64,000 nucleotides of DNA from Phycisphaerae bacterium (GTDB taxonomy: Bacteria; Planctomycetota; Phycisphaerae; UBA1845; PWPN01). The notes beneath the pieces are model-generated. The model did no database searches. It worked only from the letters and a program-made list of their open reading frames with translations, and was not told the DNA's origin. This document shows positions 1 to 64,000 of the stretch, one piece after another. Where the stretch lies: positions 1 through 64,000 of the forward strand of contig JAGNEZ010000003.1 of assembly GCA_018003015.1 (NCBI GenBank), written 5' to 3'. Both the position numbers and the translations under genes were made by a program. Within the stretch, counting starts at the first letter, position 1, and each line of letters begins with the position of its first letter.

Positions 1-1698
1 GTGCTGACGATCTCCGGCGGGGCCACCGTCTCGTACTGGGCGGGCCAGGCCCAGGCGACGTTGCCTACCTTCCAAGCGTCGGCCGCTGAACCGCTCGTTT
101 TCCAGGTGAACCGCGTCTCGCGCGACCAGAACCTGACGGCGACATCGACCCGAACAAGCGTCTTCATCACCGACGTGAATCGCGAGAACTTCGTGTTCTT
201 CGCGGACAACGTCATGGAAGGCGGCTGGACGTACAACAAGCGGGTGGGCGATGCGGACGACAATCCGACCGGGTCAGGGACCAACATCACCGCTTTCGAT
301 GCGCCCGAATTCAACGACGGGGGCAATCACCAGATGATGGTGATCGCCGATGGCGAAACCGCTCGGCTTTATCTAGATGGGGTGCTTGGTGCGGAGGTTC
401 ACTTCCCGCTGAGCAACCCGATCATGTTCGAGGTCGGCGCCTACGCCCGGGCGGTTGGCGACACGGTCGTCGGGCAGTTCGACAACGTCCAGATTCTCGG
501 CAGCAGCGCTTCCTGCGTTCTGATGACGCCGAACTCGATCGCGGCGAGTGAGGGCGATGCGCCGATCCCGGTGCTCGTGCAGATCCCGTCGGGCGCGAAC
601 GCGGCCACCGATGTGGTGGTGACGCTGACGTCGAGTGCCCCGGGCGTCGCGGCGCCGGCCGGTGCCACCGGCGGAGCGCTGAATGTGACGTTTGCCGCCG
701 GCGGGAGCACCGCCCAGCTCGTCGACATCCAGATCTTCGGCTCCGGCAACACCCGAATCATCGCCACGAACAACTTCGGGGCCTGCAACGGCGATCCGAT
801 TGAGGTCTACGTTCCCTCGGTTCTGGTCCAGGACGACTTCGAGGACGGCGTGCTCAACAACGCCGTGTGGCGGGTCGACCCGACGCCCTTCGAAGAGACC
901 GGCGTGGCCACGTTCACGTACCTGGAGCAGGACGGCGTCATGACGCTGGGTGGCGTGGTGGGTACGCCCTACTGGCCCGGCATTGCCCTGATGACCGTGC
1001 CGAAGTTCAACCCAACGGCCGAGAAGCCGGTCATCTTCGAGATCGACCGGGTCAGGGCCAGCGGCCTCCCCGCGGACACGTACCGAGTGCGGACCGGCGT
1101 CTGGGTCGCGACGCAGGATCGGACCAACTACGTCCTGTTCAGCGACGTGTATCTGGAGGGCGGGTGGGGCATCAACAGCACGACCGGGACGGGCAACCCG
1201 ACCGGCACGCCGGCCAACATCGCCGCATTCGACTGCTGTGGATTCCCGGATCTGGGCAACAACCGGATCCGGGTCGTCGTGGACGGCAGCAAGGTGTCGG
1301 TGTACCTGGACGGCGTGAAGGGCATGGACGTGCCCTTCCCGTTCGCTGACAACCTGATCCTCGGCTTCGCGACCTACGGTTGGGCGGCCAATGACGACGT
1401 CACCGGTGTGTTCGACAACGCACTCGTGCTCGGGGATCCGTCCAGCACCAGCGGGCTCTGCAATCCGAACGTCTTCGCCGATCTGGATAGCGATCTGGAC
1501 GTAGATCAGATTGACTTCGGCCAGATGCAGTTGTGTCTGACCAGCTGGAACGTCGCTGTCTCGAGCAAGTGCCTGTGCCTGGACCGTGACGGCGACAGCG
1601 ACGTCGACGAGCTGGACATGTTCGCATTCACGATGTGTTTCACAGGCCCCGCGATTCCGTTCGATCGGAACAACGTGCCTGAGGGCTGTGAACCCTGA
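1..1698 (+). CDS. Secreted LamG-like protein with C-terminal dockerin-like tail (5' truncated)
   Basis: The frame is open from the first base, so the N-terminus lies outside the window; 565 residues are visible. Two related blocks of about 160 residues (roughly 1-165 and 280-480) share the features 'FFADNVMEGGW'/'LFSDVYLEGGW', a Pro-Thr-Gly turn, 'LYLDGV'/'VYLDGV' and a closing 'FDN' strand. This is typical of concanavalin-like (LamG) beta sandwiches. A Thr/Val/Ala-rich beta domain of about 100 residues separates them. The last 75 residues hold two calcium-loop modules, 'DLDSDLDVDQIDF' and 'DRDGDSDVDELDM', each followed by a cysteine pair. It is presumably an exported surface or extracellular protein; ligand and enzymatic activity are unknown. 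A perfect hairpin follows the stop codon. Confidence 0.8.
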   Translation: MLTISGGATVSYWAGQAQATLPTFQASAAEPLVFQVNRVSRDQNLTATSTRTSVFITDVNRENFVFFADNVMEGGWTYNKRVGDADDNPTGSGTNITAFDAPEFNDGGNHQMMVIADGETARLYLDGVLGAEVHFPLSNPIMFEVGAYARAVGDTVVGQFDNVQILGSSASCVLMTPNSIAASEGDAPIPVLVQIPSGANAATDVVVTLTSSAPGVAAPAGATGGALNVTFAAGGSTAQLVDIQIFGSGNTRIIATNNFGACNGDPIEVYVPSVLVQDDFEDGVLNNAVWRVDPTPFEETGVATFTYLEQDGVMTLGGVVGTPYWPGIALMTVPKFNPTAEKPVIFEIDRVRASGLPADTYRVRTGVWVATQDRTNYVLFSDVYLEGGWGINSTTGTGNPTGTPANIAAFDCCGFPDLGNNRIRVVVDGSKVSVYLDGVKGMDVPFPFADNLILGFATYGWAANDDVTGVFDNALVLGDPSSTSGLCNPNVFADLDSDLDVDQIDFGQMQLCLTSWNVAVSSKCLCLDRDGDSDVDELDMFAFTMCFTGPAIPFDRNNVPEGCEP

Positions 1699-1721
1699 GA
1701 ACTGACGACGATCACAACATG

Positions 1722-1757
1722 ACGAGCGCCGGGCGCGTTGCACCGCCCGGCGCTCGT
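1722..1757 (+). terminator. Strong GC-rich hairpin terminator
   Basis: A perfect 14-bp inverted repeat (1722-1735 with 1744-1757) and an 8-nt loop lie 24 bp after the stop of the LamG/dockerin-tail gene. Only a weak T-rich stretch follows, so it may be a stem-dominated intrinsic terminator or an mRNA-stabilising hairpin. Confidence 0.65.
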
Positions 1758-1821
1758 TGCTTTCACACTCATCCGGAATAGCACAAACGAGAACTCGACC
1801 AGAACCCGTCTGGAGGCCCGG

Positions 1822-2274
1822 ATGGGGGAGGGGGATGAGTCCAACAAATGCGCGATCTGTTTGCCCTCGGCTCAGGCGACGGGGCCGGACATATCCCAGG
1901 ACGATCCGCCCTGCGAGGATGCCAAGCTTGACCCAGATGATGATGTCGATCAGTCTGATTCTGGCTTCTTTCAGTGCTGCTACAGCGGCATGGGTATGCT
2001 CGTCGATTCGAATTGCATGGACCGAGCGTATTCCGACGCTTGTTCCTCCCGAAAACTCCGTGAGCGTTGGCTCGACATTTCCCCAACGGCCGTCGCCGGC
2101 AGACCAACCAGATCGGACGCGCCGGTGCCCGGGTCCGATTATGATGCTGCAGACTCCTCTGCCCTGAAGTTGTCAGCAGAGATGCGATCCGGCGACTGGA
2201 CCACTACGACGTTCACCGAGGGCCTTCGAAGTGCTCGCCAATCACTTCATTGGAGGTTCTCTGCGCTTACCTAA
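1822..2274 (+). pseudogene. Remnant of a dockerin-tail protein
   Basis: One open frame contains a single recognisable module around 1921-2015: 'LDPDDDVDQSDSGFFQCCYSG', then Cys 11 residues after the 'CYSG' Cys. This matches the dockerin-like tails of the intact neighbours, for example 'DTDQDVDQADFGFFQACWSG'. Everything before and after it is low-quality sequence: there is no signal peptide, no good ribosome binding site, no second calcium loop, and the frame runs about 250 bases beyond the tail without a recognisable fold. I read it as the decayed 3' end of a duplicated gene. A short expressed protein cannot be excluded. Confidence 0.45.
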
Positions 2275-2293
2275 AACGAGGGGGACTTCAGGC

Positions 2294-3250
2294 TCAACGC
2301 CAGGTGGTGGAAACCGACTTGAGCAGGAGAATCGCGCCAATATTGTGCAGCCAATGAAGCACCAGACAGGGCACCAGGCTGCGCCGCCAGACAAACAGGA
2401 TGGACATCAACACAGCCAGAAACCCAATCACCACCATGGCCAGCATGCCCTCGTAGTAGTGGGCCGCCGCGAACAGAAACGAGCTGATCGGAACCGCCAA
2501 CCACCAGCTCCTGAAAATGGCCCGCATCCGGGTGAGCAGAAAACCACGAAAAACAACCTCCTCCCAGAGGACGGTCGCAATCATCAGCACAACCACCTGG
2601 GCCATCGGAAGGGGCGGCAATGCCTGCTCAATGGCCTTCTGGGCGGCAGGCGCACCGTCCAGTAATCTCGGCGACACCATGTACGCGGCCAGGATCCCCG
2701 AATACAACACCACATAGAAGCCAAGCAGCGCACCCAGGGCAATCAGCACGTTGTGCCCCAGCCGCCGAGTCGTCCAGCCAATGGAGCCACCACCCTGCCG
2801 GGCCACCAGAAGCATGATCACCACTGCGACCAGACCGACCACCCCCATGCCCAGATTGGTGGCCATTAACGGCCACCGGGCGTCACCAGGCTGGATCATC
2901 ACCCCCACCAGATACCCGCCAAACGCCCCTGCCACCAGGGCCGGCAACAGCAGCAGGAGTTCCACGATGGCCCTCAGCACGGACATCCGCGGATACCACG
3001 CCCGCGGTTCCGGAGACGGCGCCAGCGGCCCGACGGCGTATTCCATCGCCAGAACCGCGCCACCCGTCATCACCCCCGGCAGCCCAACCGGTCGGGCCAT
3101 GGGCACAGGAACCGACCGGCCCGCGCCAGTCGCGCCCGCGCCAGTCGCGCCCGCACCAGCAACGCAGGAAACAGAATCATCGATCTGCCTCACCGGGTCC
3201 GGCGGAACATCTGAGCGGGGATCGCGATCGTTGTCGCCGTCGTTATCCAT
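2294..3250 (-). CDS. CPBP family intramembrane metalloprotease (CAAX/Abi type)
   Basis: 318 residues. The N-terminal ~90 residues are Gly/Ala/Pro-rich and polar; the rest is strongly hydrophobic with about six to eight membrane segments. The family motifs are in order: EExxxR ('WEEVVFRGFL', near residue 228), FxxxH ('FLFAAAHYYEG', near 263) and HxxxN ('LHWLHN', near 300). The two glutamates and two histidines are the expected metal and catalytic residues of the Rce1-like peptidase fold in the membrane. It lies 29 bp downstream of the large hydrolase on the same strand, so probably co-transcribed. The substrate is unknown; bacterial relatives act in protein processing, bacteriocin self-immunity or unknown roles. 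Confidence 0.85.
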   Translation of the reverse strand: MDNDGDNDRDPRSDVPPDPVRQIDDSVSCVAGAGATGAGATGAGRSVPVPMARPVGLPGVMTGGAVLAMEYAVGPLAPSPEPRAWYPRMSVLRAIVELLLLLPALVAGAFGGYLVGVMIQPGDARWPLMATNLGMGVVGLVAVVIMLLVARQGGGSIGWTTRRLGHNVLIALGALLGFYVVLYSGILAAYMVSPRLLDGAPAAQKAIEQALPPLPMAQVVVLMIATVLWEEVVFRGFLLTRMRAIFRSWWLAVPISSFLFAAAHYYEGMLAMVVIGFLAVLMSILFVWRRSLVPCLVLHWLHNIGAILLLKSVSTTWR

Positions 3251-3279
3251 CGTTCTGGGTCACACCTCTCGATACCCTA

Positions 3280-6200
3280 TCATCGCTTCGCAGCAACGGC
3301 AATGAAATCCAGCCACAGTACCTGCTCGCCAACCGGGATCCTGAGCCACACGTGCTCACCTTCTTTGAAACCCTCGGGAACCTGGCAGGTGAGCGTGCCC
3401 CGGTCGATCCCGGCGCCGGCGGGCCGGGTAGAGCCGGCAACCTCCCACGTCACTTGTTCGGCGTTCGGGGCGATTCCCTCAGGCAAGGTGGCCTGGAGGG
3501 TCGCTCCACCGCAGGCCAGACGAGTCGGGCAATCCGCCATCCGAGGTGGTTCGCGATCCGTTGGCACGAGCCGGTAGCGAAAAGCACACTGGCCCTTCGG
3601 TATGACGTGCAGGAGTCCACGGCTCCAACGAATCTCCGGAGCTTCGGCCGGCGAATCATCAAGGTTCAACGCGACGACAGCCACGTTCGAGGCTTTGTCA
3701 ACCAGCCGGGGGGCGAATGCGGCGTCGACGAATTGTGTGGTCGGGATCAGATACCAGGTGTCGCCGTCCTTCTTGAAAGCCGCACTGCCCTGCAGGGCTG
3801 CGTCAATCGGCAGGAAGAAGAAGACGCCGCGCGTATCGGCGTAGCAGTGGCCTCCGGTCGAGGCCGGGTCCGGCCCCTCGGGGATAAGGTAACTGAGGTC
3901 GAGCCGTCTCCGCGGAGAGTCACGCTCCTCCCGACCGGCCACGGCGGTGATCACCGACTCGCTCACCGCTCCGCAGTCCCCGCGAGCCAGGAAGCCCCAC
4001 GACGGCAGTTCGAGACCACGCGACCGGTCGATGATCCAGGACTTCGTGGAGCCATTGACACACACGCGGCCTCCGCCATACTGTACAAGCAGCCGATTGT
4101 TAAGATACGCCCCGCTCGCCAGAGCCTCCGAGGAAGCTACCATTCTCCCGCCCTTCTCGTACTCGATCGCCTTCACCGGCTCCATGGCGTAGAACTCCTG
4201 CACCGGCTGGAGCAGGTAGTAGATCTTCAGCCTGCCCTCGAGCGTCGGCCAGTCGAAAAAACCGATGTGCCCGTATGCCAGCGTCGTGGCGATGTACTGA
4301 TCGAGGTTGTACGGCTTGCCCTTGAAGAACATGCCCGGGTCGCCCATGCCTGCGTCCATCTCCAGCGGGTGAATCTTGAGCAGGTCGAAGTCCGGCAAGA
4401 GGGGCTCGTCCGGCGGCGAATCGCTGGCCAGCTGGGCATAGTTGCCGTCGGTCAGCCCGGCGTAGAGCCAGTGGTTGCGGCCCTCGGAGTACACCGGCCC
4501 ATCGTGGGCCATCTTCTCGTTGTACAGCAGCCGGCCGTAGCACTCGTAGGTCCGCCGGAAGGTGGCCGCCCCGGGCACGCGGGCGTCGTAATCCTCGCGC
4601 TCGCAGGGCATGAACACGGTGTGGACGTCGCAGTAGCTGTGATTGGTGCCGAACTTGGCGTGAATCTGCGGAGCAAGTAGAGCCTCCATCTGCACGCCAT
4701 ACATCGGCTTGGCCGAGTAGCAGCGCATCCAGGCCCGCTGCCAGTCGCCGTTGGGCTGGCGGATCACATGGTCCTCGTTCCAGTGGCTGTTGACCGGGGC
4801 GAAATCGATGTAGTTCGTATAGAGCCCGACCCGCCAGCCGAGGGCCTTGATCGCGGCCACGAATGCCCTGCAGCCTTCGTCGCCACCTTGTCCAGGCGCA
4901 GCGTGGAGCCGGAAAGTAAAGCTCTCACCCGCGTCACGCCAGGTGTTCTCGTGATAGCGGATGGACACCTTCTCGCAGCCCAGCTTCCGGAGCAGGGTCG
5001 CCTCGGTGATCTCAGCCTTGTGGTTCGAGCCATCCTTGACCCGCCAGAGCCGCTCGCCCTGCACGTTTTTGAACGGGGACTGCGGGTTCGGGATCGTGGG
5101 GAGGACCTCCTGCACGTCCGGCGAAGCGTTGATGAACAGCCGCTCACGCACCCGGTTCCTCGCGCCGTCGGTCTTGCGGACATATTCGGCACCGCCGTTG
5201 AATCGGGCCCAGGTCGGACCAGCCTCAGCCGCACCCCACAGCTTCGAGGCGTCGGAGACGTACCAGTCGAACTGGGTGAACAGGAAAAGGCCGTCGGAAT
5301 AGAGCACCCGCGGGTCGGTGTTGCCCCAGCCAAAAGTGAGGTACGGGATCTTGAACAGCTTGGGCGCCGACAGCGGGTCCGCCCGGCCAAGCGCCACCCG
5401 CTCCACGACCGGCTCGCTGCCGCGGATCTCCACAATCAGCGATTTCTGCTGAATGTAGAGCTCATAGACCAGGTCGGTGACGACTTCCCCCCAGACGAGG
5501 CGCCAGCTGACCTGCAAGCGACCATCGGCGAGCTTCTCCTCCGTCAGTGCCCGCTGAACCGCCGGGCTGGTCGCGGGCGCCCCCCCGCCGGTGCTCGCCA
5601 ACACCGCACCCCCGCCCGCACAGGGATGGATAACCCTGTCCCGGAAACGCAGCTCGAGATCGCCCAGCGTGCCATCGGTCGGGGTGTAGCGATACTCCAG
5701 CCGCCCGTCGCTCGCTTCGTAGGAGAAGATCGTGGTCTTGCCTTCCCGACGAACGGCATTCCTGAAATCACTGACCTTGTTGGTCGGCAGAATGGTCTCC
5801 GGCCGGGTTGGAAAAGGGAGCTTGTCCGGCCAGGGTTCGAACGTGAGCAGCCCGAGCTCTTCCGGGTAGGCATAACACGGCCCGAGGTAAATGGCTCGCT
5901 TTTCGGTGTTGGCGCCGTTGTGGAACCTCAGGCCGGCCAGCGCAAACGGCCGCTTCAACTTGGCTTTCTGGTCGGCGTTCAACCGGGCACACATCATGAA
6001 CCAGTACTGGTGGTCGATCGTCCCCGGCCAGATGGAGAACTCCTTGCCGTCCGCATCGCGGAACAGGACTTCCAGGCCAACCGGCGGGGTCTTCGGATCC
6101 GGTGCCCAGCCCCAGCAAGCTCCGTACGTCCAGAAGGTAAAGGTGTCCCAGGGATCGGGCACGGTGATCGGTTTCCTCGGCCGAACCGTCACCATCGGCT

Positions 6201-6546
6201 TCTCCCCCTTGGCAACGTAGACCAGCTTGGCGACGTGTTCGCGCTGGTAAATCCGCTGCTCACTGGAGCGATACAGCCACCCCTCGGCGTTGCGACCCTC
6301 AACTTCCCAACCGGCCAGATCATCGAACGCGACCAGCGGCGGACGCTCCTCCACCCGCCCGGCCATCTCGTACGGCGGCTGACCGGCCGGCCCGGGCGTC
6401 GGGTCCGCGTTCTCCGCCGGATGAACAACCGGCTCCTGGGCAACGACCGTCACACTGAGCCACAGACAACAGACGGCCGCCGACAGCAACGGCCGGCCCC
6501 GCCACCGTGCAAGCCGTACCGTGGACTCGAAGTGAATTGGATCCAT
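3280..6546 (-). CDS. Large secreted glycoside-hydrolase-like protein, probable TIM barrel
   Basis: 1088 residues starting at ATG 6546, with AAGGAG seven bases upstream. A signal peptide is visible ('LLSAAVCCLWLSVTVVAQ', residues ~20-37). The N-terminal half is beta-rich (sugar-binding-like 'DTFTFWTYGACWGW'). The middle (~560-800) looks like a glycosidase barrel: 'LGWRVGLYTNYIDFAPVN', 'GTNHSYCDVHT' and 'DGPVYSEGRNHWLY'. The Asp of 'SYCDVHT' and Glu of 'PVYSEGRNH' are plausible catalytic acids (inference). The C-terminal ~250 residues are beta-sandwich-like. No CAZy family can be assigned by eye; GH101-like enzymes have a comparable layout. Co-oriented with the CPBP protease gene downstream. 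Confidence 0.7.
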   Translation of the reverse strand: MDPIHFESTVRLARWRGRPLLSAAVCCLWLSVTVVAQEPVVHPAENADPTPGPAGQPPYEMAGRVEERPPLVAFDDLAGWEVEGRNAEGWLYRSSEQRIYQREHVAKLVYVAKGEKPMVTVRPRKPITVPDPWDTFTFWTYGACWGWAPDPKTPPVGLEVLFRDADGKEFSIWPGTIDHQYWFMMCARLNADQKAKLKRPFALAGLRFHNGANTEKRAIYLGPCYAYPEELGLLTFEPWPDKLPFPTRPETILPTNKVSDFRNAVRREGKTTIFSYEASDGRLEYRYTPTDGTLGDLELRFRDRVIHPCAGGGAVLASTGGGAPATSPAVQRALTEEKLADGRLQVSWRLVWGEVVTDLVYELYIQQKSLIVEIRGSEPVVERVALGRADPLSAPKLFKIPYLTFGWGNTDPRVLYSDGLFLFTQFDWYVSDASKLWGAAEAGPTWARFNGGAEYVRKTDGARNRVRERLFINASPDVQEVLPTIPNPQSPFKNVQGERLWRVKDGSNHKAEITEATLLRKLGCEKVSIRYHENTWRDAGESFTFRLHAAPGQGGDEGCRAFVAAIKALGWRVGLYTNYIDFAPVNSHWNEDHVIRQPNGDWQRAWMRCYSAKPMYGVQMEALLAPQIHAKFGTNHSYCDVHTVFMPCEREDYDARVPGAATFRRTYECYGRLLYNEKMAHDGPVYSEGRNHWLYAGLTDGNYAQLASDSPPDEPLLPDFDLLKIHPLEMDAGMGDPGMFFKGKPYNLDQYIATTLAYGHIGFFDWPTLEGRLKIYYLLQPVQEFYAMEPVKAIEYEKGGRMVASSEALASGAYLNNRLLVQYGGGRVCVNGSTKSWIIDRSRGLELPSWGFLARGDCGAVSESVITAVAGREERDSPRRRLDLSYLIPEGPDPASTGGHCYADTRGVFFFLPIDAALQGSAAFKKDGDTWYLIPTTQFVDAAFAPRLVDKASNVAVVALNLDDSPAEAPEIRWSRGLLHVIPKGQCAFRYRLVPTDREPPRMADCPTRLACGGATLQATLPEGIAPNAEQVTWEVAGSTRPAGAGIDRGTLTCQVPEGFKEGEHVWLRIPVGEQVLWLDFIAVAAKR

Positions 6547-6950
6547 GAGAGTTCTCCTTGTTGTTCAAGCTCGGCACGGGCGGCTCGGAATCCCGGTCCC
6601 GCCCGACACACCAGGATGGGATTCTACTCTCGAGACGAACCTGCCGCGCTCCTCCGGGCGGACGATCTCGCGAATACAACGACCGCGAGGATCTTCACAC
6701 CGATGAGCCGGCAGTGCGGACGAGTCCTCAAGGCAGGCGCCACGGCCGCCAACCGATCACTCACGACAGCATTGCCGGGGAGGTCGTTGACAACAGGAGA
6801 CCACTCTGTAATAATGCGATTATAGTTCTGACCTGGAAGGATTGCACAGATAGGCTTGGCCGCCTGTCCGGGGCGAACCTGGGCGAATGACACGGCACCT
6901 GGAGCCTCGCGGATCAACGCCGCGGCAAGAGCTCAGAAAAGTGGCCCGCC
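6547..6950. other. Divergent intergenic region (404 bp)
   Basis: It separates the minus-strand hydrolase from the plus-strand prepilin-like operon. No credible gene was found in any frame. It contains a good sigma70-type promoter for the plus-strand operon (annotated separately) and about 130 bases of presumptive 5' leader. The leader has no structure I could assign to a known riboswitch. Confidence 0.6.
6787..6814 (+). promoter_or_regulatory. Sigma70-type promoter of the prepilin/GH10-like operon
   Basis: A consensus -35 TTGACA (6787-6792) is separated by 16 bp from TAATAA (6809-6814), in an AT-rich patch unusual for this genome. Transcription would start near 6821, giving a ~130-base leader before the ATG at 6951. 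Confidence 0.5.
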
Positions 6951-7802
6951 ATGAAGCCGACAGCCTCAATCGCCGCTTTCCGCATTCCCAACAGCACCCG
7001 AGTTGAACCACTCTCTCGCTTCGCCTTCACCCTCATCGAGGTGCTCGTCGTCGTCTCGATCATCGCGTTGCTCGTGGCGATCCTGCTGCCGTCGCTCACA
7101 GCGGCCCGACAGCAGGCCAACACCACGGTATGCGGGGCCAACCTCCGCTCGATCGGCCAGGGCATCCTGATCTACATCGACGATCACAAGGGGGTCCTTC
7201 CTTCGTATACACGGGAGAGCCGGGTTGACTCAACCGTCTCGGTCTTCCAGAACAACCAGTTCTATCTCTACGGCGACTACGTCAACGGCTCGGGTCCGGA
7301 CAAGGGCCGCCGACCGGTGAACAAGTACATCCACGGCAAGAGCGGCGTGTATCACTGCCCGCTCGATGCTCAGAACCCGGTCTACGCGGCCGCTATCGGA
7401 CACGAGTACAAGGATACCTATCAGCGCTGGGGCAACAGCTATCCCTACAACGTGGCGTTGGGCAGTGTGTATTACTCGGGCCCGGCCTACGGGCTCGAAG
7501 CCAACTGCCTCCCGGTTCTCTACCAGAAGAGAATCGAACAGATCCGCGGCACGTCCCGGATCGTCATGGCGGGAGACATCACGTCCGTCTACCCGCAACA
7601 TTGGACCTACAACAAGACCGCACCATGGTACGCCAGCTTCTTCACCCACGACCGGAAGAAGCCCAAATGCAATCTGCTGTTCGTGGACGGCCATGTCGCC
7701 CCGGCGATGATGCGCGATCCGCCGGGACATATCCTCAACGGGGATTACTCGATGGTGCTGCTCGGGACGCCTCCGGCATGGTACGGAGGCACGACTCCTT
7801 GA
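6951..7802 (+). CDS. Prepilin-like protein with N-terminal methylation motif and H-X9-DG-type C-terminus
   Basis: 283 residues. After a ~26-residue leader comes the class III signal 'AFTLIEVLVVVSIIALLVAI' with the invariant Glu at +5 and a single hydrophobic helix. Ala rather than Gly sits at -1 of the predicted prepilin-peptidase site. The globular domain has 'NLRSIGQGILIYIDDHKGVLP' features and near the C-terminus 'LFVDGHVAP', the H-X9-DG region of the DUF1559/prepilin-like families expanded in planctomycetes. Its cell role is unknown: minor pseudopilin, or a surface protein delivered by a type II/IV system. First gene of a four-gene plus-strand operon; the next start is 29 bp away. Confidence 0.85.
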   Translation: MKPTASIAAFRIPNSTRVEPLSRFAFTLIEVLVVVSIIALLVAILLPSLTAARQQANTTVCGANLRSIGQGILIYIDDHKGVLPSYTRESRVDSTVSVFQNNQFYLYGDYVNGSGPDKGRRPVNKYIHGKSGVYHCPLDAQNPVYAAAIGHEYKDTYQRWGNSYPYNVALGSVYYSGPAYGLEANCLPVLYQKRIEQIRGTSRIVMAGDITSVYPQHWTYNKTAPWYASFFTHDRKKPKCNLLFVDGHVAPAMMRDPPGHILNGDYSMVLLGTPPAWYGGTTP

Positions 7803-7831
7803 GCGGCGATCGAGGCGGGCAAAGGAGTACT

Positions 7832-9073
7832 ATGCGCTCGACGTTCAGTCTCATCGGGTCCTTGCTGCTCGCGACTTTCTGTCACGCGGCGGATACGCGG
7901 CCCGCGCCGGACGGCCGTTGCATCCTGTCTTCGCCGGTGACCCACTCGGACTGGATGGTACGCAAGCCCGCCCCGAAGTGGGGCCCCGAAGGCGTACGAC
8001 AGATCCTCGACCGCTGCCGAGAGGCCGGTCTCCACCGGGTCTACTGGCGGTGCTTTGACGGCGGCCGCGGTCTCTATCCCAGCCGTCTTCTGGAACCCCT
8101 GCACGGTTTCGACGAGGACAACTATCATCGCGGCCGCGATTCCGAATGGCTGCTGGACGTGCTCAAGCCGCTCGACTGGGGATCGTTTGACACCCTCAAG
8201 GAGGCGATCAACTACGGGCGCAAGATCGGCATCGAGGTCCACGCCTGGCTCTCGATCAACGAGGACGATCACGGCTGGGGCCTGACCAGCCGGTTCTCAC
8301 GTGCGCATCCCGAACTCCGCTGGGTGCGGCGCGACGGGCGCCCCTTTCGCTCACAACTGAGTTTCGCCTTCCCGGCTGTGCGCGAGTACAAACTGGCCCT
8401 GCTTCGTGAGATCCTGGCCTACAAACCTGACGGCATCTTCTTCGACTGGATCCGGACAGGCGACGTCCGGGACGGCCCGCAGACGGACGCGGACGGCATC
8501 GCGATTCACGGGTACGAACAGCCAAATGTCGAGATATTCAAGAGGCAATACGGGCTCGAAGCGACTGCGGTCCCGAACAACGAGGAGCGTTGGATCCAAA
8601 TCCGTGCGGATCCGCAGACACTCTTCATGCGCGACGCGGCGGCGATGATTCGGAAAGCTGATCCGAAGATGCCGATCACCGCCTTGGTACATCATCCCTG
8701 GGGCTACCGCGGCGGACCGACGGAGACACCGTACAAGGATTGCCGCAACGGGTTGCTCCTGGACATTCGCCGCTGGGCGGCCGATCGCCTGGTCGATGAG
8801 TTCATTCCCGCGGGATACTACCGCAACGACGGCAACGCAGAGAAAGCCTATCGTTGGCTACAGGAGGAGACTCAAGGCAAGCCACGCGTCGGGGTGTTTG
8901 GGTGGATCGCATCTCCGGAGCAGTTCACAGGCGACACGCAACTCGTTGAGAAGCTGGGCGCGTCGGAACTGCTGCTTTGGGAATCGGATTATCTCGGCCT
9001 GCCGCCGGCCAAGGCCGACCTGGTCAGCGTGATGGGCAGCTACGCCCAGTCGCAGGCCAAGAAGGACAAGTGA
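7832..9073 (+). CDS. Secreted glycosyl hydrolase-like protein, GH10-like (GHL10) type
   Basis: 413 residues from ATG 7832, with AAAGGAG about 5 bases upstream; an upstream in-frame extension has no ribosome site. The signal peptide is residues 1-19 ('SLLLATFCHA'). The GHL10/DUF187-like barrel shows 'ILDRCREAGLHRVYWRCFDG' (strand 1), 'GRKIGIEVHAWLSINEDDHG', 'HPELRWVRRDGRP' and 'YKPDGIFFDWIRTGD' with the conserved FDW(I/V)R, then 'LVDEFIPAGYY'. The family is predicted to cleave polysaccharide backbones, but substrates are mostly unproven. Followed 26 bp later by a GntR/LacI-type regulator, which suggests sugar-responsive control. Confidence 0.8.
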   Translation: MRSTFSLIGSLLLATFCHAADTRPAPDGRCILSSPVTHSDWMVRKPAPKWGPEGVRQILDRCREAGLHRVYWRCFDGGRGLYPSRLLEPLHGFDEDNYHRGRDSEWLLDVLKPLDWGSFDTLKEAINYGRKIGIEVHAWLSINEDDHGWGLTSRFSRAHPELRWVRRDGRPFRSQLSFAFPAVREYKLALLREILAYKPDGIFFDWIRTGDVRDGPQTDADGIAIHGYEQPNVEIFKRQYGLEATAVPNNEERWIQIRADPQTLFMRDAAAMIRKADPKMPITALVHHPWGYRGGPTETPYKDCRNGLLLDIRRWAADRLVDEFIPAGYYRNDGNAEKAYRWLQEETQGKPRVGVFGWIASPEQFTGDTQLVEKLGASELLLWESDYLGLPPAKADLVSVMGSYAQSQAKKDK

Positions 9074-9099
9074 GGCGACCCGATGGAGCTTGGGTGAGC

Positions 9100-10233
9100 A
9101 TGGAGCCGACCAGTCTGTTTGAACTTTCTCCGGCAGCCCGCTGCCTGGTGCGGGAACTGCGCCGTCAGGTGCTCGCCGATCAGATCAAGATGAATAGCCT
9201 CCTGCCGTCGGTCAGGACCATCGCGGCACAGGCGGGAGTCTCCGCATTCCCCGTTCAGCAGGCCCTCAAGTACATCGAACGACAGGGCTGGGCCAAGCGA
9301 AGGAACAGCAAGTCACGTCTTCGAATCGTACCGGCGGCCCGCCAGCGAGCGAAGGATGATCTGCAATATGAGCCGCCGCTGATCATCAACCTCGTTTCAC
9401 CGCTTCATAAGGCACTCAGCTACGAGTACCGAGTGACCGCGATCGCCCAGCGCATGGTTGCTTACTTCGGCCGTTGCTCAGCCCGGCATGTCTATATTGA
9501 CATCTCGAAAGGCCCCCAGGCTCTCTACCCGGTGTTTGAGGAGAACGAGCCAATTCCGAACGAAGTGGGATACGTCCTGGTCAGCATGCCTCAGTCGTAT
9601 CACGCGGTTTTTCACTCCCGGGATCTTCCTTGCGTCGTGAGCGGGTACGTGCACCCGGATAACAACTTGCCCTCGATCTGTGAGGACATGGAACTGATCG
9701 GCTACACGGTGGGTTCGGTCCTGTGCCCAGGCGGCCGCGCGGTCATGCTCCACTATGGCGAACTGGTCGGGGGGGAAGTGAAACTGATCGATGGCGTGCG
9801 GCGCGCGGCGAACGAACTGGGTGTCCCTTCTCCGCGCCAACAAGATTTCTACATTTCCGTGCCGGAAGACTTCGCCGAATGCGAAACGCGGATCACACAG
9901 CTGCTTTCTCGCGGCCATGCTCCCGCGGGCATCCTCGCGATGAGGCCCGAGATCGCCATGCTCACACTCAAGGTCGCCGCGCGGATGCGAATCCGTGTTC
10001 CGGACAATCTCCAGTTGGTCGGCTACGGAACGCCGCACCAGACGTATGAGCTGTCCTACCCGGCGATCACGTCGGTGGGACCAGGCTCGGACGACGAACT
10101 TGCCCGCATCTGTTCGGAGCTTCTCGCTCAGTCGCTGGGCCGACGCCCCGATGTTGCCCCCCGACTGATCTTGGAGTCCAAGTTCATTGAGAGGCAGACA
10201 ACCCGCCCGCGTGGGCGGGAAATGACGAACTGA
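9100..10233 (+). CDS. GntR-type regulator with LacI-like sugar-sensing domain
   Basis: 377 residues from ATG 9100; GTG 9094, with GGAG five bases before it, is an equally possible start. An N-terminal winged helix-turn-helix (residues ~10-75: 'LRRQVLADQIKMNSLLPSVR', 'AGVSAFPVQQALKYIERQGW') matches the GntR family. The C-terminal ~270 residues resemble periplasmic-binding-protein/LacI sensors, with 'VRRAANELGVPSPRQQDFYI', 'APAGILAMRPEIAMLTLKVA', 'VPDNLQLVGYGTP' and the closing 'PRLILESKFIERQTT'. This GntR-LacI fusion resembles AraR-type sugar regulators. It lies inside a carbohydrate operon and probably controls it or the neighbouring rhamnosidase/RhaT genes; its ligand is unknown. Confidence 0.85.
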   Translation: MEPTSLFELSPAARCLVRELRRQVLADQIKMNSLLPSVRTIAAQAGVSAFPVQQALKYIERQGWAKRRNSKSRLRIVPAARQRAKDDLQYEPPLIINLVSPLHKALSYEYRVTAIAQRMVAYFGRCSARHVYIDISKGPQALYPVFEENEPIPNEVGYVLVSMPQSYHAVFHSRDLPCVVSGYVHPDNNLPSICEDMELIGYTVGSVLCPGGRAVMLHYGELVGGEVKLIDGVRRAANELGVPSPRQQDFYISVPEDFAECETRITQLLSRGHAPAGILAMRPEIAMLTLKVAARMRIRVPDNLQLVGYGTPHQTYELSYPAITSVGPGSDDELARICSELLAQSLGRRPDVAPRLILESKFIERQTTRPRGREMTN

Positions 10234-10283
10234 ACGGCCACGAACGTATGCGGCCGGGCCCTGTGACGGAAGGAGAAGAGGTC

Positions 10284-12977
10284 ATGAGCAAGTGCACTCG
10301 TGCGGTAATGGTCGCCCTCCTGGCGACTTCGCCCCTAATGGCAGCCTCCACGCTATTCCAGGAGGACTTCGAGACCGGCCCGGTCGGCGCCTACGTGGTC
10401 GGAATTAACGGGTGGACAGGCACGGCCTACCTCAAGTACTCGGACACCGTCATCGACCAGGGGCTGTCGGCCGGCAGCGGGTACGACGGTTCCGTCGGCG
10501 ACGCCTGGGTCACCATGAACAAGACGTTCACCAATACCGTGACTCCGGGCGAGCAGCTGGTGTGGAGCGCCACCCTGTGGTCTCACAACGCCGGCGGCAG
10601 CTATGCCCACATCGAACTCCACCAGTCGGGCACCGTCGGTACGGTCGGTGTCATGCAAGTCTACACCGGATACGGGACTCTCGACTTCGCCATGTTCGAC
10701 CTCGGCGGTACCCAACTGCTCAACGCACGGGTACCGCAGCTCTTGGTTCCGGTGGACGTCAAGGTCGTCCTGAGCGAATCACCTTACCGGACCGACTGCT
10801 ACTACCGGCAGCATGGCACTGCAGAATGGACCTGGGTCACCGGCGTCGACCTCGGCTTGCCTCTGGCCAGCTACGACAATGTGACCGTCTACGGCCACAA
10901 CTACGACAGCGGCGAGGGCAACGGACAAACCGATTCGATTCTCCTGGTCGCGGAGTCAAGCCCTCCGGGCAAGGCCAGCACGCCCCTTCCGGAGGACGGA
11001 TCCGCCGGCGTGGCGGTCAACTTCTCGCTGAGCTGGACGCCCGGCGGCGGCCAGACGACGCAGAAGGTGTACTTCGGCACGACCAATCCCCCACCGTTTG
11101 TGGCCAGCCAGGTCGACAGCACCTACACGCCGCCAACCCTGGCCGCGAGCACAACCTACTACTGGCGCATCGACGAGGCGAATAATGCCGGAACAACGAC
11201 CGGTGACGTCTGGAGCTTTACCACCCAGGGACCGTGGTCCAGCCCGGACGTGCTATTCGAGGAGTACTTCGAAGGCGGTACGCCAGGCGGCTACGTCGCG
11301 GGTACCAACGGCTGGATGGGAACTCGCTTCGCCAAGTACTACGACACGGCAACCGACCAGGGCTTGGCGGCCGCACTCCTTTACGATGTCAACTGTGCTT
11401 CTTCCTGGCCGTCAATGACCAAGGCATTCGCCAATAGCCTGCACGCCGGCGCCTGGCTCGAATGGAACGCCACGATGGCCGTCGGCAATACCTACGGCGA
11501 TTACGCTCACCTGGAGCTCCGCCAGACGGGCTCATCGGGCGAGCAGGACGTGATGCAGGTCTTCATGGGCTACGGGACATTGGACTTCCGCCTGTTCGGC
11601 CAGGAAGTCAATCCCCTCATCTCGGGTCGGATCGGTCAGCCGTCTGTCGCGATCGATGTCAAGGTCACCATGGTCGAAGATCCCTATCGCACCGACTGCT
11701 ACTACCGGCCCCATGGCGAAACCGACTGGACCTGGGTCGCGGGCGATAACCTTGGTCTGCCCCTGGCCAGCTACAGCCGCGTGACCGTGATCGGCCACAA
11801 CGCCGAGGTCGCCACGGGCAGCGGCGTGGACTCGATCGTTCTGAGAGAATCCACGGCGCTGGGCAAGGCGGCCAACCCCTGGCCGTCGGACAGCGCTCTG
11901 GGCGTGCCGGTTTCACCGGAACTGACGTGGGCACCGGGGACCGCCGCGAAATCGCACGATATCTATTTCGGCACCACCAATCCGCCGCCGCTCATCAGGA
12001 ACCAGACTGACGCCACGTTCTCACCCGGCACGCTTGCTTCAGGAACGAAGTACTATTGGCGGGTCGATGAGGTGAGCGGTACCTGGAAGACGACCGGTGA
12101 TGTCTGGAGCTTCACCACGGCGGGCCCCTTACCGCCCCACATCATGCTGCAGGAGCAATTCGAGGACGGCACACTGGGCGACTACGTGGTGGGCACCAAC
12201 GGATGGACAGGCACGGCCTACCTGAAGTACACCGCCATTTCGATCGACGAAGGGTACTCGGCTGGCAACAGCCTCGATCTGACCGTGGGCACCGCCTGGC
12301 CTCGCATGAGCAAGTCCTTCACGAACACGACCGCCGGTCGCGAATACCTGGAGTTGACCGCGACGCTGCTGGCCGTGAATACATCCGGGGACTACGCCCA
12401 CGTGGAGATGCACCAGGCCGGCACCGTTGGAGAATTGGGCGTCGTCCAGATGATGACCGGCTATGGAACGCTGGATTTCCATCTCTTCTCCATGACCGGC
12501 AGCCATGACATCTCGATTCGCCCGCCTCAGATCTCCTCTCCCGTCGACGTCAAAGCGGTCTTGAAGGAAAACCCGTATCGCACCGACTTCTTCTATCGGG
12601 TACACGGAGCACAGGACTGGACCTATGCCGGCGGCGACGACTTCGGCCTGCCCTTGGCCAGCTATGACTCGATCGGCGTCTACGGCCACAACTATGGCGG
12701 CGCCGAATCGACGGGACAGATCGACTCCATCCTGCTTCGCAAGGTCACCGCATGCTCCGTGCCCTTCGCCGATGTGGATGGCGACAACGATGTCGACCAG
12801 GCGGACTTCGGTCGATTCCAGCTCTGCTACACGGGCGGCCCCAACTTCATTCCGGATGAGTGCGCTTGCCTGGACGTCACCGAGCCAAAGGGCAGCATCG
12901 ACAACTTCGATCTGGCGGTGTTCGCGAAGTGCGTGAGCGGACCAATGGTGCCGGCGAACGCGGACTGCGATCAGTAA
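10284..12977 (+). CDS. Secreted protein with three LamG-like repeats, FN3-like linkers and a dockerin-like tail
   Basis: 897 residues from ATG 10284 (GGAGAAGAG just upstream), with signal peptide 'VMVALLATSPLMAA'. Three copies of a ~200-residue beta domain start near residues 22, 328 and 625 and share 'NGWTGTAYLKY'/'NGWMGTRFAKY', 'GYGTLDF' and 'YRTDCYYR'. They are joined by two ~90-residue linkers, each with 'VYFGTTNPPP'/'IYFGTTNPPP', 'YYWRIDE' or 'YYWRVDE', and 'TGDVWSFTT', a fibronectin-III-like strand pattern common in planctomycete exoproteins. The C-terminus carries 'DVDGDNDVDQADF' and a second, degenerate loop, each with a C-x11-C pair. Probably a carbohydrate-binding or adhesive surface protein; last gene of the operon. 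Confidence 0.8.
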   Translation: MSKCTRAVMVALLATSPLMAASTLFQEDFETGPVGAYVVGINGWTGTAYLKYSDTVIDQGLSAGSGYDGSVGDAWVTMNKTFTNTVTPGEQLVWSATLWSHNAGGSYAHIELHQSGTVGTVGVMQVYTGYGTLDFAMFDLGGTQLLNARVPQLLVPVDVKVVLSESPYRTDCYYRQHGTAEWTWVTGVDLGLPLASYDNVTVYGHNYDSGEGNGQTDSILLVAESSPPGKASTPLPEDGSAGVAVNFSLSWTPGGGQTTQKVYFGTTNPPPFVASQVDSTYTPPTLAASTTYYWRIDEANNAGTTTGDVWSFTTQGPWSSPDVLFEEYFEGGTPGGYVAGTNGWMGTRFAKYYDTATDQGLAAALLYDVNCASSWPSMTKAFANSLHAGAWLEWNATMAVGNTYGDYAHLELRQTGSSGEQDVMQVFMGYGTLDFRLFGQEVNPLISGRIGQPSVAIDVKVTMVEDPYRTDCYYRPHGETDWTWVAGDNLGLPLASYSRVTVIGHNAEVATGSGVDSIVLRESTALGKAANPWPSDSALGVPVSPELTWAPGTAAKSHDIYFGTTNPPPLIRNQTDATFSPGTLASGTKYYWRVDEVSGTWKTTGDVWSFTTAGPLPPHIMLQEQFEDGTLGDYVVGTNGWTGTAYLKYTAISIDEGYSAGNSLDLTVGTAWPRMSKSFTNTTAGREYLELTATLLAVNTSGDYAHVEMHQAGTVGELGVVQMMTGYGTLDFHLFSMTGSHDISIRPPQISSPVDVKAVLKENPYRTDFFYRVHGAQDWTYAGGDDFGLPLASYDSIGVYGHNYGGAESTGQIDSILLRKVTACSVPFADVDGDNDVDQADFGRFQLCYTGGPNFIPDECACLDVTEPKGSIDNFDLAVFAKCVSGPMVPANADCDQ

Positions 12978-12997
12978 CGGGTATCGGCATGACACGT

Positions 12998-13041
12998 GCG
13001 GCATGGCCGTGTCTCGGTCCACCGGGACACGACCATGCCGC
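12998..13041. terminator. Bidirectional hairpin between convergent genes
   Basis: Arms 12998-13013 and 13026-13041 pair over 16 bp with one G-U wobble. The loop itself contains CGGT/ACCG. It sits between the end of the LamG/dockerin-tail gene (plus) and the end of the prepilin-like gene (minus), the right place for a shared terminator. Confidence 0.55.
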
Positions 13042-13173
13042 CGTCGCAGAGAGTACCAACTCGACTACGCGAGGGGGCGGATGGTGACGGCCCACTGCAA
13101 AGCGGCCAGCCCTTCCAGTTGAGCGCCGTGCTGGCCGGTTGTGTGCAGGCTGGCTGTTGACTCCCGGCTGCGT

Positions 13174-14124
13174 CTATTGGATGGAAGGTGGATCGTCGTC
13201 GCGGCCTGTGCCTGAGAATAGCGAGTTGTGCCCCGCGTCCGTCAGCGGCACCGTGCCGTCGGGATTGACGACGTAACCCAGTTGCCTCGCGCTGCGCCGC
13301 TCTACGTGGTTGTCACTGAACACGACGTTGGCCTTGCCGCGGTGCCGCTCATCGGGAGCGGAACGAGCCTTGCCTCGCAGGTTGTCATCGCAGAAGTCGC
13401 CGGCGGCGGTCAATCGCGGCGGATCGAGGGCCCACGCGTGATTCAGAATCCGCGCTGGGTCGGTAGTTGCGGCCGCTCCCGTCGGATCGTAGGGCAACCG
13501 CTGCTCGATGGGCGTGCTGGCGGCCGTCCCAAGACAATCCGCAGCCATGACCGTCCGGGCAGGCGCCTTGATCTGCCCCGTCCTGACCGGCCAGCGGATC
13601 CAGTCGGTCGGCCCGCCGCTAAGCCGCTTCCTGCTGTTGCCCAGAAACTGAAAGTTGTAGCCGTAGGGGTAATTGCGGCTGTTGTTGTACTCGCGGGCTT
13701 CGGGGTCAAGGAAAACCTCGCCATCAACCAACTGGGTGTTGTCCAGGGCGGAATTCGGACTCGGCGCGGAGAAGGCATACAGCCGGACCTGAGCGCCCAA
13801 CATCGCATACCAGCGGGCGCGGTACTTCCAGCCATTTCCTACCCAGTACAGGTTGGTCGACCCGGCGATCTTCGGGAAGCGACCCGCAACAGCCGAATCC
13901 TGTGACTGCTGGGCGTACATGTGCCAACCCATGCCGATCTGCCGGATAATGTTGGCGCACACCACCGCCCGACCCTGCTGACGGGCAACGGCCAGCGAAG
14001 GCATCAAGATGGCCACCAGCAGGGCCACGAGGCCAATAACCACCAGGACCTCGATGAGTGTGAAAGCAGAGGCCCAGCGAGCCCTGCTCAGCGATGGGGA
14101 TTCTAGGTCACGAGTGCACCGCAT
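13174..14124 (-). CDS. Prepilin-like protein with N-terminal methylation motif
   Basis: 316 residues; ATG 14124 has GGAGG six bases upstream. The class III signal is 'AFTLIEVLVVIGLVALLVAI' with Glu at +5 and Ala at -1, followed by 'MPSLAVARQQ' as in the sister protein at 6951. The globular part ends with 'ANVVFSDNHVERR', the variant H-X9-DG region. It is downstream of and co-oriented with the GH78 gene, 337 bp away. Two hydrolase gene groups in this window each having one such protein suggests a role in exporting or displaying the enzymes (inference). Confidence 0.85.
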   Translation of the reverse strand: MRCTRDLESPSLSRARWASAFTLIEVLVVIGLVALLVAILMPSLAVARQQGRAVVCANIIRQIGMGWHMYAQQSQDSAVAGRFPKIAGSTNLYWVGNGWKYRARWYAMLGAQVRLYAFSAPSPNSALDNTQLVDGEVFLDPEAREYNNSRNYPYGYNFQFLGNSRKRLSGGPTDWIRWPVRTGQIKAPARTVMAADCLGTAASTPIEQRLPYDPTGAAATTDPARILNHAWALDPPRLTAAGDFCDDNLRGKARSAPDERHRGKANVVFSDNHVERRSARQLGYVVNPDGTVPLTDAGHNSLFSGTGRDDDPPSIQ

Positions 14125-14461
14125 GATTCCTCCAATTAGGCCTGATCACTTGTGCACACGGTCATCGGAAACGCATGGACGGGCCGGCTGACCCCGAGCC
14201 GGCTCGCGGAGGATCAAGATAGCAGATTCCGGCACACACAGCAACGATCGGAGCGTCTCCCGCGGAGCTTTCGAGAATGCAGGGGTGGGAACAACAAGTC
14301 CTCCGAGTAGAGCCCTCCGGGTCTGAAGATGATGTCTCGACCAGTAACAGGACCCCTGGAACAGATTCCGCTCAACCGGGCTTGCCAGAGTCCGTGGCTC
14401 TCTGCGGCGTTGTACTCGATACCGCCCCCTCCGATCGCCTCCTTCAGAGCGTCCCGCCCGC
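14125..14461. other. Intergenic region between GH78 and prepilin-like gene (337 bp)
   Basis: No gene recognised. It contains a perfect 7-bp hairpin at 14183-14203 and the ribosome binding site of the downstream gene. The length suggests the prepilin-like gene has its own promoter, but no convincing -35/-10 pair was found. Confidence 0.5.
14183..14203 (-). terminator. Possible hairpin terminator after GH78
   Basis: GCCGGCT (14183-14189) pairs perfectly with AGCCGGC (14197-14203) around a 7-nt loop. It lies about 260 bases beyond the GH78 stop and has no T tract, so its role is uncertain. Confidence 0.3.
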
Positions 14462-17400
14462 TCACCTGAGCCGCGACGCGAACTCGTATTGCCCTGAGCC
14501 GACCTCAAGAATGATCCGGCCCTGTTCCTGCCCGACCCGTTTGACGTCGAAGACCTCGGCGACCGGCTTACCGCCTTCGGTCACATCCACCTTGTCCTGG
14601 TCGGGTGCCGGCAGATGGACCGTGGCCGTGCTGCCCACCGGCAGGGTCAGCCGGAGCTTGAACAGGTCGCCGTCCAGCCTCCACGCACTGGCCACCTTGC
14701 CGCGAATGGTGTCCGTCTCGCCCTTGGCCCAGGTAATGTCGCCCAGCACGTGCGGCCGGATGATCACGTGCTTGAACCCCGGTTGCTGGGGGTCGATCTG
14801 AATGCCCGCCAGGGTCTGGTAGAACCAGGCGCAGATGTCCCCGAAGAAAATGTGGTTGAGCGACTCGGCCCCGCCCCAGTCCTCCCACATCGTGTTCGCC
14901 CCCTGGGTAATCCAGTCGCCCCAACTCGGGTACGTGGTCTGCGAGGCGATCTTCCAGGCCACGTCCGCCCGGCCGTAGCGAGTCAGGGCGTGCGGAATGT
15001 AGATCGAGCCCAGAACGCCGGAGTTGATGTGGTCCTTGCACCTGGCGATGTTGGCCACCAGCTGCTCCACGACCTTGCCGGCGGTGGTCGGATCGACCAG
15101 GTCCCAGTAGAGAGCGGTCGCTTGGGCGGTCTGGCTGCCGGTCGCCACCTGACCCGTCTCGCGATTGACAAACTTCTCATTGAACGCCCTTCGGATCGAC
15201 TCGGCCAGCTTGGCGTATTTGTCGGCATCGGCGCTTCGGCCGAGCAGCCGGGCGATCTGGGCCAGGATCCGGGCATCCTCGTAGTAGTAACCGGTCGACG
15301 TCACTGCCTCCGGCGTCTTCTGGTCGAGACAGACCCAGTCGCCAAGCCCGATGGAGACGATGCCCTTGTCGGCCTTGGCGGTCAGGTAGTCCACATACGT
15401 CTTGAAGCCCTCGTAGTGCTCGCCCAGAATCCCGGTGTCGCCGCAATACAGATAGAGATACCACGGAATGATGAAGTAGGCGCTGTCCCAGGCCGGCCCG
15501 TTACCCCAGGCGTAACCCCATCCCCCGGTCGGCACGATCCCCGGGAACATGCCGTCAGGCTTCATCGCGTCGCGCATACTGTCGATCCAGTGGGTGTACG
15601 CGGCCGCGTTGTCGAAATTGTACATCGCCTGCTGGGCGGACATCTGGGCGTCGCCGGTCCAGCCGTTCTTCTCGCGATGCGGGCAGTCGGTCGGAATCCC
15701 CACGAAGTTGCTGACATAGGACCACTTCGTGCACTGCTGGATCTTGTTGAACAGCTCACTAGAGCACTCGAAGCTGCCGGCGTCCCCGCAGGCGGTGTGC
15801 ACCAGCCGCACATCAAGATCGTCGAGCGTTGGTGTGCCCGGCCACCCGCTGACCTCGATATACTGGAAACCATAGTACACGAACCGAGGCTCGTGGGTCT
15901 CGAGGCCGCCACCTTTGAGCGTGTACGTCTCAAACTGCACCCCCCCAGGCTGAGTGAACACGCCAATTTTGGCTTGGTCGAGCGTCCCGTCTTTCGCCAG
16001 CCGCTCGCCATACTTGAGCGTGATTCGGTTTCCCGCCTGCCCGCTGAGCCGGATGCGGGTCCAACCGGCCAGGTTCTGCCCCGCGTCGAAGAGGAACACC
16101 CCCGGCTTGGGCTCGGTCAGCTTGACCGGCTTCAGCGTCCGGATGACCCTGATGACCGGCACCCGCTGGGCAACCAGCCTGCCCTTCGGCCCGGCCACCA
16201 CCACCGGCTTGTGCCATTCCGCATCATCGCATTCGACCCTGTCCCAGCCGGCCTTCTCCAACCGGGCGTCGTAACTCTCGCCGTTGCGCACCGCGTCGAA
16301 CACAATCGGGCCGGCGGTGACCTTCCAGGTGTTCGCATCAGTCGCGATGACCTTGCTCGTGCCGTCGGTGTACTCGATCTGGAACTGCATCTTGAGACAG
16401 GGCGGGTTGCGCCACGGGGCCTTGGCGAAGTCCCAGACACAACGGGTGTGCATGTTGTACCAGCCGTTGCCCAGCATCACCCCGGCGGCGTTCCTCCCCT
16501 GCTTCAGCAGATCGGTCACGTCATGGGTCACGTACAGAACCCGCCGATCGTAGTTGGTAAACGTCGGATCAAGGACGTGATCGCCGACCTTGCGGCCATT
16601 GAGGTACAGCTCGTGGTATCCCAGGCCGCAGATGTAGGCCCGGGCCCGCTTGATCGGCTTGTCCAACTCGAAGACTGTTCGCATCAGCGGTGCAGGCTGG
16701 GGAACGGGGTGCACAAACAACTCGCCCCACGGTCCGTCACCCAGCCGGCCGACTTCCCTCACCGCCGCCCAGCCGCCGTCGGCGAAGGCGGCCATGCGCC
16801 ACTGCGGCTTCTCCTCGTCGCCGCTCTTCCACGTACCATCGGTGCTGATCACCAGCGGCTCGCCGCCGTCGAACTCCACGCGCAGTTGGCCGATCACCCC
16901 GGCTGGCTTCTCCTCCGAAAAGGCGGTCAAAGCCAGGACGTTCCTGCCGTCCGTCAGATGGCGGGTCACATCGAGGAGGTCCAGCTGCCACAACCCGTTG
17001 TCCTTTTTGACCACCTGATCGTTGACCGCCAGCTCGTATCGGTTGGAGACCGCGAGAATCAGACGCGCCTTGAGCACCGTCCGCCCCGCCGGCAATTCGA
17101 ATGATCGTCGGAAGAAACGCGGCCGGTCCTTGGGAGCGCGCTTGAAATCCTCTTTCGCCAGCCAGATCCAACGCATTTCCTCCAGGACGAACGGGGCGGC
17201 AACCTGATCGCGATCGTACTGGGCACTCAGCCATTGCCCTTTCCAGTCGTCCACATTGAGCAGACCCATCTCCCAAAACGCGGGCTCGCTCCAGGCCGAC
17301 GGGCGGTCACCTGCATCCCACAGCCGGACCTTCCACCAGGCCCGCTGACCGCTGGCCAGGACTCTGCCCCCGTAAACAACCTGAGCGGATTGGTCCGAAA

Positions 17401-17689
17401 CCACCTTGCCGGTGTCCCACAGGTCGCCCTTGTCGGCCGCCAGTTCATCGGCCGAGCTCGCCGCCAGCACCTGGTAGGCTGTCTGCCGCTGGCCGCGCTG
17501 ATCCGATCGCGGCACCCAACTCAGCCGCGGACAGGCAACGTCGATCCCCAACGGATTAACCAGGTATTCGCAGCGGAGTCTCTGGACGGCCAGAGGAGCA
17601 TCAGCGGCCGCGTTCACGAAGTCGCTCACCAGGCTCATGATCATCACCATCGCCAATGAAAGGAGTACCCCTCTCGAAATCGCACTCAT
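14462..17689 (-). CDS. Alpha-L-rhamnosidase, GH78
   Basis: 1075 residues from ATG 17689 (GGAG upstream), with signal peptide 'LLSLAMVMIMSLVSDFVNAA'. The N-terminal domain carries the family hallmark 'LRCEYLVNPLGIDVACPRLS', and 'TAYQVLAAS' follows. Beta domains at ~180-450 include 'RARAYICGLGYHELYLNGRK'. The (alpha/alpha)6 catalytic domain at ~640-980 has the diagnostic 'PTDCPHREKNGWTGDAQMSA', 'WDSAYFIIPWYLYLYCGD' and the C-terminal 'NHIFFGDICAWFYQTLAGI'. A final beta domain closes it. The enzyme removes terminal alpha-L-rhamnose from glycans or glycosides. It diverges from the thioredoxin-like/RhaT genes, so liberated rhamnose could be imported by the permease at 19205. Confidence 0.93.
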   Translation of the reverse strand: MSAISRGVLLSLAMVMIMSLVSDFVNAAADAPLAVQRLRCEYLVNPLGIDVACPRLSWVPRSDQRGQRQTAYQVLAASSADELAADKGDLWDTGKVVSDQSAQVVYGGRVLASGQRAWWKVRLWDAGDRPSAWSEPAFWEMGLLNVDDWKGQWLSAQYDRDQVAAPFVLEEMRWIWLAKEDFKRAPKDRPRFFRRSFELPAGRTVLKARLILAVSNRYELAVNDQVVKKDNGLWQLDLLDVTRHLTDGRNVLALTAFSEEKPAGVIGQLRVEFDGGEPLVISTDGTWKSGDEEKPQWRMAAFADGGWAAVREVGRLGDGPWGELFVHPVPQPAPLMRTVFELDKPIKRARAYICGLGYHELYLNGRKVGDHVLDPTFTNYDRRVLYVTHDVTDLLKQGRNAAGVMLGNGWYNMHTRCVWDFAKAPWRNPPCLKMQFQIEYTDGTSKVIATDANTWKVTAGPIVFDAVRNGESYDARLEKAGWDRVECDDAEWHKPVVVAGPKGRLVAQRVPVIRVIRTLKPVKLTEPKPGVFLFDAGQNLAGWTRIRLSGQAGNRITLKYGERLAKDGTLDQAKIGVFTQPGGVQFETYTLKGGGLETHEPRFVYYGFQYIEVSGWPGTPTLDDLDVRLVHTACGDAGSFECSSELFNKIQQCTKWSYVSNFVGIPTDCPHREKNGWTGDAQMSAQQAMYNFDNAAAYTHWIDSMRDAMKPDGMFPGIVPTGGWGYAWGNGPAWDSAYFIIPWYLYLYCGDTGILGEHYEGFKTYVDYLTAKADKGIVSIGLGDWVCLDQKTPEAVTSTGYYYEDARILAQIARLLGRSADADKYAKLAESIRRAFNEKFVNRETGQVATGSQTAQATALYWDLVDPTTAGKVVEQLVANIARCKDHINSGVLGSIYIPHALTRYGRADVAWKIASQTTYPSWGDWITQGANTMWEDWGGAESLNHIFFGDICAWFYQTLAGIQIDPQQPGFKHVIIRPHVLGDITWAKGETDTIRGKVASAWRLDGDLFKLRLTLPVGSTATVHLPAPDQDKVDVTEGGKPVAEVFDVKRVGQEQGRIILEVGSGQYEFASRLR

Positions 17690-17761
17690 GGTCGCTGCTT
17701 CTCCATGCCGAAGAACCAGGTCGCCGCGGCATCCGCGGCCGCGAAACACAGCCCAGCCGAG

Positions 17762-17807
17762 TGTATGACCATGGGTGAACGACCGTCAAGCGGTCACGAC
17801 TGACCGC
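17762..17807 (-). promoter_or_regulatory. Candidate GH78 promoter with abutting inverted repeat
   Basis: On the minus strand, TTGACG (17784-17789) is 16 bp from CATACA (17762-17767). Directly upstream of the -35 lies a perfect inverted repeat, GCGGTCA-4 nt-TGACCGC (17790-17807). That position suits an activator operator. Confidence 0.3.
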
Positions 17808-17919
17808 CAATCCGCCCGGTGCGGCCAGAACCGACAAGAACCGCGGCCATGGCCCAAAGACGGCGTCTGATCTAAAATGGCATGTTGCGTGAGAAAAGGC
17901 GATGCCGGGAGATCATGCC

Positions 17920-19035
17920 ATGCCTTGCCATCTCTACCGATGTGCGATGTCCACCCTGTGGCTTTCCGTCCTGGTCGCAACCCCTAGCCCGGCGCCGGCC
18001 GCCGCACAAAGCCGGCCCGCGGAGATGGAGGAAGCCGAACCTATCGACATGACCATCCTGTTCATCCGCGACCCCCTCGTCCAGAAAGACTTGAAGCTCG
18101 ACGCGGACCAGCAAACACGCATCGAGGCGCTTCTCGACGAGAACGACGGCCCGCTGTTTCGTGCCCGGAACCTGCCACCCAGGGAATGCAAGGCCAAGGC
18201 CGACGCCCTCCTGGCAAGAATCGAGAAGGAACTGGAGCAGGTCCTTCAGCCCCAGCAACGGGTCCGCTTCGATCAGATCATGCTGAGAACCCGCGGATTG
18301 AGCGGCTTTCTGCAGCCCGCGGCGGCCCAGGCACTCCGGCTGACCACGGGACAACGCCGGCGAATCGAGACCATCGTCCTGGCCTCCCAGAGAGGCCGTG
18401 ACTCAAGCGGGAAATGGGTCGTCAGCAATGCCGATGGGGACGAACGACGGCCCGGACTGAGCGAGATTCTCGCGGTCCTGAGCGATGAGCAGCGCCTGAC
18501 CTGGCGGGGACTCCTCGGACCAGGTTTCGACATCGCCCGCCTCCGGCCGCTGGCCTTCAAGGCCCCGGAGTTCCGCGAGGTCGACACCTGGCTCAACGCC
18601 AAGCCGACTGCCCTGGCCGCCCTGCGCGGACAGGTGATCCTGATCCACTTCTGGACTGCCAGCGACGTCAACTGCACCCGCAATTACCCCGCCTATCGAA
18701 GCCTGCAGACCGCGTATGCAAAGAAAAGCGTCACCTTCATCGGCATTCATACCCCGGAGACAGAAGACGAGCGTGACGTCGAGACCGTCCGCCGAAAAGC
18801 CGCTGAAAACAAGTTCACCTTCGCCATCGCCATAGACAACGACAAGTCCAACTGGGACGCCTGGGGCAACCAGGTCCGGCCGGCCGTCTACCTGGTGGAC
18901 AAGCGCGGCTTTGTTCGGTTCTGGTGGTACGGCGAACTGAGCGGCAAGAAGAACAACGGGGAGAAGATCCTACGCGCCCGACTCGACGCTCTCCTGGCCG
19001 AGAAAACCGACGAAGCCACCACCAGGGCGAATTGA
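17920..19035 (+). CDS. Exported thioredoxin-fold (redoxin/TlpA-like) protein lacking CXXC
   Basis: 371 residues from ATG 17920, chosen because GGGAG lies 8 bases upstream; ATG 17902 is in frame too. A signal peptide is visible ('LWLSVLVATPSPAPAAAQ'). Residues ~35-200 are helical and charged, with LTTGQRRRIE-type helices resembling Spy/LTxxQ proteins. Residues ~225-360 form a thioredoxin fold: 'LRGQVILIHFWTASDVNCTR', 'SVTFIGIHTPETEDERDV' and 'VRPAVYLVDKRGFVRFWWYG'. The usual WCxxC is replaced by 'SDVNC', leaving one Cys, so a normal disulfide-exchange cycle is unlikely. Role unknown; perhaps chaperone-like or a peroxiredoxin-like single-Cys protein. Confidence 0.75.
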   Translation: MPCHLYRCAMSTLWLSVLVATPSPAPAAAQSRPAEMEEAEPIDMTILFIRDPLVQKDLKLDADQQTRIEALLDENDGPLFRARNLPPRECKAKADALLARIEKELEQVLQPQQRVRFDQIMLRTRGLSGFLQPAAAQALRLTTGQRRRIETIVLASQRGRDSSGKWVVSNADGDERRPGLSEILAVLSDEQRLTWRGLLGPGFDIARLRPLAFKAPEFREVDTWLNAKPTALAALRGQVILIHFWTASDVNCTRNYPAYRSLQTAYAKKSVTFIGIHTPETEDERDVETVRRKAAENKFTFAIAIDNDKSNWDAWGNQVRPAVYLVDKRGFVRFWWYGELSGKKNNGEKILRARLDALLAEKTDEATTRAN

Positions 19036-19066
19036 GCCGCCGCACGGCCGTCACGATCCCTTACGC

Positions 19067-19101
19067 TGGACGTTCCCCGCGGCAGGCCACTATACTGCCG
19101 C
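19067..19101 (+). promoter_or_regulatory. Candidate rhaT promoter overlapped by an inverted repeat
   Basis: TGGACG (19067-19072), an 18-bp spacer and TATACT (19091-19096). A perfect inverted repeat GCGGCAG-9 nt-CTGCCGC (19079-19085 with 19095-19101) overlaps the -10, as a repressor operator would. It could instead be a hairpin terminator for the upstream gene. Confidence 0.3.
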
Positions 19102-19204
19102 CCTGACGATCCTCGAGCCGGGGGCGCAGGCAGGTATCATCTGGCGGCCAGACACCCCTGTCCCGGCGGTCGATTCTTGGGCTCGTTGACCGGAGGTCCC
19201 CGAC

Positions 19205-20365
19205 TTGGTCGCTAACCCTGTTCTCGGCGTATTCCTGCACTGGATGGGCGGTCTCGCCTCGGGCAGCTTCTACGTACCCTTCCGGTTCGTCCGCCGGTGG
19301 TCATGGGAAACCTACTGGCTGGTCGGCGGCGTGTTCAGCTGGATCGTGGCCCCGTGGGTCATCGGACTGGTCATGACCACTGACCTGCTCGGCACGCTGG
19401 GCGAATCACTCCAGTTCCATGGCTCCAGCTGCTTCTGGACCTACTTCTTCGGTGCGATGTGGGGGCTGGGTGGGCTGACCTTCGGATTGACCATGCGATA
19501 CCTGGGCATGTCGTTGGGCATGGCCGTCGCCCTGGGCTACTGCGCGGCATTCGGCACGCTCATGCCGCCCATTTTTCGCGGCGAGTTCGTCGACAACATC
19601 CTCCGCACGACGCCGGGGCAGGTCATCCTGGTCGGCGTCGCCGTGTGCCTGGCCGGTATCGCCATCGCCGGCCTGGCCGGCATGTGGAAAGAGCGGGAAA
19701 TGGATGAGAAGGCGAAGACGGCGGCCATCAAGGAGTTCAACTTCAAGAAGGGCATCCTGGTCGCGACTTTCTCCGGCGTGATGAGCGCCTGCTTCTCCTA
19801 CGGCCTGGCAGCCGGCGACCCGATCAAAACAACCGCCCTCGCTCACGGGACCACGACCCTCTGGCAGGGCCTGCCTGTGCTCGTCATTCTCCTGGCCGGC
19901 GGGTTCACCACCAACTGCATCTGGTGTATCATCCTGCACGTCCGCAACCAGAGCGCCCACGAGTACCTGAGCCCCATGACCCGGCCCAAGACTCCTTCCG
20001 GCGGGTTCGAAGTCATCACCGAATCGGCCAATGCGACCAGGAACTCGGCGATGCACCCACAAACCGCGGCGGCGGAACCCGTGCCCCTGGTGCCCAACTA
20101 CTTCTTCTCCGCCCTCGCGGGCGTCACCTGGTACATGCAGTTCTTCTTCTACACCATGGGCGAGACCCAGATGGGCACGTACAAGTTCTCGAGCTGGACC
20201 CTGCACATGGCCAGCATCATCATCTTCAGCACCATCTGGGGCATCATTCTTCACGAGTGGAAGGGCTCCAGCAAACGGGTCCATGCCCTGATCACCGCGG
20301 GCATCGTGGTGCTCATTGCCTCGACGATCATCGTGGGATACGGGACGAAGCTGCAGACTCAGTGA
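19205..20365 (+). CDS. rhaT: L-rhamnose/proton symporter, RhaT family
   Basis: 386 residues, starting at a TTG codon (19205) with GGAGG 8 bases before it; no ATG/GTG fits better. Ten or so membrane helices run from 'VLGVFLHWMGGLASGSFYVP' to the end. RhaT hallmarks are 'WSWETYWLVGGVFSWIVAPW', 'FGAMWGLGGLTFGLTMRYLG', 'MSLGMAVALGYCAAFGTLMP', 'ITTALAHG'-like loops ('IKTTALAHGTTTLWQGLPVL') and 'SWTLHMASIIIFSTIWGIIL'. A cytoplasmic loop near residues 260-295 makes it ~40 residues longer than E. coli RhaT. It imports rhamnose with protons across the inner membrane. Neighbouring GH78 supports the substrate; rhamnose catabolic genes are not in the window. Confidence 0.88.
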   Translation: MVANPVLGVFLHWMGGLASGSFYVPFRFVRRWSWETYWLVGGVFSWIVAPWVIGLVMTTDLLGTLGESLQFHGSSCFWTYFFGAMWGLGGLTFGLTMRYLGMSLGMAVALGYCAAFGTLMPPIFRGEFVDNILRTTPGQVILVGVAVCLAGIAIAGLAGMWKEREMDEKAKTAAIKEFNFKKGILVATFSGVMSACFSYGLAAGDPIKTTALAHGTTTLWQGLPVLVILLAGGFTTNCIWCIILHVRNQSAHEYLSPMTRPKTPSGGFEVITESANATRNSAMHPQTAAAEPVPLVPNYFFSALAGVTWYMQFFFYTMGETQMGTYKFSSWTLHMASIIIFSTIWGIILHEWKGSSKRVHALITAGIVVLIASTIIVGYGTKLQTQ

Positions 20366-20492
20366 TCGCCGCCGTGCCAGTTTGGCTGCGGCCGGCAGAC
20401 ATTGGAATCCCCGGCGTCCGGGCCGTGACGAGTACGCGGCTCAGCCGTCGGTCCCTGGTACAGACCCGACCGAGTCGGTAGAATCATGGGTG

Positions 20493-20717
20493 ATGAACGA
20501 CCCGATCCAACCATGCGAAGATATCCCTCCTGACTGGCTAGCCGAGTTCGAGGCCGCGGCGCGGCGCCCGCTCGAGACGCGGATGAAGTACGCTTTCATC
20601 CACACCTATAAGCCGGTCCTGGACGACGCCCCGTTCCGAGCTTTCGACACGATGGAAGACTACCGGCGATGGTGCGAAGAGAACCTACCGGATTGGCTGG
20701 GCTATGGCCGCGTTTGA
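20493..20717 (+). CDS. Small conserved-looking protein paired with a nucleotidyltransferase
   Basis: 74 residues, acidic and soluble: 'CEDIPPDWLAEFEAAARRPL' then 'MKYAFIHTYKPV' and 'FDTMEDYRRWCEENLPDWLG'. I do not recognise a named family. The stop overlaps the next gene's start by 14 bases, so the two are translationally coupled. This arrangement recalls toxin-antitoxin or MNT/HEPN-like pairs, but the protein lacks the HEPN RxxxxH motif, so a toxin-antitoxin role is only a guess. Confidence 0.6.
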   Translation: MNDPIQPCEDIPPDWLAEFEAAARRPLETRMKYAFIHTYKPVLDDAPFRAFDTMEDYRRWCEENLPDWLGYGRV

Positions 20718-21177
20718 ATATCGACAGGCACAGGAGATCCGAGACGCTTTCGCCCGCCACGGCTGCCGATACCTGTTCATCGGCAAGTCCGGCGCGATCC
20801 TCCTTGGATTTCCGGACACCACTCAGGACGCGGACTTGTTCGTTGAGAAGACCGCCCAGAACTGCCAGGCTCTCGTCTCCGCACTGCGGGATCTCGGCTT
20901 CAGGCTGACGGACGAGCAGGTTGCCGAGATCCAGCGGGGCAAGGATTTCGTTCAACTCAAAGACGGCCCATTCGATCTTGATCTCGTGTTCGCGCCGGAC
21001 GGGATCGAACGATTCGAGGACGCTTGGCATCGCCATGTGGAGGTTGAGGGCTTCCCCGTCTGCCACGTGGATGACATCATCGCCAGCAAGGCGGCGACGA
21101 ATCGGCGTAAGGATCGCGAGTCACTTCCTCGTTTGCGGTCATTCCGGGAGTATTGGCTGCGCCACCGATCGCCATAG
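20704..21177 (+). CDS. Nucleotidyltransferase-fold protein
   Basis: 157 residues. Early in the protein are 'YLFIGKSGAILLG' and 'TQDADLFVEK' (G-[KG]-S and DxD motifs of the pol-beta-like nucleotidyltransferase fold), followed by 'DLDLVFAPDG' with a third acidic residue and 'VCHVDDIIASKAATNRRKDR', a typical helix in AbiEii-like/minimal nucleotidyltransferases. It could transfer a nucleotide to a protein or RNA. The GG of the GSxxxxxDxD core is GK here, so activity is uncertain. Partner: the overlapping 74-residue protein upstream. Confidence 0.75.
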   Translation: MAAFEYRQAQEIRDAFARHGCRYLFIGKSGAILLGFPDTTQDADLFVEKTAQNCQALVSALRDLGFRLTDEQVAEIQRGKDFVQLKDGPFDLDLVFAPDGIERFEDAWHRHVEVEGFPVCHVDDIIASKAATNRRKDRESLPRLRSFREYWLRHRSP

Positions 21178-21197
21178 GCCGCCGGCTGTGCTCGTGG

Positions 21198-22391
21198 TTA
21201 CTTCCGGCGTGGCCGCGGAATCATCAGCCCGACACACAGCGTGAGGATCGACGCAGGCTCGGGAACGACCGGGTCGTAGGCCAGCATGATGCCGGCGGGC
21301 CCCCCGTAAGCGATCACCGGATTGTCAAAGCGATCAAAGGCCAAGGCGGCATCGCTGGTCGGATAGGCGTCCAGGATGAGTCCGCTCACCGGATCGTTGC
21401 CCCTGGGAAGCACAATATCACCCCAGCCCTCCCCGTTGTTGATCCGATAGTGAATCGAGCCGTCCATGCCCACATAGGCCACCGCCGGATGCCCCTGGCG
21501 GTCAAACACCAGATTGACCCGTTGACTGGCCACGGCGCTGGAGAGCTGCTCCGTCACCCAGGCCCCCAACTGGATATCGAACTGGCACACCAGGAGCGCA
21601 CTATCGGATTTGATCGCGAGGGCCACATTGTCATGGGGACCATATCCCAGCGAGAGTATCGCGTTCGACGAGGAAGGGAAGTTGGTGCCAAGGCTGGCTC
21701 CGTACCACGTTCCCTGGCCGGGCTCCTTGCTGGCAACAATGATCTCTGACCCGTTGCGGAAAGCAAGCCCAATGCGATCCTGACTGTCGACCGCGATAGT
21801 CGGTTTCTCCCCCGTCGGACGGATTTGGGTCCCCACCGTTACCTTGTCGACCAGATCCGTATTCCACCCCTGGCTGTCATAGGCGGACAGCACCAGGCCC
21901 TTCGTGGTGCCTACATTCCCCATGTACGCAACGACCGGCCGGTTGTTGGACTGATACGCGAAATCAGGCCCGCCACTGTAATAGAAATTCGACACGGCTG
22001 TGCCGACGCCGGAATGGGACCACCCATTGCGCGAGGACTGTGCAAACCTGACCTCGTAGGCGTTGCTGATCCACGTGACGCCGACGCGACCGTCCGGCCC
22101 GGCGTGCACCCGGGCCATGGTCGCGTTGCCGGATATGGAGCTCAGGGCGGTTTCCGACCATCCCGCGGGAGTCAGTGACGCCGCCTTGAATCCCCCCGCT
22201 CGATCGTAGAAGACCGTGGGCCAAGTGTCCCCGGTTCGCATCCCTAACGACACCAGGGGAGGAGAACTCACTCCGGAAGCAACTCTCTGGAAGTCCCAGG
22301 TGATGTGGGTGGCCAGCGCCGGGAAGGTCAAGGCCAGAATCACCAGGACCGAACCCGTGATCATCCTTCGACAAGCAAGGAACTTGGTCAT
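21198..22391 (-). CDS. PEP-CTERM exported propeller-like protein (copy B)
   Basis: 397 residues from ATG 22391; the start overlaps the previous gene's stop as ATGA. Signal peptide 'ITGSVLVILALTFPALA'. The body has repeated blade-like segments such as 'PTIAVDSQDRIGLAFRNGSE' and 'RVNLVFDRQGHPAVAYVGMD'. The C-terminus is 'VPEPASILTLCVGLM' plus 'RPRRK', a PEP-CTERM sorting signal (PEP motif, short helix, basic end) processed by an exosortase/archaeosortase, none of which is in the window. It is a close paralogue of the protein at 23920, of identical length. Function unknown; surface display is expected. Confidence 0.8.
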   Translation of the reverse strand: MTKFLACRRMITGSVLVILALTFPALATHITWDFQRVASGVSSPPLVSLGMRTGDTWPTVFYDRAGGFKAASLTPAGWSETALSSISGNATMARVHAGPDGRVGVTWISNAYEVRFAQSSRNGWSHSGVGTAVSNFYYSGGPDFAYQSNNRPVVAYMGNVGTTKGLVLSAYDSQGWNTDLVDKVTVGTQIRPTGEKPTIAVDSQDRIGLAFRNGSEIIVASKEPGQGTWYGASLGTNFPSSSNAILSLGYGPHDNVALAIKSDSALLVCQFDIQLGAWVTEQLSSAVASQRVNLVFDRQGHPAVAYVGMDGSIHYRINNGEGWGDIVLPRGNDPVSGLILDAYPTSDAALAFDRFDNPVIAYGGPAGIMLAYDPVVPEPASILTLCVGLMIPRPRRK

Positions 22392-23917
22392 GTGCGATGC
22401 ACTCCTTCTCGCCTGGAACCACAGCCCGGGTCCGCCGGCCGGTCGCTGCCACTCCAGCAGGCTTGGAAGAAACCGAAGTCGGCCTGGTCCACGTCCTGGT
22501 CCGTGTCGAAATCGGTTGAACCACAGGTGGCCTGCTCTTGCACGATGGCCGGCCCCGTGTAGCACGCGGTAAACCGCTGCAGATCACCCGCGTCGACGTC
22601 GCCGTCGCGATCGAAATCGCCAGGGATCAACGCCGGGCACCCGCGGGTCGAATCCATCACTGCTCCGGGAATGGTCAGCGGGCATGGATCGCATGCGTCG
22701 CCGGCGCCGTCACCGTCTGAGTCGTCCTGGTCGCGGTTGGAGACCGCCGGGCAGTTGTCGGACTCGTCGGGAATCCCATCACAATCGGTATCTCCGGCGA
22801 GGGGCACCGGAATCGCGGGACCGATGACGTGGAGCCGCTGCATCTCGTCGATGAAGGCCACTGCCCACCTGCCGTGCGTGTCGATCGCCAGACCGGGAGG
22901 GGTGAACCTCATGAAGCTGGTCGCCAGACGGCTCGAAAACCAGCCGGCGTCGTTCATGGCCAGATTTACTGACCAGTCATTTCTCCTGACATAGGCGATT
23001 CTGGTCCGCCCAGCCTGATCCAGTACCATTGCACTCGGGCCGAATGCAATATCACCGCCCGTGAGGACGGCCTGGTTCGTGGCACCCAAGGCGTGGAAGC
23101 GAACCACCGCAAGACCGGTCGACGAAGACCACGCCACCAACGGTGCGTCCACGGCATCGACGGCCAAGGAAAGACCGGTGGCTTGAGGGAGCGTACCGCC
23201 ACCGTAGCTACGACTGGTCCAGCCATCGGAAGACCGCGTCCATACTGTGATGTTCCGTGTCTGCGCGTCGTGCATGGCCACAACCACCCGATTCAGGCGG
23301 TCAACCGTCACCGCGACTCGGCTGCCGATCGCATTGGTCGAGACGGTGGTGGGAATCGGCTCGTTGGTCCACTTGCCGGTCCTGGGCTGGAATGAAGCCA
23401 GCCGGAGACTGGAAGACGTGCTGTAGACCATGAACGGATCGCCATATGGGCCCATCGCAAATCGCGCGTAACTACCCATAGCCGCCTGGGCAACCGGGGT
23501 GGAACTGACCCCCAGCAGCGGCCCTCCATTAAGGTAGTAGTACAGCCAATAGTCAGACCGGAGAAGGGCCACTGAAACCCCGCCGAACCGGTCGACCCCG
23601 ATCGAGGGGGCCGCGGTGAAACCATAATCGTGGATGACGGTCTTCGCGATACCGGTGCAAGAACACCGTACCATCCTGAGGATCGGCGTGTCCTCGCCGT
23701 GGTACACAACCACCAGGTCGCCGTTGCGATCGATGCCGATAGCAGGAATCGCCTGCGGATTCACTCTCTCCTCGATGACCAGATCAGGGAATGTGTCGTC
23801 GGCCCGCATGCGACCCGGATGGGCAAGGGAAACGAACAGGATACCTGCCGCAATCCAGCAGAGCCCTGACCGGCTGACATGCCTGGCGATTCGCTTTTGC
23901 CGTCCGGTGGTGAACAT
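22388..23917 (-). CDS. Exported propeller-like protein with thrombospondin-3-like and dockerin-like tail
   Basis: 509 residues from ATG 23917 (GGAGG upstream), with signal peptide 'GLCWIAAGILFVSLAHPGRM'. Residues ~50-375 carry blade-like repeats ('AIPAIGIDRNGDLVVVYHG', 'APSIGVDRFGGVSVALL', 'PPGLAIDTHGRWAVAFIDE'). Then come thrombospondin-3-type calcium loops ('DTDCDGIPDESDNCP', 'DSDGDGAGDACDPCP') and two dockerin-like modules ('DFDRDGDVDAGDL', 'DFDTDQDVDQADF'), each with a Cys pair. It is the middle gene of a three-gene operon, 2 bp after its upstream neighbour and overlapping its downstream neighbour by 4 bp. Extracellular, calcium-dependent; ligand unknown. Confidence 0.8.
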   Translation of the reverse strand: MFTTGRQKRIARHVSRSGLCWIAAGILFVSLAHPGRMRADDTFPDLVIEERVNPQAIPAIGIDRNGDLVVVYHGEDTPILRMVRCSCTGIAKTVIHDYGFTAAPSIGVDRFGGVSVALLRSDYWLYYYLNGGPLLGVSSTPVAQAAMGSYARFAMGPYGDPFMVYSTSSSLRLASFQPRTGKWTNEPIPTTVSTNAIGSRVAVTVDRLNRVVVAMHDAQTRNITVWTRSSDGWTSRSYGGGTLPQATGLSLAVDAVDAPLVAWSSSTGLAVVRFHALGATNQAVLTGGDIAFGPSAMVLDQAGRTRIAYVRRNDWSVNLAMNDAGWFSSRLATSFMRFTPPGLAIDTHGRWAVAFIDEMQRLHVIGPAIPVPLAGDTDCDGIPDESDNCPAVSNRDQDDSDGDGAGDACDPCPLTIPGAVMDSTRGCPALIPGDFDRDGDVDAGDLQRFTACYTGPAIVQEQATCGSTDFDTDQDVDQADFGFFQACWSGSDRPADPGCGSRREGVHRT

Positions 23918-23919
23918 GA

Positions 23920-25113
23920 TTACCTCCGGCGAGCACAAAGCACGACCAGGCCGAAAAGCCCCATCAGCAGGGACGCAGGCTCAGGAGTCACCACGGGGTC
24001 GTAGGCCAGGATGAGCCCGGCCGACCCCACGTACGCGATGACCGGATTGTCGAAGCGGTCAAACGCCAAGGCGGCGTCGGTTCCCACGACTGGATTCACC
24101 ACCAGCCCACTGGTCGGATCGGTCCCCAGCGGAAGTACGACATCCGTCCAGCCGTCACCACGGTTGACCATGTAGTGAATCACATCGTCACTGCCAGAGA
24201 AGGCCACCGCCGGATGCCCCTGGCTGTCAAAGGCCAGATTCACAGCCTGGCTGGCAACCGCCACCGACAGTTGTTCCGTCACCCAGGCCCCCGACTGGAT
24301 GTCAAAGTGGCTGACCCAGAGTAGATTGTTCGATTTGATCGCCATCGCGACGTGGTCGTTGGCACCGTAACCCAGCGAGAGCATCATGCTCGACGACGAC
24401 GGGAACGTGCTCCCAAGACTCGTACCGTACCACGACCCCTGGGCGAGGTCCTTCGTGGCAAAGATCACTTCGGAATTGGAGCGGAAGCCCAGGCCGATGC
24501 GATCCTGACTGTCGACGGCAATGGTCGGAAGATCTCCCCCGATTCGGACCGTCTGACTCACCGTCACCTTGTCGACCAGGTCCGTGTTCCAGCCCAGGCC
24601 GTCGTAAGCCGAAACCACCAGCCCGGCCTTGTTGCCCGACAAGCCTGTATACGTGACCACCGGCCGATCGTCGGACGTGTACGCGAAATCCGGTCCGCTC
24701 ACAGAACTCGAAGTCACCGCGGTGCCAACCTTCGACGCCTGCCAGCCGTATCGTGATGACTGAGCGAACAGCACTTCGCGACCGCCGTTGAGCCAAGCGA
24801 TGCCGACACGTCCGTCACTCCCGTCGCGCGCTCTCGCCGCCCTCACGAGGTTGTCGGCACTGGTGCCCAGAGCGGTTTCTGACCATCCGACCGGGGTGAG
24901 CGATGCGGCCGTGAACCCCGCTCGATTGTAGAACACCGTGGGCCAGGTGTCTCCCGTGCGCATGCCCAGGCTGACCATCGGCGGTGAGGGTGCCTGCGAA
25001 GACACCCTTTGGAAGTCCCAGGTGATGTTGGTGGCCAGTGCCGGTCCGGCCGGAACCCACATCCCGAGTACCGCGACCACCATCATCTTCGTACAAATCA
25101 GGGATGGCTTCAT
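23920..25113 (-). CDS. PEP-CTERM exported propeller-like protein (copy A)
   Basis: 397 residues from ATG 25113 (GGAGGAG upstream), with signal peptide 'MMVVAVLGMWVPAGPALA'. The body is colinear with the protein at 21198: both begin 'ITWDFQRV', share 'SLGMRTGDTWPTVFY', 'GWNTDLVDKVTV' and 'DAALAFDRFDNPVIAY', and end 'YDPVV-(T)PEPAS'. The tail 'TPEPASLLMGLFGLVVLCARRR' is a PEP-CTERM signal. First gene of the operon; a candidate promoter lies at 25269-25297. The duplication is old enough to have diverged by roughly a third by eye, without length change. Confidence 0.8.
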   Translation of the reverse strand: MKPSLICTKMMVVAVLGMWVPAGPALATNITWDFQRVSSQAPSPPMVSLGMRTGDTWPTVFYNRAGFTAASLTPVGWSETALGTSADNLVRAARARDGSDGRVGIAWLNGGREVLFAQSSRYGWQASKVGTAVTSSSVSGPDFAYTSDDRPVVTYTGLSGNKAGLVVSAYDGLGWNTDLVDKVTVSQTVRIGGDLPTIAVDSQDRIGLGFRSNSEVIFATKDLAQGSWYGTSLGSTFPSSSSMMLSLGYGANDHVAMAIKSNNLLWVSHFDIQSGAWVTEQLSVAVASQAVNLAFDSQGHPAVAFSGSDDVIHYMVNRGDGWTDVVLPLGTDPTSGLVVNPVVGTDAALAFDRFDNPVIAYVGSAGLILAYDPVVTPEPASLLMGLFGLVVLCARRR

Positions 25114-25268
25114 GGGGGAAATGCTCCTCCTCTCTCTACCGCCCAGCGCGCAACCGTGCGACGAGCCAAGGGGCTGTCCGGGAGGGGACCCGAACCCGCG
25201 TTTGCCGGGGCGATGCTCCACGACAAGCCACGACCCGATTCCGAGACAACTCCACCCAATCACCCCTG

Positions 25269-25297
25269 TTTTTACCCCCCTTGGCGGAAGAAGTCAA
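25269..25297 (-). promoter_or_regulatory. Candidate promoter of the PEP-CTERM/dockerin operon
   Basis: On the minus strand, TTGACT (25292-25297), a 17-bp spacer and TAAAAA (25269-25274). Transcription would begin near 25262, leaving a ~150-base leader before ATG 25113. Confidence 0.35.
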
Positions 25298-25406
25298 GCA
25301 GATTATGAACATGCGTCAGCCTGCGCGCCGCAGGGTTTTACAGTCACACAGCATCCCAACCCGGCAGCTCCCCAAGCCCACGCCGACCGAGTGGGCCCGG
25401 AACAGA

Positions 25407-28400
25407 TCAGGCCTTGAAGTACCTCGCTTCCGGATGGTGGGCAATAACAGCCGAGGTGGACTGCTCCGGATCCAGCTGAAACTCCTCGCTGAGGGTGATT
25501 CCGATATCCTTCGGCCCCAGCAATGGCCAGAGATGGGCCTGGTCTTCGAGGCTGGGGCAGGCGGGATAGCCAAAACTGAAACGGCTGCCCTGGTAGCCCT
25601 GCTGGAAGATCCGGCGAACCTCGCGAGCATCCCGCCCGGCGATGCCCAACTCCATGCGAACCTGCTTGTGGATGTACTCGGCCAGGGCCTCGGCGGTCTC
25701 GACACTCAGGCCGTGCAGGTGAAGGTAATCGCGGTAACGGTCCTCGGAAAACCACTGCCGAGCGACCTCGCCGGCCCGTCGGCCGGCGGTGACGATCGAT
25801 AGAGCGACCACGTCGAACTCGCCGCTGGACTTGGGTCGCCAGAAGTCGGAGAGGCACCAGAACGGCGCTCTTTTCTGGCGGGGGAAATCGAAACGGGCAA
25901 TGAGCCGTTCCCGGTCCTCGGGATCATAGACCCGAAGACCGTTGCCCTCGCTCTGGCAGGGCCAGTAACCGTAGATCGCCTTGGGCTCGAGAATCGCCTC
26001 CTGCTCGCACCGGGCCACCAGGTCGCGGTAGATCGGCCGAACCTCGGCGTCAATGTAGCGGTCAAACTCATCCTGCGAGCGGCCCTTTCTGCGGTAGTCC
26101 CACTGCACCTGGAAGAGCATGACCTCGTTCAGGTAAGCCAAGACCGCCTTGAGCGGAACCTTCTCGATCACCCGCCGGCCCCAGAACGGCGGCTTCGGAA
26201 TCGGTACGCTCGCGGAAACCCCACTCCTGGCGGGCACTTCGATCAACGTCTCCAACGCCGAAGTGACCCCGCCAACGGCCACAGCACGAAGGTGCACCGC
26301 CTCCACATCGGCTTCGGACATCTCGGCCGTATCCACCAACCGGACACCGGCCATCAGCTCGGGCAGCCTGCCCCCGCAGATCTTGGCCATGAGGTCCATC
26401 CCGGCGAACGCATCCCGGGCGTAGAAGAGCGGCCCCTTGTAGAGCGGCCGCAGATCCTGCTCCACGTACTTGCGAGTCAACGCGGCGCCGCCAAGGATGA
26501 CCGGCGGGGCCACCCCGCGCTCGTTGAGCACCAGCAGGTTGTCTCGCATGACCACGGTGCTCTTGACCAGCAGACCGGACATGCCGATGACGTCGGCCCG
26601 CTTCTCCTGCCAGGCGTGCACGATCGCATCAATGGGCTGCTTGATGCCCAGGTTGTACACGGTGTAACCGTTGTTGGTCAGGAGAATGTCCACCAGGTTC
26701 TTGCCGATGTCGTGAACGTCACCCTTGACCGTGGCCAGGACAATCGAACCCTTGCCGGTTTCGCCCGTCCGGTCCATGTGCGGCTCGAGATGGGCGACCG
26801 CGGCCTTCATCGTTTCCGCCGACTGGAGCACGAAGGGCAACTGCATCTGCCCGGAGCCAAACAGGTCGCCGACGACCTTCATGCCCGGCAGAAGAATCTC
26901 GTTGATGATCTCGAGCGGCTGGTGCGTCGCCCGGGCCTCGTCAAGATCGGTTTCCAGCCCCTTGCGGTCACCGTCAATCACTCTCTGCTTCAGCCGCTCC
27001 TCGACCGTGGTCGGGCGAGCGACGGCTTCCTGCTCCTCCGCTCGCTCACCGGTCAGGCGGCTGATCAGATCGGCCAGCGGATCGTAGCCAGGAGCGCGCT
27101 CGTCAAAAATCAGCTTCCGGGCGATCTCCCGAAACGCCTCGTCGATCTTGAAGAGCGGCTCGATCCCGGCGGCGTGAACGATGGCCGCGTCCAGCCCGGC
27201 CTCGCGAGCGTAATGCAGAAACACGCTGTTGAGCACGTGCCGGACCGCAGGCTTGACCCCGAAGCTGATGTTGCTGACCCCCAGGAGAATGTGGCACTCG
27301 GGCATCTCCCGCTTGATCCGGCGAATAGCCTCGAGCGTCTCCAGGCCCAGCCGGCGGTCGTCGTCGTTGCCCGTGCAGATGGTGAAAGTCAGCGGATCGA
27401 AGAGAATGTCGCTCGGCCTCATGCCGTACTTGCTGACCGCCAGGTCATACAGCCGGCGGGCGATGGCCACCTTCCGCTCGCAGGTCTTGGCCATGCCCTC
27501 CTCGTCGATCGTCAAGGCCACCACCGCAGCCCCATACTTGCGGCACAGCGGCAGAACCTGGGCACAGCGATGCTCACCATCCTCGAGGTTGATGCTGTTC
27601 ACCACGCACTTGCCGCCGGCTAGCTTCAGGGCGGTCTCGATCACCGCCGTCTCCGTCGAGTCGATCATCAGAGGAACCTGGACCTCGGTGGCGAAACGGC
27701 TGATCAGCCGGCTCATGTCCGCGTTCTCGTCCCGGCCGACGTAGGCGGCGCACACGTCGATCATGTGGCAGCCGCTCCTGACCTGGTCGCGGGCCATCTG
27801 GACCATGCCTTCGATGTCCTCCGCCGCGAGAAGCTCACGGAACTTCTTGGACCCGTTGGCATTGGTCCGCTCGCCCACGATCAGGAAGCTGTTGTCTTGC
27901 CGGAAGGCAATCGATTGATACAGGCTGGATGCACCAGGCTCGAAACGCGGCTCACGCTTGACCGGAGGCCGATGACCGATGGCCTTCACGACCGCGGCCA
28001 GATGCTCGGGCGTCGTACCGCAGCAACCGCCAACCAGGTTCACCCCATCGGCCTCGACAAACTCCTTAAGCCAGCGGGCCAGCTCCTCCGGGGTCAGCGG
28101 ATACACCGGCTTGCCGCCGACCACCTGGGGCAGACCGGCGTTGGGCACCACACTCAGCTTCCGCGTGCAGTATTCGCTCAGATAGCGTATGTGCTCGCTC
28201 ATCTCCTGCGGACCCGTGGCGCAGTTCAGGCCGATGACCTCGATCTGAGGATAAGCCTCGAGCGTGGTCACCGCCGCGGCGATGTCGGTGCCCACCAGCA
28301 TGGTGCCAGTCGTCTCGATCGTGATCTGGACCATGATCGGCACCCGCCGCCCGCACTCCCCGAATACCTGCTCGGCGGCGGCCAGACCGGCTTTGACCTG

Positions 28401-28892
28401 AAGGATGTCCTGGCTGGTCTCGAACAACAACGCGTCCACGCCACCCTCCATCAGGCCGCGGATCTGCTCGGCGTAGCTGTCCTGGAGAATGTCAAACGTG
28501 GTCTGCCGGAGCGAAACCAGCTTCGTGCCCGGACCCATCGAACCGATCGCGAAACGGGGATGACCGGATGTACCACAACGCCGGCATGCGTCCCGGGCAA
28601 TCTCGGCTGCCAGACGATTCAGCTCCCGGGTCCGGTCCGCCAGACCAAACTCGGCCAGCACGATCCTGTTACTGCCGAAACTGTTCGTCTCGACGGCGTC
28701 GCATCCAACCTCCAGAAAACGGCGGTGAATCTCACCAACAACGTCCGGCCGGGTCTGACAGAGGATCTCGGTACAGTTCTCGTGGTTCCGATAATCGGAC
28801 AGCGGCAGATCGTACCCATGCACGCTCGTACCCATGGCCCCGTCAAGGAAGACCACACGCTGGCTCAGCAAGTCGAGGAACTCGGATCGCAT
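25407..28892 (-). CDS. metH: Cobalamin-dependent methionine synthase
   Basis: 1161 residues from ATG 28892 (GGAG five bases upstream). Four modules are in order. The homocysteine-binding zinc domain (~1-300) has Cys in 'GLNCATG' (~224) and the pair in 'VGGCCGTTPEH' (~288). The methyltetrahydrofolate-binding barrel (~330-600) follows. The cobalamin domain (~640-880) has 'VKGDVHDIGKN' (~725), whose His is the lower cobalt ligand, and 'GMSGLLVKSTVVM'. The reactivation domain (~900-1161) has 'RFSFGYPACPSLEDQ' (~1107), the AdoMet-binding RxxxGYPAC motif. It transfers methyl from 5-methyl-THF to homocysteine via methylcobalamin in the cytoplasm. No cobalamin or SAM riboswitch was seen upstream. Confidence 0.96.
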   Translation of the reverse strand: MRSEFLDLLSQRVVFLDGAMGTSVHGYDLPLSDYRNHENCTEILCQTRPDVVGEIHRRFLEVGCDAVETNSFGSNRIVLAEFGLADRTRELNRLAAEIARDACRRCGTSGHPRFAIGSMGPGTKLVSLRQTTFDILQDSYAEQIRGLMEGGVDALLFETSQDILQVKAGLAAAEQVFGECGRRVPIMVQITIETTGTMLVGTDIAAAVTTLEAYPQIEVIGLNCATGPQEMSEHIRYLSEYCTRKLSVVPNAGLPQVVGGKPVYPLTPEELARWLKEFVEADGVNLVGGCCGTTPEHLAAVVKAIGHRPPVKREPRFEPGASSLYQSIAFRQDNSFLIVGERTNANGSKKFRELLAAEDIEGMVQMARDQVRSGCHMIDVCAAYVGRDENADMSRLISRFATEVQVPLMIDSTETAVIETALKLAGGKCVVNSINLEDGEHRCAQVLPLCRKYGAAVVALTIDEEGMAKTCERKVAIARRLYDLAVSKYGMRPSDILFDPLTFTICTGNDDDRRLGLETLEAIRRIKREMPECHILLGVSNISFGVKPAVRHVLNSVFLHYAREAGLDAAIVHAAGIEPLFKIDEAFREIARKLIFDERAPGYDPLADLISRLTGERAEEQEAVARPTTVEERLKQRVIDGDRKGLETDLDEARATHQPLEIINEILLPGMKVVGDLFGSGQMQLPFVLQSAETMKAAVAHLEPHMDRTGETGKGSIVLATVKGDVHDIGKNLVDILLTNNGYTVYNLGIKQPIDAIVHAWQEKRADVIGMSGLLVKSTVVMRDNLLVLNERGVAPPVILGGAALTRKYVEQDLRPLYKGPLFYARDAFAGMDLMAKICGGRLPELMAGVRLVDTAEMSEADVEAVHLRAVAVGGVTSALETLIEVPARSGVSASVPIPKPPFWGRRVIEKVPLKAVLAYLNEVMLFQVQWDYRRKGRSQDEFDRYIDAEVRPIYRDLVARCEQEAILEPKAIYGYWPCQSEGNGLRVYDPEDRERLIARFDFPRQKRAPFWCLSDFWRPKSSGEFDVVALSIVTAGRRAGEVARQWFSEDRYRDYLHLHGLSVETAEALAEYIHKQVRMELGIAGRDAREVRRIFQQGYQGSRFSFGYPACPSLEDQAHLWPLLGPKDIGITLSEEFQLDPEQSTSAVIAHHPEARYFKA

Positions 28893-29090
28893 GCACACTC
28901 CAATGGCCGGTCGCCAAAGTCGAGTATAGTAGTGCCTGTAAGCGTATCGGACAATCGGCCCGGCGGGCCCGGCTGTTTCACCTGCCGTCGAACCTCCCCG
29001 AGAGGCCTTCCGGGTATAATGGCGACGTCAACGACAGAGTCGCGATGGACCCCTGGCAGGCTGTCCATCCAACGGCGTGGAGTGTGGAAC

Positions 29091-30566
29091 GTGACTCGAA
29101 CGTGGGTCATCATCATGACCATGGTGCTCGCACCCGGGTGCACACCGGCCCGAGGTGAATGGACCACCCTCCTCTACGGCGACCACGCCTTCGTCGCGAA
29201 CTCGGAGACACTCTTTGCCCCTGAATCCAGTGGAGTGGTCGCCAGCCGCACGAATCCCTGCGTCTACTGGACTCACAACGACGCCGGGTCGGCACAACCC
29301 CTGGTCTGGGCATTCCGCCTCGCTCCCGAAGATAAGGCCGCCCGCATCGCCAAACACCTCGGACGCGTCGAACTGACCAGAGCCAGTAATCACGACTGGG
29401 AAGACATCGCCAGCGGACCCGACGGAACCATCTACATCTTCGATGGCGGCGACAACCCACCCTGTGAACGAAGCGAAAAGCAAATCCACCGTTTCACCGA
29501 GCCGACCATCGACCCGGCCGGCTCGCCCATCACCATGACCTGTGCCTTCGACTCGCTGCGCTTCGAGTATCCGAGTTCCGCTGCCCCCTCACTCCCCGCC
29601 GAAACGGACACCGATCGCTACGACGCCGAATGCCTCATGGTGCATCCCACCACCGGAGATATCTACATCGTCACCAAGCGAACCACGGACAAACGCGACA
29701 TCGCCCTGGTCTTCAAGCTGCCGGCCGCATCCATCGCCTGGAATAGCTCCAAAAACCATGTCCTCCAGTACCTGGCCGACCTGACACCCAAGGTGTCCAG
29801 CATCTTCACCACGATGGTCACGGGCGGCGACATCCATGCCGACGGCGGGCGGCTCATCATCCGTACCTACGCCTTCGCCTACGAGTTTGTCCTGCCGCCC
29901 AGCCAACCCTTCGACGCCATCTTCCAGCAAACACCGGAAACCTACAGCCTGCTCAGCGAGCTTCTGCCCGAGACTCTCCAGGGCGAGGCCATCTGCTACG
30001 GCTACTGCGACGGAAGCCTCATCACCACAACCGAGGCATCCGGCCAGTCCGTCTTCCGAATCTTCGCCACGAACTGGCTGATGGCTAACCTCCGAGCCGA
30101 AGCCATCACCAACACCACCGCTCGAATCTGCTGGGAAACCCCCCAGGCATACCCCTCCTCGGTGGACTATGGCACCACGACCTCCTATGGATCCACACTG
30201 ACCGATCCAAACCCCCGCACCAACCACGCCCTAACCTTGACCGGACTTGCCACCGACCAGACCTACTACTACCGGGGACGGTCCGATTCACTCACCTACC
30301 CAGCCGCCCATCAGGCGAACGCCTACGCGTTCCGCGCTCGCCTCCTCGTCCAAGCCGACTTCGATCACGACGGAGACGTCGATCTGGACGACTTCGCCCA
30401 CCTCCAGCGATGCCTCGAGGGACCGACCGTCATTCCCCAAGACCCGGACTGCAGCGACGCCAGGATGGACGGAGACGACGACGTGGATGCCGCCGACAGC
30501 CTGCTCCTCCGAGCCTGTCTCAGCGGCACAAACATCCCACCCGAACCGAATTGCCTCCACGAATAG
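29091..30566 (+). CDS. Exported propeller-like protein with dockerin-like tail
   Basis: 491 residues from GTG 29091, chosen because GGAG lies 8 bases upstream; ATG 29019 is an in-frame alternative without one. A hydrophobic export signal 'WVIIMTMVLAPGCTPARG' is present, with a possible lipobox Cys. The first ~330 residues have propeller-like features: 'VYWTHNDAGS', 'SNHDWEDIASGPDGTIYIFD', 'YDAECLMVHPTTGDIYIVTK'. A short FN3-like stretch ('TYYYRGRSD') follows. The tail has 'DFDHDGDVDLDDF' and 'RMDGDDDVDAADS', each with a C-x11/12-C pair. A perfect TATAAT (29015-29020) precedes it, but no good -35. It diverges from metH. Function unknown. Confidence 0.78.
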   Translation: MTRTWVIIMTMVLAPGCTPARGEWTTLLYGDHAFVANSETLFAPESSGVVASRTNPCVYWTHNDAGSAQPLVWAFRLAPEDKAARIAKHLGRVELTRASNHDWEDIASGPDGTIYIFDGGDNPPCERSEKQIHRFTEPTIDPAGSPITMTCAFDSLRFEYPSSAAPSLPAETDTDRYDAECLMVHPTTGDIYIVTKRTTDKRDIALVFKLPAASIAWNSSKNHVLQYLADLTPKVSSIFTTMVTGGDIHADGGRLIIRTYAFAYEFVLPPSQPFDAIFQQTPETYSLLSELLPETLQGEAICYGYCDGSLITTTEASGQSVFRIFATNWLMANLRAEAITNTTARICWETPQAYPSSVDYGTTTSYGSTLTDPNPRTNHALTLTGLATDQTYYYRGRSDSLTYPAAHQANAYAFRARLLVQADFDHDGDVDLDDFAHLQRCLEGPTVIPQDPDCSDARMDGDDDVDAADSLLLRACLSGTNIPPEPNCLHE

Positions 30567-30717
30567 TCATAACCTATTGTCAGAAAAGAAAATATAGAAC
30601 CACGACCGCGGCGGCAGTTCGCCCCTAACGCCGATTGTTAACGGGTGTCAATATTCATGAGACGAGAAATATGCTGCGAGAGCAAACCACCTGGCCCGCC
30701 AAGAAAGGGTCCCGACC

Positions 30718-31089
30718 ATGTTGGAACGTATTCCAGCCGTCGTTGTTGTCTGTGCCGTGGCCGTAGCCTGCATCCTCGTCAGCGGGAAAATGTGTCCGTC
30801 CCGGCCGGATGTGCCTCTGGTCCCAACCGGACTACCCCTGCCAACACTCGAGCCGCCAAGACCACGGCCGGCATCCACCCCGACACCCGCCCTCGCCGCT
30901 CAACCCGCCGGGCATGAAACCGGATCGGCCCTCGTCCCCCGAACAACGACCTCGCAACCAACCGTCTCCCATCCGCATCACCCCACCGTCCCCTCAACAG
31001 CGACACCGAGCACCCAGCCGGTATCCCGAATCGGCGCGGCCCTCTACGTACGCGACAGAACCGGACGTCCCACCGCCGACCCGATCTGA
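30718..31089 (+). CDS. Small membrane-anchored Pro/Thr-rich protein
   Basis: 123 residues. An N-terminal hydrophobic segment ('IPAVVVVCAVAVACILVSG', residues 5-23) is followed by a Pro/Thr/Ser-rich, probably disordered region and a short end 'RIGAALYVRDRTGRPTADPI'. It resembles no family I know. A weak ribosome site (AAGAAAGGG) precedes ATG 30718. The sequence upstream is AT-rich, as for a promoter, but no box pair is convincing. It could be spurious. Confidence 0.45.
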   Translation: MLERIPAVVVVCAVAVACILVSGKMCPSRPDVPLVPTGLPLPTLEPPRPRPASTPTPALAAQPAGHETGSALVPRTTTSQPTVSHPHHPTVPSTATPSTQPVSRIGAALYVRDRTGRPTADPI

Positions 31090-31361
31090 CCGCCTTCGCA
31101 TGCAGCGGCTCACCCGACGAGACCCGGCCCTCCTGCTTCCTCCACCAGCCCCCTCGCGCCGCCCTTCCCGCCGGTTGAGCCCGCACAGGACGGCCGAGCC
31201 CGTCAACAGCAGTCGCGCCGGCGGTTCGCCGCAACGGAAGGCCATTGACGCCGCTTGCATCATCCATCGGCCGTCGTACCATGACTCCTGCCGTGCGGAG
31301 CCTTCTCGGTGCGAAGTGTGCGCCGGGTGGCCGATCCCATCCGTGACGGCAGGGGATACCC

Positions 31362-32249
31362 ATGGCCATGGACCGCTCACAATCGCGTCGCGCGTTCCTC
31401 CGCGGATCACTGGGCGCATGCGCCGCCTCGCTGCTCGATCGTGAACTCCTGGCCACCGACAGCAGGCCGAATGCCGCGAAGGAACTCGGCTTCCCGCTGG
31501 TCGATTTCCACGTTCATCTGGACAACAGCACCATCGGCCAGGTGCTCCCGCTCGCGCGCGAGCGGAAGGTGAAGTTCGGCATCGTCGAGCATGCCGGCAC
31601 CAGGGAAAACGTCTATCCCGTGGTACTGAGCAACGACGACGAGTTGCGGGCGTACGTGAACAGGCTCGAGGGCAAGGACCTCTACAAAGGGGTTCAGACC
31701 GAATGGACCGACTGGATTCAGTGCTTCTCCCGCAAAACGCTGGCACTGCTCGACTACGTGCTCACCGACGCCATGACCTTCCCCGGCAAGGACGGTAAAC
31801 GAGTCAAGCTGTGGGAGAAGCAAGCCGAGGAGCGCGTGGACATGGGCAACCACCAGGTCTTCATGGACCGCCTTGTCGATTGGAACGTCCAGATCATCAA
31901 CCGGCAGCCGATCGACATCCTGGCCAATGTGTCCTGGCTGCCCGCACCCCTGGCCAACGACTATGACAGGCTTTGGACCGACGCCCGTGTCACCAAGGTC
32001 ATCGACGCCGCGGTGAAGCACCGGGTCGCAATCGAGATCAGTTCGAGCTTTAGACTGCCCAGACTCCGATTCCTCAGGATCGCCAAGGAAGCCGGTGCGA
32101 AATTCACCTTCGGCTCCAATGGACGCTACCCCCAGATGGGCCTCCTGGAATACAGCATCGCAACCGCCAAGGAACTGGGCCTCAAACCCCCCGACATGTT
32201 CACGCCGGCTCCCGACGGACAGAAAGCCGTCCAGCGACGTGGTGACTGA
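31362..32249 (+). CDS. TAT-exported PHP-like metal-dependent hydrolase
   Basis: 295 residues. The N-terminus is a twin-arginine signal ('SRRAFLRGSLGACAASLL'). The mature part begins 'PLVDFHVHLDNST', the HxH metal motif of PHP/amidohydrolase-type barrels, followed by 'KFGIVEHAGTRENV', 'RVDMGNHQVFMDRLVDWN' and 'KFTFGSNGRYPQMGLLEYSI', whose late-strand features resemble the PHP fold (usual third-histidine region 'GSDAH' replaced by 'GSNGRY'). Export by TAT fits a protein folded around metal in the cytoplasm. Substrate unknown. Confidence 0.7.
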   Translation: MAMDRSQSRRAFLRGSLGACAASLLDRELLATDSRPNAAKELGFPLVDFHVHLDNSTIGQVLPLARERKVKFGIVEHAGTRENVYPVVLSNDDELRAYVNRLEGKDLYKGVQTEWTDWIQCFSRKTLALLDYVLTDAMTFPGKDGKRVKLWEKQAEERVDMGNHQVFMDRLVDWNVQIINRQPIDILANVSWLPAPLANDYDRLWTDARVTKVIDAAVKHRVAIEISSSFRLPRLRFLRIAKEAGAKFTFGSNGRYPQMGLLEYSIATAKELGLKPPDMFTPAPDGQKAVQRRGD

Positions 32250-32641
32250 CCGGACCGCCTCCAGCGTTAGCCCGCCGACTACCGCGAGCCTCCTCCAGAT
32301 GACGCATGAGCTGCTCGGGCGCCGACGAACGCTTGCCCGCAAGGAACGCCTTTCACCCTGCATCCCAGCAGTCATCGGTGCGACCACGGGTATCTGCCCG
32401 CGCCAGCGGCTCGAGACGTGTGACCGCCATGCATTTGTCAGTATTCGTCAACAGCTCCGCTCCGGCAGGTCCCAGAGTGTCACCCAGCGTGAATTGCCCT
32501 CTTCAACAGGGGAGAGCGACCCGCGACCGTGCCCAGCGAAGACGGGAATCCCCCCTCGCCGACGAATAAACCGCCCGGGCGGGCGTTACACCCTCGTTGG
32601 TGCGAAGCGCGCCGGATTGCCGAAGAGAATCACGGAAGAAA
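32250..32641. other. Intergenic region upstream of the ECF/T2SS block (392 bp)
   Basis: No credible gene was found in any frame. A GC-rich palindrome CCGCCCGGGCGG lies near 32570. This region should hold the promoter of the sigma/anti-sigma/secretion block, but I could not identify a -35/-10 pair or an ECF-type pair with confidence. Confidence 0.5.
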
Positions 32642-33274
32642 ATGGCCCTCTCCCGCAACAGTACTCTGGATATGACGGCACCATGCGTTTCGGACGACCT
32701 TCGGAAGGTGCCGAATGATCAGGAGTTGCTGCGCAGCGCCGGCCAGGGCGACCAAGCGGCGTTCCGCGAGCTTCTCAGCCGTCATGCACGCTATCTGTAC
32801 GGTATCGCCCATGGTCTCACGCGAAATCCGGCCGATGCCGAAGACCTGGTGCAGGAAACATGGATCGGAGCCCTCCGGTCAACTTTTCGAGGCGAAGCGT
32901 CCGTACGTACCTGGCTGGTTCGCATCCTGGTGCGGCAAGCCGCGGCCATGCGGCGATCCAGGGAGCGATCCAAATGGCGACTGATCTTGCCGTGGTTCTC
33001 AGCCCGGCAACGCGACACCGAAACCGACGGGGAGAGTTCGATGGAACCGGCGGCATCGCCCACCACCTCCAGCAGCGAGGCGCGAATGGACCTGTCGCAC
33101 ATGCTGGAAACACTGTCGCCAGAGCACCGGGAAGTCATCGTGCTCCGCGAACTCGAGGGGATGAGCTACGAGCAAATCGCGGCCGAGCTTCGCGTGCCAC
33201 GCGGCACGGTGGAATCGCGGCTGCATCGAGCCCGGGAACAACTGAGAGCACGATTCAAGGGCTATGGGTCGTAA
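32642..33274 (+). CDS. ECF RNA polymerase sigma factor
   Basis: 210 residues from ATG 32642 (GGAAG upstream). Region 2 is at ~30-95: 'FRELLSRHARYLYGIAHGLT', 'NPADAEDLVQETWIGALR'. Region 4 is at ~145-200: 'LSPEHREVIVLRELEGMSYE', 'IAAELRVPRGTVESRLHRAR'. A Ser/Thr/Glu-rich linker of ~40 residues separates them. It is followed 45 bp later by a zinc anti-sigma factor, then by envelope-sensor-like genes and the whole secretion operon on the same strand, so it may control secretion (inference). Confidence 0.9.
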   Translation: MALSRNSTLDMTAPCVSDDLRKVPNDQELLRSAGQGDQAAFRELLSRHARYLYGIAHGLTRNPADAEDLVQETWIGALRSTFRGEASVRTWLVRILVRQAAAMRRSRERSKWRLILPWFSARQRDTETDGESSMEPAASPTTSSSEARMDLSHMLETLSPEHREVIVLRELEGMSYEQIAAELRVPRGTVESRLHRAREQLRARFKGYGS

Positions 33275-33319
33275 GGGGAAGACGCGGCGGGTGCTTTGAC
33301 CTATGAACAGGAGCAACCC

Positions 33320-33781
33320 ATGAGCTGCCACAAGGCCGTCCACATCCATGCCTACCACGACGGCGAAGCGTCGTCAGACGAGAAGCTGGCCGTGGAAGCC
33401 CATCTGCACGAGTGCTCGGAATGCCGCAACCTCCTCGCGGATCTGCAAGGACTATCCCGTATGCTCCGCGCGTGCTTCCTGGAGGAACCCCCCCCCGGCC
33501 TGGTCAACAGATTGGAGTTGGCCTCGCGCTCCGCTCAGGATCGTGACGTCAGACGACTGGCGGGCTGGATGACGGCGGCGGCCGCCGCGGTCCTGGCGAT
33601 CACCCTCGCCGGCTACCCGAATAGGCAAGTGGAAGCCGCCAGCCGAACCGGAACGTGGGAGTTGGCCGCGGTCATGCCCCCCATCCAGCCAAGCGACGAC
33701 GCCGCAACGGAGACAGTCGAGGTCGCCCGCTGGATGGTGGCCGACCTCTCTGCTCCCGCCTCGGGGGAGGAACCGCGATGA
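33320..33781 (+). CDS. Anti-sigma factor with zinc-binding N-terminus
   Basis: 153 residues from ATG 33320 (AGGAG six bases upstream). The zinc anti-sigma domain has 'HAYHDGEASS' and H-x3-C-x2-C in 'HLHECSEC' (residues ~30-40). One membrane segment follows at ~84-100 ('WMTAAAAAVLAITLAGY') and a ~50-residue periplasmic tail. It should bind the sigma factor upstream and release it on an envelope signal. The stop overlaps the next gene by 4 bp (ATGA). Confidence 0.85.
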   Translation: MSCHKAVHIHAYHDGEASSDEKLAVEAHLHECSECRNLLADLQGLSRMLRACFLEEPPPGLVNRLELASRSAQDRDVRRLAGWMTAAAAAVLAITLAGYPNRQVEAASRTGTWELAAVMPPIQPSDDAATETVEVARWMVADLSAPASGEEPR

Positions 33782-34368
33782 CCCGACTCACCGTTGTCAT
33801 CGGTTTTCTGGTGGCGTTCATCGCCGGCCTGATGGTCGGCATGGAGCGGCGGCCCGCACCTTCCACTGCCTGGCCGGCATCGACCCAACCTTCGCGGCCG
33901 CCTCGGGGTTGGTGGGCGGCCGAACTTAACCTGACCTCCACCCAGCAGGAACAGATGCGCCAAATCTGGCTGGAGGCCGCCCGGTTCGGCGGCCGGGAGC
34001 AGGAGGAACGGCGAAGACAGTATCGCCAGGCCCGCGATAACGCCATTGTCGCCCTGATCCGCCCCGAAGACGCCGCTAAGCACGAGCAGATCCTCAAGGA
34101 CTACGCCGAGCAGACCGCAGCCCTGGATCGTGAGTGGCGAAACTCCTACGACCAGGCGGTCGAGCGAACCAAGAGCATTCTCACGCCCGAACAGCGCGAG
34201 CAATACGAGATGTTTCTCAAGCGCCATCCACCCGGTCCAACCGGCCGGGGCGAGTGGGACCGGGGTCCCCGTGGCGATCGAGACAAGGGGGGACGAGGAC
34301 GGGAACACGGCCGACCACAGGACGATGACCGCGCGACGTCACGACCTGAATCGGGCCGTTCGGAGTAA
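33778..34368 (+). CDS. Membrane-anchored Spy/CpxP-like protein
   Basis: 196 residues. An N-terminal anchor 'LTVVIGFLVAFIAGLMVGM' is followed by a helical domain (~45-150) with two LTxxQ-like motifs: 'LNLTSTQQEQMRQIWLEA' and 'ILTPEQREQYEMFLKRH'. These are signatures of the Spy/CpxP/zinc-resistance-associated fold, whose members are periplasmic chaperones or stress sensors. A highly charged Gly/Arg/Asp-rich tail follows. Translationally coupled to the anti-sigma gene, it is a plausible signal input to the sigma/anti-sigma switch. Confidence 0.75.
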   Translation: MTRLTVVIGFLVAFIAGLMVGMERRPAPSTAWPASTQPSRPPRGWWAAELNLTSTQQEQMRQIWLEAARFGGREQEERRRQYRQARDNAIVALIRPEDAAKHEQILKDYAEQTAALDREWRNSYDQAVERTKSILTPEQREQYEMFLKRHPPGPTGRGEWDRGPRGDRDKGGRGREHGRPQDDDRATSRPESGRSE

Positions 34369-34412
34369 CAACAAACACAACGTCGCGCTGAGCTCACGAA
34401 AGGAGCTTGTTC

Positions 34413-34958
34413 ATGGTACGTCGTATTTCACTATTGGCCGTCGGAGTGGCCGCCCTGGCGATGCTCTCGTTCGCCATGGCCCAGGATCAGGGCGGGCGGC
34501 GGGAAGACCGCGGAGGACAGGATCGGGGGGGGCGCAATTTCGATCCCGCCCAGTTCCGGGAACGCATGATGAACAGTATGAAGGAACGAATGGGCTCCAC
34601 CGATGACGAGTGGAAGGTCCTGGCCCCCAAGATTGAAAAGGTCATGGCCGCCCAGCGCGAGACCCGCAGCGGCTTCGGCGGCTTCGGCGGTCCTGATCGC
34701 GGCGGCCGCGGCGGCGATCGCGGCGGGGCCGGCGCCTCGGATCAACAGCTCAGCAAGGTCGCCCAGACCCAGCGCGACCTGCGCACGCTGCTGGAGAACA
34801 AGGATGCCTCCGCGGACGAGATCAGCAAGAAGCTGACCGCGTACCGGGAAGCACGCGACAAAGCCCGAGCCGAGCTCCAGGCCGCACAGAAGGCCCTCAA
34901 GGATGTCGTCACCCAGCGGCAGGAAGCCATGCTGGTCATGTCGGGAATGCTCGAGTAA
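34413..34958 (+). CDS. Secreted Gly/Arg-rich helical protein with FG motifs
   Basis: 181 residues from ATG 34413 (AGGAG 7 bases upstream), with signal peptide 'ISLLAVGVAALAMLSFAMAQ'. Two charged helical segments (~45-80 and ~105-175, the second coiled-coil-like) flank a short 'GFGGFGGPDRGGRGGDRGG' spacer. This resembles the low-complexity inserts of the secretin encoded 10 kb downstream in the same block. No family recognised. Its place between the Spy-like gene and gspE suggests an envelope role. Confidence 0.7.
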   Translation: MVRRISLLAVGVAALAMLSFAMAQDQGGRREDRGGQDRGGRNFDPAQFRERMMNSMKERMGSTDDEWKVLAPKIEKVMAAQRETRSGFGGFGGPDRGGRGGDRGGAGASDQQLSKVAQTQRDLRTLLENKDASADEISKKLTAYREARDKARAELQAAQKALKDVVTQRQEAMLVMSGMLE

Positions 34959-35015
34959 CCTCAGCGGCCTTGTCGCGTTCTCTCCGGACCGACGGCTGAC
35001 AAAGGAGAATGATCG

Positions 35016-36758
35016 GTGTCCAAGCTCGTCGCCAGCATGCAGGAAAAGGGGCTTCTCAACCCGGTGACCGCCGGGCGCGTTCAAGCCCTGGTCGCCGAGG
35101 GGACGCCGATCGAGGAAGCGGTTCTCGCCGCGGACGGCGTCAGCGAGGAGGCCTTGCTCCACTTCCTCGCTGACGCCTTCGATATCCCCTATATCGATTC
35201 CGAACAGCTCGAGCGCCGGCCACCCCCCAAGGAATTCCTCGCGGGCTTCCCCGCCAGACTCCTCCTCGGACACCGCATCCTGCCGATCGAGCAGCGCGAT
35301 GGGGTCACCCTCGTCGCAACCAGCCGCCTCAGCGACACCACCGCCCTCGACGAACTCCGCCTGGCCTGCGGGCACGATCTGGCCCTGGCTCTGGCACCCT
35401 CCGCCGAGATCGACCGCTGCCTGAAAAAGACCCTCGGCGTCGGGGCCGATACCCTCCAGAGCCTCACCGCCGATGCGGACAGCGTCCTTCAGGTCATCGA
35501 TACCGAGGAAGACGAGGACCTGGATCTCGCCAACGCCGCCCTCGATTCCTCAATCATCAAGTTCGTCAACCAGATCCTCACCGAGGCCGTTGATGCCCGG
35601 GCTACCGACGTCCACATCGAGCCCTTCGAGGAACAACTTCGCATCCGCTACCGGATCGACGGCGTGCTCCAGGAATCCAACGTGCCCGAGTCCGTCCGCC
35701 GGTTCCACGCCGCCATCGTGTCGCGCATCAAGATCCTCAGCCACCTCGACATCGCCGAGAAACGCCTGCCCCAGGACGGCCGGATCAAGCTCAAAATCTC
35801 CGGACGCGAAATCGATGTGCGCGTGTCGATCATCCCCATGATCCACGGCGAGGCAGTCGTACTCCGTATCTTGGACCGGGGCGACGCCATGCTGGGAACC
35901 GAACACCTGGGCATGGCCCTGCCCGACCGGAATCGTTTCGATCAGATCCTGGAGATGCCCCACGGCATCGTCCTGGTCACCGGCCCGACCGGATCGGGTA
36001 AGACCACCACCCTGTACGCCGCACTCTCCAAGATCAACGACATCGAACGTAAAATCATCACCGTCGAAGACCCCGTCGAGTATCAGCTCCGGGGCGTGAA
36101 CCAGATCCAGGTGTCCATCAAGACCGGCCTGACCTTCGCCGCGGGCCTGCGAGCCATCCTGCGACACGACCCGGACGTCGTGCTCGTGGGCGAAATCCGC
36201 GACCTCGAAACCGCCGAGATCGCCGTACAGGCCTCACTGACCGGCCACCTGGTCTTCTCCACCCTGCACACCAACGACGCCCCGGGCGCCGCCACCCGTC
36301 TGGTCGACATGGGCCTCGAACCCTATCTGGTCGCTTCCTCGCTCGAGGTCGTGGTCGCTCAGCGCCTCGTCCGCGTGATCTGCCAGCAGTGCAAGCAGAC
36401 CGTATCACCCGAGGAGACCGCCCAGGCCCGAATGCAATTCGGCACCCTGATCTCCGGCACACTCTACAAGGGCGCCGGATGCCGCCGCTGCCAGGGAACA
36501 GGCTTCCGCGGCCGCCAGGGCATCTTCGAGATGATGGCCATCAGTGACGACATCCGCTCACTCATCCTGCAACGCGCTCCTTCGCACGAACTCCGCAAAG
36601 TCGCCACGCACCAGGGCATGCGCAGCCTCCGCGACGACGGCTGGCGCATCGTCGCCGAAGGCCGCACCACCATCGATGAAGTCCTCCGCAACACCAAGGA
36701 CGAAGAGGCAACCATGATGGGCTTCACCACCGGCGCCGAAAGCGGGAGGCATGGCTAA
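35016..36758 (+). CDS. gspE: Type II secretion ATPase GspE (GspE/PilB family)
   Basis: 580 residues from GTG 35016, with AAAGGAG upstream. An N-terminal MshEN-like domain (~1-150) is followed by the 'ARATDVHIEPFEEQLRIRYR' domain and the motor: Walker A 'GPTGSGKTTTL' (~323), Asp box 'ITVEDPVEY', Walker B 'VVLVGEIRDLETAEIA' (~390) and His box 'HLVFSTLHTNDAPGAATRL'. The zinc module has CQQC (~456) and CRRC (~489). This cytoplasmic hexamer powers pseudopilus assembly. The stop overlaps the gspF start as TAATG. Confidence 0.96.
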   Translation: MSKLVASMQEKGLLNPVTAGRVQALVAEGTPIEEAVLAADGVSEEALLHFLADAFDIPYIDSEQLERRPPPKEFLAGFPARLLLGHRILPIEQRDGVTLVATSRLSDTTALDELRLACGHDLALALAPSAEIDRCLKKTLGVGADTLQSLTADADSVLQVIDTEEDEDLDLANAALDSSIIKFVNQILTEAVDARATDVHIEPFEEQLRIRYRIDGVLQESNVPESVRRFHAAIVSRIKILSHLDIAEKRLPQDGRIKLKISGREIDVRVSIIPMIHGEAVVLRILDRGDAMLGTEHLGMALPDRNRFDQILEMPHGIVLVTGPTGSGKTTTLYAALSKINDIERKIITVEDPVEYQLRGVNQIQVSIKTGLTFAAGLRAILRHDPDVVLVGEIRDLETAEIAVQASLTGHLVFSTLHTNDAPGAATRLVDMGLEPYLVASSLEVVVAQRLVRVICQQCKQTVSPEETAQARMQFGTLISGTLYKGAGCRRCQGTGFRGRQGIFEMMAISDDIRSLILQRAPSHELRKVATHQGMRSLRDDGWRIVAEGRTTIDEVLRNTKDEEATMMGFTTGAESGRHG

Positions 36759-37978
36759 TGGCCGTCTTCGCCTACACCGCGCTGGACCGGAAGGGCCAGC
36801 GACTGTCGGGGAACCTCCCGGCCGACAGCCGGGCCGCCGCCCTCGACCAGCTCTTGGGCAAGGGCCTCTCTCCTGTCAGCATCGATGAACAGCGGTCCGA
36901 GGCGGCCGCCGCCCGCGCCGAGACTCGCTCCACCTCCACCCGCGTGCCCCAGTCGGCGGTCGAGTCCTTCACCCGCGAACTGGCCAACCTGCTCGCCGGC
37001 GGACTGCCACTCTCGCGAGCCCTGCACCTGGTACGCCGCGAGGCCGCACACCCCGCCGCCAAGAACGTGTGGTCGCGAATCCACGACGACGTGGTCAGCG
37101 GAGCTTCCTTGGCCGACGCCCTGACCCGATGGCCGGCCGCCTTCTCCTCCGTGTACATCGCCATGATCCGGGCCGGAGAGGCGGGCGGCTTCCTCCATGT
37201 CGTCCTCCAGCAGATCGCCGATTTCCGCACCCACGAGCAGGAACTCAAGGGCAAGGTCAAGGCCGCCATGGTCTATCCCTGCGTGCTCGGCACCCTGGCC
37301 ACCGGCGTACTCATCTTCCTGATGACATACTTCATCCCCACCTTCTCGGGCATCTTCGGCGAGTTCGGCGGCAAGCTGCCTATGCTCACCCAGATCATCG
37401 TCGGAGCCAGCAGTTGGATCATGAAATACGGCCTCGTCGTGGCCGTCGGCGTGGTTCTGTTCGTCGTGGCGATGAAACGCCTGGCCGCCAGTGAGGCGGG
37501 CCAGCGCTTCCTGGAACGCGTCAAGCTGGGAACACCACTCGTCGGCAAGGTCGCCGCCCGGTTTGCACTGGTGCGGTTCTGCCGCATGCTGGGTACACTG
37601 GCCGGCGCGGGCGTCCCCCTCGTCGCCTCACTGCGGGTCGCCAAGGAGGCCCTGGGCAACCGGACACTGTCCGACGCCATCGCCCAGGCGACCGAGGAAG
37701 TGCAGCGCGGGGCACCTCTGAGCCGCAGCCTGGCCAACACCCCCCAACTGTTCCCGCCCTCGGTCATCGAGATGATCGCGGTCGCCGAGGAAACCGGGCG
37801 GATGGACAAGGAACTGGTCCGCATCTCGATCGCCTATGAAACCGACCTGGACCGCAACCTGCGCATGCTGGTGGCCCTGGCCGAACCGGCTCTGCTGTTC
37901 ATCATGGCTTCGCTGATCGGCACGGTGGTGGTCGGCATGCTGCTGCCGATCTTCAGCCTGCAGGATTTGATCCATTGA
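36758..37978 (+). CDS. gspF: Type II secretion inner-membrane platform protein GspF
   Basis: 406 residues, the usual length. Two repeats of the T2SSF domain: 'FTRELANLLAGGLPLSRALH' then 'AAMVYPCVLGTLATGVLIFL', and 'FCRMLGTLAGAGVPLVASLR' then 'LVALAEPALLFIMASLIGTV'. Three membrane segments. It couples GspE to the pseudopilus. Confidence 0.95.
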   Translation: MAVFAYTALDRKGQRLSGNLPADSRAAALDQLLGKGLSPVSIDEQRSEAAAARAETRSTSTRVPQSAVESFTRELANLLAGGLPLSRALHLVRREAAHPAAKNVWSRIHDDVVSGASLADALTRWPAAFSSVYIAMIRAGEAGGFLHVVLQQIADFRTHEQELKGKVKAAMVYPCVLGTLATGVLIFLMTYFIPTFSGIFGEFGGKLPMLTQIIVGASSWIMKYGLVVAVGVVLFVVAMKRLAASEAGQRFLERVKLGTPLVGKVAARFALVRFCRMLGTLAGAGVPLVASLRVAKEALGNRTLSDAIAQATEEVQRGAPLSRSLANTPQLFPPSVIEMIAVAEETGRMDKELVRISIAYETDLDRNLRMLVALAEPALLFIMASLIGTVVVGMLLPIFSLQDLIH

Positions 37979-38005
37979 GACAAAGGGATTCTGAGGGTAC
38001 TGCAC

Positions 38006-38455
38006 ATGAGAACAACGTATCACCTGAACGGACCAAGGCATTCGGCCGGCCGGCACGCGGCCAGGGCATTCACCCTGGTCGAACTGCTGCTTGTGCTGGT
38101 GATCCTCGCGGTCCTGGCCATGGTCGTCGTCCCGAAGTTCACCGGCCGATCCGAACAGGCCCGCGTCACCGCCGCCAGAACCGACATCGCCAACCTGGAA
38201 ACGGCGCTCGACGCCTTCGAGGTGGACTGCGGCCGGTTCCCCACCTCGGAGGAAGGGCTCCGCGTGCTGCTCGAGCCTCCCGCGGGCGTTCAGAACTGGC
38301 GCGGCCCGTACATCAAACGCCAAATGCCCACCGACCCGTGGGGCAATCCCTATGTGTACCGGTACCCCGGCGCCCACAACCAGGGCAGCTACGACCTCTG
38401 CTCGGCCGGACCCGACGGGCGCGAGGGCGGCGATAACGATATCTCCAACTGGTAG
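38006..38455 (+). CDS. gspG: Major pseudopilin GspG
   Basis: 149 residues. The prepilin motif is 'AFTLVELLLVLVILAVLAM' with Glu at +5 and Ala, not Gly, at -1. The globular part is diagnostic for GspG: 'ALDAFEVDCGRFPTSEEGL', 'WRGPYIKRQMPTDPWGNPYV' and the calcium loop 'SAGPDGREGGDNDISNW' at the C-terminus. It forms the pseudopilus shaft after cleavage by a prepilin peptidase, which is not encoded in the window. Confidence 0.95.
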   Translation: MRTTYHLNGPRHSAGRHAARAFTLVELLLVLVILAVLAMVVVPKFTGRSEQARVTAARTDIANLETALDAFEVDCGRFPTSEEGLRVLLEPPAGVQNWRGPYIKRQMPTDPWGNPYVYRYPGAHNQGSYDLCSAGPDGREGGDNDISNW

Positions 38456-38472
38456 CAGCACGGGAATCGATC

Positions 38473-38964
38473 ATGACGCGTCGCAGACCCCCTCGTGGCT
38501 TCACCCTTCTCGAACTGGTCCTGGTGATGATGATCGTATGCATCACCCTGGCCATGGCCGCTCCATCCCTGCGCGGCTGGAGCAAAGGGTCGCGACTCCA
38601 CGACGAGGTCGACGCGTTCGTCGCCGTCACCCGCCTGGCCCGGACCCAGGCGGTCACCACCAGCAAGCCCCACCGCCTGTTCATCGATCCGGCAACCGCC
38701 ACCTACCAGCTCAGGGTCCAGGAAGGCGAGGAGTTCATCCCCCTCGAGTCCGGCTTCGGTCGCCCGTTCGAACTGCCTCAGGGCTATCGCATCGAGCTGC
38801 GCACCACCCCTGAATCCGCCGAGAGCTTCATCCCCTTCTACCCGACGGGACGCACCCAGCCGGCCCAGGTGCGGATCACCTCCGAACTCGGCGAAATGGT
38901 GGACATCCAATGCGCCTCCCCGGCGGAAAGCTTCGAGATCCTTCTGGGAGGGGCAGTGCCATGA
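38473..38964 (+). CDS. gspH: Minor pseudopilin, GspH-like
   Basis: 163 residues. 'RGFTLLELVLVMMIVCITLA' is a canonical prepilin signal with Gly at -1. It is followed by 'APSLRGWSKGSRLHDEVDAF', then 'TRLARTQAVTTSKPHRLFID', as in the GspH/FimT fold. Predicted near the pseudopilus tip. The stop overlaps the next start by 4 bp. Confidence 0.85.
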   Translation: MTRRRPPRGFTLLELVLVMMIVCITLAMAAPSLRGWSKGSRLHDEVDAFVAVTRLARTQAVTTSKPHRLFIDPATATYQLRVQEGEEFIPLESGFGRPFELPQGYRIELRTTPESAESFIPFYPTGRTQPAQVRITSELGEMVDIQCASPAESFEILLGGAVP

Positions 38965-39452
38965 GAGCCGTCCGCCATAACCACACCCGGCGCGGCAGAC
39001 TCCCGGCAACGAATCGCTGGGCCTTCACCCTCGCCGAGGTCCTGGCCACCCTCATGCTGGTGGGCATTGTCCTCCCCGTGGTCATGCGCGGAATCTCGGT
39101 CGCCCTGGCGGCCGCATCGCATGCCCGCTATCTCGCCCAGGCGACGTCCCTCGGCGAAGCCAAGCTGACCGAGTTGGTGACCACCGGTGACTGGCTCCTG
39201 GCTCAGACCAGCGGCGATTTCGGCCTGGAGTGGCCACAGTACCGCTGGTCCTGCCAGAACTTCACCCGCGACTTCAGCATGGACGAGCTCGTCCTCCGCG
39301 TGACCTGGACCGAGCGAGGCCAGGAACGAACCCTCGATCTGGCCACCTTGACCTTCGACACCGGCAGCCTGGCCGGCATAACCGATGAAACCGGCACGAG
39401 TGGCTCAACGGGTACCAGCGGCACCGGCGGTTCCGGCGGAGCACGACCATGA
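38961..39452 (+). CDS. gspI: Minor pseudopilin, GspI-like
   Basis: 163 residues. The prepilin signal is 'AFTLAEVLATLMLVGIVLP' after a basic leader (Ala at -1). 'AQATSLGEAKLTELVTTGDW' and 'WTERGQERTLDLATL' match the GspI/PulI pattern of a small minor pseudopilin. The C-terminus is a Gly/Ser/Thr-rich tail. Position between GspH- and GspJ-like genes supports the call. Overlaps by 4 bp at both ends. Confidence 0.78.
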   Translation: MRAVRHNHTRRGRLPATNRWAFTLAEVLATLMLVGIVLPVVMRGISVALAAASHARYLAQATSLGEAKLTELVTTGDWLLAQTSGDFGLEWPQYRWSCQNFTRDFSMDELVLRVTWTERGQERTLDLATLTFDTGSLAGITDETGTSGSTGTSGTGGSGGARP

Positions 39453-40123
39453 TGCGGCGGCAAGAACCATCCCAAGGCTTCACCCTGCTGGAGGTCACCG
39501 TGGCCCTGGCCATGATGGCCATGATGGCCCTCTCCATGTACGCCAGCATGGGCGTCTGCATGAAAGCCCGCCGCAGCGCCATGGCCGCAGTCCAGCCGGT
39601 GCGGGCAGCCACCATCGCCATGGAACTCATCTGCCGGGACCTCGAGTCCATCCTGCCACCCACCGGTATCCTCTCCGGCCCGTTCCTCGGCGTGCGGCAG
39701 ATGGGCGCCACCGGCGACGCCGATTACCTTGATTTCTACTCCCTCGGCTCCGACGACGACGAACTCATGCCCGAGGGAATCCACCACATCGAGCTCGGCT
39801 TGCGCACCGACGTCACCCCCCAAGTCCTGGTCCGCCACGTAACCCGCAATCTCCTCGCTCGGACCGCGGTCGACCCCGAGGAGGAGATCCTCTGCCGCGA
39901 GGTCCGCTCCCTCTCGCTTCGCTACTTCGACGGGGCGAATTGGCTCGAAGAATGGGATTCGACCGCCATCGGCGACGTCCTGCCAGCCGCGATCATGGTC
40001 CAGATCGAGCTCGAGGACGGAGTCACCCCTTCAACCGAAATCACCCCCAACCGTGCCATGCGGATCATACCCCTGGCCTGCGCCAAGCCGGCCGAGGCCA
40101 CCACCGGAGGGTCACTGCAATGA
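39449..40123 (+). CDS. gspJ: Minor pseudopilin, GspJ-like
   Basis: 224 residues. 'GFTLLEVTVALAMMAMMAL' is a prepilin signal (Gly at -1). It is followed by 'ATIAMELICRDLESILPPT' and 'EILCREVRSLSLRYFDGANW', then 'AAIMVQIELEDG', which are typical GspJ features. It should join GspI, GspK and GspH at the pseudopilus tip. Confidence 0.83.
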   Translation: MMRRQEPSQGFTLLEVTVALAMMAMMALSMYASMGVCMKARRSAMAAVQPVRAATIAMELICRDLESILPPTGILSGPFLGVRQMGATGDADYLDFYSLGSDDDELMPEGIHHIELGLRTDVTPQVLVRHVTRNLLARTAVDPEEEILCREVRSLSLRYFDGANWLEEWDSTAIGDVLPAAIMVQIELEDGVTPSTEITPNRAMRIIPLACAKPAEATTGGSLQ

Positions 40124-41490
40124 CGACTCTCCCTGCCCAGCACCGATGGCCACCTACCCAGCGCCGGGGCAGCGTCCTCATCGTGGCCATCGTCCTGGTC
40201 TTCACCCTGGCCAGCGTGACCCTGGCCCTGTGCCGCTCCATGCGCGTCGAAATCATCGCCTCCGCCAACCACGCGGCTATCCTCCAGGCATCCGCGATCG
40301 AACACGGAGCCGAACAGTATCTCCTGGCAGTCCTTACCGAGGAGAGCAGCGACTTGTCCGGCCTGACCGAGGACTACTTCGCGGCCGTCCCCGTCGGCGA
40401 CGGGTACTTCTGGATTCTCCGTCCCGACTACGGCGACAGCTTCATGCCCGTCTTCGGCATGATCGATGAATCCGCCAAGCTCAACCTCAATACCGCAACC
40501 TATGACCAGCTCATGATGCTGCCGTGCATGACCGACGACGTCGCCACGGCCATCATCGATTGGCGCGACGAGGACAGCGACCTCACCCAGGGCGGAGCCG
40601 AAAACGAATACTACCTGTCCCTGGCCGACCCCTACTACTGTAAGAACGCTCCCTTTGAGAGTGTCGAGGAACTCTTGCTGGTTCGCGGCACCTTGTGGGA
40701 ACTGCTCTACGGCGAAGGCCAGCCCCTGCCCATGGGCTCGGCATCCCTCTTCTCCATGTCCGGCTCGTCCATGCTCGACGATGTCTGGCTGCGCCGCGGC
40801 ATCTACGATCTGCTGACTATCTACAGCAACGAGCCCAGCACGTCATCAAGCGGCGGCCAGAAGATCAGCCTCACCGACCCCAATCAGCGAAGCCAGCTCC
40901 GCGATCTGCTCCGCACCCAGCTGGGCTCCTCGCGCGGCGACCAGGCGGCCAACGCCCTCGGGAGCGGCCCACTCCGGGACATCTTCGACCTCTACTTCCA
41001 GGCCCAGCTGACCGCCGACGAACTGGCCCTCATCACCGATAGCGTGACTTCGGGCGGCTCCGCCCGCGGCCGGATCAACGTCAATACCGCCCCTCGAGAG
41101 ATCCTCCTGACCCTCGACGGCCTCGACACCTCCGACGTCGACAAGCTGGTATCCCAGCGCCGCAGCCTGACCACCACCCAGTCCACGTCCATTGCCTGGG
41201 TCGCCGACGCCCTCGGACAGAAGGCCGTCGGCCTGGGCAACCGCATCACCGGACGAGGCTACCAGTATGCCGCTTACGTCCTCGCAGTGAGCGGCAACGG
41301 GCGGGCGTTCAAACAGGTCCGCGTCGTGATCGATGCGAGCGGCACGACACCCCAGATCGTCTATCGCCGCGATATCACCGATCGCGGCTGGTTGATGGAA
41401 CCGGAAATCCTCGCTTCACTTCGTGCCGGCGAAGGCCTGGGTATGTGGTCCGGCGTCTCCGGTTCGGCCCTCGGAGGCTCTCTACGATGA
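40120..41490 (+). CDS. gspK: Type II secretion minor pseudopilin GspK-like
   Basis: 456 residues. The N-terminal membrane helix is 'GSVLIVAIVLVFTLASVTLA', without the +5 Glu, as is normal for GspK. It has the GspK helix-hairpin signature 'MIDESAKLNLNTATYDQLMM' and 'ATAIIDWRDEDSD', and 'FESVEELLLVRG'. A second 'GRINVNTAPREILLTLDGLD' repeat follows. It is longer than classical GspK (~330). Caps the pseudopilus tip. Confidence 0.9.
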   Translation: MTTLPAQHRWPPTQRRGSVLIVAIVLVFTLASVTLALCRSMRVEIIASANHAAILQASAIEHGAEQYLLAVLTEESSDLSGLTEDYFAAVPVGDGYFWILRPDYGDSFMPVFGMIDESAKLNLNTATYDQLMMLPCMTDDVATAIIDWRDEDSDLTQGGAENEYYLSLADPYYCKNAPFESVEELLLVRGTLWELLYGEGQPLPMGSASLFSMSGSSMLDDVWLRRGIYDLLTIYSNEPSTSSSGGQKISLTDPNQRSQLRDLLRTQLGSSRGDQAANALGSGPLRDIFDLYFQAQLTADELALITDSVTSGGSARGRINVNTAPREILLTLDGLDTSDVDKLVSQRRSLTTTQSTSIAWVADALGQKAVGLGNRITGRGYQYAAYVLAVSGNGRAFKQVRVVIDASGTTPQIVYRRDITDRGWLMEPEILASLRAGEGLGMWSGVSGSALGGSLR

Positions 41491-42929
41491 AACTGCACAG
41501 CTCGGGCTTCCTCGGTCTAGCTCTCGGCGATCGGTCGATCCTCTGCGCCGAAGTGTCGGCCAGTGGCGATCGCCGAACCGTCCGTCGAACCGCCACGTTC
41601 ACCCCGCCGCTCGACGCATCCTTCGACAAGGCCGACGCCATGGGACGGCTGCTGGCCGCCTTTCTCAGGCAGCAACGCTTCCGCGCCTCCCGGGCCGTCG
41701 TCGGCGTGCCCGCCCGCTGGCTGATCGCCACCGAGCGGCAGATCCCCCCCACCGGCGGAGAGCAGCTCGCCGCCTTGCTCAGGCTTCAGGCCGAGCGGCT
41801 CTCCGTCTCCGAGAGCGGGGAGATGGTCTTCGACTACACCGGGCGCGTCGATGCCTCCCAGGGTGGCAAGGTGATGCTCGTCGGTATCCTCCGCGAGCAG
41901 CTCCAGCGAATCGATCTGCTCATGGACGCCGCCGGCGTCTCCGTGGTCGCAGTCACGCCAACCTCCCTGGCCCTGGCATCCGCCATGCAACACGAGCGGG
42001 ACCGGCCCTTGCTCGTCCTCGGTCGCCAGCACGCCGAGCTGGTGCTGCAACACAACGAAACCCCCCGCCTGCTCCGCCATTTTGCCCTGACCACGGTGAA
42101 CGGCGACAGCACGCCCGCCCTGGCCCCGCTGAGCTCAGAATTGCGACGCTCGATGGCCCTGGCCCCCACAGGTGACGGCGGACGAACCGACGAGATGCTC
42201 CTGTGCGACGGGATCGGCTTGTCCCAGAGCCAGATCTCCGAACTCTCGAACCGACTCGACATGCCCGTCCGGGCCGACGAAGGACTGCGCCTCCTCGGCG
42301 TGCAGGCCGAGAGGGACACCGCCATGAGCGGCGAAACCGGCGGCCCCGGCCTGTTCGCCCCCGCTCTCGCCCTGGCCCTGACCGGCGTCCAGCGGCGAAC
42401 ACTGCCCCTGGACCTCAAACACTCCCGGCTCGCGCCGCCACGACGCCGATCCTTCAACCGTCGCTTCGTGTGGGCCATCGTTCTGGCCGCCGTCGGTGTC
42501 ACCGCGATTGCCTCGCTCTACTGGAATGTCCACCGGCGCCAGGATGAACTCAAGCATCTGCGAAGCCAGCTCGATACCATGGCTCCCGACATCAAGTCCG
42601 CCGAACAGATGCTCGCCCATGTCAGCTATGCCAACGGCTACTTCGGGGCCCGGCCCCCGATCCTCGATTGTCTACGCGAAATCACCCTCGCCTTCCGCGA
42701 CGACCAGCCCATCTGGGTCACCAACTTCACCCTGCGCGAAAACGGCAAGGGCCAACTGACCGGCAAGGCGACCGACCAGAAGACAATCCTCATGCTCTGC
42801 GATCGGCTGCAGAAAACACCCCGGTTCATGGATGTCCGCACGCTTCAGATGACCGAGGTCAATGTGGCCGGCGGAAGATCAAAAGAGCAGTCGTTCACCA
42901 TCGCATTCACCTTCGTGGGGATGGAATAG
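41487..42929 (+). CDS. gspL: GspL-like protein (PilM-like actin fold plus PilN-like part)
   Basis: 480 residues. The cytoplasmic actin-like domain (~1-320) has 'LGLALGDRSILCAEVSASGD' and 'AVVGVPARWLIATERQIPP'. A membrane helix lies at ~325-346 ('FVWAIVLAAVGVTAIASLYW'). The periplasmic part starts with a coiled coil and ends in a PilN-like domain, 'DCLREITLAFRDDQPIWVTN' and 'GQLTGKATDQKTILMLCDRL'. It reads like PilM fused to PilN and links GspE to the platform. Starts inside the gspK stop (ATGA). Confidence 0.82.
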   Translation: MKLHSSGFLGLALGDRSILCAEVSASGDRRTVRRTATFTPPLDASFDKADAMGRLLAAFLRQQRFRASRAVVGVPARWLIATERQIPPTGGEQLAALLRLQAERLSVSESGEMVFDYTGRVDASQGGKVMLVGILREQLQRIDLLMDAAGVSVVAVTPTSLALASAMQHERDRPLLVLGRQHAELVLQHNETPRLLRHFALTTVNGDSTPALAPLSSELRRSMALAPTGDGGRTDEMLLCDGIGLSQSQISELSNRLDMPVRADEGLRLLGVQAERDTAMSGETGGPGLFAPALALALTGVQRRTLPLDLKHSRLAPPRRRSFNRRFVWAIVLAAVGVTAIASLYWNVHRRQDELKHLRSQLDTMAPDIKSAEQMLAHVSYANGYFGARPPILDCLREITLAFRDDQPIWVTNFTLRENGKGQLTGKATDQKTILMLCDRLQKTPRFMDVRTLQMTEVNVAGGRSKEQSFTIAFTFVGME

Positions 42930-42934
42930 ATCCT

Positions 42935-43516
42935 ATGGTACTTTCCAAACGAGAACGCTACATCGCCATCGCCACCGTGGCCGCGGTGGGAATCCTCGGC
43001 CTCGACCGGTTCGTCCTGAATCCGCTGGTGTCGAAGAACAACGAACTCAACGTCCAGATCGACAGCTGCGAACAGCAACTCGAGAAGGCCCGGCGACTGT
43101 TCAAGAACAGCCGCCGCAAATCGCAGGACTGGGCCCAGATGCAGAGCAACGGCCTCCGCCGCAAGGACGCTGCCGAGGCCGAAGGCCTGGTGCTGAACCG
43201 CATCCGAGATTGGGCCCAGGACGCCGGCATGAGCCTGTCCTCCGTCAAACCAGAGCGAACGGAAAAGCCTATGGCGTTCGGGAAGATCACCTTCCGTGCA
43301 ACCGGAACCGGCGGCATGGCCCAGATCAGCCGATTCCTCGGACGACTCAAGGACGCCGATGTGCCTGTCCGCATCGGCGAGCTGCAGATCACCGCCCGCA
43401 AGGAAGGAACCGACGATCTCTCACTGCAGCTCGGCATCAGCACCATCTACCTGACCCCGGATACCGAGAAAGAACGACCGACCCCCGTCCCCAGCTCCCA
43501 GGAGGTGCACCCATGA
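42935..43516 (+). CDS. GspM/PilO-like platform protein
   Basis: 193 residues. One membrane helix near the N-terminus ('IAIATVAAVGILGLDRFVL'), a coiled coil ('LNVQIDSCEQQLEKARRLF') and a ferredoxin-like periplasmic domain ('FRATGTGGMAQISRFLGRLK'). Topology and position between the GspL-like and C/PilP-like genes match GspM or PilO, which share this fold. The stop overlaps the next start. Confidence 0.78.
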   Translation: MVLSKRERYIAIATVAAVGILGLDRFVLNPLVSKNNELNVQIDSCEQQLEKARRLFKNSRRKSQDWAQMQSNGLRRKDAAEAEGLVLNRIRDWAQDAGMSLSSVKPERTEKPMAFGKITFRATGTGGMAQISRFLGRLKDADVPVRIGELQITARKEGTDDLSLQLGISTIYLTPDTEKERPTPVPSSQEVHP

Positions 43517-44097
43517 CGCTTCCGCTGAAAACCGTCCTGCTTGCCGCCCTTCTGCTGCCGGTGGTCGCGGCGGCCCAGCGGCCTCCCGATTCCCAGCCCG
43601 CGCGGCGAGAGAGCTTCTCCGAGCGGTACGGCGTCATCAGCGAACGAAACATCTTCCTTCGCGACCGGTCGCGGCGAGCCTTCGGGCGCGGCGAGCCGAA
43701 CTCCCGCCCCCCTTCGTTCCCCCCCCCACGACAGGCCGAGCAGATGTTCGTCCTCACTGGCGTCGTCCTCGAGGAAGAAGAGTTCCGCGCCTACTTCGAG
43801 AACACCGACAGCGGCTCGATCCTCAAGCTCCGGGTCGGCGATCCCATCGCTCGAGGCATGATCTCCCAGATCGAAATCGACGCCATCGAATACGAACACG
43901 CGGGGCAATTGACGTGGATCGACGTCGGCCGCAACCTGATCGGAGTACAGGTCAGCCCCACAACCGTAGGCGGCTCGCTCACCGAATCAAGCAGTGCGAG
44001 CCAGCCATCCGCCCCGCTGCCGAACCCGAACGACCCGAATCTCAGCATCGAGGAGAAGATGAAGCTCCGCCGGATGCAGGAGCTGAACAAGAAGTAA
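43513..44097 (+). CDS. Periplasmic GspC/PilP-like connector
   Basis: 194 residues. It starts with what looks like a cleavable signal peptide, 'LKTVLLAALLLPVVAAAQ', rather than the permanent anchor of classical GspC. 'YGVISERNIFLRDRSRR' resembles the GspC/PilP pre-domain motif. The beta-rich homology region follows: 'MFVLTGVVLEEEEFRAYFEN', 'ILKLRVGDPIARGMISQIEI'. The C-terminus is Pro/Ser-rich and then charged-helical. It should bridge the inner platform to the secretin encoded next. Confidence 0.72.
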   Translation: MTLPLKTVLLAALLLPVVAAAQRPPDSQPARRESFSERYGVISERNIFLRDRSRRAFGRGEPNSRPPSFPPPRQAEQMFVLTGVVLEEEEFRAYFENTDSGSILKLRVGDPIARGMISQIEIDAIEYEHAGQLTWIDVGRNLIGVQVSPTTVGGSLTESSSASQPSAPLPNPNDPNLSIEEKMKLRRMQELNKK

Positions 44098-44180
44098 CCA
44101 GGAATCACCCCAGTTGCGTGCACTTCGCCATGCCCGGCACGCCGCCGATGGATCTGCGAACCACGCAAGAGGAGCCGAAC

Positions 44181-46679
44181 ATGCGTCGCAATCGCCGTCT
44201 GATCGTGGTCCTGTCACTGGCCTGCGGAATCGTGCCGGCACTCACCGGGTACGTCTCACAGGCCCAAACCCCCGTGGCCGCCGACCGTCAGGCCGCTGAA
44301 CCACTCACCTCACCCGGCGGGTCGGCACCCACCCCTCAGACGGCCCCGGCCAGTCAGGCCGGCGCTGCCTCCCAGCCCGCGTCAGCCACCCGGCCTGCCA
44401 CCCAGCCGACCGCCCCTCCCCCTCCGCCCACCTCCCGCAACAACAGCGGACCGCACATCATCGTGCAGCCGGGAGGCGGGCTCCTGCTCAACTTCGTGGA
44501 CGCCTCCATCACCTCCGTCCTCGATGAGCTTTCCTCCATCGCCGGCTTCATCGTCGTCAAGGAGACAACCCTCGAAGGCCGAGTCACCCTGGTCAGCAAA
44601 CAGGCCGTACGCCCGGCCGACGCGATCTCCCTCCTCAACACGGTCATGAAGAACGCCGGCTACGCCGCCATCCAGCAGGGCCGCATCCTCAAAATCGTTC
44701 AACGCGAAAAGGCCAAAAAGGCCAATATCCCAGTCCGCACCGGCTCCGATCCCGCACAGATCGAGCCCACCGATGAACTCATCACCCAGGTCATCCCGGT
44801 CAGCTACGCCGATGCCGCCCAGCTCCGCCAGGACCTCCAGCCCCTCATCAGCGCGGACGCCGATGTGACCGCCAACGCGTCCAGCAACACCATCGTCGTC
44901 ACCGATACCGCCGCCAACATCCGACGCCTCGTCGAGATCATCAGCTCCCTGGATACCCACCTGGCAGGAACCAGCGAAGTCAAGGTCTTCCAACTCAAGT
45001 ACGCCAGCGCCGCTAACGCCGCCCGACTGATCAACGAAGTCTTCGGCAGCCAGGGACAGAGCGGGAGCCGCAGCGGCTCCGGCGGGTTCGGTGGATTCGG
45101 CGGGTTCGGCGGCGGCCCCGGCGGATTCGGCGGCGGCCCCGGCGGATTCGGCGGATTCGGCGGACGCGGCGGATTCGGCGGCGACCGCGGGGGTGGCAGC
45201 CGATCCTCCCAGGGCGGCACACGCTCAACCGCCCGCCTCTCCGCCTCTTCCGACGACCGTACCAATACCTTGGTCGTGACCGGTCCGACCGATACCCTCC
45301 AGATCGTCGCCCAAGTGGTCAAGGAACTCGACGCCAATCCGGCTTCCGACGACACCGTCTTTGTCTACCGCCTCAAGAACGCCGTGGCCATCAACATCGA
45401 ACCGGTCGTCAACAGCCTGTTCAACGGCACCTACACCGGCAGCCGAGCATCCACAAGCGCCCTCTCCGGAACCCGCTCGACCGGTATGACTAACCGCAAC
45501 ACCCGAACCGGCGGTACCCGCAGCGCCACCGGAAGCAGCCGGTCCGGCTCCTTTGGCTCCAGCGGTGGTTTCGGCTCGGGCGGCGGCTTTGGCTCCAGCG
45601 GCTTCGGATCGAGCTTCGGCGGCACCAGCCGGTTCGGCAGCGGCTTCGGCGGCGGTTTCGGCGGCTTCGGCGGCTTCTCTTCCGCAGCCATGGGCACCGC
45701 CGCCCGCCTGGCCGACCAGGTTTCCGTCATCGCGGATCCGGATACTAACTCGCTCCTCGTTCGCACCAACCCGAAGAACTACGAGCAGGTCAAACTGGTG
45801 CTCGCCGAACTCGACCGGGCCGTCGCCCAGGTCCTCATCAAGGTCCTCATTGCGGAGGTCACTCACGACAACAGCCTCGACATCGGGGCCGAATTCTCCG
45901 TGCTCAACATCCGGGCAAACGGCCTGGGACAGACCTACGCGGACAACTTCGGCGTCGGCAGCCAAACCACCGGCGTGGTCGTCAAAATCCTCGAAACCGA
46001 CTACACCGCCGTGATCCACGCCTTGGAGACCGCCGGCAAGCTCGACGTCCTCTCCCGACCCTACATCCTCGCTTCCGACAACCAGCTCGCCAGTATCACC
46101 GTGGGCCAGGAGGTCCCCTTCATCACCAATACCCGCCTCACCGACACCGGCCAGACCATCAACACCATCGAATACGGCGATATCGGCATCCTGCTCGACG
46201 TCATTCCGCACATCAATCCCGAAGGGCTGGTCATCCTCGACGTCGCCCCCGAGATCTCCGCCCTCACCGGCACCACCGTCCCCATCTCCGAGACCGTCTC
46301 CGCCCCGGTCTTCGCCAAGCGCTCCGCCCAGACTCGCGTCGGAATCCGCAGCGGCCAGACCGTGGTCATCGGCGGCCTCATGGAAGACCGCCAGACCGAG
46401 ACAATCAACAAGATCCCGCTGCTCGGCGACATCCCCCTGCTGGGTGAAGCCTTCAAACGCCGAGAAAACAAGAAGAGCAAGACCGAGCTGCTCATCTTCC
46501 TGACACCCCATGTGGCCGCGCAGCCGGACTACCTCAAGCCCATGTCGCAAGACGAACTGGAAGGCAGTAAACTGGTACCCGGCGCGGTCTACCCGGGCGC
46601 CTTCGACGAGCACATGCAGGGGCTGCAACGCGGCGGCGGCGCCGCCACCCAGCCCGCAGCGCCCGCCAAGGAGAAATGA
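44181..46679 (+). CDS. gspD: Secretin GspD with FG-rich inserts
   Basis: 832 residues from ATG 44181 (GAGGAG upstream), with signal peptide 'LIVVLSLACGIVPALTGYVS'. After a Pro/Ala linker come N0/N1-like domains ('LLNFVDASITSVLDELSSIA', 'IPVSYADAAQLRQDLQPLIS'), then N2- and N3-like domains, each interrupted by Gly/Phe-rich sequence (~294-349 and ~415-503). The secretin barrel (~550-790) has 'GQEVPFITNTRLTDTGQTIN', 'IGILLDVIPHINPEGLVILD' and 'GIRSGQTVVIGGLMEDRQTE', then 'INKIPLLGDIPLLGEAFKRR'. It forms the outer-membrane exit pore. The inserts contain seven and nine FG dipeptides. Confidence 0.95.
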   Translation: MRRNRRLIVVLSLACGIVPALTGYVSQAQTPVAADRQAAEPLTSPGGSAPTPQTAPASQAGAASQPASATRPATQPTAPPPPPTSRNNSGPHIIVQPGGGLLLNFVDASITSVLDELSSIAGFIVVKETTLEGRVTLVSKQAVRPADAISLLNTVMKNAGYAAIQQGRILKIVQREKAKKANIPVRTGSDPAQIEPTDELITQVIPVSYADAAQLRQDLQPLISADADVTANASSNTIVVTDTAANIRRLVEIISSLDTHLAGTSEVKVFQLKYASAANAARLINEVFGSQGQSGSRSGSGGFGGFGGFGGGPGGFGGGPGGFGGFGGRGGFGGDRGGGSRSSQGGTRSTARLSASSDDRTNTLVVTGPTDTLQIVAQVVKELDANPASDDTVFVYRLKNAVAINIEPVVNSLFNGTYTGSRASTSALSGTRSTGMTNRNTRTGGTRSATGSSRSGSFGSSGGFGSGGGFGSSGFGSSFGGTSRFGSGFGGGFGGFGGFSSAAMGTAARLADQVSVIADPDTNSLLVRTNPKNYEQVKLVLAELDRAVAQVLIKVLIAEVTHDNSLDIGAEFSVLNIRANGLGQTYADNFGVGSQTTGVVVKILETDYTAVIHALETAGKLDVLSRPYILASDNQLASITVGQEVPFITNTRLTDTGQTINTIEYGDIGILLDVIPHINPEGLVILDVAPEISALTGTTVPISETVSAPVFAKRSAQTRVGIRSGQTVVIGGLMEDRQTETINKIPLLGDIPLLGEAFKRRENKKSKTELLIFLTPHVAAQPDYLKPMSQDELEGSKLVPGAVYPGAFDEHMQGLQRGGGAATQPAAPAKEK
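45081..45183 (+). repeat. Short tandem repeats encoding FG-rich insert in gspD
   Basis: Tandem 9- to 21-base units of the type GGCGG(A/G)TTC. Positions 45108-45128 and 45129-45149 are exact copies of one 21-base unit. Slippage could change the insert length. A second, less regular Gly/Phe/Ser-rich stretch spans about 45548-45690. Confidence 0.75.
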
Positions 46680-46682
46680 CCC

Positions 46683-47288
46683 GTGAGGCTCCCTCCCAAG
46701 ACGGCTTCACCGCCGAACACCGGCCTCCACGGCCAGAGCACCCCCCACACGCGGAACCACTGGGGGCGATACGGCCTGCTCCTGGCCGTGGCGCTGACCG
46801 GAGCTTGCCAGAGCCCGCCCGGCAAACCACCCCCCGCCCCCACCTCGCCCGCCACGTCCGCTACGCCAGCCAGGCAAACCCCCAACAGCAATACCGACCC
46901 GTGCGCCATGCGCCTGCACGATATCTGCGGCCCACTCCTGCTCTACTACGCCACCCATCAGCAGTTGCCGGCCCGGATCGAGGAACTCGCCCACGTCCCC
47001 GGATTCGAGAACGTGCGCGATTTCACCTGCCCAACCTCAGGCCAACCCTACGTCTACAACCCCATCGGCATCGTCAACTCCGGCGCCGCCCCCCGCATCG
47101 TCCTCTATGACCCCACCCCGACACATTCCGGAATACGCTGGGCCATCTCCATCATCGAGCCCGGAAACAAGAACGCCGCCCTGATCGCCAAGGTCGTTGC
47201 CCTGCCCGAGTCCAGCTTCTCGCTGAGCCCGCCCCCAGCCAAGTCCGACGCTAAACCCGAGGCCAAGCCCCAAGTTCAGGAGGAATAA
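46683..47288 (+). CDS. Lipoprotein downstream of secretin, possible pilotin-like partner
   Basis: 201 residues from GTG 46683, 3 bases after gspD, with AAGGAG inside the gspD end. A lipoprotein signal is visible: 'YGLLLAVALTGACQSP', lipobox LTGAC. A Pro/Thr linker is followed by a small domain: 'LLYYATHQQLPARIEELAHV', 'DFTCPTSGQPYVYNPIGI', 'IVLYDPTPTHSGIRWAI'. It resembles the globular end of DUF1559/pseudopilin-like proteins. The C-terminus is charged and Pro/Lys-rich. Position suggests a role with the secretin, for example as pilotin, but no pilotin family is recognised. Confidence 0.7.
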   Translation: MRLPPKTASPPNTGLHGQSTPHTRNHWGRYGLLLAVALTGACQSPPGKPPPAPTSPATSATPARQTPNSNTDPCAMRLHDICGPLLLYYATHQQLPARIEELAHVPGFENVRDFTCPTSGQPYVYNPIGIVNSGAAPRIVLYDPTPTHSGIRWAISIIEPGNKNAALIAKVVALPESSFSLSPPPAKSDAKPEAKPQVQEE

Positions 47289-47382
47289 GCCCGCCGTGAA
47301 ATCGCCTCTGCCACGCGCCTGATACCGGCCAAAGATATGCGAGCCCCGAACCAGCCCGACCACAAGACCCGCTCTGCCCCCC

Positions 47383-48432
47383 CTACCGGACCAGCGAATT
47401 GCCGTAGCCAATCACCGCGATCGCCAGCAGAATCAGGGCCAGACCGATGTACATCGTCCGGAGCGGCTTGCCTCGTCCTTCACGCCATTCTCCGGTCAAG
47501 ATGCCCCACGCACTGGAGGCCGCGATGCAGCAGCCCATGGTGATCGCCCAGCCCGCGGAATTGCCCAGCTCACCCATCGCCGCCGCCGCGCGGCCGAACA
47601 GAGTGATCGACAACACCCAGGTCACCCCCATGAGAACCGACAGCAGCCAGTGGCTGGCGGTGCCCGGAAGACCGTACCCCACCCAGGTCCGGTTCCGGAT
47701 CAGCAGGACAACGCAGTAGACCGCGTTGGTGACAAATCCGCCCAGTAGCGCCACCGCCCAGATGGCATCCGAAGCCCCGCCCGCCGATGCCCCCACCGCT
47801 CTGGCCGCATCCTTGAGAGGACCGGCGTAGTTGTTCGCAAAGTTGATCATCGGATTGAAGATCCCCGACAGAATGCAAAGGGTGAGCCCCTTGACGAACG
47901 TCCCTGCGGATACCCCGCCCGGCGATTCAGCGCCCGTCTGCCCCTGTCCCGCCGACGCTCGGAATTGGGCCTCCTTCCGGGCCCCGGCCACGGCGCAAAT
48001 CATGACCCCGACAACCATCAGCGCAATGCCCCCCGTCACCGTCGCGCCGCCGGCGGTCAGGAACACCCTGGGCTCAGAGGCCATCGGAACCAGCGAACCG
48101 AGGGCCAGCGTCAGACCAATGCTGATCGCGAACGCCTGACTCATCCCCAGAATGGAGATGCTTTGCCCAAAAGTGACCGCGCCTAAGCCCCAGCCCACAC
48201 CGAAGAGAAAAACCATCGCCAACGTGCCTGTACCCGATCGGGCATAGACCGTCATCAGATCGGAACAGGTGGTGAGGGCGATGACCCAGGGCAAGATCAC
48301 CAGGGCCGCAACCGCCCACACCAGCCACGTCGCTTCCCACGCCCACTTGGCTGTCTGCTTCATCGGCAGACTAAAACTGCCCATGAGCACACCACCAACA
48401 ACCGCCAACAGGAAGCCAAGGCTCGCATTCAT
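47383..48432 (-). CDS. Second RhaT-like sugar permease
   Basis: 349 residues from ATG 48432 (GGAG 8 bases upstream). About ten membrane helices. RhaT-type features are 'GGVLMGSFSLPMKQTAKWAW', 'WEATWLVWAVAALVILPWVI', 'FLFGVGWGLGAVTFGQSISI', 'LGMSQAFAISIGLTLALGSL' and 'WAITMGCCIAASSAWGILTG'. It is close to RhaT in length but clearly diverged from the copy at 19205, so its sugar may differ. Convergent with the secretion operon; not linked to catabolic genes here. Confidence 0.82.
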   Translation of the reverse strand: MNASLGFLLAVVGGVLMGSFSLPMKQTAKWAWEATWLVWAVAALVILPWVIALTTCSDLMTVYARSGTGTLAMVFLFGVGWGLGAVTFGQSISILGMSQAFAISIGLTLALGSLVPMASEPRVFLTAGGATVTGGIALMVVGVMICAVAGARKEAQFRASAGQGQTGAESPGGVSAGTFVKGLTLCILSGIFNPMINFANNYAGPLKDAARAVGASAGGASDAIWAVALLGGFVTNAVYCVVLLIRNRTWVGYGLPGTASHWLLSVLMGVTWVLSITLFGRAAAAMGELGNSAGWAITMGCCIAASSAWGILTGEWREGRGKPLRTMYIGLALILLAIAVIGYGNSLVR

Positions 48433-48812
48433 GCATCGGCTCCAGCATGGGCAATCGGCACACAACAAGGGGATGCCCGTCGGTGTGGAGAGTACGTCGC
48501 CTCGATCACCGCGCCAAGCCGGACCGGCGACAGGTCGTAGGCGACGCCCACACCGAGACTGGAAAAGAACCGTGGCGGCGCGTTACAGTCCACACCAGGA
48601 ACTCGGTCTTCGCCGGGCGGTCTGTTTACCCTGGTAGTACCCGGCTGGCGGCACGGCGACGATCATCCTTCGCTTCGACTCAGCACCCGGCAGGCATCCG
48701 GGATCGAGGAGCCCATCGCCGCGGCAAGTGTCGGGCAGGCCTCCAGCCGGTCAACCCGATCGGCACGACGCCCGTCTCACACCTGACGAGGTCGGTTCAG
48801 AGGTGGTTTCGC
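48433..48812. other. Divergent intergenic region (380 bp)
   Basis: It lies between the second RhaT-like gene and the WD40 kinase. No credible gene was found in any frame, and no promoter pair or hairpin stands out. Confidence 0.5.
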
Positions 48813-51800
48813 ATGGCAGCCGAGCAGCTGGATCCCCGGGACGAACGGATCGGCCGCGTCCTGAACGAGTTCCTGGACCGCGCCCAGAAAGGCGAGGCCG
48901 GCTGCCAAGAGGAACTGATCAAGGCCAACCCCGACTTGGCCGACGAACTACGCGAGCAGTTCACCATGCTCCGCCAGGTCGGCCGGGTATCCTCCGGCGG
49001 GCCCCTCGGCCAGGCACCCGACACCCCCCCGCCACGCGATTCACTGCCCGGCTACGAGATCCTCAGCGAAATCCACCGCGGCGGACAAGGGGTCGTCTAC
49101 CGAGCCCTCCAACGAGCGACGCGACGCGAGGTCGCGATCAAGATCATGCACGAGGGCCCGTTCGCCGGCTGGCGCGACCGGGCCCGCTTCGATCGCGAGA
49201 TCCAGGTCCTGGGCGCCCTGAGGCACCCCAATATCGTCAACGTCCACGACAGCGGCACGGCGGCAGGAAGCCAGTTCGTGGTCATGGACTACATCCCCGG
49301 ATTACCCCTCGACGCTTGGATCCGCAACGCCCCCCGATCCATCGAGCAGCTGCTCCAACTCTTCGTGGTCATCTGCGACGCAGTCAACGCCGCCCACGTC
49401 AAGGGTATCATCCATCGCGACCTCAAACCGGGTAACATCCGCATCGATGAGGAAGGACGACCGCACATCCTCGACTTCGGCCTGGCCAAGGTCGAGGGCG
49501 ACGACAAGGAAACGGAAATCGCCTCGGGCATGACCCTGGCCGGCCAGTTCGTGGGCAGTCTGCCGTGGAGCAGCCCCGAACAGGCCCAGGGACTGCTCGA
49601 TCAGGTCGATACGCGAACCGACGTCTATGCCCTCGGCGTGATCCTCTATCAGATGCTCACCGGCACATTCCCCTACCAGGTCGTCGGACCGGTGCGCGAT
49701 GTACTCAACCGGATCGTCAGCGGCGAACTGACCCGGCCAAGCACCGTCCGCAGGGAGATCGACCGCGACGTCGAGGCGATCGTTCTCAAGTGCCTGCGAA
49801 AGGAACCCCATCGCCGATACCAAACCGCCGGAGAACTGGGACACGACATCGGGCGATACCTGCGCGGCGAGGCCGTCGCCGCCCGAAGCGACAGCGGGCT
49901 GTACGTCCTGGGCAAGATGCTGCTCCGCCATCGCGTACCCGTCATGGTGGCCACAGCCTTTGCCATCCTGGTCGGAGTCTCCCTGCTGGCATCAGTCTCC
50001 CTCTGGCGGCAAGCAGTGGTCGAACGTGACCGAGCCATCCTCGCCCGGCTGGAACAGGATCGGCAACGCAGCCGCGCCGATGCCAAGGCCGCCGAGGCCG
50101 AACAGGCCCGTGGAATCGCCGAACGCGAACGAACCGTCGCCCAGGAACAGGCCGAACAGCTTCGCCGTGTCACCTACCTCAACCAGATCGCCCTCGCCCG
50201 AAACGCCTACGAGCAAAAGTACCTCGGCCAGACCCGGCAATTGCTCGATGCCTGCCCCACCAACCTGCGCGGTTGGGAATGGCATTACCTGTATCGGCTC
50301 TCCAGGCAGCCCACCTCCCTCGACATCACCGCCGACGCGAAAGGCGTGACCGCCCTGGCCATCGACCGCAGCGGTGAACAGATCATCACCGGAGGATGCG
50401 ACGGAATCATCAGGATCTGGAACGTATCCACCGGTGCGGCCATCGCTCATCTCACCGGCCACACCGACCAGATCAACACCCTCGCCTTCAGCCATGACCG
50501 CAAGTGGATCGCGTCGGGCGGCCGCGATCGAACCCTGCGGCTGTGGGACGCCCAAACCTATGCCCACCGCATCCTGCAAGAGGGAGAACAGTACATCAAC
50601 TGCGCAGCGTTCAGCCCGGACGGAACCGGCCTGGTCGCCGGAGGACAGGCCAAGACGTTGACTTTCTGGACCGTGCCCCGCGGGGAAATCCTCGGCACCT
50701 CCGCCCCTCACGGCAACGAAGTCTCCTGCGTCGCCTACGACCCCGACGGGAAGCACGTGGCATCCGGCGAGTACCTGAACCTGTCCGGCGGCAGCGGCAG
50801 AATCAGAATCTGGGAGGTTGCTTCTAGAAAGATCTTAAAGGAGCTCCCGGCTCATCCCGGCGCGGTTCTGTCCGTTGCATTCAGCCCGGACGGTAAACGC
50901 ATCGCCTCCGGCGGGGGTATGGCCCCAACCGGCCGCGACGCACGCGGCACATTGAAGGTGCTCGACGCCACCACCGGAGAGGAACTCCTCTCGCTTCGCG
51001 GCCACGAGGGCTTCGTCAACGCCGTAGCCTATAGTCCCGACGGCAAACGGCTCGCCTCCGCCGGAACCCCGCGCACACCGGCATCCGGCATGGAATCGGA
51101 TCTCACCTTGAGAATCTGGGACGCGGACACCGGAGAGGAACTGAACACCTACTCGGCCCACGATCACGGAGGACAGGCCGTCACCTGGAGCCCCGATTCA
51201 AGCCGGGTCTTCTCGGGCGGCATGGACGGACGACTCAGGGCCTGGCCCAGCACCGCTCCGGCTGAGTATCGCGAACTGCGCGGCCATTCCGGCTCCGTGC
51301 TCCGGCTCGCCTTCAGCCCGGACGGAAAAAAACTCGCCTCCGCCGGCGGACCAGGCGACACGCAGGGCCCGACCGCCCAGGCCGCCGATAACGCCGTCCG
51401 CGTCTGGAACCTGCAATCCGGCTCCCCCATCTTCGTCCTCACCGAACACAAGGACGCCATCCTCGGACTCGCCTGGAGCCCAGACGGCCAACGCATCGCA
51501 TCGGGTAGCGCCGACCGAACCCTCCGCGTCTGGAATGCCACCACCGGCGCGAGACAAATGCTCCTTCCCAACCTCCTCGGCAGCATCCGCAGCGCTGGAT
51601 TCAGCCCGGACAACACCCTCCTCGTCAGTACCGCCGGCAACCTCGTCACCCTCCGACGACTCCCCGATGGACAGGAGTTCCGGCAGATCCCCCACGCCAG
51701 CGAGCCCATGACCGCCGTCTTCAGCCCCAACGGCCACTGGCTCGCGATCGGCTTGTCCGACGGAGACGTCGCCATCCGCGATCCGGCCTCCGGAGAACAG

Positions 51801-52238
51801 GTACGCTCCATCACCACCGGCATGAGCCTGAGCGGCGCCTGGTTCAGCCCCGACGCGACGACGATCGCCAGCGCTCATCGCGACGGCACCATCTCCCTTT
51901 GGAACATCTCCACCGGCCTGCGAAGCGCAACCATCAGAGGACCCCAGCGGTCCGTCGAGTGGCTCGATTTCAGCCCCGACGGCCGACGACTGGCCTCCTG
52001 CACCACCGACATGATGCTCAAAATCTGGGACGTCGCCAGCGGAAGCGAAGTGTTCAGCGCCCGAGCCCACAACGGCCCCGTCACCTGCGTGAGGTTCAGC
52101 CCGGACGGCCGGACGATCGCTACCTGTGGACAAGACGGGCTGATCAAGCTGTGGGAAACCCAAACCGACCCGGACCATCCGCCCGCACCGACCACCATGC
52201 CCGCAACCCCACCGGCCGCAACCGGCCCGGCTCGATAA
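48813..52238 (+). CDS. Membrane Ser/Thr protein kinase with 14 WD40 repeats
   Basis: 1141 residues from ATG 48813. The kinase domain spans ~90-350: glycine loop 'IHRGGQGVVYRAL', 'VAIKIM', 'IIHRDLKPGNIRID', 'DFGLAKVEG', 'SSPEQAQG'. All catalytic residues are present. One membrane helix lies at ~370-392 ('VPVMVATAFAILVGVSLLAS'), then a ~60-residue coiled coil. From ~505 on I count 14 WD40 units, for example 'INTLAFSHDRKWIASGGRDR', 'VLSVAFSPDGKRIASGG' and 'VTCVRFSPDGRTIATCGQDG', enough for two seven-bladed propellers. The extracytoplasmic sensor would control the cytoplasmic kinase. An ECF sigma gene lies 439 bp downstream. Confidence 0.92.
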   Translation: MAAEQLDPRDERIGRVLNEFLDRAQKGEAGCQEELIKANPDLADELREQFTMLRQVGRVSSGGPLGQAPDTPPPRDSLPGYEILSEIHRGGQGVVYRALQRATRREVAIKIMHEGPFAGWRDRARFDREIQVLGALRHPNIVNVHDSGTAAGSQFVVMDYIPGLPLDAWIRNAPRSIEQLLQLFVVICDAVNAAHVKGIIHRDLKPGNIRIDEEGRPHILDFGLAKVEGDDKETEIASGMTLAGQFVGSLPWSSPEQAQGLLDQVDTRTDVYALGVILYQMLTGTFPYQVVGPVRDVLNRIVSGELTRPSTVRREIDRDVEAIVLKCLRKEPHRRYQTAGELGHDIGRYLRGEAVAARSDSGLYVLGKMLLRHRVPVMVATAFAILVGVSLLASVSLWRQAVVERDRAILARLEQDRQRSRADAKAAEAEQARGIAERERTVAQEQAEQLRRVTYLNQIALARNAYEQKYLGQTRQLLDACPTNLRGWEWHYLYRLSRQPTSLDITADAKGVTALAIDRSGEQIITGGCDGIIRIWNVSTGAAIAHLTGHTDQINTLAFSHDRKWIASGGRDRTLRLWDAQTYAHRILQEGEQYINCAAFSPDGTGLVAGGQAKTLTFWTVPRGEILGTSAPHGNEVSCVAYDPDGKHVASGEYLNLSGGSGRIRIWEVASRKILKELPAHPGAVLSVAFSPDGKRIASGGGMAPTGRDARGTLKVLDATTGEELLSLRGHEGFVNAVAYSPDGKRLASAGTPRTPASGMESDLTLRIWDADTGEELNTYSAHDHGGQAVTWSPDSSRVFSGGMDGRLRAWPSTAPAEYRELRGHSGSVLRLAFSPDGKKLASAGGPGDTQGPTAQAADNAVRVWNLQSGSPIFVLTEHKDAILGLAWSPDGQRIASGSADRTLRVWNATTGARQMLLPNLLGSIRSAGFSPDNTLLVSTAGNLVTLRRLPDGQEFRQIPHASEPMTAVFSPNGHWLAIGLSDGDVAIRDPASGEQVRSITTGMSLSGAWFSPDATTIASAHRDGTISLWNISTGLRSATIRGPQRSVEWLDFSPDGRRLASCTTDMMLKIWDVASGSEVFSARAHNGPVTCVRFSPDGRTIATCGQDGLIKLWETQTDPDHPPAPTTMPATPPAATGPAR

Positions 52239-52677
52239 CCCTCCGGCACCACTCCCTCCCTCAGCATGACCGGGCTCAGCACGACGCCCGCCACACCCTT
52301 CCCTGGAGAGCCGGCTAGCGACGGGGTCTCTCGCGCACCTCAGACGGTTGTTCGCCGGGTAACAGCACCGCGTAAAAAGCCAGGTGCCCGGGAGAATCGT
52401 CCAGCCTGTCAAGAGGAGGGAAGCAGGTCTGGGAGATCCTTCCGGGCACCGGAGCATCTTATGGGGTTGCCGTTAGATATCTCAACGGAATCCCCGGACC
52501 CGACTAACGCACCAGGAATGACTTTTTGCGTTTTTTTTCTCTCCCGGCCGTCGCATCATCCCCGGAATCGGGATGTCCCATAACAATTCTCCCTGGCGAT
52601 ATGCCGATATCGGTGGTAAGCTTTTGTTTGAAAAGCGTTTATGCGGTCAGCAACCACCAGACGCAAACCAGAACGCA
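52239..52677. other. Intergenic region with structured elements (439 bp)
   Basis: It lies between the WD40 kinase gene and the ECF sigma gene. No credible CDS. It contains a two-hairpin structured element (52383-52495) and an unusual T-rich tract near 52519-52545, which may be a terminator tail or part of a promoter. Confidence 0.55.
52383..52495 (+). ncRNA. Candidate structured RNA (two hairpins) upstream of an ECF sigma gene
   Basis: Hairpin 1: a perfect outer 9-bp stem (52383-52391 with 52442-52450), a 9x9 internal loop, and an inner 8-bp stem with one bulge (52401-52408 with 52424-52432). Its 15-nt apical loop contains AGGAGGG. Hairpin 2: CCGTT/AACGG (52470-52474 with 52484-52488), extended by GGGGTT/AATCCCC. 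A T-rich tract follows about 25 nt later. It matches no riboswitch I know; it may be a leader element, an sRNA or an elaborate terminator. Confidence 0.35.
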
Positions 52678-53304
52678 ATGGAAGACGCACGATTCAGGGA
52701 ATTGCTCACCGAGGCCAAAGCCGGGAAAACGGCCGCCATGGATGCCCTGCTCGTCGCCAGCTTCGATCCCCTCCGGGCAACTATAGCTCAACAGATGGGC
52801 TCAGCCCTAGCCAAGGCCCAACTCGAACCTGAGGACATCATCCAGGAAACCTACGCGGCCTGCTGGGCCAGCCTGGCCAACGCAGACTTCAATGGATTCC
52901 AGCCCTTCCTGGCTTGGCTGCGACAGATCGCCGAAAACAAGCTGATCGATATCCAACGAGCCTTGTTGGCCGAGAAACGTGATGTCCGCCGACAAGTATC
53001 TGCATGGGGTGTCCAGAGTGGATCGTACGTAAACCTTTTGGACGCAGTAACTTCGCCACTTTCAACCCCGAGCCGAGGAGCCGCCCGAAGCGAGGGATTG
53101 GCCGTCCTCATGGTCCGGCTCCAGCAGCTCCCCGAAGACTATCGCCAAATCATCGTCTGGCGCCTGATCGAGGGCCTGCCCGTCGCAGAAGTCGCCACCC
53201 GCCTCAGCCGCAGCGAAGCTGCTGTCCATATGCTCTTTCATCGAGCCCTCAAGCAGCTCCGCAACCTGATGGGAGCCCCCTCCAACTACTTGAGCCAGGC
53301 TTGA
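52678..53304 (+). CDS. ECF-type RNA polymerase sigma factor
   Basis: 208 residues from ATG 52678; an in-frame ATG at 52573 would add 35 atypical residues. Region 2 shows 'LEPEDIIQETYAACWASL' and 'FQPFLAWLRQIAENKLID'. Region 4 shows 'LPEDYRQIIVWRLIEGLPVA' and 'EVATRLSRSEAAVHMLFHRA'. It resembles planctomycete ECF groups associated with protein kinases. The WD40 kinase gene upstream is a likely functional partner (inference). Neither start has a strong ribosome site, so leader control is possible. Confidence 0.85.
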   Translation: MEDARFRELLTEAKAGKTAAMDALLVASFDPLRATIAQQMGSALAKAQLEPEDIIQETYAACWASLANADFNGFQPFLAWLRQIAENKLIDIQRALLAEKRDVRRQVSAWGVQSGSYVNLLDAVTSPLSTPSRGAARSEGLAVLMVRLQQLPEDYRQIIVWRLIEGLPVAEVATRLSRSEAAVHMLFHRALKQLRNLMGAPSNYLSQA

Positions 53305-53402
53305 ACCAGCCACCTGAATCCGGCTCGAGCCGACAGAACGCCGCCCCGCAACTTGGCCTGAACTTAAACCTTTGATGTATATGCTGTTAAACCTCTTCCC
53401 GC

Positions 53403-54869
53403 TCAAACCGCCAGCAGGGCATCTTTCCGTAGCACCTTGCGATGGCGAGCCAGAACCGGACGAACAACCTCCCTCAGAAAGACATCAACCTGCCGCGGCG
53501 CCAAACCCACAAAACGCTTCGGGTCAAGGGCTCCATCGAGATCGACCGCCGCAAAGGCCGGATCAGCCTTCAGTCGAGCCATCAGGTCGTTGGCCCGACC
53601 ACGCATCTTCACCTCGCGGCCCGCAGCTTGAGAGTGCCGGCGAATCCGCTCATGCAACGCTTGGCGATCCCCTGCCCGGGCGATCTTGCCACGCTTGCCC
53701 CCTTGCCCTGCTGTGCCAGTGGTAGTCGCGGCCATCAGAATGTCCTCTGTGGCCATGAAGGGCAGCTCGGCCGCCACCCGCGAGGCAATCACCTGCGGAT
53801 AGACCACCATCCCCCGAGCCACATCGGTCACAATCCGAAGAATCGCGTCCGTCGCCAGGAAGCTCTCCGCAAAGACGATCCGCTTGTTCGACGAGTCGTC
53901 CAGCGTACGCTCGAACCACTGCTCGGCCGCCGTCTGAAACGGGCTGGACAGGATCGAGATGACAAACCGGGCCAAACCCGTCATCCGCTCGCAGCGCATC
54001 GGGTTCCGTTTGTAGGCCATCGCCGACGAACCCACCTGCTGCGCCTCGAAAGGCTCCTCCATCTCCTTCATGCCGGCCATGAGCCGCAGATCGTTGGCCA
54101 TCTTGTGGGCACTGACCGAGATGCCGGCCAGAACGGCGGCCACGTCGGCGTCAACCTTGCGGCTGTAGGTCTGGCCGGTCACCGGCTCCGCTTTCTTAAA
54201 CCCCAGCCGCGCCATGACCTGCCTCTCCAGCCGGTCCACCTTCCGCACATCGCCCTCGAATAGGGCCAGGAAGCTCGCTTGCGTGCCGGTCGCCCCACGA
54301 ATGCCACGGAATCGCAGACCGCCCAGACGCTGCTCGACTGCCTCCAGATCGCGGACAAAATCGTACGCCCACAGGCACGCCCGCCGCCCGACAGTCGTGA
54401 GTTGTGCCGGCTGGTAGTGCGTGTAACCCAGACACGGCAGGTCACGATGCTTGCGGGCAAAGCGGGCCAGAGCGTCAATCACATTGGCCAGCCAATCGCG
54501 AATCAGGACCAGGGCATCCCGGAGGATCATCAGGTCGGCATTGTCGACCACGTCCATGCTGGTCGCCCCCAGATGCAGAATCCCACGGGCGCCCGGAGCC
54601 ACATCACCCCAGGCGTACAAATGGGCCATCACGTCATGACGGAGGCGCTTCTCATGCTCGGCGGCGTTCTCAAAATCGATCTGCTCCATCGTCCGGCGGA
54701 GCTGGTCAAGCTGCCGGCGGGTGATCGGCAGGCCGAGCTCGGCTTCCGACTCCGCCAGGGCCAGCCAGATCCTGCGCCAACAGAGGATCCGATGTCGGGC
54801 CCCGAAGAGGCGAGCCATTTCCGCAGAGGCGTAACGGGATACCAACGGGTTCTGATAGATGTCGCTCAT
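53403..54869 (-). CDS. purB: Adenylosuccinate lyase
   Basis: 488 residues from ATG 54869. Fumarase/aspartase superfamily, closest to the animal-type ADSL branch: 'HLGATSMDVVDNADLMILRD', 'GYTHYQPAQLTTVGRRACLW' with the catalytic His, and signature loop 'GSSAMAYKRNPMRCER'. It acts twice in purine synthesis (SAICAR to AICAR, adenylosuccinate to AMP). In the C-terminal domain, between 'EDILMAA' and 'GDRQALHERI', about 16 extra residues rich in Thr, Gly and Lys appear where homologues have a short turn. Single gene between convergent and divergent neighbours. Confidence 0.93.
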   Translation of the reverse strand: MSDIYQNPLVSRYASAEMARLFGARHRILCWRRIWLALAESEAELGLPITRRQLDQLRRTMEQIDFENAAEHEKRLRHDVMAHLYAWGDVAPGARGILHLGATSMDVVDNADLMILRDALVLIRDWLANVIDALARFARKHRDLPCLGYTHYQPAQLTTVGRRACLWAYDFVRDLEAVEQRLGGLRFRGIRGATGTQASFLALFEGDVRKVDRLERQVMARLGFKKAEPVTGQTYSRKVDADVAAVLAGISVSAHKMANDLRLMAGMKEMEEPFEAQQVGSSAMAYKRNPMRCERMTGLARFVISILSSPFQTAAEQWFERTLDDSSNKRIVFAESFLATDAILRIVTDVARGMVVYPQVIASRVAAELPFMATEDILMAATTTGTAGQGGKRGKIARAGDRQALHERIRRHSQAAGREVKMRGRANDLMARLKADPAFAAVDLDGALDPKRFVGLAPRQVDVFLREVVRPVLARHRKVLRKDALLAV

Positions 54870-55023
54870 GGGCGAGAGTATAGCCCGCCCCCATGACGCG
54901 ATGAAGCCCCCTCGGTGCCGCCCGGGCAGGGACGGAAACCCTGACGCCGCAACGCCAACTTGATCGATGGGAAGCGGTCGGCAACTGGTCGTAGAGTCAA
55001 TCATGGAGAACGAGGCCCCGGGA

Positions 55024-57915
55024 TCAGTGGCCGCGGCGGAGAGCGGTGAGCTTGGAACGGGTGGCTTCTTCGAGAGCGGACTCCTTCAGGCCGCGGTAAA
55101 CGTCCGCCAGCATGGCGTAGTGAGCGGAGAGAGCCCCGCGGACGTTCCAGCCGGTAACGCCCGCGGCCGTGAGCCGCTCCAGCTGAAGGACGGCCCCTTC
55201 CAGAATGATCCGAGCCTCCTTGAACTCGGTCCGCTCACGCAGGGTGTCGGCAAGCATGAGCGTCTGAAAGGTGGCCGGCAGAACGTACTTCGCGGAGTCG
55301 GGAAAACGATGGGCCAGCGTCTGATAGAGCATACCGCTCTGGCGCATATCCTTCAGGGCTTCTTCCTCGCGGCGTTCAAACTTGTCGATGCCGCTCAACT
55401 TGATGTACATGTTGGCCAGCGAAAGCGTGTAATCGGGAACGTGAGGCTGCTCGCGAACCAGGTCCTCCATGATCGCGATGGCCTTGAGGACCCGGGCCCT
55501 GGCTTGCGGGCCGCGGTCCTGCATGGCGTAAGTCTCGGCCAGGTCGAAGCGATACGGGGGCAGTTGCGGCAGCTTCTCGAGAATCTCGATGGCCCGATCG
55601 AGGCTGCCGGGATGACCGGAACCACGGTCGCCGTCGAAGCCCGGGCCGCGCTGCTCACGCAGGCATCGGGCGAGCAGATGGCGGTACTCCGAAACGCGGG
55701 GCATCTGGCCGGTCAAATCGGTCAGGATCTGGACCGCCTCGCGGAGGCAGGCGATCCGCCTCTGGTTCCAGGCCCGGAAGCGATCGCGCCAGTCACGATA
55801 CGAGCCAATGTCGGGGCGCGGGCTCGCGCCGTCCTGCGGATGGAGGCCGGCGGGTCGTTCGGCTGGTCCGGAAGACGATTTCGACGAGAGGCTGCTCGGG
55901 ATCATGGCGGAGAGATAGAGGGCCCGGGCCAGTTCAAACCGCGCCTCCGGGGCGGGCTCGGGGCCGCTGTTCAGGGCCCGCAACAGCTCCCGCGATTCCT
56001 GAAGGTGTCGGCCCGCCGGCTCGGCCTTCTCCTGGGTGAACAGGACCGCGGCCAGCTTGTTGTGGACGCGGGCCAGAAGGGTCCGGGCGGCGGTGTTGTT
56101 CGGGTCAGACTGGCACATCGCTTCGCAACGACGGATCGCGACGTCGTACGCGGCCTCGGCGTCGGCGTATCGGCCCAGCCGCTCGTGGATCTCGCCGACC
56201 CGGTGATGAGCGGCCGCCACCTTCAACTGCACCGAGAGGGATTCGCCTTCCTGTTGGCCAAGCTTGCGATAGAAGACGAGCATCTGTTCGAGAAAGGTGG
56301 CCGTCTCGGGCGAAATCGCCGCCGGGGCCGCGACGGACACGGTGTATTCCTCGGTGCCATCCACGCTCAGCTCCTGAGCGGACAACAGGCTTTCGGGCGC
56401 GAACCGGTCAAAGGTCGCCTCCATGGCTTGCAGCGACAAGTCCGCCACGGCTTCCACACGCTGGCGCTGACGCCGCTCGCCTGCCAGGGCCAATTCGGCC
56501 CGCGAGTTCGCGATCCGCACGCTCACGTAAGCCGTGAATGACACAATGGCCACCGTCAGCAGTAAGGCCAGGCTCGCCAGGCCGAGCGTGGCAGGCAGCG
56601 GGTTGCGCATCGCCCAGCGGCGCAGCCGCTCGACGCGCGAGATGCGACGAGCACGAATGGGGCGGTCCTCCACAAAACCCAGCAGGTCGTCGCGCAGCTC
56701 GGCCGCAGAACCGTACCGGTGCTCGATCGCCCGGGCCGAGGCCTTCAGGATGATGGTCTCGAGATCACGCGGCAGCCCGGGACATACCTGTCGGGCGGGC
56801 GGGAGCGGCTTCTCCATGATCGCCCGGATCAAGCTGCTGGTCTTCGCCTCCGCAAAGGCCGGCCGGAGCGTCGCCAACTCGTAGAGCGTGACGCCAAGAC
56901 TGTAAACGTCGCTTCGGGCTTCAATGCGACCCTCGATCTGCTCCGGAGCCATGTACCGCAGGGTGCCCACCAGGTCGCCGGTCTGTGTCGCCCCTTCGTG
57001 CCCGATCTCCTTGGCAAGGCCGAAATCCGCCACCCACAAAGTCCCGTCCGAGTCCAGAAGAAGATTGCTCGGCTTGAGGTCACGGTGCAGGACGCTCTGA
57101 CTGTGGGCGTAGGCGACGGCATCCGCGGCCTGGGCCATCACCCGGGCAAGGTGACGCCAGTACTGGCGATTGAGTGTCAGCCGCGAACCGCCTGCGTTAC
57201 CCGAGAGCGGCTCACCCGACGTCCGAGCGTGGCAGACCGGGGCGGCGCGTTCCTCACGCTGTTCAAGCAGATCACGGGCCACCTCGATCAGGTCGGAGGA
57301 ACGGCTCGACAAAGCCAACGTCGAGCTCGACGCCGATTCCGCTCCCGCATCGTGCCCGGCCAGAGCCTTGAACACCGTGTCCAGCCCCACACCCCGAATA
57401 TACTGCATGACCAGGTAGTGGTAGCCGTCCTGCTCGCCCACGCCGAACACCGGCACAATGTTGGTGTGGTGCAGACGGGCAGCGGTTCGGGCCTCGCGGT
57501 CGAAGCGTTCGCGGCGGGCAGGGTCCTCGGTATGACGCCGGGGAAGCACCTTGATGGCCACCCGCCGGCCAAGAGACTCCTGCTCGGCTTCGTAGACCAC
57601 CCCCATCCCGCCGTGGCCCAGCTCGCGGACAATACGAAAGTCGCCCAGCCGGCCCACCGGGGATTCATGGGTCAGGAGCTGGCGGCTCGACGAACCGCCG
57701 CCGTGATGCTTGGCGTTCTCAACCGCCTGAATGGTCGGGAACAACTCACGAATGTCGCCCGCCAGGGCTGGGTAGCGGACCGCATAGTCCTCGACGCTCG
57801 GCGAATCGCCCGAGCGGCACTTGCGCGTGAACTCCTCCGCGAGCATCTCGAACGGATCGCAGTCCGGGTTCGTTTCGGCCATGGTGATCCACTCATCCAT
57901 TGACGATCGGGCCAT
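55024..57915 (-). CDS. Membrane Ser/Thr protein kinase with TPR-like sensor region
   Basis: 963 residues from ATG 57915; ATG 57900 and 57882 are alternatives. The N-terminal planctomycete motif is 'SVEDYAVRYPALAGDIRELF'. The kinase domain spans ~95-420: 'ELGHGGMGVVYEAE', 'VAIKVL', 'SVLHRDLKPSNLLLD', 'VADFGLAKEIG', 'GTLRYMAPEQIEG'. A ~70-residue Ser/Ala-rich insert sits between the hinge and the catalytic loop. A membrane helix at ~440-465 ('LGLASLALLLTVAIVSFTAY') is followed by helical TPR-like repeats ('VAAAHHRVGEIHERLGRYAD', 'FDLAETYAMQDRGPQARARV'). It lies 12 bp after the sigma gene at 57928 and is presumably co-transcribed. Confidence 0.9.
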   Translation of the reverse strand: MARSSMDEWITMAETNPDCDPFEMLAEEFTRKCRSGDSPSVEDYAVRYPALAGDIRELFPTIQAVENAKHHGGGSSSRQLLTHESPVGRLGDFRIVRELGHGGMGVVYEAEQESLGRRVAIKVLPRRHTEDPARRERFDREARTAARLHHTNIVPVFGVGEQDGYHYLVMQYIRGVGLDTVFKALAGHDAGAESASSSTLALSSRSSDLIEVARDLLEQREERAAPVCHARTSGEPLSGNAGGSRLTLNRQYWRHLARVMAQAADAVAYAHSQSVLHRDLKPSNLLLDSDGTLWVADFGLAKEIGHEGATQTGDLVGTLRYMAPEQIEGRIEARSDVYSLGVTLYELATLRPAFAEAKTSSLIRAIMEKPLPPARQVCPGLPRDLETIILKASARAIEHRYGSAAELRDDLLGFVEDRPIRARRISRVERLRRWAMRNPLPATLGLASLALLLTVAIVSFTAYVSVRIANSRAELALAGERRQRQRVEAVADLSLQAMEATFDRFAPESLLSAQELSVDGTEEYTVSVAAPAAISPETATFLEQMLVFYRKLGQQEGESLSVQLKVAAAHHRVGEIHERLGRYADAEAAYDVAIRRCEAMCQSDPNNTAARTLLARVHNKLAAVLFTQEKAEPAGRHLQESRELLRALNSGPEPAPEARFELARALYLSAMIPSSLSSKSSSGPAERPAGLHPQDGASPRPDIGSYRDWRDRFRAWNQRRIACLREAVQILTDLTGQMPRVSEYRHLLARCLREQRGPGFDGDRGSGHPGSLDRAIEILEKLPQLPPYRFDLAETYAMQDRGPQARARVLKAIAIMEDLVREQPHVPDYTLSLANMYIKLSGIDKFERREEEALKDMRQSGMLYQTLAHRFPDSAKYVLPATFQTLMLADTLRERTEFKEARIILEGAVLQLERLTAAGVTGWNVRGALSAHYAMLADVYRGLKESALEEATRSKLTALRRGH

Positions 57916-57927
57916 GATCCGGCGGCA

Positions 57928-58575
57928 TCAGGGCATCGCCGCCAAGGAATCGAAACCGCCGGTCTCCTCCAGAATGGCCTTCAGCCGCCGAAGAGCCCGG
58001 AAGTACCGGATGCTGGCGGCCTTTCGGTCAAGGTCCAACACCGCCGAAATCTCCTGGTTGGTCAGCTCCTCGAAATGCCGCAGCAGCAGGACCTCGCGAT
58101 CGATCGGATCCATGCCGTCGATGGCCGCCCGGAGACGCTCCGATAGCTCGATTCGCCTCAGGGCCAGCGACGGCGAGGTGATGTTGGCCAGCAGGTTGTG
58201 GGCCAGTGTGACCGTGGTCTCATCGGACGAGAACTGGGCCCGAAGGGAGACCTCACGGCCCGCGTCACGCATCTCCGCCCCCAGGTGGCGACGGTGAATA
58301 TCGATCAGAGTCTGAGCAACCACCAGGCGAAGCCAGATGAACAGCGACTGCTCAGTGTCACCTTCGACGTGGGCACACCGCTGAGCAGCGTTCAGGTAGG
58401 CCTCCTGCAGAACGTCCTCGGGATCGACGCGGCCCAGCAGGCGCGGGTTCAATCGAAACGTGGCTGTCTTCAGGAGGCGCGGGCGGTATTCGTCAAACGC
58501 GGCGGCTAGCGCGTCCGTGTCCCCCCGGCGCACACGCGCCACCCGCTCGGTCCTGACGACGCTCTCTCCGCTCAT
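57928..58575 (-). CDS. ECF-type sigma factor paired with the downstream kinase
   Basis: 215 residues from ATG 58575, the first ATG that fits the domain start. Region 2 has 'LLGRVDPEDVLQEAYLNAAQ' and 'SLFIWLRLVVAQTLIDIHRR'. Region 4 has 'MDPIDREVLLLRHFEELTNQ' and 'ISAVLDLDRKAASIRYFRAL'. The neighbouring kinase with an extracytoplasmic sensor probably regulates it, a frequent planctomycete arrangement in which no anti-sigma gene is present. Confidence 0.88.
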   Translation of the reverse strand: MSGESVVRTERVARVRRGDTDALAAAFDEYRPRLLKTATFRLNPRLLGRVDPEDVLQEAYLNAAQRCAHVEGDTEQSLFIWLRLVVAQTLIDIHRRHLGAEMRDAGREVSLRAQFSSDETTVTLAHNLLANITSPSLALRRIELSERLRAAIDGMDPIDREVLLLRHFEELTNQEISAVLDLDRKAASIRYFRALRRLKAILEETGGFDSLAAMP

Positions 58576-59165
58576 GGAAAGACCCTTGAATCCTCCGCTC
58601 GGTTTGCGACCAGATCGCGAGCCGCGGCGTGCTTGCGGGCCGAGTATGCCTCCCTCCGCCCCCACCCCGTCTCCACTTCGACTTCCGTTCCCATCATGCC
58701 AGAATTCGAAGCGAACGGCAAGCCTGCGGACACCCAGGCGATAGCGCGGCCAGACCGATAGCCAATTCCTCAGACAAAAGACCCGTCAAGCTGTAGACAA
58801 CGACTCGGGCGATGCGTTTGACATGCTATGGGTCGCTGATTCGACCCGCCGCGAAAACGGCCAAGAGCGGCGCTTCGCGTGACTGCGGAAACAACGGTGT
58901 CGCTTGGGCATGCCCCAGCGGCGCCTCGCGCGTATCGAATCGCAAGATAGCCACGATACTCCCAAAAAGAGTGCGCCGGTCGCCTACCTCTGGTGGCGAC
59001 CGGTGTGCTGCGCGCACATCGTGGAAGAACCTGTAGACATCGTCCGCGGCGAACCGTTTCAGCCTATATGGATGGCAGAGCCGCATTCCCAAGAAAACGA
59101 TGCGTCACCGGCATTCGTGTCCCCATCGATACGGAGATTCTGCCCGCGTGTCTCGGATCGACACC
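58576..59165. other. Divergent intergenic region with a strong hairpin (590 bp)
   Basis: No credible gene in any frame. It contains a strong hairpin at 58976-59003 with a T run on the minus-strand side, and sequence around 58800-59100 with several short GC-rich self-complementary motifs. This could be a decayed gene or a small RNA locus; I could not identify it. Confidence 0.45.
58976..59003 (-). terminator. Terminator-like hairpin with no obvious upstream gene
   Basis: A perfect 9-bp stem (58976-58984 with 58995-59003) is extended inside by ACC/GGT with one bulge. On the minus strand it is followed within about ten bases by CTTTTT. No minus-strand gene ends nearby, so it may terminate a small RNA. 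Confidence 0.4.
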
Positions 59166-59534
59166 ATGAGCAAGAGCCTGGAGGTTACCCCCGTGAGAGT
59201 CACCCATCGATCGGATCTCGGCCATGAGGTCGTGGGATCAGTGTCCGTCAAACCTCAGGTCCGCGATGCGGCTGCCCGTAGAGACACGGCCGAGCTGTCG
59301 AGCATGGCAGGGTTTCGTGGCTACCCGGCCATTGCCGGACTGCTTCTCCTCGCCCTTTCATTCTCCGGATACTACCTCGGATACGCGAAGGGTTACACGG
59401 CAGGTGCACAACAGACGAAAACCATCGGCGAGCCGTACTCCCCGGAAGTCGGTGACCCGGCGGCACAACCTCCGGCGGATGCCTGGACAATCAGCCGGCT
59501 CGAACCTGGCAACCGGACAACGCAGAAACAATAG
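59166..59534 (+). CDS. Small single-pass membrane protein
   Basis: 122 residues from ATG 59166. A polar N-terminus (~1-50) is followed by one membrane helix, 'YPAIAGLLLLALSFSGYYLG' (~52-72), with a tyrosine/glycine-rich exit ('YAKGYTAGAQQ') and a ~40-residue Pro/Ala-rich tail. No family recognised. No strong ribosome site, so existence is probable rather than certain. Convergent with the PEP-CTERM gene. Confidence 0.5.
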   Translation: MSKSLEVTPVRVTHRSDLGHEVVGSVSVKPQVRDAAARRDTAELSSMAGFRGYPAIAGLLLLALSFSGYYLGYAKGYTAGAQQTKTIGEPYSPEVGDPAAQPPADAWTISRLEPGNRTTQKQ

Positions 59535-59562
59535 CGGGCTCGCGGTTGACCGACCACAGAAC

Positions 59563-59593
59563 GACCGGCCTCCGGCCACTCACGCAGCCGGTC
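59563..59593. terminator. Possible terminator between convergent genes
   Basis: GACCGGC (59563-59569) pairs perfectly with GCCGGTC (59587-59593). The 17-nt loop contains a further self-complementary GGCC. It is placed between the ends of two convergent genes. Confidence 0.35.
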
Positions 59594-59679
59594 CGCCGGA
59601 ACCCAAGAGCAGGTCCGAAACCTGCCCTTGGGTCATCGCACGCGGGCATCTGGGCCCCCCGGCCGGCGCAAACCAGCGA

Positions 59680-60345
59680 TCAAGACCAAATCACCCGGCG
59701 ACGATTCCGTAAACCGATCAAGCCGAGCCCGCCAATGCCCAAAAGGACCAGCGAGGCCGGCTCGGGAACAACTCTTCCTTCAACCCGGGTGGCCATCCGC
59801 TCGTCGGTCGGGCGATAGTTCCACGGACCATTGTCGCTGCGGCCGGCCGTGGGACCGATATCACCAGTACTGTTGAAGCCCCAGCCACCGTCGAAGTTGC
59901 CCTTCGCATCGGCGATCACCCAGTACGTGGTGTTGGCGTCGAGCTGCAGCGTGCCGGGGAAGGGCGCGTGCAGCACCTGCTGGCCGGTGACGTTGACGTT
60001 GAGGGCCGAGGTCTGAAGGACACCACCCGGCAACCCGGCCGCGTCGGAGGCGATGACGACATCAAGGGGGCCGGTACCGGTATTCGGCGGCCCGGCTACG
60101 CCGACACCGAGCACAATCTGGGTCAACAGGTAGCTGCTCGGCCCGACGGTGAAGGTAATCGCCTGATCAACGTTGCCGATCGTGCCGAAGGTCTCACCCT
60201 GGAGCAACCGGCCACCCGCCGAAAAAGTATCACCGGGCCCGAAGTTGTTGAAGATGGTGTCAGCGTCGGCCGCGAGGACCGGGCCAAGCACGACGAGCGC
60301 GCTGAGCGCGCTGAGCGCGCAGAGCATCCCCGGTTTGCAGACCAT
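59680..60345 (-). CDS. PEP-CTERM exported protein with choice-of-anchor-like beta domain
   Basis: 221 residues from ATG 60345 (AAAAAAGGAG seven bases upstream), with signal peptide 'ALSALSALVVLGPVLAADA'. The beta-rich body has 'QAITFTVGPSSYLLTQIVLG', 'LQLDANTTYWVIADAKGNFD' and 'GGWGFNSTGDIG', a pattern of choice-of-anchor R-type exoproteins. The C-terminus has 'VPEPASLVLLGIGGLGLIGL' and then 'RNRRR', a textbook PEP-CTERM signal. Third such protein in the window. Function unknown; cell-surface or matrix display expected. Confidence 0.85.
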   Translation of the reverse strand: MVCKPGMLCALSALSALVVLGPVLAADADTIFNNFGPGDTFSAGGRLLQGETFGTIGNVDQAITFTVGPSSYLLTQIVLGVGVAGPPNTGTGPLDVVIASDAAGLPGGVLQTSALNVNVTGQQVLHAPFPGTLQLDANTTYWVIADAKGNFDGGWGFNSTGDIGPTAGRSDNGPWNYRPTDERMATRVEGRVVPEPASLVLLGIGGLGLIGLRNRRRVIWS

Positions 60346-60930
60346 CCTGATCTCTCCTTTTTTGAAACAGTGCCCTACGAATCACGCCGGCCTCGCCCGC
60401 CGCGCGGGTCTGAAAGCTCGATGCCGGCCCCGAACAGGTGATTCTAGGTGCCTTGTCTCGGCCCGCCAGTGATTTCCGGGATTTCCAGGCACAAGAAACC
60501 GTATTTCCTGCCACACCAAGGGCTTGTGTTCGCGGGTCGTGGCGCAGACATGGCCCATCGGCCGCCGCCAGGATGGAAAAAGGAGGGTAAAAGAGCCGAA
60601 CCGAATCGAGCCGTTTGTCGAGGACGAACGGCAAACAGGCCAAGCAGGACCGCGGATCGGCAACAGGCCCGACGCGAAACAGCCGCGAACCAGACGCCCC
60701 CGCCAAGCCCTGACGGCGCCACCTCACTCCCCGCGTCGACGCGAACCGTCTGGCCGGCTCTGACTGCGAATCGCGACCCGGCAAGGAAGGCGGTCAAGCC
60801 GGGCGCCTTCGGAACCCCGCACCCATCAGGCCACCCGTCCTCCGTGACACCCCCTGTGGCCCGCTACCGCTTGCCTCGTTGGACAAGGGACTCAGGCACG
60901 ATGGGGTCCTTGGTGGCGGCGTTAACCTGT
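60346..60930. other. Gene-free stretch between PEP-CTERM gene and gatB (585 bp)
   Basis: The upstream region of the PEP-CTERM gene and the downstream flank of gatB. Open frames here have Arg/Pro-rich translations without domains and are not credible genes. No convincing promoter pair was found beyond the ribosome binding site at the left end. Confidence 0.5.
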
Positions 60931-62418
60931 TCAGGGCCCGCCGAGGCCGGAGAGCTTCTCGTCAATCAACCTGCCGACCATCTTCGGGTCGGCCTGGCCA
61001 CCCGATATCTTCATCACCTGGCCGAGCAGAAAGCCGCGCGCCTGGACCTTCTTCTTGGGATTGGCCACGGCGTCCTGAACCGCCTTGGCGTTGGCCTCGA
61101 ACGCCTGGGTCACCCAGCCGGTCATGGCTCCCTCGTCCCGAACCTGGACCAGCCCATCGCGATCCGCGATCGCGGTCGGACAGTCCCCTGAGTCCAGCAT
61201 CTTCTCGGCTACCGCCTGGGCAGCTGTGGCATTGATGACCCCGTCGGCGGTGATTCGCGAGAGCTCGCCCAACCGCTCGGCGTCAATGCCCAACTGGGCA
61301 ATCGTGCAGCCTCGGGCGTTGGCCTGGGCCAACCAGAAACTGATGAACTGCTTGCCAAGCGTCGGTGCATGGCCGAACCCCGCCGCCTCCTCGAACAGAT
61401 CCACCGTCGCCCGGTCGCGCAGAATGGTCGCGGCATCGGCCTGGCTCAACCCGTAGTCCGCCTGCATCCGGGCTTCCCGCTCCAGGGGCAACTCGCCCAC
61501 CGACGCGCGAATCCGCTCCAGCCACTCAACGCTGATCTCGACCGGAACCAGATCGGGATCGGGAAAGTAGCGGTAGTCGTGGGCCTCCTCCTTGCCGCGC
61601 TGGAACTCAGTGACGCCTCGGACGTCGTCCCAGCCGCGGTTCTCCTTCGGACGCTTGCCGATGACGTAATCGCGATCGGCCATCCAGTCGTTCACCTGCC
61701 GCTCGATCTCGTGAGCGATGGCTCCGCGAACCGCTCGGAAGCTGTTGAGGTTCTTCACCTCGCTGATCGGCGTGCGATACTCCTGCCCATCATACTCGAT
61801 GGCCACGTTGACGTTCGGCTCGAAACGCATCTGGCCCTTCTGCATGTTCCCTTCGCTCACCCCAAGGTACGTGACCAGCCGCTGCAGTTCCACGCAGAAG
61901 TTGTAGGCCTCGTCGGCTGACGACAGATCAGGCTCGGTCACAATCTCGAGCAGCGGGGTCCCGGTGCGATTCAGGTCCACCTGGGTGATACCAGGGTGCT
62001 CGTGCAGGTTCTTGCCCGCATCCTCCTCCAGATGAGCCCGGATGATACCCACCCGGCGAGCCCGAGCGTTGACCCCGGTGGGCACGTCAAACGCACCATC
62101 GAAACTCAGCGGCAGATCGTATTGACTGATCTGGTAATTCTTGGGCAGATCAGGGTAATAGTAGCTCTTGCGGTCCCACTTGGTGAAAGGGGCAATCTCA
62201 CAGTTCAAGGCAACGGCCGTACGCACCGAGAACTCGAACGCCTGGCGGTTCATGACCGGGAGCACGCCGGGCATGCCCAGGCAGACGGGACACACATTGC
62301 TGTTCGGCTCCGCCCCGAACTCAACCGGACACGAACAGAACAACTTGCTCTTGGTGGCAAGCTGAACGTGAATCTCCAGTCCGATGATCGGACGGATCTT
62401 GAGTTGGCTCCGGTCCAT
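60931..62418 (-). CDS. gatB: Asp-tRNA(Asn)/Glu-tRNA(Gln) amidotransferase subunit B
   Basis: 495 residues from ATG 62418, where the protein begins in the family manner ('IRPIIGLEIHVQLATKSKLF'). A cysteine-containing metal site ('CSCPVEFGAEPNSNVCPVCL'), 'KSYYYPDLPKNYQISQYDLP' (family signature) and 'HLEEDAGKNLHEH' follow; the GatB/YqeY tail domain is C-terminal (~340-495). It kinates and amidates mischarged Glu-tRNA(Gln) or Asp-tRNA(Asn) together with GatA and GatC, which are not adjacent here. Confidence 0.95.
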   Translation of the reverse strand: MDRSQLKIRPIIGLEIHVQLATKSKLFCSCPVEFGAEPNSNVCPVCLGMPGVLPVMNRQAFEFSVRTAVALNCEIAPFTKWDRKSYYYPDLPKNYQISQYDLPLSFDGAFDVPTGVNARARRVGIIRAHLEEDAGKNLHEHPGITQVDLNRTGTPLLEIVTEPDLSSADEAYNFCVELQRLVTYLGVSEGNMQKGQMRFEPNVNVAIEYDGQEYRTPISEVKNLNSFRAVRGAIAHEIERQVNDWMADRDYVIGKRPKENRGWDDVRGVTEFQRGKEEAHDYRYFPDPDLVPVEISVEWLERIRASVGELPLEREARMQADYGLSQADAATILRDRATVDLFEEAAGFGHAPTLGKQFISFWLAQANARGCTIAQLGIDAERLGELSRITADGVINATAAQAVAEKMLDSGDCPTAIADRDGLVQVRDEGAMTGWVTQAFEANAKAVQDAVANPKKKVQARGFLLGQVMKISGGQADPKMVGRLIDEKLSGLGGP

Positions 62419-62675
62419 GACGCTGTCCCCAAGGGCTAGCCTGGCCGGATCGCTCGCCGGTCGAGGCCCGCCGGATCCCCTTTTACTCCAGCCAGCCAGG
62501 CCTGCCAAGGGGCGAAAGGATGAACGCTGGGTGCCGAAGGGGGGCATCAATCGGTGGCTTCGTCTCGCACCAACGGTGGCTTGCCCGATTCTTCGGTCGG
62601 CGGCCGATGTCAGACGGCCTCTGCCACCAACCATGAAACGGACTCCGCACAGCACCTCGGTTCAGGGTCCGGCCG

Positions 62676-63575
62676 TCACTTGAAGAGCTGGCGGCGAGCC
62701 GCCTTCGTGATCGCCGCCACGGCCGGATGCCGGATCCGGCGCTCTACGGTGATCGCGAAGAACCGTTCCCGATGGTCCTCAATCGATCCGATGGGCTCCA
62801 CGCGAAACCGCCTCATGATGTCCGACTCGACCACGTCATAGCCCGCGAAGAACCCTTCGCCGTGCTCGCCAAAGGTACTCAACAGGGCAACGTCCTCAAA
62901 CTCCCCGATGACCTTGGGCGTGACGTCGACCGACTCGAGCCACCGGTCAATCGCGGCCCGCAAGGCACCGCCCGACGCCGGGAGCAGCGCCGGTGCGCCA
63001 TGCAGCGATCGCGGAAAACCCTTGCGCATCCGGTGAGCGTGCTTCGGCGAGGCAAACAGCGTGACGCCGCACTCGCCGAGCAGGTGACTGTAAGCCCGAA
63101 CTCTGATGTGCGGACCCACCGGCGCGTCCGACAGGACCAGGTCCAGATCGTGAACCGCAAGGGCGGGCAGCAACTGGGCCGGCGACCCGTCCACGCATGA
63201 GATCCGGCTCGGTTCCGGCAGGTGAATCACCGGCGACAGAAGCCGGTATGCGACCAGTTTCGGGATCACGTCGTTGATCCCCACGTTCACCTGGATGGAG
63301 ACCCCGACGGAACGGCCCTTCAAGGTGTCCACCATCTCGCGGCCAAGCGCAAAGATCTCGTCCCCGTATCGGAAAACCACCCGCCCCATTTCCGTCAGCG
63401 CCAGGTTTCGCCCGACACGATCGAACAGCTTCTCGCCCAGCGAACGCTCAAGCTCATGGATCTGGGCGGAGATCGTCGGCGGAGCGAGCAGCAGTTCCTG
63501 CGAGGCCGCAGCTATAGAACCCGCCCTCGCGACCGTCCAGAAGTAAAAAAGATGATGGTAGTTGAGCCAGTCCAT
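62676..63575 (-). CDS. nhaR: LysR-family regulator, NhaR-like
   Basis: 299 residues. The N-terminus 'WLNYHHLFYFWTVARAGSIA' and 'PPTISAQIHELERSLGEKLF' are characteristic of NhaR among LysR regulators. Next come 'MGRVVFRYGDEIFALGREMV' and an effector-binding domain with 'GINDVIPKLVAYRLLSPVIH' and 'VTLFASPKHAHRMRKGFP'. E. coli NhaR activates the Na+/H+ antiporter gene in response to sodium and other stress genes; no antiporter gene is in this window, so the targets here are unknown. A promoter overlaps the start region, predicting a leaderless mRNA. Confidence 0.85.
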   Translation of the reverse strand: MDWLNYHHLFYFWTVARAGSIAAASQELLLAPPTISAQIHELERSLGEKLFDRVGRNLALTEMGRVVFRYGDEIFALGREMVDTLKGRSVGVSIQVNVGINDVIPKLVAYRLLSPVIHLPEPSRISCVDGSPAQLLPALAVHDLDLVLSDAPVGPHIRVRAYSHLLGECGVTLFASPKHAHRMRKGFPRSLHGAPALLPASGGALRAAIDRWLESVDVTPKVIGEFEDVALLSTFGEHGEGFFAGYDVVESDIMRRFRVEPIGSIEDHRERFFAITVERRIRHPAVAAITKAARRQLFK

Positions 63576-63581
63576 CCCCTT

Positions 63582-63610
63582 ATGATAGTTCGTTTATTAC
63601 GATGTGTCAA
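63582..63610 (-). promoter_or_regulatory. Consensus promoter of the nhaR-like gene
   Basis: On the minus strand, TTGACA (63605-63610), exactly 17 bp, then TATCAT (63582-63587). Only six bases (AAGGGG) separate the -10 from the ATG at 63575, so transcription should begin at or next to the start codon. Confidence 0.6.
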
Positions 63611-63625
63611 TTCACCATTCTCTAT

Positions 63626-63654
63626 TTGCCTAAGTATGCAGGAAAGGGTATAGT
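63626..63654 (+). promoter_or_regulatory. Candidate divergent promoter
   Basis: TTGCCT (63626-63631), a 17-bp spacer and TATAGT (63649-63654) face away from nhaR. It could drive the gene starting at 63961 with a ~300-base leader. LysR regulators often act at such divergent promoters. Confidence 0.35.
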
Positions 63655-63960
63655 GAGCATGGACGAAGAAGCGGCGACCTCGATCACCCACAAGCACCCA
63701 GGCGAAGCCATCCGGACCTAGGTCGTTGGCCCGGACATCGCTCGTCGCCCAGCCACCGGACCAGGCCCCCGCGGCGCCCCGTGCCGCGGACCCGGTCGGC
63801 ACCCCCGGCATCAACCTGTCGGCGGGGATGCCCGCCGGAGACGATCGTTCGTATTTATCGATGAATGGTTGAGTTAGATTCTAAGAATCCGTACAGCGAT
63901 GCCGGACGTATATATCCGGTGGAGACCAGGGGAACACCCTGAAACCCAAAGGAGATGGGC

Positions 63961-64000
63961 ATGCGAATCAGGATGAGCGGACATGGCGTCGAGGTCAACA
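63961..64000 (+). CDS. Probable ribosome hibernation factor, first 13 codons only
   Basis: ATG 63961 is preceded by AAAGGAG at good spacing. The visible residues 'MRIRMSGHGVEVN' resemble the beginning of HPF/RaiA proteins ('MxIxITGxHVEVT'). The rest lies beyond the window edge, so this is a tentative call. Confidence 0.45.
   Translation, partial: MRIRMSGHGVEVN

Follow-up and report, generated by a model that had tools for sequence, protein, structure and literature searches.

The window, the stretch of 64,000 nucleotides analysed here (positions 1 to 64,000 of contig JAGNEZ010000003.1 from a Phycisphaerae bacterium), encodes four proteins that end in a small module with paired cysteines and calcium loops, together with the remnant of a further copy. 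The carrier protein at 10284..12977 (+) has a signal peptide-like start (MSKCTRAVMVALLATSPLMA), followed by three repeated units with fibronectin-like linkers, and terminates in a six-cysteine module at 12750..12968 (+) with two F-hand calcium loops, the second of which is degenerate (TEPKGSIDNFD). Within this module the C1-C2 pair lies at 12825/12861, the C3-C4 pair at 12930/12966 and a third pair at 12753/12867, and the final cysteine is found two residues before the stop codon. Another six-cysteine module, in which the C3-C4 spacing is 16 residues, occupies 1456..1689 (+) at the C terminus of a protein (1..1698, +) whose 5' end lies beyond the window and which contains weak concanavalin/laminin-G-like domains. 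The remaining two modules have four cysteines and are also C-terminal. One is located at 22421..22627 (-), as seen from translation, profile and an AlphaFold2 model, in a carrier (22388..23917, -) with a signal peptide, a repeat domain and a thrombospondin type 3 repeat. The other is at 30351..30554 (+), from translation, profile and exact mapping, in a carrier (29091..30566, +) with a purple-acid-phosphatase-N-like domain; this protein has a possible GTG start at 29091 with a hydrophobic N terminus, and the longer open frame ending at 30566 overlaps an antisense frame. The remnant, at 1912..2016 (+), represents a second half-module (C2, loop, C3, C4) by translation and mapping, the first half of which was looked for in all frames and not found.

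Translations and exact mapping place all four modules and the remnant where the original prediction, made from the DNA letters alone, had put them. The cysteine spacings that it listed are likewise exact: counted on the translated sequences as the residues between both cysteines of one pair, they are 11 and 11 in the protein ending at 12977, 11 and 16 in that ending at 1698, 12 and 11 in that ending at 22388 (minus), 12 and 11 in that ending at 30566, and 11 in the remnant. Missing from that list was the third pair, which is present in two of the four window copies (those ending at 12977 and 1698) and involves a cysteine before loop 1 and a cysteine two residues before loop 2.

What kind of module is this? 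It is very probably a homologue of the dockerins that carries predicted disulfides. The module profile matches solved type I dockerins in the PDB (2vn6 at E 1e-4, 1daq and others), and AlphaFold2 models the 22421-22627 module with a pLDDT of 94.7 and a pTM of 0.82 and the 12750-12968 module with a pLDDT of 93.8. The 22 best Foldseek matches are all dockerin-containing entries, none at E<=0.001 and the best at E 0.15, with the greatest fold similarity to 2y3n (TM 0.62/0.77). As in the type I dockerins (PF00404), two calcium loops are present with their helices, and a conserved residue is found at recognition position 17. Each of the two 12-residue F-hand loops leads into a helix, modelled at 17-26 and 52-61 in the 22421-22627 module, and the set of calcium ligands is complete in 127/129 copies for loop 1 and 105/129 for loop 2. 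Unlike the modules described here, the classical type I dockerin is without such cysteine pairs and normally has a cohesin partner. When the isolated window modules are set against the PF00404 cut-off of 22.9 bits, P0003 falls above it (24.4) and P0005 (19.9), P0001 (11.2) and P0002 (9.9) fall below; 13 of 59 carriers match PF00404 at E<0.001. Plain dockerins devoid of the cysteines also occur in the window's own genome, further off in profile space.

The nearest curated family is the GC-type dockerin NF041540 (hhalign 96.8%, E 2e-10), which is similarly a C-terminal double F-hand with cysteines and reaches very high copy numbers in genomes of the same class. Its plan differs, however, in having two cysteines only, one just before loop 1 and one in a terminal G-C, with none at the helix ends, whereas in the window-type module the terminal cysteine lies about 12 residues past the helix-end cysteine rather than in a G-C that immediately follows helix 2. 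At E<=1e-3 there are no NF041540 matches in the window's own genome, and the best window module reaches 18.1 bits against a threshold of 29 bits. The module is homologous to both Dockerin_1 and the GC-type dockerin, so that a merger with described families holds at the level of homology, but it is distinct from both; a demonstrated function for either of these families in this lineage was sought and none was found. The idea that NCBIfam or Pfam already lists the module under a different name was discarded, the only matches being weak ones to dockerin_GC and Dockerin_1, as was NF033662, an acidic double-disulfide repeat that is found at residues 276-304 of one carrier, ahead of its module. The module is real, large as a family, family-wide in distribution and outside the curated families searched. 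The GC-type dockerin itself is found in class-level relatives (L326-L330), with up to 223 candidate copies, of which 45 were scored and dozens match.

The scale of the family becomes apparent in the genome from which the window comes. A profile made from the four window copies finds at least 157 copies there, a lower bound given that 150 of 352 candidates were scored in an assembly of 6.86 Mb and 144 contigs, and most have E-values of 1e-12 to 1e-24. Chance or low-complexity aspartate-rich sequence is ruled out by these E-values and by the invariant cysteines. Around 110 of the own-genome loci were retrieved for analysis of the module. In 111 of 124 full-length copies with closed frames the module lies no more than 15 residues from the stop codon, and a signal peptide-like start is found on 77 of the 83 complete reading frames that carry it, bearing out the proposal that these are exported proteins with an overwhelmingly C-terminal module. 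The signal-peptide count is only supportive of export, as the predictor is crude and is also positive on 21 of 42 long window frames, a mixture of genuine exported genes and spurious frames. The module is similarly C-terminal in 69 of 70 copies from nine other genera. Some 10-14% of own-genome copies are internal or directly follow the signal peptide; examples are the lamin-tail-type proteins L033, L036, L075 and L100, where the module is near the mature N terminus and is without C4.

The carriers otherwise belong to unrelated families, including glycosidases, lipases, BNR proteins and an amidase, and across 59 whole carrier proteins the invariant columns are confined to the module. No choice-of-anchor family is significant among them, and a search for a plasmid match returned none. 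For one carrier domain, close homologues (53% identical) are without the module, which is therefore dispensable for that domain; such homologues fit an add-on tag, but they also fit a lineage-specific decoration. When carrier homologues were checked for other C-terminal tags most were found to be untagged, with one having a dockerin and a PEP-CTERM-like tail. A separate Cys-rich C-terminal domain of about 125 residues (YNCCL...CLCCYD...GxYxVEYCW) is common to L049, L050, L090 and L002, where it comes after the Cys module in the first three and after a non-Cys dockerin in L002.

The module occurs in each of the 13 genomes sampled from the window's family, at 10 to at least 94 copies per genome. 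It is also numerous in certain other families of the order, where most copies have just the C1-C2 pair. When 294 genomes were sampled evenly across the phylum, no score outside the own genome rose above about 47 bits. Those relatives that have names are for the most part Phycisphaerae, or metagenome assemblies of unclassified Planctomycetota.

The cysteines of the module behave as pairs. Among the aligned own-genome copies the cysteine columns are filled in 129/129, 128/129, 126/129 and 111/112 cases, and 132/132 copies have both C1 and C2. The C1-C2 pair is kept in 60 of 63 copies from other families of the same order, where C3 and C4 are both present in 14 copies and both missing from 42; one copy has C3 alone and six have C4 alone, these six being internal, open-ended or misaligned. 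This coupling has a p-value of 1.4e-8, and the third pair is coupled as well, with the upstream cysteine present in 41 of the 43 copies that have Cys43 (p 1e-14), although both values treat paralogues as independent and the short modules give no resolved tree. Indeed, a tree of the modules for the third pair and for the face rule described below has too few columns and provides one or two supported independent pairs. When C3 is absent the copies end soon after helix 2, with 39 of 48 stopping 3-7 residues past it and leaving no room for C4, and so C3 and the C-terminal extension appear to have arrived as one unit. Gained and lost in pairs, the cysteines point indirectly to the predicted disulfides, and the earlier view of a distinct cysteine-paired dockerin-like module is upheld. 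That view had also envisaged each calcium loop as locked by a disulfide. DSSP of the models assigns the first cysteine of each pair (C1, C3) to the very end of a loop helix and the second (C2, C4) to the short helix downstream of it; one disulfide per half is thus predicted, but it would clamp the end of the post-loop helix to the next helix or linker rather than the calcium loop itself.

The other conserved element is a face on the helices. In classical dockerins the cohesin contacts are residues 11, 12, 18 and 19 or, after a rotation of 180 degrees, residues 45, 46, 52 and 53 (PMC4728124); they are taken here as loop positions 10, 11, 17 and 18, with the first Asp as 1. Gln17 is found in at least one repeat of 128 of the 129 modules, but in both repeats of only 16, where 40 are expected (p 3e-20, a value that treats paralogues as independent), and the lone Gln17 can sit in either repeat. 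Positions 10, 13 and 14 show the same exclusion between repeats, while the control positions 2, 4, 6, 8, 16 and 21 show none. Every one of 72 modules from nine other genera has Gln17 in at least one repeat; there the exclusion recurs at positions 14 (Gly14) and 17, whereas 10 (Gln10) and 13 (Phe13) do not show it. Among the 14 best-scoring modules of other genomes of family f1 the one-face rule is not significant; it is seen again in a set from genome contigs, which is not relied on here as its loci were chosen by their face patterns. The GC-type dockerin, unlike the one-face pattern of this module, has the same DFLxFQ-like face on both repeats in its most typical copies. Such a conserved helix face suggests one shared binding partner.

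On balance the module is somewhat more likely than not to be a docking or retention tag. In this process the carrier proteins would exit through Sec, and outside the cytoplasm the cysteines would pair as C1-C2 and C3-C4, plus the extra pair where present. The module would then fold around calcium, stabilised by the metal and by one disulfide in each half, and the conserved face (Gln17, Gly14 and often Gln10) would bind one shared receptor at the cell surface or in the matrix. Owing to the pseudo-twofold axis the receptor could be bound in either of two orientations, as in classical dockerins, with the C-terminal module acting as an addressing tag on many unrelated exported proteins. More tentatively, this might extend to a family-wide surface-attachment system, in which a disulfide-clamped dockerin would tether up to about 150 or more unrelated secreted proteins per genome to a receptor other than a cohesin, through a single face located in either repeat and hence in one of two orientations; as a whole this broader scheme is possible but doubtful.

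Could the module instead be a passive C-terminal cap, a plug stabilised by calcium and disulfides that has no specific partner and guards secreted proteins against unfolding and against exoproteases? Disulfides and calcium together make for a very stable small domain, the carrier domains are unrelated and most of the genomes are without cohesin, all of which would suit a cap. A cap needs no conserved surface, however, and yet Gln17 is kept in 128 of 129 modules while neighbouring positions drift, a pattern that is partly replicated in other genera. Moreover, a purely structural role would be expected to fix the residue in one repeat, whereas recognition through a pseudo-twofold axis lets either repeat serve, and for this reason docking is preferred and the cap is thought rather unlikely. 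Confidence in this preference is moderate, because the one-face pattern could also result from founder effects in two old subfamilies.

One candidate partner for a docking module is a cohesin, with the modules binding the cohesins of a scaffold. A cohesin/dockerin 'planctosome' has been proposed for freshwater planctomycetes (PMC6461901), which resembles the present system in having non-cellulosomal dockerin modules on exported planctomycete proteins. It differs in that, as far as the accessible portion of that report goes, there are few components, a cohesin partner and no mention of disulfides, as compared to more than 150 clients and mostly no cohesin here. The window's own genome does encode a candidate for a scaffold-like protein, at 24807-28136 (minus; L009/L010) of contig C63, in which two cohesins flank a non-Cys dockerin and a Cys module forms the C terminus; further cohesin loci occur within the genus and in another two genomes from the family. 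The C63 cohesins might just as well, though, be partners of the non-Cys dockerins that this genome also encodes. Pfam cohesin is absent from most of the module-rich genomes of the order, with 9 of the 13 genomes from the window's family lacking it, along with four genomes of family f93 that have 72-123 copies of the module, so that cohesin is unsupported, and unlikely, as a general receptor, and a classical cohesin-dockerin assembly is improbable as the explanation.

The window also contains an operon resembling those for type II secretion (T2SS) and type IV pili at 35016-46679 (+), with GspE, F, J, K, a PilN-like protein and a secretin. The module had been suggested to tag proteins for this system, and it could be an export signal for the 35-47 kb operon or for its two paralogues, given that the operon is real and that folded domains can act as T2SS substrates. 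The window's own genome has three GspK genes, the two extra ones being on contig C15. A special link to the operon was not borne out: GspK is present in 58 of 61 genomes of the order regardless of the number of modules, from 0 to more than 94 and including those with 0-5 copies, and two family members without a GspK match, one of them only 55% complete, still hold 10 and 71 copies. The T2SS is so nearly universal in the order that co-occurrence is uninformative, and an export-signal role is highly improbable.

The preferred role of docking or retention would be of broader consequence. How planctomycetes hold their hundreds of exported proteins at the surface is largely unsettled, and one tag on more than 150 proteins of a single genome offers a way in, since one pull-down or localisation test could be used to seek the receptor. 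The one-face-per-module pattern also bears upon why dockerins have two binding modes, and a natural dockerin that is apparently stabilised by disulfides may serve as a robust docking tag.

A comparable arrangement is found in PEP-CTERM (PF07589), which is also a C-terminal tag on unrelated exported proteins and is present in 43 copies in the window's own genome. PEP-CTERM consists of a transmembrane helix and a basic tail and is processed by exosortase; the Cys module differs in having neither helix nor tail of this kind. PEP-CTERM signals occur in the window at 23923-23988 (-) and 59698-59769 (-). The two C-terminal tag systems coexist, once on adjacent, weakly similar genes (22388-23938 and 23920-25263), where the carrier at 22388..23917 (-) matches its PEP-CTERM neighbour at 23920-25263 with a BLASTP E-value of 2e-4.
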